A stretch of 55,358 nt of DNA, from positions 1-55,358 of the forward strand of contig JAJEAL010000002.1 in NCBI GenBank assembly GCA_022822785.1. The letters are read 5' to 3'. The notes below the pieces were generated by a model that saw nothing but the letters and a program-made list of their open reading frames with translations, had not been told where the DNA came from and ran no database searches. Origin of the DNA: Candidatus Poribacteria bacterium. GTDB taxonomy: Bacteria > Poribacteria > WGA-4E > PCPOR2b. The translations under genes were made by a program, and so were the position numbers. Shown one piece after another: positions 1 through 55,358 of the stretch; the stretch's first letter is position 1; every line of letters starts with the position of its first letter.

Positions 1-633
1 ATCCGCATCCTTCTTTAAGCCCTCGTGATGTGTTACGACTGCAATCGTGGTACGATGTTCTTGGCGTAGTTCACGAACGAGGCTCATCAAGTTTGCTCCC
101 TGCCGGCTGTCAAGGTTCGCAGTAGGTTCATCAGCAAAAATGATTTTAGGATTGTTGGCAAGGGCGCGCGCAAAGGAGACCCGCTGTTTTTCACCCCCTG
201 AAAGCTGCGCGGGCCGATGGTGCAAACGTTGTTCCAACCCTACCTGAGTAAGAAGTTCGGCAGCACGGTTCTCCGCCGCATCGGCCTTCAATCCGGCAAT
301 GTGCATGGCAACCATTACATTTTCCATCGCCGTTAGGTACGGAATAAGGTTAAACAGTTGAAAGACAAAGCCAATCTTCTCACTACGCAGACGGGACAGA
401 TCGCGATTTTCGTAATCGATCTGTTCGCCATCAATCCACACATCACCTTCAGTCGGCGTGAGGATACAGCCGAGCAAACTGATCAGGGTCGTCTTACCAC
501 AACCGCTATCGCCCATGAACATCACTAATTCACTCTCTTCAATGGTGAGATTAACCTGGTCAACAGCGACAACCCTCGCATCTCCCTCGCCAAAGTGCTT
601 TGTTAATCCCTTTCCTTCAACAACGACTCCCAT
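1..633 (-). CDS. ABC transporter ATP-binding protein (LolD/MacB-type), C-terminus cut by window edge
   Basis: ATPase subunit that would energise the FtsX-like permease encoded just upstream on the same strand. Reading from an ATG at 633, the 211 visible codons contain a Walker A motif GDSGCGKTT at residues 41-49, the ABC signature LSGGE at 144-148, a Walker B ending FADEPT around 165-171, and the switch histidine in VVTHHE near residue 200. This order and the short N-terminal part are typical of the LolD/MacB/FtsE-like family that partners FtsX-fold permeases. The reading frame is open to base 1, so only the last few dozen residues are missing. It lies 160 bp downstream of the permease in the same direction, so the two probably form an operon. 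The transported substrate cannot be read from the sequence. Confidence 0.9.
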   Translation of the reverse strand, partial: MGVVVEGKGLTKHFGEGDARVVAVDQVNLTIEESELVMFMGDSGCGKTTLISLLGCILTPTEGDVWIDGEQIDYENRDLSRLRSEKIGFVFQLFNLIPYLTAMENVMVAMHIAGLKADAAENRAAELLTQVGLEQRLHHRPAQLSGGEKQRVSFARALANNPKIIFADEPTANLDSRQGANLMSLVRELRQEHRTTIAVVTHHEGLKKDAD

Positions 634-793
634 TTAGTACCTCCCTATTCCCTTGGCAATTCGCGTGCATATCTCTCTTGGTTTCTCTGCACATGTGCAC
701 TTCATTTCTCTATGAGTCTAGTCGGTTCAGCTTCATAGCTCGACTGCACCAATTAACTAATGTTTGTCACATTTCGCACTTTACTTTAACAAC

Positions 794-1942
794 TTAAACC
801 TCACCTCTAAATGCGACCATTGGATCGACAGTGATTGCTTTTCGTCCAGCGAAATAACCACCGGCACAACACACAACAAAGCTAATTAACGCGACAATAC
901 CTGATTCGACCGGGTGGATTGAAACGAAGATAGGTGCAGCAGCAGCAAAAATATACGATAAAAGCAGCCCACAAACGACGCCAATCACTGACATCAGAAC
1001 AACCTGCTTAATTATCAGCAACGACACATAAAGATTGGACCCACCTATCGCTTTGAGAACACCAATTTCTTGCGTCTTTTCAAGCGTTGTGACATAGGTA
1101 ATCATTCCAACGATAAGTCCCGCGGCAATCCAGAGCATTACTCGAAGGAACTGAACCGCTTTCATTGGTTCATCCACATAGGTGGCAATGATATCGCCAA
1201 GCGTTTGTTTAAGGGTGCGCACGTCGATTGTTTTTAGTTCTGCATCGAAGTTTTCAAGCTCCTTCGCAGCCTTTTCAGGCGTATACCCCTCTGCGCTTTG
1301 CGCTATCATCATATTCACATGAAGTGAGTTTTTAAGTAGCACCTCTTGGGCGGTCCGAAGATCCATAAAAAGCAAAGGCGTATCGAGGACAAACATTAAG
1401 CTCTTTGCTTTTCCAACCACTTTGAGGTCTTTGTTCCCGATTAGAATCCGTTCCCCAATTTCAAGGTTCATCTTTTCATCAATGACAACTTCACGTGGTG
1501 GGATATCCGCTTCCGCCCATTCCTCATATTCGCTAGCGGTAAACAGTCGTCCCTCGATTAGCTCAAACTGTGTTGGCCCCCCCAGTTTGCCCGGTTTGTA
1601 TCCCACAACAACCGCTTTGCCAAGTTTTCCGCGAATCACGGGCCGCGCATGTGCGAAGACCAGGGGTGACACCGAGTTTGGCTTCAAGGGTTGTGCCCCG
1701 TTAAGATAGGCAAGGTGCTCTGGAACAAGCAGTGAAAAACCGATAAATGCACTACCAGAGCCCTCTGCGGAGATCCAGATATTTGCCCCTGTAAATGTAG
1801 GGTATTGGTGGGCTTGGATGCGCATACCGTTCATAATTCCCCCCAGCATCAAAATGAGGGCAATCAGTACGGTGATACCAATCGTGGTGAGAATGACCCT
1901 CGCCTTGCGATAAGCCATGTCTTTCAGAAATAGGCTGTTCAA
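794..1942 (-). CDS. FtsX/MacB-like ABC transporter permease
   Basis: A 382-residue inner-membrane permease of the FtsX fold. It has one N-terminal membrane segment at about residues 12-35, a large extracytoplasmic domain (about 40-265) and three C-terminal membrane segments (about 268-375) with the conserved EIGVLKAIGGSN stretch after the first of them, exactly the MacB/LolC layout. The start is a TTG at 1942, chosen because it is preceded by a good ribosome site (AAGGAGA, about seven bases upstream) and no ATG lies in a better position. Such permeases do not move substrate through a channel but couple ATP hydrolysis to periplasmic work such as lipoprotein release or export of peptides. No membrane-fusion partner is visible within the window, so the exact role is open. 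Confidence 0.88.
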   Translation of the reverse strand: MNSLFLKDMAYRKARVILTTIGITVLIALILMLGGIMNGMRIQAHQYPTFTGANIWISAEGSGSAFIGFSLLVPEHLAYLNGAQPLKPNSVSPLVFAHARPVIRGKLGKAVVVGYKPGKLGGPTQFELIEGRLFTASEYEEWAEADIPPREVVIDEKMNLEIGERILIGNKDLKVVGKAKSLMFVLDTPLLFMDLRTAQEVLLKNSLHVNMMIAQSAEGYTPEKAAKELENFDAELKTIDVRTLKQTLGDIIATYVDEPMKAVQFLRVMLWIAAGLIVGMITYVTTLEKTQEIGVLKAIGGSNLYVSLLIIKQVVLMSVIGVVCGLLLSYIFAAAAPIFVSIHPVESGIVALISFVVCCAGGYFAGRKAITVDPMVAFRGEV

Positions 1943-2348
1943 TTTTTCAGTCTCCTTTCGACACTATCCATATACATATGGAGGAGTATATAATAAAAAA
2001 ACTCGACGACGCAAAATGATTGAAACGGTATATATAGGGATATGATTCACTTGAGTAAGTCAAATAGCAGGCAACTACTGCCCTGTGCGAGCAAAGATTG
2101 TACCATTGAATCGCCGAATAGACTGGTAGAGACACTCTTTTTTTGGTGCCTCCGCATTTAGCGATATTCTCAAGCCTCTCAATTGTAATTGAGACGGTAC
2201 TGACCGATTCTTGGATTACTTTGTAAATATACGTACAGTGGAAGAGACAAGCTGCCCAATTTGTGGCATACGCAAGGATTGCTGCACGGCGATGTGCAAC
2301 ACAACCAAACCATTTTATCACGGATTATTAGTCTGAGCAAGTGATAAG
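1943..2348. other. intergenic region between divergent permease and groL
   Basis: About 400 bases between the TTG start of the permease and the regulatory region of groL. It is AT-rich. Open frames exist here (for example 1947-2321 on the minus strand) but they have no ribosome site, a composition unlike a folded protein and no recognisable motif, so I call no gene. It presumably holds the leftward promoter of the ABC exporter, which I could not place confidently. Confidence 0.5.
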
Positions 2349-2371
2349 CCTGAATCTCTTTGCGATTCAGG
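2349..2371. repeat. perfect 8-bp inverted repeat abutting the groL -35 box
   Basis: CCTGAATC at 2349-2356 and GATTCAGG at 2364-2371 are perfect complements separated by 7 bases. The right arm ends one base before the -35 hexamer of the groL promoter. There is no T-run after it, so it is unlikely to be a terminator; an operator for a second regulator is possible but unproven. Confidence 0.5.
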
Positions 2372-2400
2372 TTGACTTTGAGAAACAGTAATGATATAAT
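2372..2400 (+). promoter_or_regulatory. groL promoter (TTGACT-N17-TATAAT)
   Basis: A near-consensus housekeeping promoter: TTGACT at 2372-2377, a 17-base spacer and a perfect TATAAT at 2395-2400. The expected transcription start, near 2407, lies just before the CIRCE operator, so bound HrcA would block initiation or early elongation. The leader to the groL ATG would be about 180 bases. Confidence 0.85.
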
Positions 2401-2411
2401 TTCGCCTGTTT

Positions 2412-2438
2412 TTAGCACTCACCGTATGAGAGTGCTAA
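2412..2438. promoter_or_regulatory. CIRCE operator (HrcA binding site)
   Basis: TTAGCACTC at 2412-2420, nine bases, then GAGTGCTAA at 2430-2438: an exact match to the CIRCE consensus TTAGCACTC-N9-GAGTGCTAA. This is the established operator of the heat-shock repressor HrcA and controls groE and dnaK operons in many phyla. It sits directly after the predicted transcription start of groL. The hrcA gene itself is not in the window. Confidence 0.97.
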
Positions 2439-2588
2439 AATATCTTGGGGTCGAAATCGCTATGTCGCAAATTTGTCTTTGATAGGATTCACAAATTAGG
2501 AATTTTTCTCACGATTGGATTTTCGCTAACCAAATATGTAAATCCCGTTTTGAAATCAGTTAAAGTACATCAATTAAGGAGGAACACT

Positions 2589-4232
2589 ATGCCAGCAAAG
2601 CAACTGATTTTTGATGTAGAAGCAAGGAACGCCCTTAAGCGAGGTGCCGATACCTTGGCAGACGCTGTGAAAGTCACATTGGGGCCCCGTGGTCGAAATG
2701 TTGTGCTGCAGAAATCGTTTGGAGCCCCTGTAGTTACTAGTGATGGTGTGACAGTGGCTAAAGAAATCGACCTTCCAGACCACTATGAAAATATGGGAGC
2801 CCAACTGTTGAAATCCGTCGCAACCAAGACCAATGATGCTGTAGGAGATGGAACGACTACAGCAACAGTGTTAGCGCAAGAAATCGTCACTGAAGGTCTT
2901 AAAAACGTTGCAGCCGGTGCTGATCCAATGCAGTTGAAAATTGGGATTGACAAAGCCGCTGAAGTCGTTGTTAGTGAGCTACAAAAGCAGAGCAAATCGG
3001 TCAACACCGATGATGAGGTCGCACAAGTTGCATCGATTGCCGCTAATGATAACGCAAATCGTAGTGACATCGGCAGGACCGTTGCTGATGCCATGGAAAA
3101 GGTTGGAAAAGACGGTGTAATTACGATTGAAGATGGCAAAAGCGCGCAAACAGAGGTCGATATTGTTGAGGGTATGCAATTTGACCGTGGCTATCTTTCC
3201 GCCCACTTCGTGACAGATCCCGAAACTATGGTTACTGAATTAGAAGACCCGCTCATCCTAATCAATACCGACAAAATCAGCGCGGTTGCTGACTTAGTTC
3301 CAATCCTAGAAAAGGTTGGTCAACTTGGACGTCCGCTGCTCATCATTGCCGAAGACATTGAAGGAGAAGCCTTGGCGGTGTTAGTTGTGAACAAACTCCG
3401 TGGTGGTCTCAGGGTAGCTGCAGTGAAAGCTCCTGGTTTCGGAGACCGGCGCAAGGAGATGCTTGCAGATATTGGCATTCTCACCGGTAGTCAGGTCATT
3501 TCAGAGGATGTTGGGATTCGTTTGGAAAACGTTGTGGTTGGTATGCTAGGAAGCGCACGGCGTGTCATTGTTGACAAAGATAACACAACGATTGTTGGCG
3601 GTGCTGGCACAACAGAGGATGTTCAGGCACGGATTGGACAGATTCGACAACAGATTGAGGAAACAACTTCAGATTATGATCGGGAGAAGTTAGAGGAACG
3701 CCTTGCAAAACTCGCTGGCGGTGTTGCCGTTATTAATGTCGGTGCTGCAACCGAAGTCGAGATGAAAGAAAGAAAAGCCCGATTTGAAGATGCGTTATCT
3801 GCAACCCGTGCAGCTGTTGAAGAGGGAATCGTCACAGGTGGCGGTATTGCATTACTAAGAGCGAACGCTGCACTTGAAGATTTTCATCTCGAAGGCGACC
3901 AAGAAACCGGCGTGAACATTATCCGAAGAGTTTTAGAATCTCCTATCCGAATCATCGCTGAAAATGCGGGGATGGAAGGATCGGTGGTTGCTGCACAAGT
4001 CAAAGACGGTGAGGGGAGCTATGGCTTGAACGCCGCAACGGGAGAGTACGAGGATCTGCTTGAAGCAGGAATCGTTGATCCGACGAAGGTAGTGCGGTCT
4101 GCCATTCAAAATGGCGCGAGCATCGCAGGATTACTGCTGACAACCGAAACATTAATTACAGAAGTGGAAGAAGAACCGGAAGACCATGGACACGGGCATC
4201 ATCACCATGGACACGGGCATCACCACCATTAA
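2589..4232 (+). CDS. groL: GroEL chaperonin with histidine-rich C-terminal tail
   Basis: The 60-kDa chaperonin subunit (547 residues), which folds client proteins in an ATP-driven double ring in the cytoplasm. The ATG at 2589 follows AAGGAGG at 2576-2582 and gives the expected N-terminus MPAKQLIFD; the frame is open further upstream to 2445 but that part is leader. Family signatures are intact: the ATP-binding [10 protein letters not shown] and [10 protein letters not shown] stretches, [26 protein letters not shown], and the [15 protein letters not shown] region. Instead of the usual GGM-repeat tail the protein ends in EEEPED followed by 15 residues made only of His and Gly (11 His). The DNA for this tail is a 21-bp unit at 4185-4205 repeated at 4206-4226. 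No groES lies next to it, so a co-chaperonin must be encoded elsewhere. Regulation is by the CIRCE operator and followed by a strong terminator. Confidence 0.97.
4185..4226 (+). repeat. tandem 21-bp repeat encoding the His-rich GroEL tail
   Basis: Two adjacent 21-base copies starting catggacacgggcat, at 4185-4205 and 4206-4226, differing at one base. Each encodes HGHGHHH. Duplication of this unit probably lengthened the tail. Confidence 0.9.
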
Positions 4233-4284
4233 TGACCACCAGTCAACACTATAACCCTGTCCTCGGAATCCGCGATCGGGGCAC

Positions 4285-4326
4285 AAAAAAGCCATGCTGG
4301 TATATAAAAGCAGCATGGCTTTTTTC
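4285..4326 (+). terminator. rho-independent terminator of groL
   Basis: The arms AAAAAAGCCATGCTG (4285-4299) and CAGCATGGCTTTTTT (4311-4325) pair perfectly around an 11-base loop and end in a T-tract. It lies about 50 bases after the groL stop codon. Because the left arm begins with A-run, it could also serve the opposite strand, and thus the end of the gene at 4396. Confidence 0.92.
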
Positions 4327-4395
4327 TTTTTATATTGACAAACAACCCTTTACCCACTACCGTTTCTCTATCCCCTTACCCTATAAGCGCCCACT

Positions 4396-5016
4396 TTAAG
4401 AATCGTGAATATATTTCAGGTTATCCCATTCGCAATCGAGACAGAAGATATCCGTTTGGCTGAGATTCTGTACATTCTCACTCCCGCATTGTGGGCATAC
4501 TTGGACTGATTTAGCGTCTGACTGATTCTCTTGAAATATGTTCAGGTAGTATACTTTGATTTCCCCTTCGTAGCGGTGTCCCAGCGGACAGCGGATGCGT
4601 TTGATAGCACGAGATTCGATACGCTCTATCATCTCTCGCAGGAATGGAATGCGACGTCCACAAACTGGACAAGGGTTTGGATATAGCCCTTTTACAACGA
4701 TAATGTCGGTGTCTTCGTCACGAATTGTGATTGGAATTGAGAAAGCCCCTTTAAGCGCGGACACAGGATCTTTTTTCGCACTAAGCCCTTGCTGGAAGCT
4801 CGACTCTTCTACAATTTTTTGATGTGTTTCGGGGCTCAGGACAATCTCCGCGGGAATCATTTCTCCTCTGAAGCTGAGGGTTATCGCGTAAATTCTATCT
4901 AATATGGGTGACGATTGAATTGACTCCACCCCCTTACTCGCGTAGTTCGAGGCAACGGTTTGGGCTGAAATGAATAAGGCGAGGCTAATTCTACAGAAGA
5001 TAGATTGCCTTGTCAA
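4396..5016 (-). CDS. zinc-ribbon protein of unknown function
   Basis: A protein of up to 206 residues that I do not recognise. Its C-terminal half carries two cysteine clusters resembling zinc ribbons: CPVC followed by CPLGH about 30 residues later, and CPQCG followed by CLDCEW. The middle part is a hydrophilic domain without obvious motif. The longest frame starts at a TTG at 5016 and would place a weakly hydrophobic, signal-like stretch at the N-terminus; an alternative start is the ATG at 4860, closely preceded by AGGAG, giving a cytoplasmic 154-residue protein. It is divergent from the VWA operon, whose promoter lies just upstream. Zinc ribbons of this type often bind nucleic acids or other proteins, but nothing here decides between those. 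Confidence 0.6.
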   Translation of the reverse strand: MTRQSIFCRISLALFISAQTVASNYASKGVESIQSSPILDRIYAITLSFRGEMIPAEIVLSPETHQKIVEESSFQQGLSAKKDPVSALKGAFSIPITIRDEDTDIIVVKGLYPNPCPVCGRRIPFLREMIERIESRAIKRIRCPLGHRYEGEIKVYYLNIFQENQSDAKSVQVCPQCGSENVQNLSQTDIFCLDCEWDNLKYIHDS

Positions 5017-5103
5017 CCCTAAAAATGAAATTTTGGGGTTGGGCTAGTGAAGACCGACTTAAATCGGAAACCGATTGCAGTACCGTCTGCACTGGGATTT
5101 CCG

Positions 5104-5132
5104 TTGACGGTATTTTCGGTATAGGGTATAAT
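5104..5132 (+). promoter_or_regulatory. promoter of the VWA/DUF4159/DUF4175 operon (TTGACG-N17-TATAAT)
   Basis: TTGACG at 5104-5109, a 17-base spacer and a perfect TATAAT at 5127-5132. The expected start point near 5139 is only about 25 bases before the ATG at 5166, which argues for that start codon instead of the longer open frame beginning at 5010. Confidence 0.75.
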
Positions 5133-5165
5133 TCCCTGGAATCCCGAAACGAAGAAGGGAATTTG

Positions 5166-7427
5166 ATGCGATTTACTTACCTATGGCCATGGTGGGCAGT
5201 TGCGCTAGGGTTAGCGATCATGGCTGGTATAACAGCGTATGGGTATCTCCGCTTGAACCGTCCCTTGAGCCAAAGGTTCAGGGCACTTCTCATCAGCTTG
5301 CGAATCTTAGCAGCATTCGTATTGTTGATTTGTCTACTTGAACCGGTGCTGATTGAACGAAAAGATATAACTCCACCAACAAATCTACTGGTTCTCGCGG
5401 ATACCTCTCAAAGTATGCAACTTGACGATGTAGAGTTGGCGGGGCAGTCTTCAACACGATTAGACCTTGTGAACCGTATCCTATTCAATCCCGCCAGCGA
5501 TTTCCTCGCCTCCCTTACCAATCAATTTGATGTTCATCTGTACCAATTTGATAAAGAACCTCACCAGATTTCCAGTGAGATTTTATCATTTGATGCAGTA
5601 GGTGGGGTAACCGATGTGGCAACCTCAATTGATGATGCCGTTAAAGAGTGGCGAGGTCAATTGCTTGCAGGGGTGGTTTTATTCACCGATGGAGCACACA
5701 ACGCTTCAACTTCCGTAGTTGAGAAGGTCATAGAGACAAAGACGCCAATCTACGCGGTTGGTGTTGGCAGCCCCAAACCGCCAAGAGATCTCAAGCTCAC
5801 CAGAGTCGATGTCAGTCCTATCGCCTACACAGAACATGATGTACCGATTCGTGTTACTGTGCATCATACAGGCTATTCAGGCAGTCAGACGCGCGTTTCT
5901 CTTACGCGAGATAATCAGATTGTAGATTCGGTGCCAATGACGCTGACAGATGAGCCAAATCAGACGATTGAATTCACGCTGAGCCCCCGGGAGGAGGGCA
6001 TCTCCCAATATGCCGTTTCTATCCCGGTGCTTGACGGCGAATTGACGGCGGCAAACAATGTTCGAGCGTTTCCCCTAAAAGTGGTGAAGACAAAGTTACG
6101 CCTGCTTTATATTGAAGGACATCCTGGCTGGGAATACGCCTTTCTCAAGCGCGTACTTGAACTTGACCCCAATATTGATTCAACCTGTCTCATTTTGTCG
6201 AGCTTGTCACCGAACCAACTTCGTGGAACGCTGTTAGATCGCTACAATCGGTATTACCCACAGACAACTCAGCCAACCGATGTAGGTCACTTTCCGAAAA
6301 CAGCTGATAATCTACTGTTTTACGATGTACTGATTATCGGCGATCTCCGCTCAAGCACACTAACTCTACAACAGCACGCAGCGATTGTCGATTTTGTTGA
6401 GAAAACGGGGAAAGCGGTCATATTTCTCGGTGGACGTACTTCGCTTGGCCGTGATGGTTTCAGTCGGACTCAGCTTGAGGCGCTGCTGCCGGTTGTCATC
6501 CCACCCAATGGGTGCTATGTGCGAGATGAGGATTTCAGTCTTCAATTAACACAACAGGGACTGTACCATCCAATCACCCGTTTGGAAGACACACAAGCAA
6601 AAGCCGACGCCCTATGGCGCGATTTGCCGCCGTTATCGCGCCGATTAGGTGGTTTTGAGCTTAAGGGAGGCGCAACAGTGCTTGCAGAATATCGATCGGA
6701 TAGAAATCAGACAACGCTGCCGATCATTATATTTCAACGTTCGGGATTGGGGAAAAGCCTCTTGATTGCGGCCGAAGGGTTATGGAATTGGGGGTTTGGT
6801 GTTTGGAATTTCAAAGATGAGGATGATACCTATCCTCGCTTTTGGGGGCAGACAATTCGCTGGATGGCAACACGGACAGATACTAAACGGATTAATGCCA
6901 CAACAGATTTGACCACCTATTCAATCGGTGATGAGGTGCAAATCGTTACATATGCCTATAATGAGAGCTACCAACCGATGGTTGCTGCAGACATTAAAAT
7001 TGAGGTGACTCCACCGGAGGGCAAGCATTTTCAAGCCCAAGCGGTCGCAGATTCCCAGACCCCTGGCGCCTATAAGGCCCAATTCCGTGCAAATCAAAAA
7101 GGTACATATCACATTCGCGCTTCGGGGGTTGACCGCTCATCCTCGCTAGGTGAAGACACAACAGAGATTTTTGCCGAATCGCCATTGGTGGAATTTGAAA
7201 ATCCACAGCTCAACGAAGACCTGCTCAAACAGCTCGCCGCTAAAACCGGGGGTGTTTATACGACAATTACCGATGTTGCATCGTTACCCGAACAGATTCA
7301 ACCGGTTCAAGAATCTGTCTTTGCAGTTCAAGAACGCGAATTATGGGACAATCCAATTGTTTTAATTCTTGTAGTTGGGTTGCTAGGGACCGAATGGTTT
7401 TTGCGCACGCGACGAGGACTAGTATAG
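5166..7427 (+). CDS. von Willebrand factor A domain membrane protein
   Basis: A 753-residue membrane-anchored protein. Two membrane segments at about residues 8-28 and 38-62 are followed by a VWA-like domain starting with a MIDAS-type motif DTSQS (79-83) and containing LFTDGAHN about 100 residues later. A large periplasmic part follows, including an Ig-like region and a class I glutamine-amidotransferase-like section (LLYIEGHPGWEYAFLKR and VIFLGGRTSLG), then a last membrane helix at about 725-748. This architecture is the one found beside DUF4159 and DUF4175 proteins in planctomycete-type operons related to the MoxR/Bat systems. ATG 5166 is chosen over the upstream frame because of GAAGGGA seven bases before it and the promoter at 5104-5132. 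The next gene begins 13 bases after its stop. Its biochemical task, perhaps envelope stress or metal-dependent assembly, is not established. Confidence 0.85.
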   Translation: MRFTYLWPWWAVALGLAIMAGITAYGYLRLNRPLSQRFRALLISLRILAAFVLLICLLEPVLIERKDITPPTNLLVLADTSQSMQLDDVELAGQSSTRLDLVNRILFNPASDFLASLTNQFDVHLYQFDKEPHQISSEILSFDAVGGVTDVATSIDDAVKEWRGQLLAGVVLFTDGAHNASTSVVEKVIETKTPIYAVGVGSPKPPRDLKLTRVDVSPIAYTEHDVPIRVTVHHTGYSGSQTRVSLTRDNQIVDSVPMTLTDEPNQTIEFTLSPREEGISQYAVSIPVLDGELTAANNVRAFPLKVVKTKLRLLYIEGHPGWEYAFLKRVLELDPNIDSTCLILSSLSPNQLRGTLLDRYNRYYPQTTQPTDVGHFPKTADNLLFYDVLIIGDLRSSTLTLQQHAAIVDFVEKTGKAVIFLGGRTSLGRDGFSRTQLEALLPVVIPPNGCYVRDEDFSLQLTQQGLYHPITRLEDTQAKADALWRDLPPLSRRLGGFELKGGATVLAEYRSDRNQTTLPIIIFQRSGLGKSLLIAAEGLWNWGFGVWNFKDEDDTYPRFWGQTIRWMATRTDTKRINATTDLTTYSIGDEVQIVTYAYNESYQPMVAADIKIEVTPPEGKHFQAQAVADSQTPGAYKAQFRANQKGTYHIRASGVDRSSSLGEDTTEIFAESPLVEFENPQLNEDLLKQLAAKTGGVYTTITDVASLPEQIQPVQESVFAVQERELWDNPIVLILVVGLLGTEWFLRTRRGLV

Positions 7428-7440
7428 TTTGGGAACCATA

Positions 7441-8148
7441 ATGGAAGATAGCAAAAAAATGGGGGCAAATCAAACAAATCACGCCTTATATTTCACATTT
7501 TGCACCTTATTGAGCTTAGTTCTCGCGATCGGATCAGCTCTGGGGACTGGCGATAAATTTATCATCGCTCAAGTTCAGTACGGTGGCGGTGGGGATTGGT
7601 ACGGCGATCAGACCACCATTCCCAATTGGCTGAAGATTCTTAGCACTAGAACAGATATCGAGGCAGCGGAAGAGCGCGTTATTATAAAGCTGACGGACCG
7701 GCACCTGTACCAATATCCGATGCTCTACATTGTGGGACACGGCAACATCCGTCTTACTGAGGAAGAGGTAAAAGCATTACGCTTCTACTTAACACACGGC
7801 GGTTTCCTTTTTGTGAACGATGATTACGGATTGGATGAAAGCTTTCGTCGTGAAATACGTCGTGTGTTTCCCGATCAGTCGCTTCAACCTATACCGAATT
7901 CCCACCTGATTTACCACTGCTTCTACGATTTTCCTAATGGACTCCCGAAGATTCACGAACATGATGGGAAATCCGCGCAAGGCTTTGGACTATTCTACGA
8001 AGGTCGAATGGTTCTTTACTACGCCTACAGTTCGGATATTGGAGATGGTTTGGAAGATCCAACGATTCATCCCAAGGATACACAACAAGTTCGCGAGCTT
8101 GCTGCAAAGATGGCGGTTAATATTGCAGTTTATGTGTTGACACACTAA
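7441..8148 (+). CDS. DUF4159 domain protein
   Basis: A 235-residue protein matching what I know of DUF4159. One hydrophobic segment (about residues 18-38) acts as signal peptide or anchor; the rest holds the typical stretches FIIAQVQYGGGGDWYGD, NWLKILSTRT, YPMLYIVGHG, LRFYLTHGGFLFVNDDYG and HLIYHCFYDFPNG. The fold is thought to resemble the glutamine-amidotransferase/Rossmann type, and the family is almost always linked to MoxR, DUF58 and VWA genes. The start is uncertain: ATG 7441 is preferred, but a TTG at 7429 directly after the stop of the previous gene is possible. It is the middle gene of the operon begun at 5166. Confidence 0.85.
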   Translation: MEDSKKMGANQTNHALYFTFCTLLSLVLAIGSALGTGDKFIIAQVQYGGGGDWYGDQTTIPNWLKILSTRTDIEAAEERVIIKLTDRHLYQYPMLYIVGHGNIRLTEEEVKALRFYLTHGGFLFVNDDYGLDESFRREIRRVFPDQSLQPIPNSHLIYHCFYDFPNGLPKIHEHDGKSAQGFGLFYEGRMVLYYAYSSDIGDGLEDPTIHPKDTQQVRELAAKMAVNIAVYVLTH

Positions 8149-8176
8149 ATAGGACGGGAAGAATGGAGGTCATGTT

Positions 8177-11100
8177 GTGCCGAACACAAATACGGAACAA
8201 ACTTATCAAGAAATTACTAACCAGCTTAATTCATTGCGACGGCAGTGGCGATTGCTGCTATTCTCCCACAGCTTGCTCCGATGGTTGGGTGTGGTTGCTC
8301 TTGTGCTTGCCATCGTTTTAGTCCTTGATCAGCTTTTGCCTCTGCCCCGTCTTCTTCGTATGGGACTGGTGTTGATGTGGTTGGGTATTGGTGTGTTCGC
8401 CGCGTTTCATTACTTGATTCGTCCTGTGTTCCAAAAACTCACGGACGCACGTGTAGCGGCTTATGTAGAGAATCACTATCCTGGATTTGAAAACCGTATT
8501 TTGAGTGCCGTCCAGCTCAAACCAGAAATGGAGCACAATCGCTTTGGGTACGCCTTAGAGTTCATTGAAAAATTGATTGAGGGCGCACATCAATTGATAG
8601 ATAAAATCGAAAGCAAAAAGGTTTTTTCGCATGAGTTTTTGAAACTCAAACGATATGGTGGTTTTGCCCTTGGTGCTTTTGCGCTGCTGCTTGTTACCCT
8701 CTTCATTTTTCCATCTGCGGCAAAGGACTTTGCACAGGCGTTCGACGAGCTGCCCAAAACACCGCAGGATATTCTTCTCGTTCAGATTGATCAGATCCAA
8801 CCGGGGAATGCACGGATTGAATCTGGCGCAGATCTCACTATTGCCGCTAAGGTGACGGGACATCTTGGCGCGCCTGTGCACCTCTATTATCGTGTGGGAA
8901 GTGGCGGGGAAACGTTGGCATCGGGGAGCGCGTGGCGTAATCTGTTGATGACAAGAGATGAGACTGAAATCGCATATCGCTTCACGTTCAAGAACGTCAC
9001 GCAATCAATGGAATATTATATTGCGGCAAAAGAGACAAAATCAGAACACTTTCAAATTACCGTTGCCCGGCCACCAATCGTGGATTATTTTCAACTCAAG
9101 CTCAACTACCCAAAATATACCCAACTTCCCCCTCAGGTCCTTGAGGCAAACCTTGGTGATATCACCACTCTCATTGGAACAATGGTCCATCTTGAGGGAG
9201 AGGGAAACAAGGCAATCGCCTCAGCACGATTGGTCTTCAAAGAATCAGACTCAGTGAAACTGACAGTCTCAGAAAGTACTCAGTTATCCGGCACTTTTAT
9301 CGTCCAGCACAGTGAAAGGTATCATATCGAGCTAATTGACACCGATGGCATTTCAAACGCCCAACCGATTGCGTATACGATTCATGCGATCGAGGATGCT
9401 GAACCACAAATAGAAATTGTTACACCGGGGAAAGATGTTGTGCTTGACGAATCGATGATTGTTTCGCTGCAACTCGATGCGAAAGATGACTATGGTGTGC
9501 AGAAGGTTCAGCTCGTTTATCGGGTTGAAAATGCCAACGATGACATGGTCGTGCCCTTGAAAATGTGGGATCCAACGGATACACCGGTCTTTATCGAATT
9601 TCCTTGGGACATTGATCCGCTTGGGCTCTATCCGGGAGACGTTATTTCGTACCACGCTGAAGCTGTTGATGCAGATAATGTCAGTGGACCCAACGTTGGC
9701 AAGTCTAATATCTATTCGATTCGCTTTCCCACCCTAGCAGAGCTTTACGATGCGGTCGAATCTGAGCAGGAAGCTGAGATGCAAGGACTTGAGGCGTTGT
9801 ATGATGATCAAGCGGAGCAAAGTGCCGCAATCGATGAACTACTCGATAAGATACGAAAGAGCCAAGAATTGACCCTGAAAGATGAGAAGCTGATGGAACG
9901 GGTCCTCGAAAACCAACAGCAGATTGAAGAGACCGCAAACGACCTGATTGAGGAGATGCAACAAACCTCCGAGCAGATGCAGAAGCAGCAACTGTTTGAC
10001 ATGCAGACAGTTGAGAAGTTTCAGGAACTGCAGGAGTTGATGGATCAAGCTCTATCAGAGGAACACAAGGAGTTGCTACGCAAGCTCGCTGAAGCATTGG
10101 AGCAGCAGGAGCTGTCTGAGCAGGAACAGAAGTTAATGGAAGCAAACTTTAACCAAGAACGGTTTCTTCAGCAGCTAGATCGGCTGAAAGACCTCTATAA
10201 ACAGATGATTCTCCAACAGAAGCTGGAAGCCGCCGTGAACCAAACAAAGGAGCTCGCCGAACGGCAAGAACGCTTAATGAAACAGTTGGAGCAATTGACC
10301 GAAAACGCTAATCAGAACAGTCAGAATCGTGCACAAGATATAGACCAGCGTATCAACAGCCTCGCTAGGCAAGAAGAGCGGGTCGCAGCGGAGATGGAGA
10401 ACCTCCATCAAACACTCGATGAGCTCGGAGAGGAGATGTCAGAATTAGAGAATCTCAAACGGCTTGCCGATGAAATTAAGCGACTGAATCAATTCGCACG
10501 AGACGTACAGATCGCGCAAGACCTTCGATCTGCAAGCCAACAGATGCAGGCTAGTCAGGTACAGAGCGCAATGGAACCGGGTCAGGCTGCGCAACAAGGG
10601 TTGACCGAACTGCATCAAGGACTGGATAATGCCCTAGAGTTTATGGAGGGTGGAAATGCAGAGGAGACGTTAACTGCAATACGCGAAGCGGTGCGAAGCG
10701 GTCTCTATCTCTCAAGGACGCATGAGGAAGCGATTGATGGAACTAACGAAATTTTGCAATCCGGTCATGGACAGTATTTGCCGGGCGAGGTCAAGCAGTT
10801 GCAGGGGCTCGCAGCGAGTGAGTTGGGACTTGCAGCAGGGCTTAACCTGCTTGCCGACCGTCTCTGGGAATTAGGCACGAATCAGATGCAAATCGATCCC
10901 AAAATTGTCTGGCGGCTTAACGCTGCCGCCGATGCCTTTCAACGCTCTGCCCGGGCGTTGGAAGACCGGAAGCCGAACCTTGCTGTCCCGATCCAGCAAC
11001 AGGGATTAGCAGATCTCAATCAGGCGGTTGCCGAACTGCTTGAGGCGATGGACCAGATGAACCAACAGATGGGCGAAGCTGGGATGCAGAATATGTTAGA

Positions 11101-11647
11101 GCAACTTGAGCAACTCGCACAAAGCCAAGGGCAACTGAATGAAATGGCACAGCAGTTGAACCAGCAGATGCGGAGACAGGGGCGCACCCCAAGTAACGAG
11201 CAGATGCTCAAACGGATGGCATATGAGCAGCAGATGATTCGGGAAGCCACAGAACGATTGTCAGATATGATGGAACGGCTGTCGGAGGTGCTTGGCGATC
11301 TCAACGCTGTTTCCGAAGAGATGCGAAAGGTAGAAGGGGAACTTCAGCGGGGCAATTTGAATCAACAGGTGCTGAACAAACAGCGGGAAATCCTGACACG
11401 GCTGCTCGAAAGCTCCAAATCGTTGCAGAAGCGAGAAGTGAGTAAAAGGCGGACGAGTGAAGTTGCCAAAATGCCGACAGCTGCAGGAGAGAGTGCACCG
11501 CCGCTCGATCCCAAGCTGCTAGAGACTATACAACAGATCGAATCAAATCTTAGGTCTGGCGATCGAGAAAGCTTGCCACCACAGTATCGGGAGCTGATTC
11601 AACAGTATTTCAAAGCGTTATCCCAGCAGACGCAGAAGAAACTGTAG
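8177..11647 (+). CDS. DUF4175-like large membrane-anchored coiled-coil protein
   Basis: A 1156-residue protein that starts at a GTG at 8177, six bases after a strong GGAGGT. Two membrane segments lie at about residues 28-75 and a third at about 160-180, followed by a periplasmic beta-rich region (about 200-500) and then some 600 residues extremely rich in Gln, Glu, Leu and Met with heptad character (for example QEQKLMEANFNQERFLQQL). Such long helical, glutamine-rich tails are the hallmark of DUF4175-type proteins found next to DUF4159 genes. It closes the three-gene operon, 28 bases after the DUF4159 stop. The helical part is predicted to reach far into the periplasm and may scaffold a complex with the VWA protein; that role is inference. 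Confidence 0.8.
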   Translation: MPNTNTEQTYQEITNQLNSLRRQWRLLLFSHSLLRWLGVVALVLAIVLVLDQLLPLPRLLRMGLVLMWLGIGVFAAFHYLIRPVFQKLTDARVAAYVENHYPGFENRILSAVQLKPEMEHNRFGYALEFIEKLIEGAHQLIDKIESKKVFSHEFLKLKRYGGFALGAFALLLVTLFIFPSAAKDFAQAFDELPKTPQDILLVQIDQIQPGNARIESGADLTIAAKVTGHLGAPVHLYYRVGSGGETLASGSAWRNLLMTRDETEIAYRFTFKNVTQSMEYYIAAKETKSEHFQITVARPPIVDYFQLKLNYPKYTQLPPQVLEANLGDITTLIGTMVHLEGEGNKAIASARLVFKESDSVKLTVSESTQLSGTFIVQHSERYHIELIDTDGISNAQPIAYTIHAIEDAEPQIEIVTPGKDVVLDESMIVSLQLDAKDDYGVQKVQLVYRVENANDDMVVPLKMWDPTDTPVFIEFPWDIDPLGLYPGDVISYHAEAVDADNVSGPNVGKSNIYSIRFPTLAELYDAVESEQEAEMQGLEALYDDQAEQSAAIDELLDKIRKSQELTLKDEKLMERVLENQQQIEETANDLIEEMQQTSEQMQKQQLFDMQTVEKFQELQELMDQALSEEHKELLRKLAEALEQQELSEQEQKLMEANFNQERFLQQLDRLKDLYKQMILQQKLEAAVNQTKELAERQERLMKQLEQLTENANQNSQNRAQDIDQRINSLARQEERVAAEMENLHQTLDELGEEMSELENLKRLADEIKRLNQFARDVQIAQDLRSASQQMQASQVQSAMEPGQAAQQGLTELHQGLDNALEFMEGGNAEETLTAIREAVRSGLYLSRTHEEAIDGTNEILQSGHGQYLPGEVKQLQGLAASELGLAAGLNLLADRLWELGTNQMQIDPKIVWRLNAAADAFQRSARALEDRKPNLAVPIQQQGLADLNQAVAELLEAMDQMNQQMGEAGMQNMLEQLEQLAQSQGQLNEMAQQLNQQMRRQGRTPSNEQMLKRMAYEQQMIREATERLSDMMERLSEVLGDLNAVSEEMRKVEGELQRGNLNQQVLNKQREILTRLLESSKSLQKREVSKRRTSEVAKMPTAAGESAPPLDPKLLETIQQIESNLRSGDRESLPPQYRELIQQYFKALSQQTQKKL

Positions 11648-11731
11648 ATTACCCCACTTTTTAGAGTCTATCTGAAAAGTCCTAAGATCGGCAGGCAGAG
11701 CAAGATGATATATAGTGGTGCTGGCATATTT

Positions 11732-11752
11732 GGCGGGGCAAGATGCTCCGCC
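11732..11752. repeat. short hairpin repeat (GGCGGGGC/GCTCCGCC)
   Basis: GGCGGGGC at 11732-11739 and GCTCCGCC at 11745-11752 form an 8-bp stem with one G-T pair in the gap between the DUF4175 gene and the convergent PhyH gene. No T-run follows. It is one of the window's many intergenic palindromes. Confidence 0.5.
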
Positions 11753-11828
11753 TACGGTTTCTTTTAGTATTTTGCAGTTTCTTTTTAGTTCAACCTCTCC
11801 TAAATAAACAGATGCAATACCCCCATTC

Positions 11829-12674
11829 CTACCAGTCTCCCGGCGGTGCAGACGGTGCCCCGTATGGCTTGTAGTTAGGTCCCCTACCGTAGCGCAGGGG
11901 CCACCCTTGCCCCCCAATCCAGCGAAATTCATCCTTCTTCCCGCAGAGCCAGTAGAACATGTGAGCACTTTGGAAACGGTTAGGACCGTAGTCCGCAGCG
12001 TCAAAGTCGAAGTCAGGTTCAATTATCCAATCTCGTTCCGGTGGTACGGTTCGCCAGTAGTTGTATTTCAACATGTGGCGCATCCCTTCCGCTGTTGAGG
12101 CGGAGCGACGATGCCAAATCGAGTAAACTGTGATAAAAATTGAACCCGCTGGCGCAGTCGTTTTCACCGTTCCTCGAATGTTGCCGTAGTGACTCATATA
12201 ACGCGCAGACGCGTTGAAGAGGTGTGAGCCGGGCAGGACCTCGGTGGGACCGAACGCCTCCGGCGTGTCTTGCGGATAATAGAACACTTGCAGGTAATTC
12301 AGTTCAGGTCCCCATTTGGAGCCGGCATCCCGATGCCACGATTGACCCGACATTGGGCACTCAACCCGATGTTGACTCATCATAATCGGCAGCCCGAAGT
12401 TTTTACCAAGCAAGGATCGGACTGCACCGGCTGCCTGCGGATTGAGTATCACATTCTCAACGAACCAGTCCTCTTTGAGGATTTCGGCGGGTTCATAGTA
12501 GTCGTTCTCTTCGAGATAGGCAAACGTCCTGCGATTAATCTCGTCTGGCACAACTCCCTCCAGCACAAGAAAACCTTGTTGGCAGAACTCTAGCACCTGA
12601 TTGTCTGTCAGCGTCGGGGGGCAGTCATACGTCCTGCGTTCTAGGTTAAAACGTTCCTCATCTGGCAGTTCCAT
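11829..12674 (-). CDS. phytanoyl-CoA dioxygenase (PhyH) family protein
   Basis: A 281-residue protein of the Fe(II)/2-oxoglutarate-dependent PhyH family, which hydroxylates small organic substrates using oxygen and 2-oxoglutarate. The iron-binding HxD is visible as WHRDAG, followed by VLPGSHLF and the distal His in IWHRRS; the arginine that would hold 2-oxoglutarate lies in the following GMRHMLKYNYWR stretch. The N-terminus shows the family's QGFLVLEGVVP segment. The frame is open to 12824, but ATG 12674 is preferred because AGGAGG lies about 11 bases upstream and the extra N-terminal residues run through a palindromic repeat. The gene is alone, downstream of rnpB on the same strand. The substrate is unknown. 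Confidence 0.85.
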   Translation of the reverse strand: MELPDEERFNLERRTYDCPPTLTDNQVLEFCQQGFLVLEGVVPDEINRRTFAYLEENDYYEPAEILKEDWFVENVILNPQAAGAVRSLLGKNFGLPIMMSQHRVECPMSGQSWHRDAGSKWGPELNYLQVFYYPQDTPEAFGPTEVLPGSHLFNASARYMSHYGNIRGTVKTTAPAGSIFITVYSIWHRRSASTAEGMRHMLKYNYWRTVPPERDWIIEPDFDFDAADYGPNRFQSAHMFYWLCGKKDEFRWIGGQGWPLRYGRGPNYKPYGAPSAPPGDW

Positions 12675-12700
12675 TGGGGATCCTTCCTCCTGATGGATAG

Positions 12701-12733
12701 AGAAACCGAGTTTTTGACAAAAACTCGGTTTCT
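12701..12733. repeat. perfect 15-bp inverted repeat, copy 1 (AGAAACCGAGTTTTT)
   Basis: AGAAACCGAGTTTTT at 12701-12715 and its exact complement at 12719-12733 are separated by three bases. A second copy with the same arms lies at 33646-33679. Here it sits between rnpB and the PhyH gene; with its internal T- and A-runs it could act as a terminator in either direction. Confidence 0.85.
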
Positions 12734-12758
12734 GGTGCCTTCGACTTTTCAAAAAAAA

Positions 12759-13132
12759 GCTTGAGTTGGGAATAAGCCGGTTTCTGTTCCCCGAATTGCT
12801 CTCGCGCATCGGAGTGGTGATCATTCATCTGGGATTGATGTTACCATCAACCTCAAGCAGTCATACCCGAGGACTAGGCGGGCGCACCTACACACATCCT
12901 CCTATTCGACCTTGCTCCGGATGGGGTTTACCAAGCTTCCGATGTCACCATCGGAACTGGTGCGCTTTTACCGCACCGTTTCACCTGTACAACGCCGAAG
13001 CGTTGTAGTCTGCTTTCTGTTGCACTGTCCATAGCGTCGCCGCTCCTGGGGGTTACCCAGCATCCCGCCCTGCGGAGTCCGGACTTTCCTCATCCCGATC
13101 TCTCGGAACGCGATCACCTACCCAACTCAAGC
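12759..13132 (-). ncRNA. rnpB: RNase P RNA (bacterial type A)
   Basis: The catalytic RNA of ribonuclease P, which removes 5' leaders from tRNA precursors. Read on the minus strand from 13132, the two ends pair as a perfect P1 helix (GCTTGAGTTGGG with CCCAACTCAAGC). Diagnostic conserved blocks appear in order: GAGGAAAGTCCGGACTCC shortly after P1, ACAGTGCAACAGAAAGCAGA, AGGTGAAACGGTGCGGTAA with GCGCACCA, GGTAAACCCC, and near the 3' end CAGAAACCGGCTTAT, which forms P4 with the 5' block. The length of about 374 nt suits type A. A run of eight T follows P1 (12751-12758 as A on the plus strand), a terminator-like ending. Protein frames crossing the interval are shadows. Confidence 0.96.
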
Positions 13133-13140
13133 GTTTAAGT

Positions 13141-13169
13141 ATGATACCATATTGGACGTGAAACGTGAA
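13141..13169 (-). promoter_or_regulatory. possible rnpB promoter
   Basis: On the minus strand a TATCAT at 13146-13141 lies 8 bases before the mature rnpB 5' end, which is right for a -10 box. A weak TTCACG is found 17 bases upstream (13169-13164). The -10 is convincing by position, the -35 is not. Confidence 0.4.
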
Positions 13170-13183
13170 ACGTAAAACGTAAG
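13156..13183. repeat. tandem 7-mer repeat (ACGTGAA)n
   Basis: Four consecutive heptamers: ACGTGAA, ACGTGAA, ACGTAAA, ACGTAAG. It lies directly upstream of rnpB and overlaps its putative -35 region. A related short stretch (gacgtgaaacgtga) occurs near 21957. Confidence 0.7.
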
Positions 13184-13329
13184 GCACCGTGCTGCTGTGG
13201 TTACGGCATACAAAACCCCAATGAAATCGGAATTCAAAGCAATATGCCTACTAATTTCCTACGAAAATCTCGTCTTTTTCACACCTCATCCGTTTATACC
13301 TATTGAAACCAGCTAGATTGAGGGTAAGT

Positions 13330-13899
13330 ATGGAGAAATCAGATGAGGCTTTGATGCTCCAACTCCAAGCAGGCCATTTGCGTTCGTTTGATACATTGGT
13401 CAGACGGTGGGAGAAGCCGCTACTGAATTATTGCTATCGAATGGTCAACGACATCACGCTAGCGGAAGATCTTAGGCAGGATGTATTTCTCCGCATCTAT
13501 CGTTCTGCCAAGGCCTACCGTCCAACGGCGCAATTTTCCACATGGCTGTATCGAATCGCGACAAACCTCTGTCTGGATACACTTGCCAAACATCAGCGGC
13601 GAAAAGAAACACCAATAGACGTTTATCTGGAGTCGGAATCCGAAGGTTTCGACGAAAAACTTGTTGATCCATCGGACACACCGGATGCGGCTTTGGTGAA
13701 GAAGGAGACCAAAAATTGTGTACGCTCGGCGTTGGCGCGTTTGCCCGAAGATCTGCGAGTTGTGGTTACGTTACGACATTATAACGGCATGAAATTTCGA
13801 GAGATTGCTGAAATTGTAGGAGGTCCCATTAGTACGGTTAAGTCGCGGATGACAGCTGGAATCGAACGTCTTAGTCGAATGTTATCAAAACAGGAATAG
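13330..13899 (+). CDS. ECF RNA polymerase sigma factor
   Basis: A 189-residue sigma-70-family factor of the extracytoplasmic-function type, which redirects RNA polymerase to a small regulon. Region 2 covers roughly residues 15-90, with AEDLRQDVFLRIYRSA and the promoter-melting FSTWLYRIATNLCLD; region 4 covers about 125-185, with LPEDLRVVVTLRHYNGMKF and the helix-turn-helix FREIAEIVGGPISTVKSRM. The ATG at 13330 follows GAGGG and is preferred over a TTG at 13303. A zinc-finger anti-sigma gene follows after a repeat-containing gap of 130 bases, so the two form the usual regulatory pair. The inducing signal is unknown. Confidence 0.93.
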   Translation: MEKSDEALMLQLQAGHLRSFDTLVRRWEKPLLNYCYRMVNDITLAEDLRQDVFLRIYRSAKAYRPTAQFSTWLYRIATNLCLDTLAKHQRRKETPIDVYLESESEGFDEKLVDPSDTPDAALVKKETKNCVRSALARLPEDLRVVVTLRHYNGMKFREIAEIVGGPISTVKSRMTAGIERLSRMLSKQE

Positions 13900-13917
13900 C
13901 TGATTGGGGATAAAGCC

Positions 13918-13983
13918 ACCCGGTAGGTGCGGTTTCCAACCGCACCGGTTTGGAGTGTCTCACTGATTCTAAGATCCACTATA
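13918..13983. repeat. dispersed repeat family A, copy 1
   Basis: A hairpin GGTGCGGTT/AACCGCACC (13926-13934 with 13938-13946) followed by a tail ttggagtgtctcactgattc and taagatccactata. Related hairpins or tails occur at 18849-18878, 21844-21940 and 49755-49840. Here it lies between the sigma and anti-sigma genes. Confidence 0.7.
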
Positions 13984-14031
13984 AATCTCTCAGCGTTGAC
14001 CGCTGATTTAAGGGTAAAGGAGGTGTTTGCA

Positions 14032-14739
14032 TTGGATTGCAGATTTTTTAGAGAGCAGATTGTGCTTGAAAGCTACGATGAATTGGACGCGGCGGCGAAA
14101 AAATCACTAAAAGCACACTTACAGACTTGCCGTGAGTGTGAGCAATTCCAAGTGAATCTAAACGAGACGCAACAAACCCTTGACCAATGGGAGGAGGTAG
14201 ATCGACCAACCGATATTGAGGCGTTGCATGAGGCGATACGGTCTAAATCTTTGTCATGGCCCCCTCAATTACCGGCATGGCGATGGCTCTCTTGGGGCGT
14301 AGAGGCTTGTTTGATTCTGGTCATCAGTCTTTCTGCATTGGCCTGGATTGGCGTCGGTGTTAAGTGGGAAGACCGCGGTTTAACACTTAGGATTGGGCAA
14401 GAGGCGGTCCCGGAGATTACAGCGCAGGAATTGGTACGATTGCTTCAGGCGGAACGTCACGCCACCCAAGCGGAAATTGTAAAACAGCTTCAAGGGGCGT
14501 TGGACGAATTCAGCGAACAACTCCAAGTCCATCTGGATGAACGGCAGAAACAGACGAATGCACAACTGACGCTAATCTATCAAGGGTTGCAATCACAACG
14601 GGTACAGGATCTGGAACTCATCCGTCAAGAACTTCAGCACCTTGCCGGTGCAACAGAAGCTGAATTTCTTGAATCCCACCGCGTTCTTGAATTCATTCTT
14701 GCTTCGCATGTGTCTGGGATACAAAAGAACACGGAATGA
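14032..14739 (+). CDS. membrane anti-sigma factor with ZAS-type zinc finger
   Basis: A 235-residue protein with the anti-sigma zinc finger HxxxCxxC at residues 29-36 (HLQTCREC), a single membrane helix at about 87-110 and a long extracytoplasmic helical tail. This matches factors that hold an ECF sigma factor at the membrane until a signal triggers release. The start is a TTG at 14032, seven bases after an excellent AAAGGAGGT; the longer open frame from 13927 runs through a dispersed repeat and is not used. The periplasmic tail is Gln-rich and probably coiled coil, a likely sensor or partner-binding part. It follows the ECF gene at 13330 and precedes a secreted protein. Confidence 0.85.
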   Translation: MDCRFFREQIVLESYDELDAAAKKSLKAHLQTCRECEQFQVNLNETQQTLDQWEEVDRPTDIEALHEAIRSKSLSWPPQLPAWRWLSWGVEACLILVISLSALAWIGVGVKWEDRGLTLRIGQEAVPEITAQELVRLLQAERHATQAEIVKQLQGALDEFSEQLQVHLDERQKQTNAQLTLIYQGLQSQRVQDLELIRQELQHLAGATEAEFLESHRVLEFILASHVSGIQKNTE

Positions 14740-14823
14740 AATCACATAGATTATCAACTGTGCACTATGTAAAATATGAAACATCAGAGGTACTCATTCA
14801 AACCTATCTAAAGGGAGGATACA

Positions 14824-15816
14824 ATGATGAAATTCTATATGCCACTTATTATAGTTGTGTTTGGTATCGGTTTGATGACCAGCACTGTATCTGCACAAGA
14901 TCAGATTGACTACACTGAAATGGTCGAAGACCTCAAGGTAATGTGTCGGATTGTTGATGAAACAATGGACGAGACATTTGAGAACGATTATGTCAAGGGC
15001 GGATTTTTCCGTAGAGGTGGCTGTCAACACCTATATCTCAAAGGCTATGGTGCTATGTTCCTGCTTAATGTGCGGTTTCCTGTTGCGGAAAAAGAGATGA
15101 AAATTGTTAAGACAGAGAAGAAAACGAACTTGTGGGAAAAATATGAGCGAGAAGTTCGGTATCAAAGTCAACCAGAAGAAGCGGTATGGGTGGTAGGCAA
15201 AAACGAATCGTATGGTAAGGAGAAAGTTGATAAACTCAAGGAACAGCTCGCTTATCTCGTCGGCGAATACGGGTCCCGTATCGGTCAACTGGGGTTTGAT
15301 GATACGATCTCGTTTGTGGTCTTCGGTTATCCTGATTACGCCGTTGACCTTGAGACAGATATTATGGGGTTTGTACGGACAGTCACAGTCGATTACGGTG
15401 ACGCAGATGCGATGTCTCCCACACGGGAAGCTCTTTCTCACGCGTGGGAAGCTCTCTCTCACATACGGGAAATGCTCTCGCACCCGGGAGAAAATCTCGA
15501 AGAGAAAAAAGAAAAGCTGCAGGTAGTTCTAGAAAAAATAGAAGAATTGAAGGAGAAAATCGCAGAGCAGGCGAGCCAAGACGGTGACAAAGAGGAAGAA
15601 AAAGACGAAGAAATGAAAGATTTAGAACCAGAAAAGGTTAAACGGTTTCGTATACCTATTCCCCCGACACCTCCGACTCCACCAAGTTTTCCCCACAGAT
15701 TTCGTGGCAAACCGGCAACGACGCTGATTCTCACCTTCAAACGGAGTCAACTTGAGGGCAAAAAAGGAACGAATTGGGAGGCTTTGTTGAAAGCAGCGGA
15801 GGTTGTGGAGTATTGA
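14824..15816 (+). CDS. secreted protein of unknown function
   Basis: A 330-residue protein with a clear signal peptide (about residues 1-24, cleavage after VSA). I do not recognise the family. The mature part has an alpha/beta region with two Cys early on, then a Glu/Lys-rich helical segment around 215-260 and a Pro-rich PIPPTPPTPPS linker before a short C-terminal strand region. Residues 201-221 are three copies of a seven-residue unit (REALSHA, WEALSHI, REMLSHP). The ATG at 14824 follows GGGAGG. It lies 84 bases after the anti-sigma gene in the same direction, so it may be a target or accessory of that ECF system. Confidence 0.75.
   Translation: MMKFYMPLIIVVFGIGLMTSTVSAQDQIDYTEMVEDLKVMCRIVDETMDETFENDYVKGGFFRRGGCQHLYLKGYGAMFLLNVRFPVAEKEMKIVKTEKKTNLWEKYEREVRYQSQPEEAVWVVGKNESYGKEKVDKLKEQLAYLVGEYGSRIGQLGFDDTISFVVFGYPDYAVDLETDIMGFVRTVTVDYGDADAMSPTREALSHAWEALSHIREMLSHPGENLEEKKEKLQVVLEKIEELKEKIAEQASQDGDKEEEKDEEMKDLEPEKVKRFRIPIPPTPPTPPSFPHRFRGKPATTLILTFKRSQLEGKKGTNWEALLKAAEVVEY
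15424..15486 (+). repeat. three 21-bp tandem repeats inside the secreted protein gene
   Basis: Three in-frame 21-base units beginning (c/t)gggaa, encoding R/W-E-A/M-L-S-H-x. They have diverged at several bases, so the expansion is not recent. Confidence 0.8.
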
Positions 15817-15836
15817 ATCGTAAGGGAACGGGTCAC

Positions 15837-16406
15837 TCAGCCGAAGAAAATAAACCCGACATACATGAGGGCAGAAATGAGGTTTATAACGACCAAGGTA
15901 CCCTTCATGAATCGGGATTGTAAGCGGGGAAAGAGATAGACTGATGCCCCAACTGTGACCAATATTTCGATAGCAGACACAATTCCGCCGTGATGTCTGG
16001 GATCCCAATAGGAGATTGGGCTATGGAAGCGATATTGGAGGAGTGGAAAGAAATGCCGATGCCCGTCATCTTGATGTAGGAAGAAATCACCGGCAGCGTG
16101 TAACAGCAGACTCAAGGAACAGATGATGAGAGCGTTGGATTTACGCCAGTACCCAATCCCAAGAAGGATGAGAAATAGCGGGATGGAGTTGAAGATATCG
16201 AAGAGGTTTTGCCACTCTGGGAGGAAATACCGCTCCCCCCAGATTAGGCGTTGTGGGTGTTTGAGGATGAACGCCTCAACCGCAAAAAAGATAAACATCG
16301 GCACGTCCGGCAATGCGGCACCGATGAGGGCATAACGATGTAGATGCGGTGCTGCCTTCCGACTCAGGAGCGCGACGTTAATGATGGCATGGGACTGTGT
16401 GTTCAT
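15837..16406 (-). CDS. membrane-bound metal-dependent hydrolase-like protein
   Basis: A 189-residue integral membrane protein with about four to five hydrophobic segments. Conserved-looking polar residues include SHAIINV at the N-terminus, GAALPDVPMF, LLLHAAGDFFLHQDDGHRHFFP and DPRHHGG; this pattern of His and Asp at membrane borders resembles the DUF457/YdjM-like group of putative zinc-dependent membrane hydrolases. The assignment is by pattern only. Its ATG overlaps the stop of the Gfo/Idh/MocA gene upstream in an ATGA arrangement (16406-16403), so the two are translationally coupled. It converges with the secreted-protein gene 20 bases away. Confidence 0.65.
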   Translation of the reverse strand: MNTQSHAIINVALLSRKAAPHLHRYALIGAALPDVPMFIFFAVEAFILKHPQRLIWGERYFLPEWQNLFDIFNSIPLFLILLGIGYWRKSNALIICSLSLLLHAAGDFFLHQDDGHRHFFPLLQYRFHSPISYWDPRHHGGIVSAIEILVTVGASVYLFPRLQSRFMKGTLVVINLISALMYVGFIFFG

Positions 16407-17425
16407 GGATTCGTGTATTTGATCATTCCCTCATCCAGCATAGTCAGTAGCGCGGAATCGTCCACATCAAGTGGCAGGGTAATCTTCGCACGACGGCGGC
16501 TCGACTCGTAGGTCGAAAAGATGAGTTCTGTTGCTTGAATCGCCTTTCGTCCGCTGAGTTCTGGTTCGCGTCCCGTTTTGACGCAATCGATGAGGTCGAG
16601 CACGGCGAGGACGGTATCCCCACCGGGCGGCACAATGCCATCAAGGTTCGGTGCTTCCCAATCTGCTGCCCCGTGTCGGAGTACGCGCACCGGCGGTTTG
16701 TCTCGTCCACCAACTTCAATGATGCCGTCTGTGCCAATGATGCGATTCTGTACTCCATCCAGCGAAGCTGCACCCGTCGCGAGCAACCCTTCTACGCCGT
16801 TTTTATAGCGAATCCATGAGACTCCACTCGTCTCCACCGGCACACCGAAAACGAGATGTTCTTCGACCACATCAATCTGGCCCATCACCCATTCTGCCGG
16901 TTCGTCGTTGTTATAAAAGAAGAACATGTCGAACCAGTGTGTTCCCCAGTCAATCATATTGGGGCATGCCCCCTCGAAGCGGTAGACCTGACCGATTGTG
17001 CCGTCGTTTGCTAACTCCTTCGCTTTGATAAAACTCGCACCAAAGCGGCGCTGATGGCAGAAGCTAATGGTCACGTCGTTGTCCACACACGCTTGATAGA
17101 GTGCTTTGGCGTCGCCCCACGTCGGCGCCATCGGTTTCTCTGCGTGGATGGCTTTGATACCACTACTCGCTGCTGCGATAACCATCTCTTTGTGCAGGGC
17201 AATCCACGTACAGACGCTGACAAAGTCGAGCGATTCTTTATCTAGCATCTCACGGTAATCCTCATAAGTTCTCGGAACTCCGAACTGCTCCGCAAAATTC
17301 CCGCGAGCCTCTTCAAAGGGATCCGCACAGGCGACAATCTCTACATCCGGCGATGCTTGATACCCTTCCGCATGACCACGACCACGTCCACCACAACCGA
17401 TAACACCTGCTTTGAATAACGCCAT
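16403..17425 (-). CDS. Gfo/Idh/MocA family oxidoreductase
   Basis: A 340-residue NAD(P)-dependent oxidoreductase of the glucose-fructose oxidoreductase / inositol dehydrogenase family. The N-terminal Rossmann domain starts GVIGCGGRGRGHAEGY (residues 8-23) and the strand-end motif HAEKPMA (about 93-99) is the family's EKP signature. The C-terminal alpha/beta domain carries DWGTHWFDMFFF, where the catalytic His is expected. ATG 17425 follows AGGAGAA. Members oxidise or epimerise sugars and cyclitols; the specific substrate is not evident. Overlap of four bases with the downstream membrane protein indicates an operon. Confidence 0.92.
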   Translation of the reverse strand: MALFKAGVIGCGGRGRGHAEGYQASPDVEIVACADPFEEARGNFAEQFGVPRTYEDYREMLDKESLDFVSVCTWIALHKEMVIAAASSGIKAIHAEKPMAPTWGDAKALYQACVDNDVTISFCHQRRFGASFIKAKELANDGTIGQVYRFEGACPNMIDWGTHWFDMFFFYNNDEPAEWVMGQIDVVEEHLVFGVPVETSGVSWIRYKNGVEGLLATGAASLDGVQNRIIGTDGIIEVGGRDKPPVRVLRHGAADWEAPNLDGIVPPGGDTVLAVLDLIDCVKTGREPELSGRKAIQATELIFSTYESSRRRAKITLPLDVDDSALLTMLDEGMIKYTNP

Positions 17426-17526
17426 AATGGTTCTCCTACTCAGAATTGAAAATTACATAAACACTGAAGGTCCTACCGTGGCAGGAATACCTCCAACAAA
17501 CAGTATTAACCCCGTAATCTCACAGA

Positions 17527-18522
17527 TTAGGTCGGTTTCTGCGCCGTTATGATACCCAACCCATCCGGCAACGTATCCCGCTTAAAACCCACAAATCCAG
17601 CACCTGTTATCCAATCGTGATACTCATCTTCGGTATAAGCTTGTCCTTCATCGTAGATATTGATGAAGATGGTATTGGTTATAACAGCTCCCCGCGGAGA
17701 AATGCGAGAGTTATCAAGGATGCCAATCCCCAAGATATAGATCACACCACCCGGGGCCATGGTCGCATTGATGTGCTTGAGCGCACGTTGTGCATCATTT
17801 GGCGAAAGCACCTGAATAAATGACTTCAGAACGACAGCATCGAACGACCCATGGATTGGGGTTTCCACAACATTCCCTGTAATCACCTCGACTCGGTCAG
17901 ACACACCCGCCTCCGTCACGAAACATTGCGTAATCGGTGTCACATTTGACACATCAATAACCGTTGCTTGGATATGAGGACAGGCTTTTACCGCCGCGAT
18001 GGCCACTCCGCCGGAGCCTCCACCAACGTCTAATAACCTCTGACAGGACGAAAGCCCGTAGTCTTTTACCAGTGAATTTCCTGTTGCGAGAGCACCCGGA
18101 TGCAAACCTTGGTAGAATGTTTCTAACGCTTCGCGGGGCATCTCCGTGTAATCGTGTTTGGCTTGTGGTTGCCCGGTGCGGATGGATTCCGCTGTTTGAA
18201 GCGCCGCATCCCACAAATCTGCATACAGTGGATGCACCCCACCCATATAGAATGGACTACCGCGGACAAGGAAGTGGTTCGCTTCGTCAGTGTTGGAAAA
18301 ACAGTCTCCCTCCACGGTCAACAATTCGGCGGCCACAAGTGCGTAGAGTAGCGGCTTGAGTTTAACGACATCCACACCGATAGCATTGGCAATCTGCTCA
18401 GGGCGCATGGGACCGGCTTTGAGGGGTGTAAACAGATCGAGTTGCATACCTGCCAGTAACGCAAAGGACGGATAAACATCCACTAGTTTCTGGATGGTCT
18501 TCGGTTCAAGGGGTGATGTCAT
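17527..18522 (-). CDS. SAM-dependent O-methyltransferase (acetylserotonin/plant-OMT type)
   Basis: A 331-residue methyltransferase. The N-terminal winged-helix dimerisation domain (about residues 8-100, with YPSFALLAGMQLDLFTPL and PEQIANAIGV) is joined to a Rossmann-type catalytic domain whose glycine-rich SAM loop reads LLDVGGGSGGVAI (about 164-176). Later segments FDAVVLKSFIQVLSPNDA and MAPGGVIYILG match the Methyltransf_2 family that methylates hydroxyl groups on aromatic or polyketide substrates. The usual catalytic His is replaced by Lys-Ser in LKSFIQV where LxHVLHD is common, so the substrate chemistry may differ. It stands alone between intergenic regions. Confidence 0.85.
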   Translation of the reverse strand: MTSPLEPKTIQKLVDVYPSFALLAGMQLDLFTPLKAGPMRPEQIANAIGVDVVKLKPLLYALVAAELLTVEGDCFSNTDEANHFLVRGSPFYMGGVHPLYADLWDAALQTAESIRTGQPQAKHDYTEMPREALETFYQGLHPGALATGNSLVKDYGLSSCQRLLDVGGGSGGVAIAAVKACPHIQATVIDVSNVTPITQCFVTEAGVSDRVEVITGNVVETPIHGSFDAVVLKSFIQVLSPNDAQRALKHINATMAPGGVIYILGIGILDNSRISPRGAVITNTIFINIYDEGQAYTEDEYHDWITGAGFVGFKRDTLPDGLGIITAQKPT

Positions 18523-18604
18523 GTGAGTGCTACCTTATTAGGATCGATGTAAGCGTGTTGATTCATTGTAGCAGCAAAGCATCTGTGTGTCAATATAGTA
18601 TCGC

Positions 18605-18634
18605 TTGCCACAAGTATGAATTGGCTGCTATAAT
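18605..18634 (+). promoter_or_regulatory. promoter-like sequence TTGCCA-N18-TATAAT
   Basis: TTGCCA at 18605-18610 and a perfect TATAAT at 18629-18634, 18 bases apart. It points to the PaaK-like gene 390 bases downstream, or to a short untranslated transcript; a small GGAT/ATCC stem followed by TTTTT ends near 18780. Confidence 0.4.
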
Positions 18635-18778
18635 GACGCAAGTTATTACTTATGAGGAACGTTATAAACCGGGCAAATAAAAGCTAAATCGAGGCAATAC
18701 GGCTCGCAGAGGATTGACAAATCCACTGCACACGCGCAAAGCTCCGCTCCGAGAGTGCGGGGATTGGACGTATCCTTT

Positions 18779-18805
18779 TTCTATAGACATATCGCTCCGC
18801 TGGAG
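18779..18805. repeat. dispersed repeat family B, copy 1
   Basis: A 27-base stretch TTCTATAGACATATCGCTCC-G-CTGGAG that matches 26 of 27 bases at 30986-31012. The right part GCTCC..GGAG is a small hairpin. Confidence 0.75.
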
Positions 18806-18848
18806 GTTTCAGAAAATAATCGGGTAATTCTATATTTTCCCCTAGACC

Positions 18849-18878
18849 CGGTAGGTGCGGGTGAAAACCGCACCGGAC
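18849..18878. repeat. dispersed repeat family A, copy 2 (hairpin only)
   Basis: ACCCGGTAGGTGCGG...CCGCACCGG; arms GGTGCGG (18856-18862) and CCGCACC (18870-18876). It shares the 15-base left flank with the copy at 13918 but lacks the downstream tail. Confidence 0.65.
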
Positions 18879-19023
18879 ATCGCATGAAGATTACCCAATT
18901 TATTTATTAATCTTCATCTGGAGCGAACAGTCGAGAACTTTTCAACTCTTTTAACCATGCCTGATAACCTTACGGCGGCTGCAAACCTTCATAAGGTTTT
19001 GGGAGGCTCTACATTTACGCGAT

Positions 19024-20316
19024 ATGACAAGTGATTTGAATTTTTTTATTGAAACGCTCGGACGAGAAGCGTTAACGCAAATTCAACTAAAGAAGCTGCA
19101 GGCGATGCTTGCTCCGGTGCTGGAGGCCAATTCTTTCTATCGGCAAAAATTGGGCGAGGCAGGAGTAAGGCAGTCGGAGGATATACGAACACTTGAAGAT
19201 TACCGGCAGCTGCCCTTTACTACAAAGGACGAACTCTCCGCAGACGGGAAGGCTCACCCACCCTACGGCACAAATCTCACATTTCCTCGCGAACGGTATA
19301 TCCGTATCCATCAAACCTCTGGCACGACCGGCGAGCCGCTGCGCTGCTTGGACACCGAGCAGAGCTGGGATTGGTGGGGACGCTGTTGGGAGGCGGTATA
19401 TAACGCCGCCGGGGTGACTTCAAGCGATCGGATCTTCTTTGCGTTCTCTTTCGGGCCCTTTATCGGCTTCTGGAGCGCTTACGAAGGGGCGCGGCGGATA
19501 GGCGCACTGTCTATTCCGGGCGGCGGAATGACGTCGCTTCAGCGGCTGCGCGTTATCTGTTCCAACGACATTTCGACACTGATCTGCACTCCCACGTATG
19601 CCTTGCACCTCGCTGAAGTTGCTGAAGCAGAGGGGATTGACATCGCCAACGCCAACGTCCGTGTGACGATTCATGCCGGTGAACCGGGCGCAAGCCTGCC
19701 GTGGACGAAGCATCGCATCGAAACCGCATGGAACGCTCGCTGTTACGATCACCCCGGCGCAACGGAGGTAGGGGCTTGGGGATTTGAGTGTCAGGCACAA
19801 GCGGGAGTACACCTAAACGAAGGGGAGTTTATCTGCGAAGTGATTGACCCTGTGACCGGCGAAGCCGCTAAAGAAGGTGAGTTGGTTATCACCAATCTGG
19901 GTAGGGTGGGAATGCCGGTCATCCGCTACCGCACCGGCGATCAGGTCAAACTGGAAACGGAACCGTGCGAATGCGGACGGACATTTTGGCGTCTCAAAGG
20001 TGGTGTTATCGGGCGAATCGACGATGCGCTGATTATACGCGGCGTGAATGTCTATCCGAGTACCATTGAGAACATCATCCGTCGTTTTGCTGAGGTGGGT
20101 GAGTTTGCAGTAGACGTTTATCGTCGGGGTGCGCTTGATGAGATGGAGATTCGGATCCAGACCAGTGGCACAGATCCAAATATGACCGCCCAAACTGTTG
20201 CCAAGGCGGTTCGTGAATCTCTGGGCCTGCGCGCCGTGGTGACCCCGGTGCCTCACGGCACATTGCCCAGCTTTGAGTTGAAAGCGCGACGGTTCACAGA
20301 TCACCGCCGGAATTAG
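19024..20316 (+). CDS. phenylacetate-CoA ligase-like AMP-forming ligase
   Basis: A 430-residue acyl-adenylate-forming enzyme of the PaaK type, which activates a carboxylic acid with ATP and transfers it to CoA. The phosphate-binding loop reads HQTSGTTGEPL (about residues 98-108); the adenylate motif region is YDHPGATEVGAWGFEC, then VIRYRTGDQV holds the conserved Asp and a cysteine pair CECG follows. The C-terminal domain begins IGRIDDALIIRGVNVYPS, the diagnostic hinge of PaaK ligases, and ends with ELKARRFTDHR carrying the likely catalytic Lys. ATG 19024 has only a weak ribosome site. It converges on the HIBADH-family gene with an 8-base gap. The acid substrate is not known. Confidence 0.9.
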   Translation: MTSDLNFFIETLGREALTQIQLKKLQAMLAPVLEANSFYRQKLGEAGVRQSEDIRTLEDYRQLPFTTKDELSADGKAHPPYGTNLTFPRERYIRIHQTSGTTGEPLRCLDTEQSWDWWGRCWEAVYNAAGVTSSDRIFFAFSFGPFIGFWSAYEGARRIGALSIPGGGMTSLQRLRVICSNDISTLICTPTYALHLAEVAEAEGIDIANANVRVTIHAGEPGASLPWTKHRIETAWNARCYDHPGATEVGAWGFECQAQAGVHLNEGEFICEVIDPVTGEAAKEGELVITNLGRVGMPVIRYRTGDQVKLETEPCECGRTFWRLKGGVIGRIDDALIIRGVNVYPSTIENIIRRFAEVGEFAVDVYRRGALDEMEIRIQTSGTDPNMTAQTVAKAVRESLGLRAVVTPVPHGTLPSFELKARRFTDHRRN

Positions 20317-20324
20317 CTGAGCGA

Positions 20325-21218
20325 TTACTCTGACTTTCTCTCCGGCACATCTACTCCTGATCTTTGCATGAAATCTCGCATGATTTCCAACTGATCCTCC
20401 TGCCCGCGCCCCCGATCGCAGAATCGCCTGAAAATATCTTCGACAAGCGGACCAAGTTCTATTGGAATATCAAGTTCTCTGCCAAGTTCAACTGCCAAGT
20501 GCACGTCTTTAACAGCCAAGTCCGCAGCAGAATTTACATCCTCACCCGCCAAGAGTAAATCGATTGTTCGGCGCAGGTACATGCTATCACCTGTGCTGGT
20601 CTTAATCACATCGAGCAGTGCTTGTAGATCTATTCCCGCCTTGGCACCCATCGCCATCCCTTCACAGATGCCAGCGAAATTGATGAACATGATGAAGTTG
20701 TTTACCAACTTGGTCACATGCCCACTGCCTATCGGCCCCATGTAAGCAATATGGTCGCCGATGCTCTGAAACAGCGGCTGAAACCGCTCAAAATCCCCCT
20801 GTTCACCACCCACAAATATGGTGAGCGTCCCGTCCCTCGCACCAAATACACCGCCGCTAATCGGTGCGTCAAGGACGTGGAACCCCTTTGACGCACCGAT
20901 CTCGGCGATTTTTTGCAGAGTTGTGGGGGAATTGGTGCTCAGATCGATGTAAGCGCAGCCGCTGTTCAACCCCGCGAAAATGCCGTTTTCGCCCAAAACA
21001 ACGGCTTCGACCTCTTTGGGACCCGGCAGAGATGTAAGCACCACGTCCGATTGGGCTGCTACGTTCTTCGGACTTGTCTCCCACTTTGCACCGGCAGCTT
21101 CGAGGGATCGACCCATTTCGCGACGGAGGTCGTAGACCGTTAGGTTGTATTGGGCTTTGAGGATGTTTGCTGCCATCGGATTGCCCATATTGCCCAGACC
21201 GATGAAACCAACGTTCAT
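20325..21218 (-). CDS. 3-hydroxyisobutyrate dehydrogenase family protein
   Basis: A 297-residue NAD(P)-dependent beta-hydroxyacid dehydrogenase. The cofactor loop GFIGLGNMGNPMA is at residues 4-16, the substrate-binding DAPISGGVFGARDGTL at about 118-133, and the catalytic lysine is K170 in GSGHVTKLVNN. These are the three signatures of the HIBADH / tartronate-semialdehyde reductase / GarR family; which hydroxyacid is used cannot be told. The ATG at 21218, six bases after AAGGA, is chosen over an in-frame start at 21245 because the Rossmann strand begins directly at residue 2. Confidence 0.92.
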   Translation of the reverse strand: MNVGFIGLGNMGNPMAANILKAQYNLTVYDLRREMGRSLEAAGAKWETSPKNVAAQSDVVLTSLPGPKEVEAVVLGENGIFAGLNSGCAYIDLSTNSPTTLQKIAEIGASKGFHVLDAPISGGVFGARDGTLTIFVGGEQGDFERFQPLFQSIGDHIAYMGPIGSGHVTKLVNNFIMFINFAGICEGMAMGAKAGIDLQALLDVIKTSTGDSMYLRRTIDLLLAGEDVNSAADLAVKDVHLAVELGRELDIPIELGPLVEDIFRRFCDRGRGQEDQLEIMRDFMQRSGVDVPERKSE

Positions 21219-21302
21219 GTCAATCCTTCCAAGGTGTTTGTTCACTAGTTCATTGGTTCATTGAACTGGTGCACTTTATACATTGCACTCCGTCGTACCG
21301 CC

Positions 21303-21339
21303 GTAGGCACAAGGGTTACGGCATACGGAGTATGCCTAC
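21303..21339. repeat. nested palindromic repeat (GTAGGCA/TGCCTAC)
   Basis: GTAGGCA (21303-21309) pairs with TGCCTAC (21333-21339), and inside it GCATAC (21321-21326) pairs with GTATGC (21330-21335). The words ttacggcata and tatgcctact recur near 13201-13252 and the GTAGGCAC word recurs at 49753, suggesting a dispersed family. Confidence 0.6.
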
Positions 21340-21364
21340 TACCAACAACTTATGTTCATAGTAT

Positions 21365-21751
21365 CTAACGCGATTCGCCTTGTGTGGGAAACTCGGCGGG
21401 CATGGTAATCTCAATGACCTCAAAGTCGTCGGAATACTCCAACACCTCATGCTTGATGCCGGGCGGCTGATACCAGGCATCGCCAGCCTCAACGCGGATT
21501 TCGCCGATGTCTTCAAAGTCAAGTCGTGCCCAACCCTTGAGCAGGTAATTCATCTGGAAGTCGAGGGCGTGCGAGTGGTAGCCCATAGGTCCGTCACAAG
21601 ATTGATTGGCGCGGATGACGTGCGCCAGAACCTTGCCGTCGGTGGCGGTGCTAATCCCCAGATCTCGGTAGAGAAAGTAGGGGCGCAACCCCTCCGCCCA
21701 GTTGGCATCCTTTATGTGCGAAGCAAACGCTCCTGTTGTTTTTTTCCTCAT
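21365..21751 (-). CDS. cupin-domain protein
   Basis: A 128-residue single-domain cupin. The first cupin motif is visible as GPMGYHSHALDFQMNYLLKG (two His and a downstream acidic/Gln residue as metal ligands) and the second as GDAWYQPPGIKHEVLEYSD, with the last His ligand. Small cupins of this kind are isomerases, dioxygenases or sugar-binding proteins; the sequence alone does not choose among them. It lies 147 bases upstream of the HIBADH-family gene on the same strand, with a palindromic repeat in between. Confidence 0.85.
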   Translation of the reverse strand: MRKKTTGAFASHIKDANWAEGLRPYFLYRDLGISTATDGKVLAHVIRANQSCDGPMGYHSHALDFQMNYLLKGWARLDFEDIGEIRVEAGDAWYQPPGIKHEVLEYSDDFEVIEITMPAEFPTQGESR

Positions 21752-21843
21752 GTTGTAACTCCTTTTTGTATGAGATGGTAATGTCGAATGCCTTTCAATG
21801 ATACTATGGTGGATTTGAGAAATAAATGGATACTTTCGCTTCC

Positions 21844-21940
21844 CGGTAGGCGCAGTTAGAAACAGCGCCTACCAAACGGTAGTTTCGTTTTCCGAACCGC
21901 ACTGGGTTGGAGTGTCTCAGTAATCCTAAAATCTACTATA
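21844..21940. repeat. dispersed repeat family A, copy 3
   Basis: A hairpin GGTAGGCGC (21845-21853) with GCGCCTACC (21865-21873), then a second segment ending in ttggagtgtctcagtaatcc and taaaatctactata (21907-21940). The tail matches that at 13949-13983 and the one at 49817-49840. Confidence 0.7.
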
Positions 21941-22008
21941 GTTGGGAACTATTGATGACGTGAAACGTGATGCCCGATACAGCCCCGATTTATCGGGACA
22001 GGCGGGTA

Positions 22009-22035
22009 ACTACAATCTGAAGTGTGTAATCCCTA
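22009..22035 (-). repeat. degenerate inverted copy of the 46-bp repeat
   Basis: Read on the minus strand this is TAGGGATTACACACTTCAGATTGTAGT, close to the first 27 bases of the repeat at 23031 and 25381 (TAGGAGTTACGCACTTCAGTTTGTAGT) with one indel and a few changes. Confidence 0.55.
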
Positions 22036-22041
22036 AATAAG

Positions 22042-23010
22042 TTAAAGATTGAGAAACGTCTCAATATCTGATGCTGTCGGCAAAGCAGGGATGACGCCGA
22101 TTTTCTGCGTTGTGAGTGCTCCTGCTGCGTTGGCGTATCTCATTATCTTCTGGAGCTGATCATCATCGAGTTCAGGCAGCTTCTGTACCCCGCCAGGGGA
22201 ATCGATTATTTGCGTTAACATCGCTGCGACGAATCCGTCGCCCGCACCAAGTGGGTCTACCACTTCAACCTTGAATCCTTCCACATATCCTTGATGCGAG
22301 CCGTTATTGTAGTAACAACCGTGCTCGCCTAGCGTCACAATGACTAACCCCACGCCAGTTCCCAAGATTCGCTCACTTCCCGCCTCCATTTCAGGGGTAT
22401 CTGTGATGAACTCCCACTCCTCCTCTGCCGCTTTGACGACATTCGCAAACGGCATGACCTCCCAGATCCACTGTTTAGCCTCCGCTGGCGCATCCCACAT
22501 CACCAGGCGTAGATTTGGATCGTAGGAGATGAATGCGCCCCCATCCTTCGCATACTGAATCGCTCTTAACGTGGCATCGCGGACAGGTTGGTGACTCAAG
22601 CTGCACGAGCCGCAGTGAAACACCTCTGCAGATTGAATATACGTTGCATCAATTTCGTCAGGTCTAAGCAGTATATCCGCTCCCGGATTGCGATAGAAAA
22701 GGATGTCCTTCGCACCATCGGATCGAGTGGCAACAAACGCTAGTGTTGTCCGTCGACCGGTTTCTGAGATAAGCTGCACAGTATCAACACGGTTCTGCTC
22801 AAGCGTTTTTCGCAGGAAATCGCCGAACGGTTCATCGCCGATTTTACCGATAAAGCCTGAATCAACGCCAAGTTTTGCCAAACCAACGGCGACATTCGCG
22901 GTTGCGCCGCCCGCCGCTTTGGCAAATCCCGGTGCTTCTGCGAGCGTGACATCGACCGTTGTAGAAACGAAATCAATGAGTAATTCACCGATGCAAAGTG
23001 CTTTGGGCAT
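22042..23010 (-). CDS. PfkB-family carbohydrate kinase (fructokinase-like)
   Basis: A 322-residue ribokinase-fold sugar kinase that would phosphorylate a sugar with ATP. The N-terminal signature GGATANVAVGLAKLG lies at residues 34-48 and the C-terminal one DPLGAGDGFVAAM at 252-264; G255-D258 is the anion hole and catalytic base, D258. The overall spacing and the early IGELLIDFV strand are as in bacterial fructokinases. The ATG at 23010 has a moderate purine-rich ribosome site. Substrate choice between fructose, 2-keto-3-deoxygluconate and others remains open. Confidence 0.92.
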   Translation of the reverse strand: MPKALCIGELLIDFVSTTVDVTLAEAPGFAKAAGGATANVAVGLAKLGVDSGFIGKIGDEPFGDFLRKTLEQNRVDTVQLISETGRRTTLAFVATRSDGAKDILFYRNPGADILLRPDEIDATYIQSAEVFHCGSCSLSHQPVRDATLRAIQYAKDGGAFISYDPNLRLVMWDAPAEAKQWIWEVMPFANVVKAAEEEWEFITDTPEMEAGSERILGTGVGLVIVTLGEHGCYYNNGSHQGYVEGFKVEVVDPLGAGDGFVAAMLTQIIDSPGGVQKLPELDDDQLQKIMRYANAAGALTTQKIGVIPALPTASDIETFLNL

Positions 23011-23030
23011 CTTCTCGCCTTCATACTAGG

Positions 23031-23076
23031 TAGGAGTTACGCACTTCAGTTTGTAGTAGCGCAATTCATTGCGCGT
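23031..23076. repeat. 46-bp repeat, left copy
   Basis: The 46 bases from 23031 (starting taggagttacgcacttcag, ending gcgcaattcattgcgcgt) are identical to 25381-25426 in direct orientation. The last 16 bases GCGCAATTCATTGCGC form a palindrome. The two copies bracket the LRR gene and a gene remnant. Confidence 0.95.
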
Positions 23077-23147
23077 CAAATACCAACGATATCATGCTAA
23101 AGTGTCTGGCTTAATTCACCAAACACTACGCACCTACAGGTGCTTCG

Positions 23148-24884
23148 CTACTTGATAACGAGCATTTTCCGCGTGGCGGAATAATCCCCGGCAGATAGGT
23201 GATAGAAGTACACACCACTTGTCACACGCTCACCGAACTCGTTTTTGCCATCCCAGTAGATTGCTTGCGACTGACTCTCGTAGAAGGCAGCAGTCTGATG
23301 CCCAACGTCAAGGGTACAGACGACCTGACCCGCTGTGTCATAGATGGTCAGAGTGACCAAGGCGTCCTGCGCCAATCGATAAGGAATCCACGTTTCTGGG
23401 TTAAATGGGTTCGGATAGTTAGCCAATAGTTCTGTTTTTGTTGGTGTTAGAGATACCAAGAGTTGTTCAAGCACCATCATCCCCCGTTTCATAATCGGAT
23501 CCCTAATCTCAAACGCTTTTGCATCGGTCAGCCATTGCCGAACCTCTACCGCTGTGAGTGTGGTTTGTGGGTGCACTGAAGGTGCGGCTGCCGTAGCCCC
23601 CAACATACCCGCAACCGAGACCAAATCCAGAATATTGACTACTCCATCTCCGTTCACATCCGCCGCTAGATTGATCCCCGCACTCCCCAATTGAGATACT
23701 ACCGAGACCAAATCCAAGATATTGACAACCCCATCTCCGCTGACATCCGCTGGAATCGCTGGTGATTCCATCTCGGCGATAGCGTAAAAAGCAACCGTAC
23801 TCTCAATTCCATCGGCAGATACCTGAACGGTATTTGTTCCCGGATTCGGTCCCAGTGTGAGGGTACTCTCCGCCCTGCCATTTGCCTCCGTCGTTGTGCT
23901 TGTAACATTGAGTGTGCCCCCACCGCTTGTAACGGCAAATATGACTGAAATCCCTGCGAGTGCGGCACCATTAGCGTCCTGTGCTTCAATGACAAACGGT
24001 TTTGCCAGAGTCACGCCGACTCCACCGTTCTGATTATCCCCCGAGATTTTCAGAAGTGCTGAATACGCTTGGTTATCAAAATAGACCGCAACCCCTTTAT
24101 TTTGGAGGGTGGGAATATGGGTATGAACGGATAGATAGCTCAGGGGATTTCCGCGCACATTAACCTCAGTACCATTCCCTAATCCCGCATTTTCTATCAA
24201 CGGGGAGAGGTCTGATATGGTGTTTGAGGAAAGATCCGTCGCCGTCAAGTTGATTAAATTTGCCAAGGAGGAAATGTCTGATATATTGGTGTTCGGAAGG
24301 TATAGCCCTGTCAGGCTGGTTAAGTTTGCCAACGGGGAGAGGTCTGATACACTGGTGTGCCGAAGTTCCAGAAATGTCAAGTTGGTTAAGTTTGCCAAGG
24401 AGGAAATGTCTGATAGGGCGTTGTTCCAGGAAAGGTCCAGCCCTGTCAGGTTGGTTAAGTTTGCCAAGGGTGAAACGTCTGATATAGGGTTGTACGGAAG
24501 GTACAGCCATGTTAAGTTAGTCAAGTCTGCCAAAGGGGAAATGTCTGATAGAGGAGGGTTATACCCAAGATGCAGCGATGTCAAGTTGATTAAATTTGTC
24601 AAGGGTGAAACGTCTGATATGGAGTTGCCCCAAAGATTTAGGCGTGTCAAGTTGGTTGCGGCTTCAAGCCCGGTCAAATTGTTTATTCCGGCTGATCTTG
24701 GTTCAAGCTCAGTCAAATCCGCCATATCCCCCACCGTGATGGCGTGGTCTGATGCTTTACCGAGTGCAGCCGCAATAGCAGCGTGGAGGTTCGGGTCGGG
24801 GATATCTACGACCTGCGCTGTCGTGGTCAGTGGGAACGTGAGGCAAATCAACAGAAAAGTAACACAAAACAGTTGCGTCTTCAT
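23148..24884 (-). CDS. secreted leucine-rich-repeat protein with dockerin-like repeats and C-terminal sorting module
   Basis: A 578-residue exported protein. Order of parts: signal peptide (residues 1-23); about eight 22-residue leucine-rich repeats of the internalin type, of the form LTNLTxLxLxxNxISDVSPLA (about 65-255); an invasin/Big-1-like beta domain (about 275-375) with QDANGAALAGISVIF; two dockerin-like calcium loops DVSGDGVVNILD and DVNGDGVVNILD (about 383-430); and a C-terminal module (about 485-578) with NYPNPFNPETW and SGVYFYHLSAGDYSATRKML, a FlgD-Ig/type IX-like sorting domain. The ATG at 24884 follows AAGGAGATA. It probably acts on or outside the cell surface in binding other proteins or glycans, possibly through dockerin-cohesin contacts; no cohesin gene is in view. 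The repeat DNA gives long antisense open frames that are not genes. Confidence 0.92.
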   Translation of the reverse strand: MKTQLFCVTFLLICLTFPLTTTAQVVDIPDPNLHAAIAAALGKASDHAITVGDMADLTELEPRSAGINNLTGLEAATNLTRLNLWGNSISDVSPLTNLINLTSLHLGYNPPLSDISPLADLTNLTWLYLPYNPISDVSPLANLTNLTGLDLSWNNALSDISSLANLTNLTFLELRHTSVSDLSPLANLTSLTGLYLPNTNISDISSLANLINLTATDLSSNTISDLSPLIENAGLGNGTEVNVRGNPLSYLSVHTHIPTLQNKGVAVYFDNQAYSALLKISGDNQNGGVGVTLAKPFVIEAQDANGAALAGISVIFAVTSGGGTLNVTSTTTEANGRAESTLTLGPNPGTNTVQVSADGIESTVAFYAIAEMESPAIPADVSGDGVVNILDLVSVVSQLGSAGINLAADVNGDGVVNILDLVSVAGMLGATAAAPSVHPQTTLTAVEVRQWLTDAKAFEIRDPIMKRGMMVLEQLLVSLTPTKTELLANYPNPFNPETWIPYRLAQDALVTLTIYDTAGQVVCTLDVGHQTAAFYESQSQAIYWDGKNEFGERVTSGVYFYHLSAGDYSATRKMLVIK

Positions 24885-24934
24885 AAATTTATCTCCTTTC
24901 TATTGTTGAAGGGGCACTAGAAAAAAATGGAGGA

Positions 24935-25120
24935 TTACTTGGCGAAGATGTCTTCGACTACCGCTTCCGGGGCTGGAAATGGACTCTCCTCGGCAAATTT
25001 GACTGCATCCTCAATCGCTGCGAGGATGTCAACCTTCAAAACCAATCCACCAGAAGCACAAGCATTAAACCCACCATTGGGATTTGACGGGAATTCATAA
25101 TTAACCTCTCTAATTTTAAC
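24935..25120 (-). pseudogene. remnant of a pyruvate/2-oxoacid dehydrogenase E1-alpha C-terminus
   Basis: An open frame of about 61 codons without an ATG ends at a stop at 24937-24935. Its last residues, VKFAEESPFPAPEAVVEDIF, strongly resemble the C-terminal tail of thiamine-diphosphate-dependent dehydrogenase E1-alpha subunits (general knowledge of the family). The upstream part (EFPSNPNGGFNACASG) is not from that family as far as I can tell, and no E1-alpha body precedes it. I read it as a decayed fragment left by recombination, lying between the LRR gene and the right copy of the 46-bp repeat. Confidence 0.5.
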
Positions 25121-25380
25121 TTACAGTTCCCCTTAAAATTCGAGATGATACACTAAGAATAACAGATTCGTAGCTTATTGTAGATCGTTTTTTTCCTTGA
25201 ATCTATTCGTGATTTTTTTACTTTCCATTTAGGGCAGTTTCAACCGCAATACGTGATTCCGCTTACATTTCAGAAAATCATACAGACACCCGGACACCAA
25301 TCTTTCCGGAGCAGTCCCGAAATATTTGGAAGGGTTCAAGTTTTCATATTGAACATTTGATTACAGGATCGTGATTGGTT

Positions 25381-25426
25381 TAGGAGTTACGCACTTCAGT
25401 TTGTAGTAGCGCAATTCATTGCGCGT
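25381..25426. repeat. 46-bp repeat, right copy
   Basis: Identical over 46 bases to 23031-23076 and in the same orientation; the flanking bases differ on both sides, so the unit boundaries are sharp. Confidence 0.95.
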
Positions 25427-25551
25427 TCTTCCCTCGCCCCGATAAAGCATAGGGATTTCGCTACGCTCAACTTGCTTTTCCCCCGCCTGTTTCTTAATCC
25501 CGATCTATCGGGGCGGGGGCTAGGGGGTGCGGTGATGAATTACCGAACTAC

Positions 25552-25565
25552 CCCCTGATCAGGGG
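25552..25565. repeat. perfect 14-bp palindrome CCCCTGATCAGGGG
   Basis: A gap-free palindrome in the intergenic region downstream of the second anti-sigma gene. It has no spacer, so a protein-binding site or repeat-family end is more likely than a terminator. Confidence 0.6.
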
Positions 25566-25623
25566 ACAGGGGGTTGCCTTTGAGAGCTCAACTGCATAAT
25601 TCCTACTAGGAATAACGCTTGTG

Positions 25624-26187
25624 TTATCTTGCCTGATGTTGATCAACCGGTGTGAAAGGTGCCGTTCGCCGATTAGAAGATAGGTGGGGTTTAGGGAATC
25701 GATCGATGGGAACAATCTCAAACTCCACGAGCAGTACTTGTTTATCGCTTGGTGACTGTGCAAGCGTCAGTGCATCGTCCGATGGCAACGGGAGCTGTGG
25801 TTGATAGAGGGTAAGGCTCACAACCGTTGCAATCAGCGCCAATGAAGCGACAATGGCATAGGGCCGAACCCGCGTCCGAAAACTATAAAGCAGCCAGGCA
25901 ACAGAGGATTCTAATCGCCGTAAGAGGCGACGCAGGGTAGAAATTCGTCCCTTTTCAGTTATAGTAATTGCTGCAGCTCGACGCATCAAGTCAGGCAGGA
26001 AATTGTCAGAGGTTTTCACTGGATCTAGCTGGCAAAGGATTGTGTTTGTTTGCCGGAGGCGCATCACTTCATGAGCACAGCTTGGGCACCGCTTGAGATG
26101 CCATTGAATCAGTTGGATTGTCCACAGGGGCATCTCGCGATCTACATAAGCAGATAACTGTGGTTGAACATTTTCACACTTTAGCAT
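25624..26187 (-). CDS. membrane anti-sigma factor with zinc finger (second ECF system)
   Basis: A 187-residue protein with the ZAS motif HxxxCxxC at residues 30-37 (HLKRCPSC) plus an early Cys, and a membrane helix around 108-130. It is the cognate inhibitor of the ECF factor encoded directly upstream. The ATG at 26187 lies inside the end of that gene (14-base overlap) after GGAGAG, so the two are translationally coupled; an alternative start at 26208 is less likely. The short periplasmic tail is basic and unremarkable. Confidence 0.85.
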   Translation of the reverse strand: MLKCENVQPQLSAYVDREMPLWTIQLIQWHLKRCPSCAHEVMRLRQTNTILCQLDPVKTSDNFLPDLMRRAAAITITEKGRISTLRRLLRRLESSVAWLLYSFRTRVRPYAIVASLALIATVVSLTLYQPQLPLPSDDALTLAQSPSDKQVLLVEFEIVPIDRFPKPHLSSNRRTAPFTPVDQHQAR

Positions 26188-26773
26188 AGGAACTCTCTCC
26201 AATACCAACTTCTGTCAAGAGTGTTTTCATATTCTGACGGGCGCGATGGATAAGTGATTTCACAGCACTGACGGAGCACTCAAGCACTTCTGCAATTTCA
26301 TCATACCTTAGATTCTGATAGCTCACCAGTAGCAATGCTAAGCGCTGATTTTCAGGCAGGCGGTCAATTGTCCGCTGAATGATGATTTGTTGTTCCTTTT
26401 TTTCGTAGAGTTCATCGGGGAGCTGACTGACATCCTGCATTAGCTCAAGGTAGCTGATGTCCTCATTATCGGGGACAAGGTCATCGAAGTAAGCCGTATT
26501 CCGCCGTTTCCGATCTCGAATTTCGTTACGGCATAAATTCGTTGCGATCAGATAAAGCCAATTTTTGAATCGACACTTGGGCTCATAGCGTCCCGCACTT
26601 TTGAAAACCCGCAGAAATGTCTCCTGCGCTAAGTCTTCAGCACGGTGATAGTCACCTATAGATCGATAGATGAAATTAGTGATAAGGTCTTTGTAGCGCA
26701 TCACAATTAGCTCGAAAGCACCCATGTCACCGTTTCGACACTTCATCATCAATTCTTCATCGGAAGTACGCAC
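26174..26773 (-). CDS. ECF RNA polymerase sigma factor (second)
   Basis: A 199-residue ECF sigma factor. Region 2 (about residues 20-90) shows YHRAEDLAQETFLRVFKSA and FKNWLYLIATNLC; region 4 (about 130-185) shows LPENQRLALLLVSYQNLRY and the helix-turn-helix YDEIAEVLECSVSAVKSLIHRAR. The start is a GTG at 26773. It forms an operon with the overlapping anti-sigma gene. Sequence differs clearly from the ECF factor at 13330, so the two systems are separate rather than recent duplicates. Upstream and divergent lies the catabolic cluster starting at 27023. Confidence 0.93.
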   Translation of the reverse strand: MRTSDEELMMKCRNGDMGAFELIVMRYKDLITNFIYRSIGDYHRAEDLAQETFLRVFKSAGRYEPKCRFKNWLYLIATNLCRNEIRDRKRRNTAYFDDLVPDNEDISYLELMQDVSQLPDELYEKKEQQIIIQRTIDRLPENQRLALLLVSYQNLRYDEIAEVLECSVSAVKSLIHRARQNMKTLLTEVGIGESSYAKV

Positions 26774-27022
26774 AATGGATTGCCCTTCTGTTAAAGGATA
26801 GAAACTTGGAAATAGTGGTGATAGATTATAACATCAGAATGACAACACATCAACAATTATTATAAATACCTGTGTCTCCCTAGAAGTTTCGCTCAGTGAT
26901 TTCTGTTGACCAGCGATTGATAAATTGGTAAGATAGCTGCATGTTCATTTTTAACCACCAAATCTAGCGTTGTACTGCACTACGCCGAATCAAAAAATGT
27001 GAAAATTAGAGGAGAGGCAGCC

Positions 27023-28498
27023 ATGAGAGTTGTTACCGGTGGAATCGCCCACGAGACCAGCACCTTCACCACAGTCGAAACAGATTGGCAAAGCTACAAG
27101 GAGCGGTTCTACCTACGGGGCGAAGAGATATTAGATACATTCCGCGGCACTAACACCCCAATTGGCGGATATATTGATGGTGCAAAAACCCATGGCTTTG
27201 AACTAATTCCGACTATTTTTGCCGAGGCGCATCCCAGCGGACCAACCCCGCGGAATATCTTTGATGCTATCTTAGGGGAAATATTAAACGGAATTACTGA
27301 AGCCGGTTCAATAGATGGGGTGCTATTTGGGTTACACGGCTCGATGGTGGTAGGAGACCTTGAGAAACCGGACGGCATTGACGATCCTGAGGGGCATATA
27401 CTGGCGGCAATTCGTGAGGTAGTCGGTCCAGAGGTTCCTATCCTTGCACAACTAGATATCCATTCCAACGTCTCTCCACAGATGGTTGAGGCCGCAGATG
27501 TGCTGATTGGGCGGGAGACCTATCCGGAGATCGATATGGCAGAACGTAGCCGTGAATGTGCCGATGTGCTGATGTCCATCGTGAATGATGGTAAACGCCC
27601 AACGATGGCACTGCATCAAATTCCCATGATCTGGGGGATGCACCAAGTTACGGCGCACCCGCCGATGCGGGAAGCGATTGAGGAACTACATCGCATCGAA
27701 GGCCAGCCCGGCGTCATCTGCGGTTCAATTGCAACCTGCTACTATCTGGCTGATGTGCCAAATATGGGGGCATCGGTTTACATTGTAACCGATAACGACG
27801 AAACCTTAGCCCAGACCTACGCCGATCAGTTGGGGAAATGGATCTTTGAGCGACGCGAAACGTGGCACGGTCCCTCACCAACAACCTGTGAAGCACTGAA
27901 AACCGCCGAAACCGAGGGGAACTTTCCGGTGATTTTTGCGGATCGAAACGATAACACAGGCGGTGGTTCTCCGGGCGATAGCACCGGCATGTTAAAGTGC
28001 TTCATAGAAGCAGGGCTTCAGGATGCTTGCATACTTTATATCGTTGATCCTGAGGCGATTGCAGCGTGCCATCACGCTGGGGTGGGTGCGACGTTGACCA
28101 TAGATGTTGGCGCCAAATCGACCCCTGCACAAGGTCAACCCATCCGCATGACAGCGGAAGTGATTGCGTTGTCGGATGGCAATTTTCGTTACGACGGACC
28201 GATGCTTGCCGGTTTAAGCAGCACCATGGGGCCATCAGCGCATATCAAACAGGACGGCGTTCACGTTCTGTTGGTCACACAACGGGAGCAACCCTTTGAC
28301 ACCGCTTTTTCGCGAACACTTGGACTCGAGCCGCGCCAGATGCGCTATATCGGGGTCAAATCCTCCGCCCATTTTCGCGCAGGGTTTGAATCGTGGGCGG
28401 GCGCAATTCACGTTGTGTATGAGCCTAGCGTCCATACACTGAGTGATCTGACCTTCAAACGACTTGGGCGAAAATTATATCCTTTTGATAATATCTAA
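27023..28498 (+). CDS. M81-family metallopeptidase (MlrC-like)
   Basis: A 491-residue protein of the MlrC/M81 family, named after the microcystin-degrading enzyme that cuts linear peptides. Typical features: TGGIAHETSTFTT at the N-terminus with the metal His and Glu, GVLFGLHGSMVV, ILAQLDIHSNVSP with the Asp-x-His pair, ADVLIGRETYPEIDMAER, and DNTGGGSPGDST in the C-terminal domain. ATG 27023 follows AGAGGAG and is preferred over a GTG at 26999. Many family members in heterotrophs are linked to transport and degradation of unusual amides, so a role in catabolism of small peptides or amides fits the neighbours. The next gene starts 23 bases downstream. Confidence 0.9.
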   Translation: MRVVTGGIAHETSTFTTVETDWQSYKERFYLRGEEILDTFRGTNTPIGGYIDGAKTHGFELIPTIFAEAHPSGPTPRNIFDAILGEILNGITEAGSIDGVLFGLHGSMVVGDLEKPDGIDDPEGHILAAIREVVGPEVPILAQLDIHSNVSPQMVEAADVLIGRETYPEIDMAERSRECADVLMSIVNDGKRPTMALHQIPMIWGMHQVTAHPPMREAIEELHRIEGQPGVICGSIATCYYLADVPNMGASVYIVTDNDETLAQTYADQLGKWIFERRETWHGPSPTTCEALKTAETEGNFPVIFADRNDNTGGGSPGDSTGMLKCFIEAGLQDACILYIVDPEAIAACHHAGVGATLTIDVGAKSTPAQGQPIRMTAEVIALSDGNFRYDGPMLAGLSSTMGPSAHIKQDGVHVLLVTQREQPFDTAFSRTLGLEPRQMRYIGVKSSAHFRAGFESWAGAIHVVYEPSVHTLSDLTFKRLGRKLYPFDNI

Positions 28499-28521
28499 CA
28501 CCCGACTCTTGAGGAGGGCCT

Positions 28522-29532
28522 ATGAAAATTCCAATTCTATACGGTCCACGAGATCTTCGCATGGAGGAACACCCTCTTGACACAGACAACTTGAAACCAA
28601 AGGAGATTTGGATCGAGACTGAGATCTCTGCCCTGAAAATCGGTACGGATCGCGGTAACTATGAAGGTGCGGAACAGGTTCCGGGTGCCCCTGGCTACCC
28701 CCGATGGGTCGGGGACAGCAACTTGGGGGTTGTTCGGGGCGTGGGCAGTGAAGTGACTCGCGTGCAGGTCGGCGATCGGGTCGTGACCCGTCAGCCTCAC
28801 CAATCCGAATATATCACCGATGAATCGGCGAGCATTGTCAAAGTTCCCGATGGCGTTCATCCAGAGGATGCTGTCTACACCCATCTCTATGCCCTCAGCG
28901 GTCACTGTTATCGCAAAGCGCATTTTCAGCCGGGTGAAAATGTGGCGGTTGTCGGGCTAGGGGTGCTTGGATTGGGAGCGGTTGGGTTGGGCCCACCTTT
29001 TGGGGCACGGGTCGTTGGTATTGGCAACAGTCCCATCCGTTTGGAGATGGCAGAGCGAATGGGGGCGCACGCCGCGTTCTTGTATAACGACCCTGACCTC
29101 GATGCAAAGTTAGATGAATTTACCAACGGCATCGGTATTGATTTGGTTATCCTCACGGCAAACCCTTGGCCCGCCTTCCGCACCTCCCTACAGATTGTTC
29201 GAGATAACGGTCGTGTATCCATCGTCAGCCTACTCGGTCGTGGCGAACCTCCTCTTGACTTTAATCCGTTGCCGATGGAACTGTTCTACAACAAAGGGAT
29301 TTCAATCATTGCGGTGTCAGGGCCTCCGGGCTATCTGTATCCTACGCCTGAAACCCGATTTAACAATGACCGTCATGGAGATTATATCGTTTCCTTAATG
29401 GCGGACGGGCTCGTTGAGCCGAAGCGGTTAGTCACCCATCGCTTTCATTATACAGAGATAGTCAAGGCTTATGAGATGGCGTACCATCGAGAAAAATCGA
29501 TGCTGGGTGTCATTTTTAATTGGAAGGATTAG
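28522..29532 (+). CDS. MDR-family (zinc-type alcohol) dehydrogenase-like protein
   Basis: A 336-residue medium-chain dehydrogenase/reductase. The catalytic domain begins with the family's GVVRGVGSEVTRVQVGDRV, and the Rossmann domain has VAVVGLGVLGLGAVGL (about residues 139-154). The cysteines that hold zinc in true alcohol dehydrogenases are not seen in the expected places, so it may be a zinc-free reductase. GGAGGG precedes ATG 28522. It is the second gene of the cluster beginning at 27023 and its stop is 8 bases before the amidase start. Confidence 0.85.
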   Translation: MKIPILYGPRDLRMEEHPLDTDNLKPKEIWIETEISALKIGTDRGNYEGAEQVPGAPGYPRWVGDSNLGVVRGVGSEVTRVQVGDRVVTRQPHQSEYITDESASIVKVPDGVHPEDAVYTHLYALSGHCYRKAHFQPGENVAVVGLGVLGLGAVGLGPPFGARVVGIGNSPIRLEMAERMGAHAAFLYNDPDLDAKLDEFTNGIGIDLVILTANPWPAFRTSLQIVRDNGRVSIVSLLGRGEPPLDFNPLPMELFYNKGISIIAVSGPPGYLYPTPETRFNNDRHGDYIVSLMADGLVEPKRLVTHRFHYTEIVKAYEMAYHREKSMLGVIFNWKD

Positions 29533-29540
29533 GAGAATTT

Positions 29541-30962
29541 ATGTCCAACACCGAAATATGCTTCCTCACCGCCACCGAGTTAGTCCGCCGCCTCCGTGCG
29601 AAGGAACTTTCCGTCAGAGAAGTGATGGAAGCACATCTGACTCAGATTGAGCGTGTTAATCCGCAGGTAAACGCCATCGTGACACGCTGCGATTTTGGCA
29701 AGGTGATAGACAAGGCAGACGCCGCCGATGCAGTGTTAGCACGCGGCGAGGATGTGGGTCCACTGCACGGATTACCTATCGCACATAAAGATCTCGTTGA
29801 AACCAAAGGCATCCGCACCACCTACGGCTCTCCACTTTTCAAGGATTTTGTCCCTGAACATGACGCTCTGATCGTGGAACGCTTGAAGAAAGCGGGAGCT
29901 ATCACTATTGGCAAGACTAACACGCCGGAGTTTGGCGCAGGGTCGCAAACATATAACGAGGTATTCGGAGAGACACTCAACCCGTATGATACGACGAAGA
30001 CCTGTGGCGGGAGCAGCGGCGGCGCTGCAGTTGCCCTGGCGTGCGGTATGATCCCAATCGCGGATGGGAGCGATATGGGAGGCTCGCTACGAAACCCCGC
30101 TAACTTCTGTAATGTCGTGGGTTTTCGGACTTCTCCCGGCAGAGTCCCTGTGTGGCCCGCTGTGTTGGGTTGGTTTCCAATATCGGTGGAGGGTCCGATG
30201 GCACGAACGGTACAGGATGCTGCCTTGATGTTGAGTGCAATTGCCGGGGCCGATCGGCGCGCGCCCATTTCTATCAGTGAACCGGGAGAGATGTTCTCTC
30301 AGTCTCTCGAGCGTGATTTCAGCGGCGTGCATATCGCTTGGGATCGGGATTTGGGCGGATTACCGGTGGATCCGCAGGTGACTGCCACCATTGACGCACA
30401 ACGAGCGGTCTTTGAATCCTTGGGCTGCGTAACCGTGGACGACGCACCGGATTTCACAGACGCAGATGAAGTCTTTAAGGTATGGCGTGCATGGCGTTTT
30501 GAACTCGCTTACTCAAAGTTGTTAGAAACTCATCCAGACCAGATAAAGGATACCGTGGCTTGGAACATCAATGCAGGTATGGAACTAACCGGACCACAGA
30601 TTGGGCAAGCAGAGATTAAGCGGACAGCCCTTTATCAGCGGGTACGGGAGTTCATGGAGACTTACGAGTACCTGGTTCTTCCTGTGAATCAAACACTCCC
30701 CTTCGACGTGAAGCAGCGTTATATCACCGAGATCAACGGTATGAAGATGGAGACGTACATCGACTGGATGCGGTCATGCTATTACATCAGCGTTCTTGGC
30801 CTACCTGCGATTTCGGTGCCCTGTGGTTTCACCCCGGACGGTTTGCCGGTAGGGGTCCAAATTGTTGGGCGACACCAAGATGACTTAGGTGTACTCCAAT
30901 TGGCTCACGCCTTTGAACAGGCGACGGGTTTTTGGAAACAGAAACCGGCTGTGGTGGAATAG
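29541..30962 (+). CDS. amidase signature-family hydrolase
   Basis: A 473-residue enzyme that hydrolyses carboxamides to acid and ammonia, or acts like GatA-type amidases. The catalytic triad Lys-cisSer-Ser can be read directly: K83 in HKDL, the serines of GGSSGGAA at 156-163, and S182 in DMGGSLRNPANF. ATG 29541 follows AGGAGAA; the open frame extends upstream to 29520 into the preceding gene. No gatB or gatC is near and the context is catabolic, so a degradative amidase is more likely than the tRNA amidotransferase subunit. Confidence 0.92.
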   Translation: MSNTEICFLTATELVRRLRAKELSVREVMEAHLTQIERVNPQVNAIVTRCDFGKVIDKADAADAVLARGEDVGPLHGLPIAHKDLVETKGIRTTYGSPLFKDFVPEHDALIVERLKKAGAITIGKTNTPEFGAGSQTYNEVFGETLNPYDTTKTCGGSSGGAAVALACGMIPIADGSDMGGSLRNPANFCNVVGFRTSPGRVPVWPAVLGWFPISVEGPMARTVQDAALMLSAIAGADRRAPISISEPGEMFSQSLERDFSGVHIAWDRDLGGLPVDPQVTATIDAQRAVFESLGCVTVDDAPDFTDADEVFKVWRAWRFELAYSKLLETHPDQIKDTVAWNINAGMELTGPQIGQAEIKRTALYQRVREFMETYEYLVLPVNQTLPFDVKQRYITEINGMKMETYIDWMRSCYYISVLGLPAISVPCGFTPDGLPVGVQIVGRHQDDLGVLQLAHAFEQATGFWKQKPAVVE

Positions 30963-30985
30963 CATAGTCGCTAGAGGTACCAACA

Positions 30986-31012
30986 TTCTATAGACATATC
31001 GCTCCTCTGGAG
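30986..31012. repeat. dispersed repeat family B, copy 2
   Basis: TTCTATAGACATATCGCTCC-T-CTGGAG, 26 of 27 identical to 18779-18805. It lies just after the amidase gene; its end GCTCCTCTGGAGC is a 5-bp hairpin. Confidence 0.75.
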
Positions 31013-31137
31013 CGAAAAATAGAACAATTCAGCTAAAATAGAAAACTGATGGATTTTCAATACATAGTAACTTGAGTTAGCGTGATTTTCCAAGAAGGAA
31101 GTTTCCCTTGCGCTCGCTAAACAGAAAGGAGTGACAA

Positions 31138-32478
31138 ATGTCCCAACGTACCCATGATGTTACCCGTTCCAATGAGCTGTACCAGCGGGCTGGTGAAATT
31201 ATTCCCGGTTGGACGCAATTGATCAGCCGACGCGCCAGTCAGTTTGCCAACGGCGTTAGTCCCACCTATGCCCAGCGCGCTAAAGGCTCCCGTTTCATCG
31301 ATGTGGATGGGAATGAATACATCGACTGGGTCAACGCGGTTGGCGCGATTATCCTCGGCCATGCGGATCCGGTCGTGGATACAGCGGTTAAGGAGCAGAT
31401 TGATCGTGGTAGTCTTTACACGTTGAATGGACCGGTCGAAATCGAATTAGCGGAAGAACTGATAGATACCATCCCAAGTGCCGAGATGGTAAGGTATACC
31501 AAAGGTGGCGGCGAAGCGTGTGCCGTTGCAGCGCGTATCGCACGCGGTACAACGGGCAAAGACAAAATTGTGTTCTGCGGCTATCACGGTTGGCACGATT
31601 GGTATCAAGCAGCGAATTATGGTGTCGATCCTGAAAGCGGCGAATATCCGTTTGCAGGGATTGAACCAATTGGCGTACCCCAAGCGCTCGCTGGAACCGC
31701 TATTCCCTTTATTTATGGTGACCTTGCCATGTTAGAGGGACTGCTAGAGGAGAATCAGGGTGAGGTTGCGGCGATTATGATGGAACCCGCTCGCTCTGAG
31801 TTGCCTGAGCCGGGATACCTAGAAGGGGTCAAAGCCCTTGCCCACAAGTACAACGCTATTTTTATTTTTGACGAGGTATCTTGTGGTTGGCGATATTCAG
31901 TAGGCGGTATGCAGAAACCCCTAGGGGTTATCCCAGATATGACCGTTGTTGCAAAGGCGATGTCAAACGGCTATCCGATGGGTGCGGTTGTTGGTTCACG
32001 AGAAGTGATGGAACCAGCCAGCCGTATGTTCATCTCTAGTTCATATTGGAGTGATAACATCGGGACAATTGCTGCACTGACGACGATTCGTGAGCTGAGG
32101 CGTCGGAACTCTGAGGTTCGCTTTAAGGAACTTGGCGAGAATTTGCGATCCGTCCTCAACGAAGTGATCGCCGCTAGTGGGCTATCGGGTGCCTGTACCG
32201 GTCTCCATACTAGCCTCGGTGTTTCCCTCGACTTACCGGATGAAACGTTGGCACCCCAAGTCAAAACGCTATTCATTCAAGAGATGGCAAAGCGTGGTAT
32301 ACACTGTTATATGGGATTTAAGGGTACGCTTGCCCACACCGAGGAGGATATCCGTTTGACTGCTGATGCGGTGGCTGGCGCATTGGGCGTGATTAAATCT
32401 GGTGTAGACGCGGGCGATGTAGATAGTTTGTTGGAATCTGATCTGAAGAAGGATCCGTTCCGCCGCTTGGTCCGGTAG
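31138..32478 (+). CDS. class III aminotransferase (glutamate-1-semialdehyde aminomutase-like)
   Basis: A 446-residue PLP-dependent class III transaminase, transferring amino groups to or from an amino acid or amine. Visible features: VDGNEYIDWVNAVGAIILGH near the N-terminus, GGEACAVAARIARG (about 123-136) for the cofactor phosphate, the Asp of IFDEVSCGWR (D245) that binds the pyridine, and the Schiff-base lysine K273 in VVAKAMSNGYPMG. The overall order resembles HemL, but the catabolic neighbours and the divergent active-site region (FDEVSCGWR) suggest another substrate. AAAGGAG precedes ATG 31138. Confidence 0.9.
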   Translation: MSQRTHDVTRSNELYQRAGEIIPGWTQLISRRASQFANGVSPTYAQRAKGSRFIDVDGNEYIDWVNAVGAIILGHADPVVDTAVKEQIDRGSLYTLNGPVEIELAEELIDTIPSAEMVRYTKGGGEACAVAARIARGTTGKDKIVFCGYHGWHDWYQAANYGVDPESGEYPFAGIEPIGVPQALAGTAIPFIYGDLAMLEGLLEENQGEVAAIMMEPARSELPEPGYLEGVKALAHKYNAIFIFDEVSCGWRYSVGGMQKPLGVIPDMTVVAKAMSNGYPMGAVVGSREVMEPASRMFISSSYWSDNIGTIAALTTIRELRRRNSEVRFKELGENLRSVLNEVIAASGLSGACTGLHTSLGVSLDLPDETLAPQVKTLFIQEMAKRGIHCYMGFKGTLAHTEEDIRLTADAVAGALGVIKSGVDAGDVDSLLESDLKKDPFRRLVR

Positions 32479-32532
32479 ATATCCCTAAATCTTGTTTGTT
32501 GTTGATGAACCACCATCGGGAGGTTTTTGCTT

Positions 32533-33606
32533 ATGCTAATCATTGATGCCCACCTTGATCTTTCTTGGAACGCGCTTCAAGGGAATCGGGATTTGCTGCG
32601 TTCCGCTTATACCATCCGCACACAGGAGGTCGGCACCCCGGGTAAGGGGCGTGCACAAGGCACTGTTGCATTTCCGGACATGCGTCGGGGACGACTTGCG
32701 GTATCCATTGTCACCCTGTTTGCCCGCTCTACTGGGCGCCCTGCTCCTCATTCGGATTATGCCTCACCAGTCCAGTCCTACGGCATCGCCCAAGGGCAGC
32801 TGGCTTACTATCGCGCTTTGGAATACGAGGGTCACATTCGCCTTATTACAGATTGTGCGACTTTGGATAGTCATATCACCAATTGGGAGGCTTGGGAAGA
32901 GACAGAATCCGATGATACGCCACCCCTTGGGTTTGTCATCAGTATGGAAGGGGCGGATCCGATTTTAAAGCCGGATCAGCTAGAGGAATGGGTTGAAGGC
33001 GGGCTGCGTCTGCTTGGGCTTACACATTACGGACCCGGACGTTACGCCGGCGGGACAGGCACGGAATTAGGCTTAACCGAACTTGGACCGCCGCTGCTTG
33101 CCGAAATGCAGCGCTTAGGTGTTATCCTCGATCTTACCCACTGCTCGGATCAGGCGTTCTGGGAGGCGTTAGAACATTACGAAGGATTGGTGTTAGCAAG
33201 CCATAACAACTGCCGGGCACTGGTCCCCCATCAACGTCAGTTCAGCGATGAACAGTTGCAAGCAATCTTTGAACGGGATGGTGTAATTGGTGCAGCTTTT
33301 GATGCGTGGATGCTGCAACCGGGTTGGGTTTCCGGTCAAAGCACAAATGAAGCGGTCACACTGAATACGGTCGTCAATCACATAGACCATGTGTGCCAAT
33401 TGGCGGGTAATAGCCGTCACGCTGGCATTGGCACAGACCTTGACGGTGGTTATGGTCGAGAGCAGTCCCCTTCTGATTTAGATACCATCGCCGATCTCCA
33501 AAAGCTTGCCAGTCTGTTGGCAGACCGAGGCTACAACGATGACGACATTGCCGCCATCATGCACAGAAACTGGCTGCGTCTTCTACGTCAAGCATGGAGC
33601 AATTAA
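32533..33606 (+). CDS. membrane dipeptidase (peptidase M19)
   Basis: A 357-residue zinc peptidase of the renal-dipeptidase family, which splits dipeptides, including D-amino-acid-containing ones. Metal ligands can be followed: HxD at residues 7-9 (DAHLDL), the bridging Glu in ISMEGADP, and His residues in LDLTHCSD and LASHNNCRAL; GIGTDLDGGYG completes the active site. ATG 32533 lies nine bases after GGGAGG; a TTG two codons upstream is less likely. It has no signal peptide, so it would act in the cytoplasm. Next to an aminotransferase and amidase it fits breakdown of peptides or amides. Confidence 0.9.
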   Translation: MLIIDAHLDLSWNALQGNRDLLRSAYTIRTQEVGTPGKGRAQGTVAFPDMRRGRLAVSIVTLFARSTGRPAPHSDYASPVQSYGIAQGQLAYYRALEYEGHIRLITDCATLDSHITNWEAWEETESDDTPPLGFVISMEGADPILKPDQLEEWVEGGLRLLGLTHYGPGRYAGGTGTELGLTELGPPLLAEMQRLGVILDLTHCSDQAFWEALEHYEGLVLASHNNCRALVPHQRQFSDEQLQAIFERDGVIGAAFDAWMLQPGWVSGQSTNEAVTLNTVVNHIDHVCQLAGNSRHAGIGTDLDGGYGREQSPSDLDTIADLQKLASLLADRGYNDDDIAAIMHRNWLRLLRQAWSN

Positions 33607-33645
33607 CACGAAGGCTTATGAAAAAAGAAAGTGTAAAGAACGAAG

Positions 33646-33679
33646 AGAAACCGAGTTTTTTCGGAAAAACTCGGTTTCT
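33646..33679 (+). repeat. perfect 15-bp inverted repeat, copy 2 (terminator-like)
   Basis: AGAAACCGAGTTTTT at 33646-33660 and its exact complement at 33665-33679, with a 4-base loop, 40 bases after the dipeptidase stop and ending in TTTCTTT. The arms are identical to those at 12701-12733. It may function here as a terminator of the catabolic cluster. Confidence 0.85.
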
Positions 33680-33728
33680 TTGCACTATTTCTTAACATGA
33701 GCGAACACGAATTGGACGGAGAAAAATC

Positions 33729-34532
33729 ATGAGCGCGGATGAACGTAGTGTTATAGATCTACTCAGCTTGCAAGGCAAAGTTGCAGTGGTGACTGGGGCA
33801 TGTGGCTGGCTAGGGTCAGCGATGAGCCGAGCCCTCGCAGAAGCAGGTGCACAGGTCGTAGTTACCAGCCGTGATGGGGGACAGGCTGCCGAGTTTGCCC
33901 CATTGCTGCCCGGCGATGGACACTTAGGTTTGGGGTTCAGTCAGGCTGACACCGATACGATTCCCAGTTTCGTCGCAGAGGTAGTGGAGCGAATGGGCAA
34001 GATCGATGTGTTAGTCAATAACGCTTACGGTGCTACGGCACCGGACATCGACAACGCTACAGCAGAGGACTTTAATCAAGCATATCATGTCGGTGTAACC
34101 GCTTACTTCCTTCTAGCGCGAGATGTGATGCTCCATTTGCGTGAGAGTCAGCGTCCCGGATCGATTATTAACATCGCTAGCATGTACGGTGTCGTGGCGA
34201 GCTATCCGAGTGCCTACGAAGGATTATCTGCCAATAGTCCCCCAAATTACCACGCCCTCAAAGGTGGTGTGGTGCACTTAACTCGTCATCTCGCGGCGTA
34301 CTGGGCAAAATACAATATTCGCGTCAATGCGATCGCTCCCGGACCGTTCCCCAAACCAGAGGTGCGTGACAACGTTGAAGGCTTCATCCCTCGCCTAGAA
34401 GAGAAGGTGCCGCTGGGGCGTATGGGAAGGCCAGAGGAGTTAAAAGGAGCTGTCGTGCTGTTAGCCAGTGACGCTGGCAGCTATATTACCGGACAGAACT
34501 TGCTTGTTGATGGTGGGTGGACCGCTTGGTAG
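33729..34532 (+). CDS. short-chain dehydrogenase/reductase (SDR)
   Basis: A 267-residue NAD(P)-dependent oxidoreductase of the classical SDR family. The cofactor loop TGACGWLG spans residues 22-29, NNAYG is at 97-101, the catalytic serine is S151 in NIASMYG, and the YxxxK pair is Y174 and K178 (YHALKGG). The C-terminus ends with the common DGGWTAW. A small GGAG lies upstream of ATG 33729. It follows the dipeptidase across a terminator-like repeat and so may be a separate transcription unit. The substrate is not predictable. Confidence 0.93.
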   Translation: MSADERSVIDLLSLQGKVAVVTGACGWLGSAMSRALAEAGAQVVVTSRDGGQAAEFAPLLPGDGHLGLGFSQADTDTIPSFVAEVVERMGKIDVLVNNAYGATAPDIDNATAEDFNQAYHVGVTAYFLLARDVMLHLRESQRPGSIINIASMYGVVASYPSAYEGLSANSPPNYHALKGGVVHLTRHLAAYWAKYNIRVNAIAPGPFPKPEVRDNVEGFIPRLEEKVPLGRMGRPEELKGAVVLLASDAGSYITGQNLLVDGGWTAW

Positions 34533-34593
34533 GAAGCCTAGATTGGCAGTGGGTGGGAAGACACAACGAAGGTCAGATAAACCCTATGTTGTT

Positions 34594-36744
34594 TTATCCT
34601 TTTTGCAACGTTACTATCTTCTTCTTCAAAGGACGATACACATACTCATTCATCACCGCAATCGCCCCACGGTCAGATTGGTCACGTACGACATCCGCAT
34701 ACGCTTCCAACGCCTGACGGGCAGTTGTCAATGCAGCCTCTGCTTGTTGGATTGCTTCAGCAGGCCTCCCGTCAGCCTCCGCAATCGCAGCACGACGAAC
34801 CGCTGCAACCATATCCAGATAACCGATCCCGAACTCCAGACGCCCTATCCAGTAGTCTATGTAACTGTGTCCCGACGGTTGTGCTTTTTCCCGTGCGCGG
34901 TATGCGGCGTTTAATGCCCGCTGATATCCCTGCCGGTCCTCCACCAATTCATCGGACATCGGTTGCGGCGTCCAATGCTTGGTCAACATACCGGGCACCG
35001 GGAAAGTCAACCCCAATCCATGCGCTTCCAGCGCGATCGTTGTCCCTTCCACCTCACGAAACGTCGTCAACATATCATCAATGCAGGCCTCCCCACAGAC
35101 AGCGCGGATCTGATCTCGGTAAACCTCCTCATGCTTTACCTCTTCGTCCCACGCCGCTTTCGATAGATAGGCAACGCACGGATCATGATCGGCGATAAGC
35201 CAGTAGCGTGTGGAGAACCCCGCCCAACCGTGCCGAATTAGGTCTTTTGTCAACTCACTTAGGGAGCCGGTCGCCAATTGTGGTAACAGTCCCACATTGT
35301 CATCGTGGAGTGTATAAATCAGGCTGCAGGCGTGTTCTCGACTCGGAACGTTCTCAAGAACTTCCCGTCGTTTGACAATGCGCGACGCAGTGTAGTCCAC
35401 GAAGTTCAGCGTTTCCCAACCATGAGGCACAAGGTTTCCAAGCAGTGGAAAGAGTTCCTCTGCTACGCTGTTGTAGATAAATTTCATGTCGGGACGACGT
35501 GACTCCTTGAGAGCATGTAACTCGTTGAGGAGTCGATCATAGAAGTAGAGGGCAACAATGTCGCCTTTGACCTCCTGTAAGGCACGTTCTTCTCCGCCGG
35601 GATACGCGGAACGTTGCGTCGCAGCAGTTAGCATATCATCAAGTGAGCGTTGCGATGAGATATTATACTTGGCATTGAGTGCCTCCCATGCCCGTTCATA
35701 CAACCCCGACCACTGCCGAAACTCTGGCATCCCTAACGCCACATAATCTACCTCAGGATAGGTATCTACTGTCGCTCGCAGCACAGCCGTTGCAAGTTCA
35801 GTGAGCGCAGGGTCATCAATATCGGTCTCTGCACTTGGCACAATCGTCAATTCCGCTAACTGATGGACCTCTTGAGCGTCTTTGAGTAGCGGTGCAAACT
35901 CTGGTGGAAATTCGGTCAGCGTAGCAACGATGACACACTCTATTCCGCGCTGGTGCGCGTAGTCGATTAGGTTACGTATCAATTGCTCACCCGCTGCAGT
36001 GAATTCCTCATAACTTGCACCGCGTGGCAGGTCGGGATTCCAGAATTCTTCCTCATCGCCGAACAGGTGCCGCCCCACCATATCGTCAGTGATGGGATAG
36101 TGGAAGTCGAACCAGAGCGTCGCCGACTCTCGCTTGACTCCTTTGACCTCATAGTGCAGAAAGGGTTGCCAAGGCCAGACGGACAGCAGAATGCGATTAA
36201 ACTTGAGTTTCGCGAGTTGATCAAGCACCGGACGATAATCGCCCATGCCCCAAGATTCAGGACCGCAGGCGAAATCGTTGATAACACGCCACTGACGCAC
36301 TGGTAACGTTGGCTCTATCACGATGTCTATATCGGGGAGGCGGAAGGTGGAGGGTGTCGGTAATATGTCACGGTGCAAAAGGTAGCGCACACCCCAGCGT
36401 TCTACCAACTCATACACCGCCCACAGCGTCGCACGTGGACTTCCACCCCTAACCACTAGCGATGGGCGCCCTTGACATTGGACGCGGTGCAAGACAAATC
36501 CCTGTTCCCTAACTGATGGAAACGCCGCGCCTTGAATATCAATATCAGCGTCTAGGTTACCAACGAGGAATAGTGTTTCTGCTTCTGCAGAGACGCTCGA
36601 CCTTGGGCGGGTTCGGACACCAAACAGTTTTTCAAGGTAGTCGCAGAGTTGTTCGGCAGCAAAGCGTTCCAACTTGGGCGCATTCTCACTGACGGTGATA
36701 GCAACTCGCGTGTTATTGTCTGTGTTTCCATAATCCGTCTGCAT
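34594..36744 (-). CDS. putative glycoside hydrolase with alpha-glucuronidase-like N-terminal domain
   Basis: A 716-residue protein without signal peptide. The first 120 residues (NAPKLERFAAEQLCDYLEKL, then GFVLHRV and SPRATLWAVYELVERWGVRYLL) match the non-catalytic N-terminal alpha/beta domain found in GH67, GH20 and related hydrolases. The central part looks like a TIM barrel (LDQLAKLKFNRILLSVW, DYAHQRGIECVIVAT, DYVALGMPEFRQW), with acidic residues that could be catalytic but cannot be assigned by eye. The C-terminal 200 residues are helical. It likely acts on uronic-acid or aminosugar glycosides; the exact family is uncertain. ATG 36744 follows GGAAGGA. Confidence 0.75.
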   Translation of the reverse strand: MQTDYGNTDNNTRVAITVSENAPKLERFAAEQLCDYLEKLFGVRTRPRSSVSAEAETLFLVGNLDADIDIQGAAFPSVREQGFVLHRVQCQGRPSLVVRGGSPRATLWAVYELVERWGVRYLLHRDILPTPSTFRLPDIDIVIEPTLPVRQWRVINDFACGPESWGMGDYRPVLDQLAKLKFNRILLSVWPWQPFLHYEVKGVKRESATLWFDFHYPITDDMVGRHLFGDEEEFWNPDLPRGASYEEFTAAGEQLIRNLIDYAHQRGIECVIVATLTEFPPEFAPLLKDAQEVHQLAELTIVPSAETDIDDPALTELATAVLRATVDTYPEVDYVALGMPEFRQWSGLYERAWEALNAKYNISSQRSLDDMLTAATQRSAYPGGEERALQEVKGDIVALYFYDRLLNELHALKESRRPDMKFIYNSVAEELFPLLGNLVPHGWETLNFVDYTASRIVKRREVLENVPSREHACSLIYTLHDDNVGLLPQLATGSLSELTKDLIRHGWAGFSTRYWLIADHDPCVAYLSKAAWDEEVKHEEVYRDQIRAVCGEACIDDMLTTFREVEGTTIALEAHGLGLTFPVPGMLTKHWTPQPMSDELVEDRQGYQRALNAAYRAREKAQPSGHSYIDYWIGRLEFGIGYLDMVAAVRRAAIAEADGRPAEAIQQAEAALTTARQALEAYADVVRDQSDRGAIAVMNEYVYRPLKKKIVTLQKG

Positions 36745-36810
36745 CTGATTTTTCCTTCCCGTTTTGTCATCAGAAAAAACGGAAGTAATGTAGCTCCAGC
36801 TTATTTCCAG

Positions 36811-37941
36811 TTATTCAGAGGATTGCTTTTTAATCTTGCCATCTTTGGAAAATTCGAGTGTCGTTCCCGCTTTAATTAGCTCCCCTTTAGGGGATTCCCA
36901 GTCCTGCGCTAAAGTTGCGTGCTTGATATGACCATTTTCAAAGTACTCCACCCAAGTACCAGCCTTTAACCAAAGTCCAGCCGGCGATTGCCAATCCCGA
37001 TTGAGCATAAGGCGGACGATTTGTCCATTTTCAGCGTAGTAAATCGGTGTATTCGTTCTTACTTGACTCCCGTCAGAAAATTCTCGGTCTTCAGGAAACA
37101 CGGAGGCCTGCGGATTGCCGTTTTCGTAAGATTGCAGGACGTGGGGTTTCCCAGATTTTTTTAATAAAACCTTAAATATTTGATCGGAGGGAAAAGCTTC
37201 TTCCTCGTTCCGATATTTTTTTAAGAGGGACATCCATGTTGCTGAAGTCGCATTTGCTAAAGGTAATGGTAAAGGTGAATCAGGATCCGATGGATCAATT
37301 AAAGGAATTAAATCCGGATTTTCTTCCAAAATCTTTCCTAGCCAATCGAGACTTAATGGAGCTAAAACCAACGAGGTATGCTCCTCATCAATTTGGACTT
37401 TATACACAAGATGAACCGGTCTCCAATGAAATATTGACCAGAACGTGAACGCAGCATTTGTGAGAGAATTCATATCGCTAGATATCATGTCATCGTTGGA
37501 ATCATCGAAGAGATCTAAATTAAAATTTGCCATGATGATGTCAGCGAAGTATGAATCTTCTATCTGAAAAAACTTGGTCTGAGCGACAGAGACTGTCCTA
37601 TCTTCATCGAAGATTTTTACCGTGTTATCCTCAAAAACCCACGGCTTTATATTCATTGGTAAAACATCACCGTCAAGAACTATAAAAGACAGCCATTCTC
37701 CTTCGAGTTGGGGAAATTCAACAACGGCTTCGTCTGTGTAGAAAGGGTTTAATGACTGCACAGTATTATCAATATCAATGCAGCCTGCAAATATGCTGGA
37801 TAACAAAACGAGTAGGCAAAGATATAACTTCGCAGTAGCGGTTGCCCAATTAACCGTAAAAACGAAGCGACCCGTCCATACCGCCGAAGTAACTTGAGAG
37901 ACTCGCCAGCCTTTGGTTTTTTTTGTCCTCATGATTAACAT
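36811..37941 (-). CDS. lipoprotein with YwqK/MORN-like C-terminal repeats
   Basis: A 376-residue protein whose first 50 residues include a basic N-terminus and a hydrophobic stretch ending FAGC, a plausible though non-ideal lipobox (Phe instead of Leu at -3), so it is probably an envelope lipoprotein. The middle is unrecognised. The C-terminal 110 residues contain three related units: YENGNPQASV, YYAENGQIVRLMLNRDWQSP and YFENGHIKHATLAQDWESP, like the YwqK/MORN repeats seen in surface or toxin-antitoxin-associated proteins. Its ATG at 37941 follows GAGGCGGA and lies 6 bases after the stop of the PhyH gene upstream, indicating an operon. Confidence 0.7.
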   Translation of the reverse strand: MLIMRTKKTKGWRVSQVTSAVWTGRFVFTVNWATATAKLYLCLLVLLSSIFAGCIDIDNTVQSLNPFYTDEAVVEFPQLEGEWLSFIVLDGDVLPMNIKPWVFEDNTVKIFDEDRTVSVAQTKFFQIEDSYFADIIMANFNLDLFDDSNDDMISSDMNSLTNAAFTFWSIFHWRPVHLVYKVQIDEEHTSLVLAPLSLDWLGKILEENPDLIPLIDPSDPDSPLPLPLANATSATWMSLLKKYRNEEEAFPSDQIFKVLLKKSGKPHVLQSYENGNPQASVFPEDREFSDGSQVRTNTPIYYAENGQIVRLMLNRDWQSPAGLWLKAGTWVEYFENGHIKHATLAQDWESPKGELIKAGTTLEFSKDGKIKKQSSE

Positions 37942-37947
37942 TCCGCC

Positions 37948-38772
37948 TCAACGTGTTAGGGTGACTGTTTCCTGTTTGACAATCTCTTTGACATGTTTAT
38001 AGGGAGCAACCTCGATTAATTCTAGCGTCTCCGGCGACAATTGTGCCTGAATTTCGTCTGGGAACGGGTCAAACGTCCCGTAGGTGGTGTATTGCGGCAT
38101 GTACCGCAGTATCAGGAAGCGGCGGTCTCGATCTTCCGGCTGCCAGACAAGAACACCGTGGGTGAGCAATTCCGAGATAATGATTACATCACCAGCACGG
38201 GGGGTGATATTGGTCACGGCTGGATGTGGCTCCGGGTCGAGCTCAGCGCTGTCAGGGACAAAAAGATCGGGTGGGCGTAAAAACTCGCTTTTGTGCGAGC
38301 CCGGAATCACGACGAGCCCTCCATCCCCGGGCATCACATCCGTCAGATAGAAGAAGACAACGAAAAAGTCACAGTAAACCCGTCCATCTTGGCAGAAATA
38401 ACGAGGCATTTCCGGGCCGCCACCCCCTTCCCGCGCACAGTGCAGTGGATGAAATCGTTGTCCATGGGTATTTCGCCCCAGCGTACCGCTGGTAAACCGG
38501 GGTTTGTCGCCGGTCAACTCTTTAACGATGGACCAAGTTACCGGATGAAAACAGAGAGACTCCAATGCCTTGTCGAATGCAAAACCGTGGGAATAGGGGG
38601 TAAAGTCTGGACGCTCTAGATTTGCCCCAAATCCAGGTTCCCATTTTTCGGGCGGAGTACGGATGTAGCGATCGGCTGCACTTTGGGCTTGTTTCAGTTC
38701 TTCAGGGTTGAGCACATTCTCCAAGTGAAGATAGCCAGTCACATCAAATAGGTAGCGTTGCTTGGGAGTCAT
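37948..38772 (-). CDS. PhyH-like dioxygenase with unusual metal-site sequence
   Basis: A 274-residue member of the PhyH superfamily. Family features: FDVTGYLHLENVLNPEEL at the N-terminus, VFFYLTDVMPGDGGLVVIPGSHKSEF in the core, and the distal His with following Arg in LLTHGVLVWQPEDRDRRFLILRY. At the place of the usual HxD it reads RFHPLHCAREGGGG, so the aspartate ligand is missing; an LHGGG-type variant is known in related marine lineages (general knowledge). ATG 38772 is preferred, six bases after GGAG, although GTG 38787 and ATG 38784 are also possible. It is followed directly by the lipoprotein gene and preceded on the same strand by another PhyH gene. Confidence 0.85.
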   Translation of the reverse strand: MTPKQRYLFDVTGYLHLENVLNPEELKQAQSAADRYIRTPPEKWEPGFGANLERPDFTPYSHGFAFDKALESLCFHPVTWSIVKELTGDKPRFTSGTLGRNTHGQRFHPLHCAREGGGGPEMPRYFCQDGRVYCDFFVVFFYLTDVMPGDGGLVVIPGSHKSEFLRPPDLFVPDSAELDPEPHPAVTNITPRAGDVIIISELLTHGVLVWQPEDRDRRFLILRYMPQYTTYGTFDPFPDEIQAQLSPETLELIEVAPYKHVKEIVKQETVTLTR

Positions 38773-38832
38773 TGAAATCTCCATCACTCGTTAAATAGTG
38801 TGACATTTTGTAGGACAGGGGTTCGGTGCACC

Positions 38833-39684
38833 TTATGTTTTGTTCTCTGTATGCCCTGTCATCACTTCTTCCTGATCCGAGGGGGAATAAAAATAAGATC
38901 CGGGCTGCCATTCCCCAATATCCCCAATCAATCTTCGCTGTCGGGGCGTACAGCGTGCCAAAAGGTCTGGTGATGCCTCCCTATAATCGTAAGCACGGAA
39001 GCAATGATGATTATAGCAGTAAATGAGTGTTTTGCGTGCAGAGTTAGATCTATTAGTTGCTGCGCCATGCCATAACGCATGTGGGAAAACGGCTGCGTCT
39101 CCAGCCTTTACACAAAGCTGCACCGCTTCGGCGTTGTGAGGATTTTCTGCGTTGCCAAGTTGTGCTATCGGGAAAGGACAGTGGTGGCTGCCAGGAACAA
39201 TAGTAAAGTTTCCATGATTAGAAGCAGCGAGCGGCGTCAGGAAATATTGAATTTTAATCTGTAACGGTAGGCTATTTTTATCGACGCGTATCCGTTGCAT
39301 TGCTTGACCGCCATCTGGGTGCAGTGCGTGCGAAAACCCTTTACAGTCGGGGTTCGGAGGCCGAATCATAGCTTGAGACATACTTAATTGGATGAAGGGA
39401 CCAAGGAGTTCAAGCACGACAGGGAACGTCACGGGGTGATCAATCAGTTGGACGAAAATATCACTATCCTCAATAATGTTTAGTCTGTTGAGCCCGGTGT
39501 ACGCCTCGGTTTCAGATCCATCTAGCGGATTTTCGGATAGGTACTTTCGATGTTCTTCATCCATCCCATCAATAACGGCAGTGAGATGCTTGACTTCTCC
39601 TGCAGAAAGGACACCTTTTAGAACAAGATAACCATCTTCAATCCATTGACGCTTCTGTTCTTCGGTTAAAACACCCATTCCCAT
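38833..39684 (-). CDS. PhyH-family dioxygenase
   Basis: A 283-residue Fe(II)/2-oxoglutarate dioxygenase of the PhyH type. The N-terminal WIEDGYLVLKGVLSAGEV is typical; the metal site reads HALHPDGGQAM (HxD) with the distal His in PHALWHGAATN and the 2-oxoglutarate-binding Arg in the following SARKTLIYCYN. GSHHCPF marks the double-stranded helix. ATG 39684 follows GAGGAAA. It lies upstream of the second PhyH gene on the same strand, so the two may act on related substrates. Unlike its neighbour it keeps all expected ligands. Confidence 0.88.
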   Translation of the reverse strand: MGMGVLTEEQKRQWIEDGYLVLKGVLSAGEVKHLTAVIDGMDEEHRKYLSENPLDGSETEAYTGLNRLNIIEDSDIFVQLIDHPVTFPVVLELLGPFIQLSMSQAMIRPPNPDCKGFSHALHPDGGQAMQRIRVDKNSLPLQIKIQYFLTPLAASNHGNFTIVPGSHHCPFPIAQLGNAENPHNAEAVQLCVKAGDAAVFPHALWHGAATNRSNSARKTLIYCYNHHCFRAYDYREASPDLLARCTPRQRRLIGDIGEWQPGSYFYSPSDQEEVMTGHTENKT

Positions 39685-39800
39685 GATGGTTTCCTCAAAT
39701 GTTTAGCGTTTCGTATCCTGTTGCACGCAAACTTTCACGAGCATTAATCAGGTTAAACGAAAAGCTGTTATCTTTCCACAACAGATGACTATAATTCTCC

Positions 39801-39829
39801 TTGAGTTTTGTCTGTGCTTTAGATATAAT
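39801..39829 (+). promoter_or_regulatory. promoter for the first STAS gene (TTGAGT-N17-TATAAT)
   Basis: TTGAGT at 39801-39806, 17 bases, then TATAAT at 39824-39829. The start point would be near 39836, about 137 bases before the chosen ATG at 39973. Confidence 0.6.
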
Positions 39830-39972
39830 AAAAGGATAAAATCTTGGTACACTATTTGACTATTACCATGGATTCCAGAGGGGACTCAGATTTTGCGAAT
39901 TTGAAGCGCAGCTCTTTGAGTCTGGTTAATACTATATTGTTATTTTTAACAACTATTGGGAGTGAAGATTCT

Positions 39973-40314
39973 ATGGCAAATGAATCGATGACCATTCGCG
40001 AAAACGCGGATGCAAAGATTGTTGATGTGAATGAAGATTTGGGAAGCTACGCTGCGGCCGATTTGCGAACAACGATTGATGAGCTGATTGGCGGAGCATC
40101 GCGGCAGATTGTTATAAATCTAAGCGAGGTCCAACATATTAATAGCACAGCTATCGGTGCGATGGTCGGTGCTGCAAAGCGGCTTCGCCAGAACAGCGGC
40201 GACCTCAAGGTTTACGGCCTAGCGGATAACTTGAAACGGACATTTGATTTGGTGGGTGCCTCCAGCGTTCTCGAAATCTATGATTCAGAGAGTAGCGCCC
40301 TTGCCGCGTTCTAA
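39973..40314 (+). CDS. STAS-domain anti-sigma-factor-antagonist-like protein, type 1
   Basis: A 113-residue single STAS domain, the protein that in partner switching binds an RsbW-type kinase when unphosphorylated. The motif region reads HINSTAIGAMVG: the serine that is phosphorylated in SpoIIAA (S58 there) is kept, but the preceding Asp is Asn. The rest (GSYAAADLR, RQIVINLSEV, LKVYGLADNLKRTFDLVGAS) is typical. It closely resembles the STAS protein at 42339 and forms a pair with it. The ATG at 39973 is preferred over the open frame from 39844, which would add an unconserved N-terminus. Confidence 0.9.
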   Translation: MANESMTIRENADAKIVDVNEDLGSYAAADLRTTIDELIGGASRQIVINLSEVQHINSTAIGAMVGAAKRLRQNSGDLKVYGLADNLKRTFDLVGASSVLEIYDSESSALAAF

Positions 40315-40855
40315 ATCACGATTTAGGCGTTAATTTAGAGAAAAGGTTATCAATCTTGCTGACAAGTCCCCGCAGCCCAAACCCTTTCGGGAGTCCGATA
40401 AATTGTGCCCCGGGGGGCTGTAGTCAACTAAGCCTTGTCAGTCAGTCAAAAAAAGTGCTACTTTTGTAATCCACACGTTTTGCACAGTTTTGCGGTAAAA
40501 TAACCACTTAGAAACGGATATACAACTGAAATCGGCAAGACGGGTAAAATTCTCCAGCAATTTCGCGCCCTCCGACGGGAAGGCGTTGTCGTATGTCCGG
40601 TTCCCCGGTGTCCCTCGTGAGTCCGATAAATCGTGACTGGGGAAGAAGTAGGGAGCGCATTATCCATTGGAGTAGATACGGTAAGACGCCTCACGGGTGC
40701 AAGTATTGTTGATACCACAATTCGACGCCTTAAAGGAGCAGGGAAAAATCCTCATCCTTTAGGGTGTGGGAGTATGCCAAAAGTGCTTCTACTAGGAGGG
40801 CTTGGTTTGTAGAAGCCTTAGCCAAGTCCTTAACTTGTTATATTGGTGTTCTGGT
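40315..40855. other. 540-bp non-coding region inside the signalling island
   Basis: No convincing gene. It contains a near-exact 17-base direct repeat, GAGTCCGATAAAT-t/c-GTG, at 40391-40407 and 40619-40635, and ends with a possible transposon remnant (40633-40812). The direct repeats are surrounded by G/C-rich hairpin-forming bases, but I could not match the region to a known riboswitch. Confidence 0.5.
40633..40812 (+). mobile_element. possible IS200/IS605-type right-end remnant
   Basis: A short frame of 59 codons ends in KNPHPLGCGSMPKVLL. The DNA for it contains an imperfect hairpin TCCTCATCC-ttta-GGGTGTGGGA (about 40749-40771), a structure and sequence context that resemble the right ends of IS605-family elements just at the end of tnpB. 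No transposase body is present. Assignment is by resemblance only. Confidence 0.25.
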
Positions 40856-41317
40856 ATGACCCAAGAAGATAAAATAGGACAAGAAATTCTCAAGCTCACA
40901 GTACCTAGTTGCCTAAAGTATATTCGCCCAGTTCAGATGTTTATTGGACAATTGGCACAACAGCTTGGGTTTTGCCGGACCCGCATTTATGATATTGAGC
41001 TTATTATTGATGAGGTGTGTAGCAACGCCATCGAACACGGTTCAGAAACCCGTGATTCAGGAATCGATGTGACTCTCATGTTCGATTCACGCAAGCTGGA
41101 AATTCAGGTTCGAGACAAAGGGAAATCCGTAAGGAAGAATTGGCTAGCAACTGGGAGGCTAGATGAAGTTTCCCAAAAGATGACACCTGACAGCGAGCGT
41201 GGACACGGTATTTTTCTCGCCAAAAAGCTTTCCGATTCCCTCGAAATACTGACCAATCCTCTTGGGGGAACTGATGTCCAGATTATTTTCTACCTTTCTA
41301 CAAGCAATGCTTCTTGA
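40856..41317 (+). CDS. RsbW/SpoIIAB-like serine kinase (HATPase), type with altered G1 box
   Basis: A 153-residue GHKL ATPase of the anti-sigma kinase type. The N box is IDEVCSNAIEHG (about residues 56-67), the G2 box ERGHGIFLAKKL is intact, but the G1 box reads VRDKGKSV where DxGxG is expected, so the second glycine is lost. Such kinases phosphorylate a STAS partner and sequester a sigma factor or another target. ATG 40856 is preferred over 40802, which adds residues absent from the family. It lies 19 bases upstream of a STAS gene, its likely partner. Confidence 0.88.
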   Translation: MTQEDKIGQEILKLTVPSCLKYIRPVQMFIGQLAQQLGFCRTRIYDIELIIDEVCSNAIEHGSETRDSGIDVTLMFDSRKLEIQVRDKGKSVRKNWLATGRLDEVSQKMTPDSERGHGIFLAKKLSDSLEILTNPLGGTDVQIIFYLSTSNAS

Positions 41318-41336
41318 CATGTAAAGGAATAAACTC

Positions 41337-41684
41337 ATGGAATTTAACATTCGTCAGAGGGCCGGGGTTATCATTCTGAGTCCAAGCGGTGAAATCATTG
41401 GAGATGCCAGCCGTGAGTTTCGGGAAGTCGTTGCTGAGCAGCTTGCGGCAGCTTCTGAGTCACCCAAATTTTTATTTGATTTCGCTGTTGTCCCAATGAT
41501 AGACAGCACTGCGTTAGGAGTGCTCATCGGCACACGGGTCACCATTACGTCTAACGGTGGAGAGCTTGCTCTTATCAACCTTAGCTCAAAAATTAAAACC
41601 CTCATCACTGCATCGAAATTGACTACAGTGTTTGAACAATACCCCAACGAAGATGAAGCAATTGATGCACTAACAAGCCATTGA
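41337..41684 (+). CDS. STAS-domain anti-sigma-factor-antagonist-like protein, type 2
   Basis: A 115-residue STAS domain. It starts MEFNIRQRAGVIIL and has the phosphorylation region MIDSTALGVLIG with the standard Asp-Ser. It is closely related to the STAS protein at 50130 (shared FNIRQR/VDIRQR start, FLFDFA, and C-terminal EDEAIDAL). It follows the RsbW-like gene by 19 bases in the same direction, behaving like a kinase-antagonist pair. AAAGGAA precedes the ATG. Confidence 0.92.
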   Translation: MEFNIRQRAGVIILSPSGEIIGDASREFREVVAEQLAAASESPKFLFDFAVVPMIDSTALGVLIGTRVTITSNGGELALINLSSKIKTLITASKLTTVFEQYPNEDEAIDALTSH

Positions 41685-41739
41685 AACGGAATAGAGCGAT
41701 TGGCTGAAAGTATCGTATACTCTCTATGAGATGATGCTT

Positions 41740-42156
41740 CTATGTAAGTTTTTTGACCATCCTAATGAGTGTGCCAGACTTTTCATAGGTAACATCATCC
41801 ATACATGATTCAATCAAAAAAAGTCCTCTACCACTACTTTTAAATAGATTTTCGGGCTGCATTGGATCAGGGACCCGTTCCCGGTCGAATCCTGGTCCTT
41901 GATCCTGAATAACAACGGTAAACCGATCTGGCTGAAGAATAAATTCAAAATAAGCGCGTTTATCCGGATTTTCCTGATTCCCATGTTTGATTGCATTAGT
42001 ACCCGCTTCAATCACTGCCAGATTGATTTGGTCGCTTAATTCTTCATCTAACGCTAGTTGACTAAGAATTTCGGTAATGACAGCGTGCAAGGTATGAACC
42101 CACCGTAGTGAGCTAGGAACATCTAGGCGAATCACTTGTGCAACTGTTTGCTCCAC
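41740..42156 (-). CDS. RsbW/SpoIIAB-like serine kinase, complete ATP site
   Basis: A 138-residue GHKL ATPase. The N box LAVIEAGTNAIKHGN (about residues 46-60), a canonical G1 box IQDQGPGFD and a G2 box SGRGLFLIESCMDDV are all present, unlike the other RsbW-like protein of the island. The start is a GTG at 42156 after a purine-rich GGGAGAAG. It is divergent from the STAS gene at 42339, which is a plausible substrate. Confidence 0.9.
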   Translation of the reverse strand: MEQTVAQVIRLDVPSSLRWVHTLHAVITEILSQLALDEELSDQINLAVIEAGTNAIKHGNQENPDKRAYFEFILQPDRFTVVIQDQGPGFDRERVPDPMQPENLFKSSGRGLFLIESCMDDVTYEKSGTLIRMVKKLT

Positions 42157-42338
42157 TTGACTTCTTCTCCCATATCATTTGATTAGCCATCACCGATGCA
42201 CGAAAAGGAGAGTGTACGACATCGGAGGTGAGTGTAGGCAGGTATACCCACTATTATTGTTATTTGATATTTGACTGATTGATTCTGAAACATTTTCGCA
42301 TGAGCGCGGGAACATCATTGTGAAGGGGTAACAATCTT

Positions 42339-42680
42339 ATGTTAGAAGAATCATCGCACATCCGCCAAAACGCAGATGTCAAAATTATCGATGTCAACAG
42401 CTATTTGGGGAGCTACGCGGCTGCCGATTTACGCGAAACGCTTGCCAACTTAGTAAACCAGGATGTTCAGAAAATTGTTGTAAATTTGAGCAAGGTCGAA
42501 CATATCAACAGTATGGCTATTGGAGTCCTTGTTGGTACTGCGAAGCAGCTTCGTCTTAAAGATGGGGATGTCAAGATTTACGGCTTAGCCGAAAATATCA
42601 GGCGGACCTTCGATTTGATTGGTGCCTCTGATATTGTTGAAATTCATGACTCAGAAGATAGCGCCCTAGCTACTTTCTGA
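42339..42680 (+). CDS. STAS-domain anti-sigma-factor-antagonist-like protein, type 1 (second copy)
   Basis: A 113-residue STAS domain very similar to the protein at 39973 along its whole length (shared IRQNADVKIIDVN, LGSYAAADLR, KIYGLAENIRRTFDLIGAS). The motif reads HINSMAIGVLVG, again with Asn before the phosphorylatable Ser. It converges on the REC-phosphatase gene. GAAGGGG lies nine bases upstream of ATG 42339. The two type 1 proteins look like a duplication that was kept. Confidence 0.92.
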   Translation: MLEESSHIRQNADVKIIDVNSYLGSYAAADLRETLANLVNQDVQKIVVNLSKVEHINSMAIGVLVGTAKQLRLKDGDVKIYGLAENIRRTFDLIGASDIVEIHDSEDSALATF

Positions 42681-42750
42681 GGAAACATCGACGAACATCT
42701 CACTAGTGGACTAAAGCCAAAAAAAACCTAGATATAGGTGCAGGCTTCTA

Positions 42751-43935
42751 CTATTTCGGTTGACACCCATCAATAGCGACAATCGTAATATCGTCATGTT
42801 TCGACTGGCCGCCACAAAATTGATTGACTGTGTCGATGACAGTTTCCACAAGGGTAGGTGCCGGTTGAGCAATTTGTTGATTGATTACCTCCTGGATGCC
42901 TTGGGGGGTAAACTCCTCGCCTTGTGAGTTTTGGAGTTCATAAGCACCATCGGTATACAGAAAGAGCCCATCCAAAGGGGCGAACGGATACCGGCTTGTT
43001 TGATATGTCGAGTCTGGCAGCAGCCCCAACCCCTTCCCAACTAACCGATTTTCGAGAGGCTTACAGACATTTTGCTGACGTTGGATTAAGAATGGAAAGG
43101 GATGCCCTGCGTTTGCATAGTGTAACGTCTGATTGGCAAGATCTAGAACAGCACAAAATGCGGTTGCAAACATATATTGTTGCGAACTAATCATCTTGTT
43201 GAACCGAGCATTCAATTCTTCGAGTAAGCGTCCGGGATCATCCGTTTGTGCACGTATCTCCTCAACAACTGTTTTAATGAACACAGTGATAAAGGCTGCG
43301 GGGACCCCGTGACCCATCACATCGGAAATGAAAACACCCAACCGTCCTCGTTCAACTTCCCACAAATCGAAAAAATCGCCGCCGACCACAACTGCTGGTG
43401 TATAGTGGGAAACAATCTGGAAACCTAACAAATCGGTGATTCCTTGAGGCATTAAGCTATCCTGGATCTCACTCGCCATCTGTAACTCTTTATCCAAACG
43501 TTCATTATGCAGCTTGAGGTCATGATTGGCTTGTTCCAATGCGTCATGGTATTTTTTAATACGCACCAGTGAGCGCACTCGAGCAAGGACTTCATGGCTG
43601 TCGAAGGGCTTAGAAATAAAATCGTCCGCACCAGCCTCAATTGCCGTGATTCGGTCCTCCTTGTCTAATAGAGCTGTTACCATCACGACTGGAATAAATT
43701 GCGTTGCCTCTTCTGCACGCATCCGTCGACACACCTCAAATCCATTCATTCCTGGCATCATAACATCGAGCAGAACCAAATCGGGCGAATCGGTCTGCAC
43801 CCGTTCAAGGGCTTCCTGACCGTTTGTTGCTGTGAGGACCGTATACCCAGCTGTCTGGAGCCGAATCTGAAGTAATCGGATGTTTTGCGGTTCGTCATCA
43901 ACAACAAGGATGTTGGCATTGACTGGCTCATTCAT
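42751..43935 (-). CDS. response-regulator-coupled SpoIIE/RsbU-type PP2C phosphatase
   Basis: A 394-residue protein with an N-terminal receiver domain (about 1-125; phosphoacceptor D57 in LVLLDVMMPG, later FISKPFD), a coiled-coil linker (about 128-165) and a C-terminal SpoIIE/PP2C domain (about 185-390) carrying the metal-binding VGGDFFDLW, FISDVMGHG, LFLYTDGAYE and HDDITIVAI. Such phosphatases dephosphorylate STAS antagonists and so release the target of the kinase. Phosphorylation of D57, perhaps by the hybrid kinase in this island, would link two-component and partner-switching signalling. Confidence 0.95.
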   Translation of the reverse strand: MNEPVNANILVVDDEPQNIRLLQIRLQTAGYTVLTATNGQEALERVQTDSPDLVLLDVMMPGMNGFEVCRRMRAEEATQFIPVVMVTALLDKEDRITAIEAGADDFISKPFDSHEVLARVRSLVRIKKYHDALEQANHDLKLHNERLDKELQMASEIQDSLMPQGITDLLGFQIVSHYTPAVVVGGDFFDLWEVERGRLGVFISDVMGHGVPAAFITVFIKTVVEEIRAQTDDPGRLLEELNARFNKMISSQQYMFATAFCAVLDLANQTLHYANAGHPFPFLIQRQQNVCKPLENRLVGKGLGLLPDSTYQTSRYPFAPLDGLFLYTDGAYELQNSQGEEFTPQGIQEVINQQIAQPAPTLVETVIDTVNQFCGGQSKHDDITIVAIDGCQPK

Positions 43936-44003
43936 TATCTTCGTGTCCTTTGAGACAGGAAATAAATCGATTAGGATTACGGATGTGAAGCATATTGGAA
44001 GGA

Positions 44004-44366
44004 TTATATCATAGATCTATCTCTATCTACACTATCCAGATCCGCCAACGCCTCATCTTCAGTATCGTACAAATCAAAGACATTATTGAGTTTAGTGATA
44101 AGCAACAGCGATCTGACAGACCTGTCGACATTTGAGAGCAAAAGTCTCACCTCACGCCGCATGAGCGAAGCGCGCAAAGCGACCAACATACCTAATCCAA
44201 CGCTGTCCATTAAGTCGACATCCTGGAGATTCAGGACGACATTTTTTCCTCCGCTATCAACCAGCTCCTCAATTTTATCGCTCAATTGAAGGCGATCATC
44301 GCCGAGAATACTGCCTGAAATGTGGAGAATAACATTCTCTTTTTGATATTTGATCGAAATTTCCAT
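44004..44366 (-). CDS. STAS-domain anti-sigma-factor-antagonist-like protein
   Basis: A 120-residue STAS domain with VNLQDVDLMDSVGLGMLVAL-type motif region; the Asp-Ser pair is standard. It is more distant from the other four and has a charged C-terminal tail (SVDRDRS). ATG 44366 is preferred over a start at 44432, which would add a hydrophobic stretch not found in the family, although its ribosome site GGGAG is about 12 bases away. It lies 68 bases upstream of the REC-phosphatase gene on the same strand, so the phosphatase may act on it. Confidence 0.88.
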   Translation of the reverse strand: MEISIKYQKENVILHISGSILGDDRLQLSDKIEELVDSGGKNVVLNLQDVDLMDSVGLGMLVALRASLMRREVRLLLSNVDRSVRSLLLITKLNNVFDLYDTEDEALADLDSVDRDRSMI

Positions 44367-44646
44367 GATATGAGATACTCCCACTAGAAATATGGAATTA
44401 AAAAGGTGAATAAAGCTTATCGAAAGGTACACATTATTTCATGGCCAACAATTGGTGATGCAGATTGCCCAATCGTTGACCATCAAAATTGCAAGCTAGC
44501 AACTCGCGCTATAATGCATCCTTTTTATGACTAAGCACGATTTTCAGTTTATCATAGTCCTGTGTTGAGCGTCAATTGTTTTTAAAAACACCCTCGCTCT
44601 CGAATCTGCTTGAGTCCTTGGAAAATACTACCCATCCACAGATTTA

Positions 44647-45015
44647 TCAACTAAGATAGTTTCCCACCATATCAACAAGAAGGTGCGTGTCAACCGGTTT
44701 GCTGATATAGTCATCACAACCTGCTGCGCGAAACTGTTCCTGATCGCCTTTCATTGCTGCAGCAGTTAAAGCAATAACTGGTATATGAGACCATTCGGAA
44801 TTGGCTTTAATCTGTCGAGTCAGTTCTTCCCCACTGATACCAGGAAGCGCAATATCCATCAAAATCAGATCCGGTAGTCCGGCTTGTAACATCCTAAGTG
44901 CCTCCTCCGCGTCAACAGCTTCAAGCACTTCATAGCCCTTCGCCTTTAACACGATTCGTACAATCTTTCGGTTCATTTCCATGTCTTCGACGATTAGAAT
45001 CCGCTTGGTGCTCAT
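44647..45015 (-). CDS. stand-alone receiver protein (CheY/DivK-type)
   Basis: A 122-residue single receiver domain. The acidic pocket is ED at residues 10-11, the phosphoacceptor is D54 in ILMDIALPG, and the switch residues are in ALTAAA and YISKPVD. There is no output domain. It starts 17 bases after the stop of the hybrid kinase on the same strand, so it is likely a shuttle or sink of that kinase. Confidence 0.94.
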   Translation of the reverse strand: MSTKRILIVEDMEMNRKIVRIVLKAKGYEVLEAVDAEEALRMLQAGLPDLILMDIALPGISGEELTRQIKANSEWSHIPVIALTAAAMKGDQEQFRAAGCDDYISKPVDTHLLVDMVGNYLS

Positions 45016-45032
45016 GCATGTGTCTCCGCTTT

Positions 45033-47684
45033 CTAAGTTGGCGTTCGTAAACGTTCGATTCTTTTGATTGCCGCTAACAGTTCTTCCTTAACCTTACCCG
45101 TCTTGGGGATGACTGACTGAATCTGACCGTTGAGTCGGCTTCGATCCTCGTCAGTGAGATCCAACGCCGTGCAGATGATAATCGGGATGTTCTGGGTCCG
45201 CGGATCATCGGTTAAACGTCGAATAACCTGGAAACCATCTACTTTAGGCATCATCATATCAAGGATAATCAGATCTGGCGATTGGGAGATTGCGGCTTCA
45301 ATCGCCTCGCTTCCTCCATAAACTTTCACAACCTCATATCCGTCGTTTGTCAGCACAGTGGAGAGTAACCGAACCGTCTGTGGGTCATCATCAACAACAA
45401 GAACACGAGGTGAACCGGCGCGACTAGGAAGCTTCAAAGATCGGAGTGAGGTAAGAAGTGCTCCTTTATCAATGGGTTTAACCAAATGGTCCACCGCACC
45501 CAATCCAAACGCCAATTGACGTTCTTCCGTTACAGAAAGGATGATGACCGGAATCGATTGCAAATTCGGTTGGGTCTTCATTTCTTTAAGCACTTGCCAG
45601 CCATCCTTTTTCGGTAGCAGAATGTCAAGCGTGATTGCAAATGGGTGTATTTCAGCAGCTTTGGCAATGGCTTCTTCACCATCTGTGGCATACTCCACTT
45701 GGTATCCGGCCTCTGTCAGATAAATGCCTACAAGCTGAGCGGCTTGTTCATTGTCTTCAGCAACTAAGATAGTACGGTTGTTACCAAGAGGGGGCGAAGT
45801 TTCAGGCAAGGACAGTTCTGGTGCGATCAGGTCAGCTACCTCACCCTGTTGGTGCAGCGGAAATGTAAAGAAAAAGGTGCTCCCTTTATCTACCTCGCTC
45901 TCAACCCAAATCCTTCCTCCATGCAACTCGATCAGTCGATTAGTCAACGCTAATCCCAGTCCAGTACCGCTATGTGCACGAGTCCTTGAAGCATCGAGTT
46001 GTGTAAAAGGTTGAAATAACTTTTCGCGATCCTGAGGCGAGATACCCACCCCGGTATCAGTGACACTGCCTAGCAACGCCGAATTAGAGATTTCAAACTG
46101 TGTAGTAACTTCCCCACCTTCATCGGTAAACTTGATAGCGTTAGAAAGCAGATTGTAGAGGATTTGCTTGAATTTAATCTTATCGGCTTTTATTGAGATT
46201 TCTTGATTAAATTCGAGAGAGAGTTGAATCTGTTTCTTGCTTGCAAGGGCAGTCACAATAGCATTGACTTCTGTCACGGCCTCCTTAACGGAGAAATCTT
46301 CCAGCTGCAACTCCATTTTACCCGCCTCGATTTTTGATAAATCCAGAATATCATTAATCATAGCGAGCAGATGATTACCGCTGGTATGGATGTCGAGGAT
46401 TAATTCTTTCTGCTCATCGTTAATAGTACCTAAGATTTCGTCCCGCAAAATCTCAGAAAATCCGATCACCGCGTTTAACGGGGTGCGGAGTTCGTGACTC
46501 ATAGTAGCGAGGAACTCACTCTTGGCACGGTTAGCATGTTCAGCGGCGTCTTTGGCTTCCTGTAACGCCATCTCCGCCTCCACTCGATCGGCGATATCCG
46601 TGTTAATACCGACCCAATTAATAATCTGCCCCGACTCATCTCGGACAGGGGCGCCAATAAAAATAAAAGTTTGATAGGAACCATCTTTAGCTCGAAACCG
46701 GCATTCGCCGCTGTATGTCTCGCCGTGCATGTAGGCGCGTTCCCATTTTGCGAGTACATCTGGAAGATCTTCTGGGTGTAACGCTTCAGCCCACCGCGTG
46801 CCTAGTGATTCCTCTGCTGTACGCCCAGAAAAATCATGCCAAGCTTTATTTAGAAGCGCTATCTGACCGTCAGCATCGGCAACCCAAATGATTTGTGGCG
46901 CTGCTTCAATGAGCGTCCGATAGAGCGCTTCTTGAGCGGCCAATGCTCTTTCCGCCTCTTTCTGTTTGGTTACATCCCGCCACGTTGACCGACTCGCGAC
47001 AATCTTGCCGGTTTCGTCACGCATTGGCGTCGCCTGTAGAAGTACCTCAATGGTACTACCATCGGCTCGGCAAAGGGTCCGTTCCTGTCGAATAATTTGA
47101 CCTGTCTCAACGAATGTTGAGGACGTCTGTTGTGCAGCTTCTATCGATTCAGGTGCGTACAGCTCCAAGAACGAACGCCCCGTAATTTCCTCTTTGCTGC
47201 GACCAATAACATCCGCGAGGGTTTGGTTACATTCTAAAATGTTTCCGGAAACTAAATCAACGACTGCCATCATATCCGGCGCATTTTCGTAGAGGTCACG
47301 ATAGTGAGCTTCTGCCCGTTTACGTTCGGTAATGTCCCGTGCAACCGCATAATATAATTGCTCTTCAAGGGAAACGGTTGAACTCCACAAAAGCCACTTA
47401 TAGGAACCGTCTTTGCACAGATAACGATTTTCAAAGGAAACGACATCCTCGCCAGTCGTCATAATCTCTTGGGCTACAGCTATTGTCGCTTCCTGATCGT
47501 CAGGGTGAACAAACTCGATGAATGGTTTTGATTTTAGTTCTTCAACTGTAAAGCCGAGGGTTTTTTCCCACATAGGGTTCAGTTCTCTGAAGTGACCGTC
47601 GAAACCGGCGATACACAGCATATCTAGCGATAAGGTAAAAAAGCGGTCTCGTCCAGTAGCAGTGGTATCGGCAGGAATAGTCAT
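45033..47684 (-). CDS. cytoplasmic PAS-PAS-PAS hybrid histidine kinase with two receivers
   Basis: An 883-residue sensor kinase without membrane segments. PAS domains at about 12-120, 125-245 and 250-370, each ending with the PAC-type motif (RDITERK, RDVTKQK, NTDIADR); HisKA domain with the phospho-His H397 in MSHELRTP; HATPase domain with NLLSNAIKF (N box, 511-519), DTGVGI (G1) and GTGLGLAL (G2, 573-580); then two receivers with phosphoacceptors D687 (TLDILLP) and D809 (ILDMMMP). ATG 47684 follows AAAGGAGG. The signal is sensed in the cytoplasm and may be redox, light or a ligand. It forms an operon with the stand-alone receiver. Confidence 0.95.
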   Translation of the reverse strand: MTIPADTTATGRDRFFTLSLDMLCIAGFDGHFRELNPMWEKTLGFTVEELKSKPFIEFVHPDDQEATIAVAQEIMTTGEDVVSFENRYLCKDGSYKWLLWSSTVSLEEQLYYAVARDITERKRAEAHYRDLYENAPDMMAVVDLVSGNILECNQTLADVIGRSKEEITGRSFLELYAPESIEAAQQTSSTFVETGQIIRQERTLCRADGSTIEVLLQATPMRDETGKIVASRSTWRDVTKQKEAERALAAQEALYRTLIEAAPQIIWVADADGQIALLNKAWHDFSGRTAEESLGTRWAEALHPEDLPDVLAKWERAYMHGETYSGECRFRAKDGSYQTFIFIGAPVRDESGQIINWVGINTDIADRVEAEMALQEAKDAAEHANRAKSEFLATMSHELRTPLNAVIGFSEILRDEILGTINDEQKELILDIHTSGNHLLAMINDILDLSKIEAGKMELQLEDFSVKEAVTEVNAIVTALASKKQIQLSLEFNQEISIKADKIKFKQILYNLLSNAIKFTDEGGEVTTQFEISNSALLGSVTDTGVGISPQDREKLFQPFTQLDASRTRAHSGTGLGLALTNRLIELHGGRIWVESEVDKGSTFFFTFPLHQQGEVADLIAPELSLPETSPPLGNNRTILVAEDNEQAAQLVGIYLTEAGYQVEYATDGEEAIAKAAEIHPFAITLDILLPKKDGWQVLKEMKTQPNLQSIPVIILSVTEERQLAFGLGAVDHLVKPIDKGALLTSLRSLKLPSRAGSPRVLVVDDDPQTVRLLSTVLTNDGYEVVKVYGGSEAIEAAISQSPDLIILDMMMPKVDGFQVIRRLTDDPRTQNIPIIICTALDLTDEDRSRLNGQIQSVIPKTGKVKEELLAAIKRIERLRTPT

Positions 47685-47868
47685 GGTAGTTTTCCTCCTT
47701 TATCTTTCGGTCTCGAATTTTTGATAATCCGGGAAGCGATGGACCGAACCCCTAAAGTTTTTGGACAGGAATAAACGAAGCCCTTCACAGATTAGTTAGG
47801 CAAGAATTGCTTGACGAATTTTCTGAGAAGTATACGTTATAGGTTCTTGATTTTTCTGATGACCAGCT

Positions 47869-49698
47869 TCATTTCTTTTTTAGCACCATCAACGTAAAAT
47901 CGTCAAAGCGTTGGGCTTCTCCCTGGAACTCTAGCGTTGAATTATAAATTTCTCCGCAGATTTCGCTGGCATTTTCATAGCGGAGTGTTTTCATCAGTTT
48001 CTCTAACCGCTCTTCCTCATACATTTCATCGTAGATGTTTGTTGTTTCAGTAACACCATCGGTATAAAATAAAACCGTATCCCCACTGTAAAGTTGAGTA
48101 GTTTCCTCTTCATATTCCGCTATCCGAGCAATCATATGGTCAGGATACATACCTATCATTAACCCTCCCGCTTTTAACCGTTGTATGCTGCCATCCTGGC
48201 GGATAACTAGAGGATCGTTGTGCCCTGCATTCAGTGAGGTGAGTCTGCCTGTTTCTGGATGCAAGCGGGCATAAACGAGCGTGGCGTATTTGTCAAGTGG
48301 GCTGCTCTCGCGGATAAGGGTATTTAGCGCCATTGCCCTTATCGGCAGGTCCGTCTGTTTTGCAACTTCTGAGAGTAACGCTGCACGGAGAGTCGCCATC
48401 AATAGAGCTGCTTGCATACCTTTGCCAGCAATATCAGCAATTACTAATCCCCACGAGCTATCTGTTTCACGAATGTAATCATAGTAGTCACCTCCAACCC
48501 CATCATGATGGGGTATGCTCATCCCAGCGATTTCATAGCCCGGGATTTCTGGGGGCGCCTTTGGCAGCAGGTTTTCCTGAATCTTTGCTGCCTCCTCCAT
48601 TTCTGCCTGCAATCGACGCCCCTCAATTGCTTCCTGGTAAAGGCGCGCATTTTCGATCGCCACACCAACTTGTGTGGCAAAGGCTTCGAGTAGAATTCTA
48701 TCTTCATCGGTAAATTCTAGTGTAATGCCAGCTCGCCCTTCTTTACCAAAAACAACGAGTATCCCTAAGATTTCCCGTCCAAAAACTGGCACAGCTATCA
48801 AATTTTTCTCACCAAATAGTGCAGCGGTATCTTGGTCGTTGCAAATCTGCGTTTTCCCTTCTATTGCAACTTCACGAAACATAGAAAGCGTGGGATGAAT
48901 CTTTTGATCGGTCTTTAAAGGAATTGCAAAAGATTTAAGATCTGAGGGGAATCGCAAATCAAGCGCGAATGGATTTCTCATTTCGAGCTGCTGTGTAACG
49001 GGATTAATAAGCATGAGACGTCCCGCGCTAGCGTCTAGCAAACTGATAGCGTGATTGACGATTTCCTCTTCTAACTGCTCTGTATTTAAATCTAGCAGTT
49101 TAGCAATTTGAGCAGTTGTATCGGAAAGCATAAAGAGACGGAACTTAGCTGCACGCATATCCTCTTGAGAACGTGAATGTGCGATCGCAACAGAGATATG
49201 GTCAGCAAGAACCTTTAATAGCTCCCGAATCCAACCTGTATCTTCGGAATCATTCAAAAATTCGCCCAGGCTGATAACACCTAGAAATTCCTCATGAATG
49301 TTTAACGGAGCCCAGAGGGTTGCATTTAGAGTTAGTAGCTGCGGCTGAATCTCCTCCAAGAATGATTGCAGGAGGGCGGGAGGTTGGGAAAAGTCAAGGG
49401 AAGAACATTGGAGCATAACATCAATTTCATCGGATGTAATCGGAATGGGCATTACCGCGTTGACAGACTCACCTGCGGTCTCAATTGATGATTCAACGGC
49501 AAGTAGACGTTCTACCGGATTATAGCGCAATATGGCACCTGTGGCTGCCTGCAACGTTTTGAGAACTATCCGCAGATAGATCTGGCTTGAGGCATCAAAG
49601 CTGCTCTGCCCGGAAACGATCGCTTTACCGACCTCTTCAATCTCAGACAGGCCTTGAATTAGCCGCTGCATGGTTTGTTCAGCCGAATCAGTCTGCAT
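47869..49698 (-). CDS. GAF-GAF-SpoIIE/RsbU-type PP2C phosphatase
   Basis: A 609-residue cytoplasmic phosphatase. Two GAF-like sensory domains (about 15-175 and 195-350; the second with LIAVPVFGREILGILVVFG and AFATQVGVAIENARLYQEA) precede a coiled-coil linker and a SpoIIE/PP2C domain (about 395-608) with GGDYYDYI, VIADIAGKG, VLFYTDGVTE and FDDFTLMVL. GAF domains typically bind small ligands and would set the phosphatase activity. It differs from the REC-phosphatase at 42751, so two separate inputs reach the STAS proteins. Confidence 0.95.
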   Translation of the reverse strand: MQTDSAEQTMQRLIQGLSEIEEVGKAIVSGQSSFDASSQIYLRIVLKTLQAATGAILRYNPVERLLAVESSIETAGESVNAVMPIPITSDEIDVMLQCSSLDFSQPPALLQSFLEEIQPQLLTLNATLWAPLNIHEEFLGVISLGEFLNDSEDTGWIRELLKVLADHISVAIAHSRSQEDMRAAKFRLFMLSDTTAQIAKLLDLNTEQLEEEIVNHAISLLDASAGRLMLINPVTQQLEMRNPFALDLRFPSDLKSFAIPLKTDQKIHPTLSMFREVAIEGKTQICNDQDTAALFGEKNLIAVPVFGREILGILVVFGKEGRAGITLEFTDEDRILLEAFATQVGVAIENARLYQEAIEGRRLQAEMEEAAKIQENLLPKAPPEIPGYEIAGMSIPHHDGVGGDYYDYIRETDSSWGLVIADIAGKGMQAALLMATLRAALLSEVAKQTDLPIRAMALNTLIRESSPLDKYATLVYARLHPETGRLTSLNAGHNDPLVIRQDGSIQRLKAGGLMIGMYPDHMIARIAEYEEETTQLYSGDTVLFYTDGVTETTNIYDEMYEEERLEKLMKTLRYENASEICGEIYNSTLEFQGEAQRFDDFTLMVLKKK

Positions 49699-49754
49699 TT
49701 AAGAACCTTGTTTTTATAGTGAATTATAGAAATAAGTAGACATTAATAGTAGTA

Positions 49755-49840
49755 GGCACACTCCGTGTGCCGTAACCCGGCGAACAAGGTTCGTGACTTG
49801 GTTCGCTCATCACGTCTAAGTAATTCTAAAATCTACCATA
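49755..49840. repeat. dispersed repeat family A, copy 4
   Basis: A hairpin GGCACA (49755-49760) with TGTGCC (49766-49771), and further on the family tail taattctaaaatctaccata (about 49821-49840) also found at 21921-21940 and, less well, at 13965-13983. Confidence 0.6.
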
Positions 49841-49938
49841 ATATAATCGTTCACCTAGGCAAAACGACATCTTTCACACAGGAACATCCTTATCTGCCTG
49901 AGAATCACGTCAATCAACAAAATAATGCACTATGCTAG

Positions 49939-49971
49939 GGCTTTAACCGGTCTGCCCCTCCGGTTAAAGCC
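49939..49971. repeat. 12-bp perfect hairpin GGCTTTAACCGG/CCGGTTAAAGCC
   Basis: Arms at 49939-49950 and 49960-49971 around a 9-base loop. No T-run follows on either strand, so it is not a clear terminator. It lies downstream of the STAS gene at 50130 in transcription direction. Confidence 0.75.
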
Positions 49972-50129
49972 TTGGCAGCCACGTACCCACTCTGACCCTG
50001 AGCAATAGATTTTCTAAGCTTATGTTGGCTTTGATACTACACCCCAAATTACCCAATTAGAGCTGCAGGGCAAATTGACATAAGCTACGACCTGTGCTAG
50101 TGAACAGGTTTTGGTAGAGGCAACTATGG

Positions 50130-50480
50130 CTATGCGCCAGCAAGCGCGGCAATAGCTTCATCCTCACTGTCAAAATGCTCAAATGTAGAAATTAACCGGC
50201 TCCTGATAATCAGACTCTTGACATTCTTTTCACTGACGTTGATGACACCAATTCGGCCACCCTTCTGTGCGATAGATACGTGTGCACCGAGCAGGGTTCC
50301 GAGTCCAGAGCTGTCCATCATTGAAACCTCAGCAAAATCAAATAACAATTTCGGTGCCTCAGAAATTTTCCCGCTCTCCTCATTAATTGCCTTACTAAGA
50401 TCGCGAACAGATCTTCCAATAATTCTGCCCTTAGGCTTTAAGATGACTACATCATCTCTTTGACGAATATCGACAGCCAT
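50130..50480 (-). CDS. STAS-domain anti-sigma-factor-antagonist-like protein, type 2 (second copy)
   Basis: A 116-residue STAS domain with the canonical SpoIIAA-like motif MMDSSGLGTLLG. It begins VDIRQRDDVVIL and ends EDEAIAALAGA, closely matching the protein at 41337. AGGAGG lies just upstream of ATG 50480. It may be encoded with the GAF phosphatase downstream, although 430 bases of repeats separate them. Confidence 0.93.
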   Translation of the reverse strand: MAVDIRQRDDVVILKPKGRIIGRSVRDLSKAINEESGKISEAPKLLFDFAEVSMMDSSGLGTLLGAHVSIAQKGGRIGVINVSEKNVKSLIIRSRLISTFEHFDSEDEAIAALAGA

Positions 50481-50947
50481 TAGTTTTCCTCCTATCTGTT
50501 ACTCGCAACACACACTGTCCACCGCCAGAAACTGCGCTGCTCGGCCTATCATTTTGCGGCTTGAAACCCTTTATTGCAGGAGATGAAATATCTTAGCTAC
50601 TTCACGCAGGCTTATACAAGAACGAAATACGCCGTTCAGTAGCTGAATAATACCTGCTGCATTGATGATAGCCGTTCCCAAAAGTGCAATTTTGCCTGAC
50701 GCCGGGTATAGTTTTTATACTACTCTAAGTATCTCCTATTCTAAAGCAGACACAGATTTTTGTCAAGCCTTTAATTTTTTACGGTTCCAGCATATGAATA
50801 CCATTATCGGAGATCTAATGACTATCCTCTGTACTTACGTGCAGAACAGCTGCCGTTAAATTTGCATACCGTAAATCTGTTCCGTTTAAATCTAACAATA
50901 ATCGGGTTGGGTTGATATAACTGCTCAGTTTCAAATAGGTATTCTGC
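50481..50947. other. intergenic region between divergent STAS and CRP-like genes
   Basis: About 470 bases, AT-rich. Open frames here (for example 50662-50859) lack ribosome sites and motifs. I see no RNA gene. It ends at the promoter of the gene at 51017. Confidence 0.5.
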
Positions 50948-50977
50948 TTGACAAGACGTTGTGAGATACAATAGAAT
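50948..50977 (+). promoter_or_regulatory. promoter of the cyclic-nucleotide-binding gene (TTGACA-N18-TAGAAT)
   Basis: A perfect -35 TTGACA at 50948-50953, 18 bases, then TAGAAT (5 of 6) at 50972-50977. The start point near 50984 leaves a short leader with AAGGAGAG before ATG 51017. Confidence 0.7.
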
Positions 50978-51016
50978 TTGCAGATAAGGGCAACAGTCAG
51001 CAGAAGGAGAGATATT

Positions 51017-51697
51017 ATGGCAAAAGCAAAACAGTCTGATGCGACATGGGGGACAATCTTTAATAGACAGAGTAAAGCGAAGGTTGAACGAGATATCATT
51101 GATGTCCTCAAGGAGACTCTTGTTTTTGAGGGGCTCAACAATCGTGAAATTCAGAACATCGCACGTATCGCCTATCAACGACATTATAGTGCAGGCGAGA
51201 TCATTATCCACGAAGGGCAGAGCGCAGCAGGAATGTATATTATGGTGGATGGACAAGCAGAGGTCACTAAAGCCTTAGATGATGATGGGACCATTCTCCA
51301 ACTGACCACCTTAGAGGATAGCGAATTATTTGGTGATGTCGGATTATTGGATAGCTCCCCACGGACAGCCACAGTTAGAGCTACCCGCGACTCATACATT
51401 CTCGGTTTTTTCCGTCCAGAACTACTCGATCTAATGAATTCAAATCCAAGATTGGCGTCCAAGATTATCCTTAAGCTGGGTCAAATCCTTACGGCACGTT
51501 TCCGGTTTATACACAATGAATTTGAGAAGGCACAGGCAGAAATTGGCCGTTTGAAGACACAACTCACAGCAGCATCCCGCACAGACAGGGAAGAGGGCAG
51601 CACAGTCTCTAATGAAACCGGCATCAGCGGATCAGGGCTGGAAATTAAAGCTTCCGATGCTATGAACCCTAGCGATGCCGGAGAGGAGAGCAACTGA
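51017..51697 (+). CDS. cyclic-nucleotide-binding-domain protein
   Basis: A 226-residue protein with one CNB domain at about residues 35-150 (EIIIHEGQSAAGMYIMVDGQAEV, then ELFGDVGLLDSSPRTATVRA, which includes the phosphate-binding cassette). There is no helix-turn-helix after it, only a helical and Ser/Glu-rich tail, so it is not a CRP-type transcription factor but a binding or regulatory subunit. The arginine of the cassette (SSPRTATV) is kept, compatible with cyclic nucleotide binding. ATG 51017 follows AAGGAGAG. Its stop overlaps the start of the next gene by one base (TGATG), so the two are coupled. Confidence 0.88.
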   Translation: MAKAKQSDATWGTIFNRQSKAKVERDIIDVLKETLVFEGLNNREIQNIARIAYQRHYSAGEIIIHEGQSAAGMYIMVDGQAEVTKALDDDGTILQLTTLEDSELFGDVGLLDSSPRTATVRATRDSYILGFFRPELLDLMNSNPRLASKIILKLGQILTARFRFIHNEFEKAQAEIGRLKTQLTAASRTDREEGSTVSNETGISGSGLEIKASDAMNPSDAGEESN

Positions 51698-53283
51698 TGA
51701 ACGGATCTGCCAACCAAGATACGATCGCCGATCATCATACTGAGGCAGAGAGTTCCCAAGCAGCTGACCTCTCCACAGAACAGGCGCACGCACAAGTTGC
51801 CACACTCACAAGGGAGACGGTTATTCCACTAGTGGAAAATATTGGGACAATCACGTCGAATATCCGGGTCGCTGCCCGTGAAAGTCGAGAACAGACACGT
51901 CAAGCGCGAATAGCCAATACCTCACTGAAAATCATTGCTTTTGGTACAACATTGATTTCACTCGCAATTCTCATTGGTGTTGTCTATCTGCTTAAGGACA
52001 TTCTCGCCCTAGTGGTAGTCGCTTTCCTGATTGCCTACATTTTTAGTCCGATTGTAGATCTAATTGAGCGAAGAGGAGCCAATCGGACACTTGTAGTCAT
52101 TATCATAACCCTATTAGTGCTCGGTAGTCTTGCGTTTCTTTCAACAGTAACTGTGAATAGCATCACTGGACAGATTTGGAAGCAGCTACCACTGACCGCG
52201 GAACTAGACTTTAGAGATGATTTAGACCGTGGTGTAGTTCCAGACAACTTGCGACAGAAGTTTGTAGATGGGGGTGTTCTATTGTCCTTGAACGCAACAG
52301 TTGTCATCGAAGAAGCAAATAACCGATGGAAACTGGTGGACAGAGGGAACCGCCGTACATACGACATCCGAGAAGAAGAAAATCAACTGAAATTTTACAG
52401 AACGCTTGGATATTTTGCTGATTTTGAAAACCTTGTTGAGGCCATCACAATAGGATTAAATCAGATCCCAAAACCTGTGCGTACAGCTGTAATCGGTTAC
52501 CTTGAGAGCACCGGTTTGGTAGGAGCTTCCGGACAAAAGCCTATTCAGGAGTTTGACCGTGACCAAGTAAATGTCCTTGTTCAAGGATTACAAGACAGAA
52601 TTTCAGGATTTGCGATTGGACAATCCCAGTCGATTATCAATGCAATTGGCACTTCCGCGAAGGGTGCGCTTTCCGCATTTACAACCGGTATCATTCTCTT
52701 ATTTTTAACCTTCTTTCTTCTTAACGGCGGAAGCCAAATAAAGAAAACTTTCATTCAGCTTGTACCGAATCGTTTCTTCGAGCCAGCTTTGGTGCTGATT
52801 CAGGAGCTAGATCGGCAATTAGGGGATTACCTTCGCAGTCGTTTAGCTCAGACAATAATACTCTCAATAGTTGCGTCAATTGGATATTGGATCTTGGGAC
52901 TGCGGTTCGCTATCCTCATCGGAATTATTGCTGGATTAGCAAACCTGATTCCGTATATCGGTCCCCTTATTGGGGCGATTCCTGCAATCGTCGTTGTTTT
53001 TCTAGATTCCCGATTCGGCATCGGTTGGAGCTTGTTGGCTGTAATCATTTTGACGCTTCTGATACAAATCATCGATAATGCGATTATTACGCCATTGGTG
53101 ATAGGCAAAAGTGTTGAGTTGGGGCCCGTAACCACAATTGTCGCAGTATTACTTGGCGAGCAATTACTTGGCTTAATCGGTCTGTTAATGGCGGTTCCGA
53201 TTGCTGCAATGTGCAAGTTAATTATTGAGACAATATGGACGCAATTTAAGGGATATTCACAGTCAATTCTCGTGGGATACTGA
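51697..53283 (+). CDS. AI-2E family transporter with an extracytoplasmic insertion
   Basis: A 528-residue membrane protein of the AI-2E (UPF0118/PerM) family. About eight membrane segments are seen: three near residues 85-160, and the rest from about 320 to 515, with the family's conserved GLRFAILIGIIAGLANLIPYIGP and IIDNAIITPLVIGKSVELGP. Residues about 165-290 form a soluble stretch with VVIEEANNRWKLVDRG, longer than usual. The N-terminal 80 residues are polar. Family members have been linked to autoinducer export or to ion/proton antiport, so the substrate is uncertain. Coupling with the CNB gene suggests regulation by a nucleotide second messenger. Confidence 0.88.
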   Translation: MNGSANQDTIADHHTEAESSQAADLSTEQAHAQVATLTRETVIPLVENIGTITSNIRVAARESREQTRQARIANTSLKIIAFGTTLISLAILIGVVYLLKDILALVVVAFLIAYIFSPIVDLIERRGANRTLVVIIITLLVLGSLAFLSTVTVNSITGQIWKQLPLTAELDFRDDLDRGVVPDNLRQKFVDGGVLLSLNATVVIEEANNRWKLVDRGNRRTYDIREEENQLKFYRTLGYFADFENLVEAITIGLNQIPKPVRTAVIGYLESTGLVGASGQKPIQEFDRDQVNVLVQGLQDRISGFAIGQSQSIINAIGTSAKGALSAFTTGIILLFLTFFLLNGGSQIKKTFIQLVPNRFFEPALVLIQELDRQLGDYLRSRLAQTIILSIVASIGYWILGLRFAILIGIIAGLANLIPYIGPLIGAIPAIVVVFLDSRFGIGWSLLAVIILTLLIQIIDNAIITPLVIGKSVELGPVTTIVAVLLGEQLLGLIGLLMAVPIAAMCKLIIETIWTQFKGYSQSILVGY

Positions 53284-53331
53284 AGTTAATGAGCTCGTCT
53301 CATACTCTAAAAGCGGTGGATAACTATTCAT

Positions 53332-55050
53332 ATGACAAACAATAAGGCAAAATCCGCACTGCATCGTGGAACGGCTTTCTTAACGCAACAGCAAACCTCC
53401 ACAGGTAATTTTGAGGGACAACTATCTTCAAGCACTTTCCCTACCTGTGCCTATGCTTGGGTGCTTCTCGCCCAAGATCAGATGCCGGATGAGGCATTAA
53501 TTAATTGGCTAATTGAACACCAAAATTTGGACGGCACATGGGGACTTGATGCGGCAAATCAAGCGAACCGAGAAGCGACACTGTTTGCACAACTGATTTT
53601 GGAACAGGTTTGGCAACGGAAACCTAGTCCGCAAATCGCTGGCGCCCTTGCACGCGTACCCGGCTATCCGCTGAAACTTGCCCTCATTAAATTATCCTAC
53701 GCAGCTTTTGGCGAATTTGATTGGAACAAGCTAACATTGCCGAAACATTCACCCCCTATGATAGGACTGATGAAAAAGCTGCTGACGAAGTTCCCCTTCC
53801 TGCAATCGTTCCTCAAGCCGCCAACCCACCTCCTGCCACCGGTTGACCTATTCAACACCCGCACCTTTGAGACGCTGTTCATCGCGGAGCAGCACACGCT
53901 TGTGCCAGTCTTTATTCTTATCGAACTGAACACTACCCGACGTACGGAAATCCTTAATTCATTGGTTAATTGGCTCATAGAACATAAGCTTTCTGATAAC
54001 AGTTGGTTTCGCGTGAACTACATCACGGCTTTGTCGGTATTGGCACTCATCGAACTTCAAAAGTATAGAACCAATCATCAAATCAGTGTGAACTCTAGGC
54101 TAACGACGTTTGCTCAATCGGAGGAGATTCAGAGATTGATCGACGGCGGAATCACATGGCTGCAATCAACACGGAACCCAGACGGCGGTTGTCGGGAGGC
54201 GATAAATCTCAACATTTGGGACACGGCATTAAGCGTGCTTACGCTCATTGATATTGGCAATGGAGACACGAGCCACGCCGTTCAACGCGCTGGTAAGTGG
54301 TTTATTGACAACCAAAATCCGGATGGTGGTTGGGCATTTTCGGCGATGGGAAGAAGTGGCAGTCTTCTGAGTGATGCTGATGATACAGCGTTAGCAACAC
54401 TTGCCCTGCTGCGGTCGAAGGTGACCGGCGGTGCTGAAGCGATTAATAGAGGGCTCGCTTGGTTGACAACGCACCAAAGTCCTGACGGGAGTTGTAACAC
54501 ATATCTTCCGGGTCAAGGTGATGTCGGGTGTGTGAGCATTACCGCTCACGCCATTCAGGCACGGCGTGAAGCCACGGGCAAGGAAGCACAGCTTAATCGA
54601 GCCTGTCAATGGCTGGAAAATCAGATTACTAAAGAAGGATGTTGGTCAGATCTCTGGCTAGCTAAACGGACGTATGGAACAGCTTGTGCTATTATCGGTT
54701 TAATCAAAGCAGAGAAAACTACCTCTCCGGCAATTGCGCGCGGGATTCGTTGGCTGGAATCGGTACAAAACAGTGATGGTGGCTGGGGTGAGGATATGTT
54801 CGGTAATCTAGCCGATAGTACGGCTGAGCAGACAGGTTGGTGTACCTACGCTTTACTCCTTGCTGACCCTGAAAGTTCCGCCGCCCGAAAGGGATTGGAG
54901 TTTCTTCTGAGCCGCCAGCGTCCGGATGGCTCGTGGGAAGCCAGTTGTGTCGGTATCTATTGGGAGATTATCGGCGGTTATGCGGATCCAATTTACGCCG
55001 CAGCTTTTCCGATGCTTGCCCTGAATCAGTATTTGAAGAAAGCCATATGA
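53332..55050 (+). CDS. class II terpene cyclase, squalene-hopene-cyclase-like
   Basis: A 572-residue protein of the prenyltransferase/squalene-cyclase alpha-toroid superfamily. The protonating DxDDTA motif of class II cyclases is at residues 348-353 (DADDTA). QW-type repeats are spread through the chain: QNLDGTWGL, RNPDGGC, QNPDGGWAF, QSPDGSC, QNSDGGWGED and QRPDGSWEA. It is shorter than typical squalene-hopene cyclases (about 630 residues or more), with a divergent N-terminal third. The likely product is a cyclised triterpene or another polyprenoid. Placement next to a glycosyltransferase hints at a lipid-modifying pathway, but no other hopanoid gene is in view. Confidence 0.85.
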   Translation: MTNNKAKSALHRGTAFLTQQQTSTGNFEGQLSSSTFPTCAYAWVLLAQDQMPDEALINWLIEHQNLDGTWGLDAANQANREATLFAQLILEQVWQRKPSPQIAGALARVPGYPLKLALIKLSYAAFGEFDWNKLTLPKHSPPMIGLMKKLLTKFPFLQSFLKPPTHLLPPVDLFNTRTFETLFIAEQHTLVPVFILIELNTTRRTEILNSLVNWLIEHKLSDNSWFRVNYITALSVLALIELQKYRTNHQISVNSRLTTFAQSEEIQRLIDGGITWLQSTRNPDGGCREAINLNIWDTALSVLTLIDIGNGDTSHAVQRAGKWFIDNQNPDGGWAFSAMGRSGSLLSDADDTALATLALLRSKVTGGAEAINRGLAWLTTHQSPDGSCNTYLPGQGDVGCVSITAHAIQARREATGKEAQLNRACQWLENQITKEGCWSDLWLAKRTYGTACAIIGLIKAEKTTSPAIARGIRWLESVQNSDGGWGEDMFGNLADSTAEQTGWCTYALLLADPESSAARKGLEFLLSRQRPDGSWEASCVGIYWEIIGGYADPIYAAAFPMLALNQYLKKAI

Positions 55051-55121
55051 AGCATTGTCTGAATGGGCTTATAAATTAGATTCCCTGATCTATCGGGAAT
55101 TTTACCCACAGTTTACCTTAG

Positions 55122-55358
55122 ATGATCTCTGTTATTATCCCGGTTCTGAATGAAGCCAAGATTTTAAATCAATCGCTATCCCGACTCACCCCTCAGCTAA
55201 AGGACCATGAGCTGATTATCGTCGATGGGAATAGTTCTGATGAAACCCTGTTGATTGCAAAAAAGTATGGTAAGGTAATTTCCGCCGAACGTGGGAGAGC
55301 CCGTCAGTCAAACGCGGGTGCTGCTGTGGCAAGTGGAGATATTCTTCTTTTTTTACAT
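55122..55358 (+). CDS. family 2 glycosyltransferase (start only, cut by window end)
   Basis: The first 79 codons from ATG 55122. MISVIIPVLNEAKIL and LIIVDGNSSDET are the GT2 (GT-A fold) nucleotide-sugar-binding signatures; RGRARQSNAGAAVASGDILLFLH follows and is reminiscent of the TIGR04283-type glycosyltransferases. The rest lies outside the window. The gene lies 71 bases after the cyclase and probably belongs to the same operon. Confidence 0.85.
   Translation, partial: MISVIIPVLNEAKILNQSLSRLTPQLKDHELIIVDGNSSDETLLIAKKYGKVISAERGRARQSNAGAAVASGDILLFLH

Follow-up and report, generated by a model that had tools for sequence, protein, structure and literature searches.

In Bacillus cereus, the kinase RsbK acts through the phosphatase RsbY on the RsbV/RsbW switch (PMC9912610, PMC4574943). 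In Synechocystis, the part of the source drawn on here assigns to the icfG cluster the Slr1861 kinase, the STAS proteins Slr1856 and Slr1859, and the IcfG phosphatase, and has Slr1861 and Ssr1600 controlling SigC, a sigma factor whose gene is unlinked (PMC12329169). For the RbaV/RbaW/RbaY proteins of R. capsulatus, the relevant extract states that a cognate sigma factor was not identified despite attempts (PMC3999984). Other partner switches unlinked to a sigma factor have been reviewed (PMC8256260). A literature search returned no description of such a switch in the phylum Poribacteria, and the single-cell genomics paper on poribacteria makes no mention of sigma, STAS, or SpoIIE proteins (PMC3909097).

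Here, an island of eleven genes is described from a poribacterial genome of 5.6 Mb that is 96% complete; it lies in a window (the whole stretch of DNA analyzed) of 55,358 nucleotides. On the forward strand are STAS1 (39973..40314), a single-domain antagonist resembling RsbV and SpoIIAA with a predicted phospho-Ser58 in the motif INSTAIG (Pfam STAS, 1.6e-15), and KIN1 (40856..41317), an RsbW/SpoIIAB-like serine kinase (HATPase_c_2, 2e-19). Then come STAS2 (41337..41684, forward), KIN2 (41740..42156, reverse), which is a second RsbW-type kinase (HATPase_c_2, 1e-29), and STAS3 (42339..42680, forward). The remaining genes are all on the reverse strand. They encode an RsbY-like REC-PP2C phosphatase made of a receiver and a SpoIIE domain (42751..43935; Pfam, 8e-47 and 2e-33), STAS4 (44004..44366), a single-domain receiver, REC (44647..45015), a hybrid histidine kinase in an RsbK-like role, which Pfam reads as HisKA/HATPase_c with three PAS domains and two C-terminal receivers (45033..47684), a GAF-SpoIIE phosphatase of 609 amino acids, GAF-PP2C (47869..49698), and STAS5 (50130..50480), a single-domain antagonist with a predicted phospho-Ser57 in MDSSGLG.

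All eleven genes are intact, and the original prediction had typed them correctly. Its count of five STAS proteins, two RsbW-type kinases, two SpoIIE phosphatases, a receiver, and a hybrid kinase is confirmed by Pfam (STAS, 1e-18 to 7e-12; SpoIIE, 8e-47 and 2e-45; receiver, 1e-27). Only its GAF-GAF-SpoIIE reading of the second phosphatase needs softening; the SpoIIE domain and one GAF domain stand, while the N-terminal GAF domain, likely present, falls below threshold (E 0.009, 17 bits against a Pfam cut-off of 22.4). The start codons of STAS1 (ATG 39973), KIN1 (ATG 40856), and STAS4 (ATG 44366) match those of relatives. An Rfam search of 37000-55358 gave no match. The genome as a whole has 10 STAS, 3 clear HATPase_c_2, and 4 SpoIIE genes, with 5, 2, and 2 of these, respectively, in the island.

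Like the B. cereus system, the island places in one cluster a hybrid kinase with a C-terminal receiver, a receiver-PP2C phosphatase, a single-domain STAS protein, and an RsbW-type kinase (PMC9912610, PMC4574943). The input module is that of RsbK and RsbY, with the hybrid kinase beside the receiver-PP2C and the histidine, the aspartate, and the metal-binding aspartates intact. The B. cereus cluster, however, also holds SigB and the methyltransferase RsbM, whereas the poribacterial island has neither a sigma factor nor a methyltransferase; it has instead five STAS proteins, two kinases, a second phosphatase with GAF input, and a lone receiver. As in the icfG cluster, several STAS proteins accompany a kinase, a phosphatase lies inside, and no sigma factor is listed; the hybrid kinase and the receiver phosphatase have no counterpart in the part of the source that describes icfG (PMC12329169). 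The Rba system shares the STAS-kinase gene pair and the RsbY-like receiver-PP2C, but rbaV-rbaW is a two-gene operon apart from rbaY, and the extract reports no second kinase or extra antagonists (PMC3999984). The island also resembles HsbR/HsbA of Pseudomonas and CrsR/CrsA of Shewanella, where a response regulator and a STAS antagonist control an RpoS-type sigma factor; there, however, the response regulator itself contacts the sigma factor, while the poribacterial kinases are separate small proteins (PMC6482189). A stressosome (RsbR/RsbS/RsbT) was considered and rejected, as the five island STAS proteins are all single-domain by Pfam, with no RsbR-type fusion in the island.

Relatives of the island were collected by scanning contigs for KIN1 with one narrow peptide pattern, which gives a biased sample; 57 of its 58 matches were titled Poribacteria, and one was a weak match from Bacteroidetes. 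A core emerges in which STAS1 and KIN1 face REC-PP2C, REC, the hybrid kinase, and STAS5, and, where the contig reaches, this order is kept in nearly all 57 loci. Wherever the contig extends far enough, STAS1 lies ahead of KIN1; in 55 of the 57 the pair is followed by REC-PP2C and REC, read from the opposite strand (the other two loci end at contig edges), and a histidine kinase and STAS5 round off most clusters. The core order is conserved through a whole bacterial order. The original prediction had made its case depend on such conservation, and on the genes not having been assembled from unrelated contigs; the first check did not refute it, and an assembly artefact is ruled out by the recurrence of the order in independent assemblies, single-contig chromosomes included. 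Poribacteria with the island live inside marine sponges as symbionts.

The flanking genes vary between families while the core stays. In family f3 they look like housekeeping genes (by sequence, those for ribosomal protein S1, MetK, SahH, and others), and these are not common to f1. A gene for a tandem universal stress protein stands between the kinase and the STAS gene in 44 loci in f3, and the GAF phosphatase is found in families f1 and f2 (L037, L038, L040, L041, L043, L044, and L046). By profile search, 77 of 85 genomes of the phylum contain KIN1-like genes, with only weak matches in f4 and almost none in f7. In the deeper families f8, f9, and f10, a STAS gene adjoins KIN1; in f6, KIN1 adjoins the kinase, REC, and REC-PP2C.

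The residues on which the chemistry of a partner switch would turn are kept as well. The phospho-serine motif residue is present in all five island STAS proteins, and in relatives of STAS1 (56/56) and STAS5 (50/50). Invariant are the N-box Glu/Asn, the G1 Asp-x-Gly, and the G2 Gly-x-Gly of KIN1 (57/57), the receiver Asp/Lys and five PP2C aspartates of REC-PP2C (55/55), the Asp and Lys of the lone REC (55/55), and the hybrid kinase histidine (51/51). Within the genus, dN/dS of about 0.05-0.21 across all eleven genes (STAS1, 0.06-0.10; STAS3, 0.08-0.14) indicates purifying selection.

KIN1 is set apart from RsbW and SpoIIAB by a divergent G1 box, whose second glycine a motif count finds in only about 8 of 57 sequences, and by a conserved Trp-containing ATP lid. 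Its predicted model (mean pLDDT 77, with the lid poorly predicted) nevertheless matches best the crystal structures of B. subtilis RsbW (6m37) and SpoIIAB. Both kinases fall below the curated NCBIfam cut-off for RsbW (52 bits for KIN1 and 68 for KIN2, against 145). By their sequences, they belong to the superfamily of RsbW and are not RsbW equivalogs in the NCBIfam sense.

These intact domains and residues, the structural match of KIN1, the conserved order, a second island that repeats the same parts (below), and purifying selection make it probable that the island encodes a partner switch of the RsbK/RsbY-RsbV/RsbW type, driven by a phosphorelay. Here, a signal would cause the PAS hybrid kinase to autophosphorylate and to pass its phosphate to the receiver of REC-PP2C, while the lone REC would compete for that phosphate or buffer it. 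In f3, the counterpart of the hybrid kinase lacks both receivers, so that REC and REC-PP2C are likely to be its natural acceptors. Activated REC-PP2C would then dephosphorylate STAS1 at its serine and, probably, STAS5 as well. Dephosphorylated STAS1 would bind the adjacent KIN1, which would let go of a client encoded elsewhere; with no signal, KIN1 would re-phosphorylate STAS1 and the client would be held. GAF-PP2C would provide a second input. The convergence of several inputs (PAS/phosphorelay and GAF) on an antagonist-kinase switch, as originally proposed, is supported by the parts and by the islands of relatives.

What the switch would release is to be sought outside the island. The absence of a sigma factor from the island, noted in the original prediction, holds on closer inspection, and no group 1-3 (RpoD-, RpoS-, or SigB-like) sigma factor appears in the roughly 1.56 Mb of loci that were scanned. 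Nor is a constant output gene found beside the relatives' islands, or any output gene beside the deeper-branching KIN1 genes; the output lies, as had been proposed, elsewhere. The genome does encode four full-length sigma factors with region 3, unlinked to the island, all of which score best to RpoD/RpoS-type models. A SigB/SigF/SigG- or FliA-type client was rejected, since none in this 96% complete genome passes the cut-off (the best SigB/F/G score is 137 bits against 234).

RsbW/SpoIIAB-type anti-sigma factors are known to act on sigma factors with region 3. The favored guess for the client would be a sigma factor of group 2 (RpoD/RpoS-like) whose gene is unlinked, on the pattern of Slr1861 and SigC in Synechocystis; that the client is a sigma factor at all is given slightly less than an even chance. 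The co-occurrence of KIN1 with the RpoD/RpoS-like sigma factors was profiled over 85 genomes, with the probable RpoD left out, and no full-length sigma factor co-occurs with it perfectly. The C145 sigma factor is absent from f7, as is KIN1, yet is present in f4, which has no clear KIN1 orthologue. The C33 sigma factor occurs in f7, where KIN1 is missing, and C131 is lacking in f3 although KIN1 is present there, so that C131 is an unlikely client. By this profile, C145 might be named, weakly, as the favorite candidate.

A promoter-like site stands before each arm of the island. A putative sigma-70-type promoter, TTGAGT-17-TATAAT (39801..39829, forward strand, 10/12 consensus), precedes the STAS1-KIN1 arm, and a similar site, TTGACA-17-TAGAAT (50738..50766, reverse strand, 11/12), precedes the arm from STAS5 to the phosphatase. 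Upstream of STAS1 in relatives, TTGACT-17-TAAAAT-like sites occur with two or fewer mismatches in 17 of 56, against 6% of shuffles, which hints at conservation of this site; the STAS5-arm type is found in 43 of 49, against 8% of shuffles. With ordinary sites on both arms, nothing points to a special sigma factor through which the switch would regulate its own genes, although group-2 sigma factors would not be told apart by sites of this type. Such ordinary promoters, the imperfect sigma co-occurrence, the loss of the G1 glycine, and the low RsbW score of KIN1 were all counted against the proposed wiring and its sigma client.

A possible but doubtful alternative makes the antagonist itself the output. 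Here, dephosphorylated STAS1 or STAS5 would bind a target that is not a sigma factor, and KIN1 would only set its phosphorylation state. A role of this type has been proposed for RbaV and SypA, and these and HmpV serve as precedents (PMC3999984, PMC8256260). This alternative fits the absence of a linked sigma factor from every relative's core island, the failure of any sigma factor to track KIN1 perfectly, and the tandem universal stress protein inside the arm in f3. It sits less well with KIN1, an RsbW-like protein of one domain that in structure best matches anti-sigma kinases, and with a genome in which RpoD/RpoS-like sigma factors are available.

The extra parts of the island have different sources. 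In the tree of STAS proteins, STAS2 lies within the STAS5 clade (SH-aLRT 99), STAS3 falls in the STAS1 clade, and STAS4 forms its own branch; all three are specific to the genus, STAS2 and STAS3 as duplicates, and one congener lacks STAS2. The block STAS2-KIN2-STAS3 sits between KIN1 and REC-PP2C; these two genes converge, and in several f3 genomes they overlap or lie a few bases apart. Likewise, STAS4 separates REC from REC-PP2C, which are adjacent in other genera. The five STAS proteins and two kinases counted in the original prediction do not make up a single ancient machine; what is shared across the order is a core with one kinase and two types of antagonist, and the large size of the island reflects, on sequence comparison, elaboration by duplication and recruitment at the level of the genus.

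Relatives of KIN2, mostly 53-65% identical, occur in 80 of 85 genomes of the phylum, typically inside a second, paralogous island. Its order is an RsmG-like gene, STAS, kinase, REC-PP2C, KIN2, STAS, and an acetyl-CoA-carboxylase-type zinc-ribbon gene, and the run from STAS through kinase, REC-PP2C, and KIN2 to STAS, all in one direction, repeats the part list of the first island. The two second-island kinases scanned have a HAMP domain with either PAS or a sub-threshold Cache match, and these differing sensor domains mean that the inputs of the two islands probably differ. The KIN2 copies of the first island form their own clade (99/99), apart from second-island copies of the same genus, and the idea of a simple recent copy of the second-island kinase was rejected on this ground. 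It was also considered whether the window's genome has lost the second island, and this was dropped, because RsmG, its neighbor elsewhere, is also missing from the assembly, so that an assembly gap is possible.

The added STAS2, STAS3, STAS4, and KIN2 may couple the first switch to the parallel switch around KIN2 that other members of the phylum have. A second alternative goes further, and is unlikely: Poribacteria would have a KIN1 switch and a KIN2 switch, both of the RsbKY type, paralogous and running in parallel; these would act on a client other than a sigma factor, and in this genus they would have merged into one island, with cross-talk between antagonists and kinases. In such an arrangement, the KIN1 island usually has a PAS kinase, and the KIN2 island a kinase with HAMP and PAS or Cache.

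It is quite improbable that the client of KIN1, KIN2, or both is an ECF-like sigma factor, of which the genome has roughly two dozen. Candidates are plentiful (28 Sigma70_r2 matches, most outside the four region-3 sigma factors), and two ECF-type genes stand in the window (13303-13899 and 26174-26773), 13-27 kb from the island. An ECF gene is not a conserved neighbor, however; among the relatives' loci, only L065 and L190 have one nearby, and the region 3 on which anti-sigma factors of this type act also argues against such a client. A chance gathering of signaling genes that share no circuit, to which the different sources of STAS2, KIN2, STAS3, and STAS4 and the varying kinase sensor domains might point, has almost no probability left, given a core order kept despite differing flanks, a paralogous island with the same parts, and purifying selection on every gene.

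The island, read here as a probable switch driven by a phosphorelay and acting through KIN1, is real, conserved, and, as far as was searched, undescribed in its phylum. It does not represent a new class of system; that it might be undescribed, as suggested, holds for Poribacteria and fails as to kind, since the logic is that of B. cereus RsbKY and switches unlinked to a sigma factor are known. Two points are unusual: a sister island exists in parallel, and in this genus the kinase family of that sister island also has a member inside this one.

The uncultured sponge-symbiont phylum thereby gains a conserved and concrete locus that may act as a master switch of stress or lifestyle, together with a short list of sigma factors as candidate clients. 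The island also offers a natural case in which to ask what RsbVW clusters without a sigma factor control. Further, it exemplifies how such a switch grows, by duplicating its antagonists and by recruiting a kinase from the family of a sister island.

The gene for the RsbV/SpoIIAA-like antagonist STAS1 is separated from that for the RsbW/SpoIIAB-like kinase KIN1 by 541 bp in the window (40315-40855), versus about 90-135 bp in same-genus genomes. Inside this spacer lie two 37-nt direct repeats (at 40387 and 40615) that are 76% alike. The long spacer looks like a species-specific insertion.

In one congener, G005, KIN1 is disrupted by frame changes (locus L041, 7398-7836), reflecting either a sequencing error or a pseudogene. 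Within the poribacterial family f3 (g8), the KIN2 kinase of the second, paralogous island is often one frame of 240-280 aa, holding two tandem KIN2-like stretches (for example, L188 6122-6853).

The window's own genome also carries a compact third partner-switching cluster (contig C1, 46999-49657; L056 4991-7781), encoding a GAF-PP2C phosphatase (56% to that of the window), a STAS protein and an RsbW-like kinase; no sigma factor adjoins it in the stretch read. Two ECF-type sigma factor genes lie in the window outside the island (13303-13899 and 26174-26773).

Beside the island, two adjoining PhyH (phytanoyl-CoA dioxygenase-like) genes (37948-39684) belong to a family abundant in Poribacteria (PMC3909097); the pair neighbours the island in most congeners.
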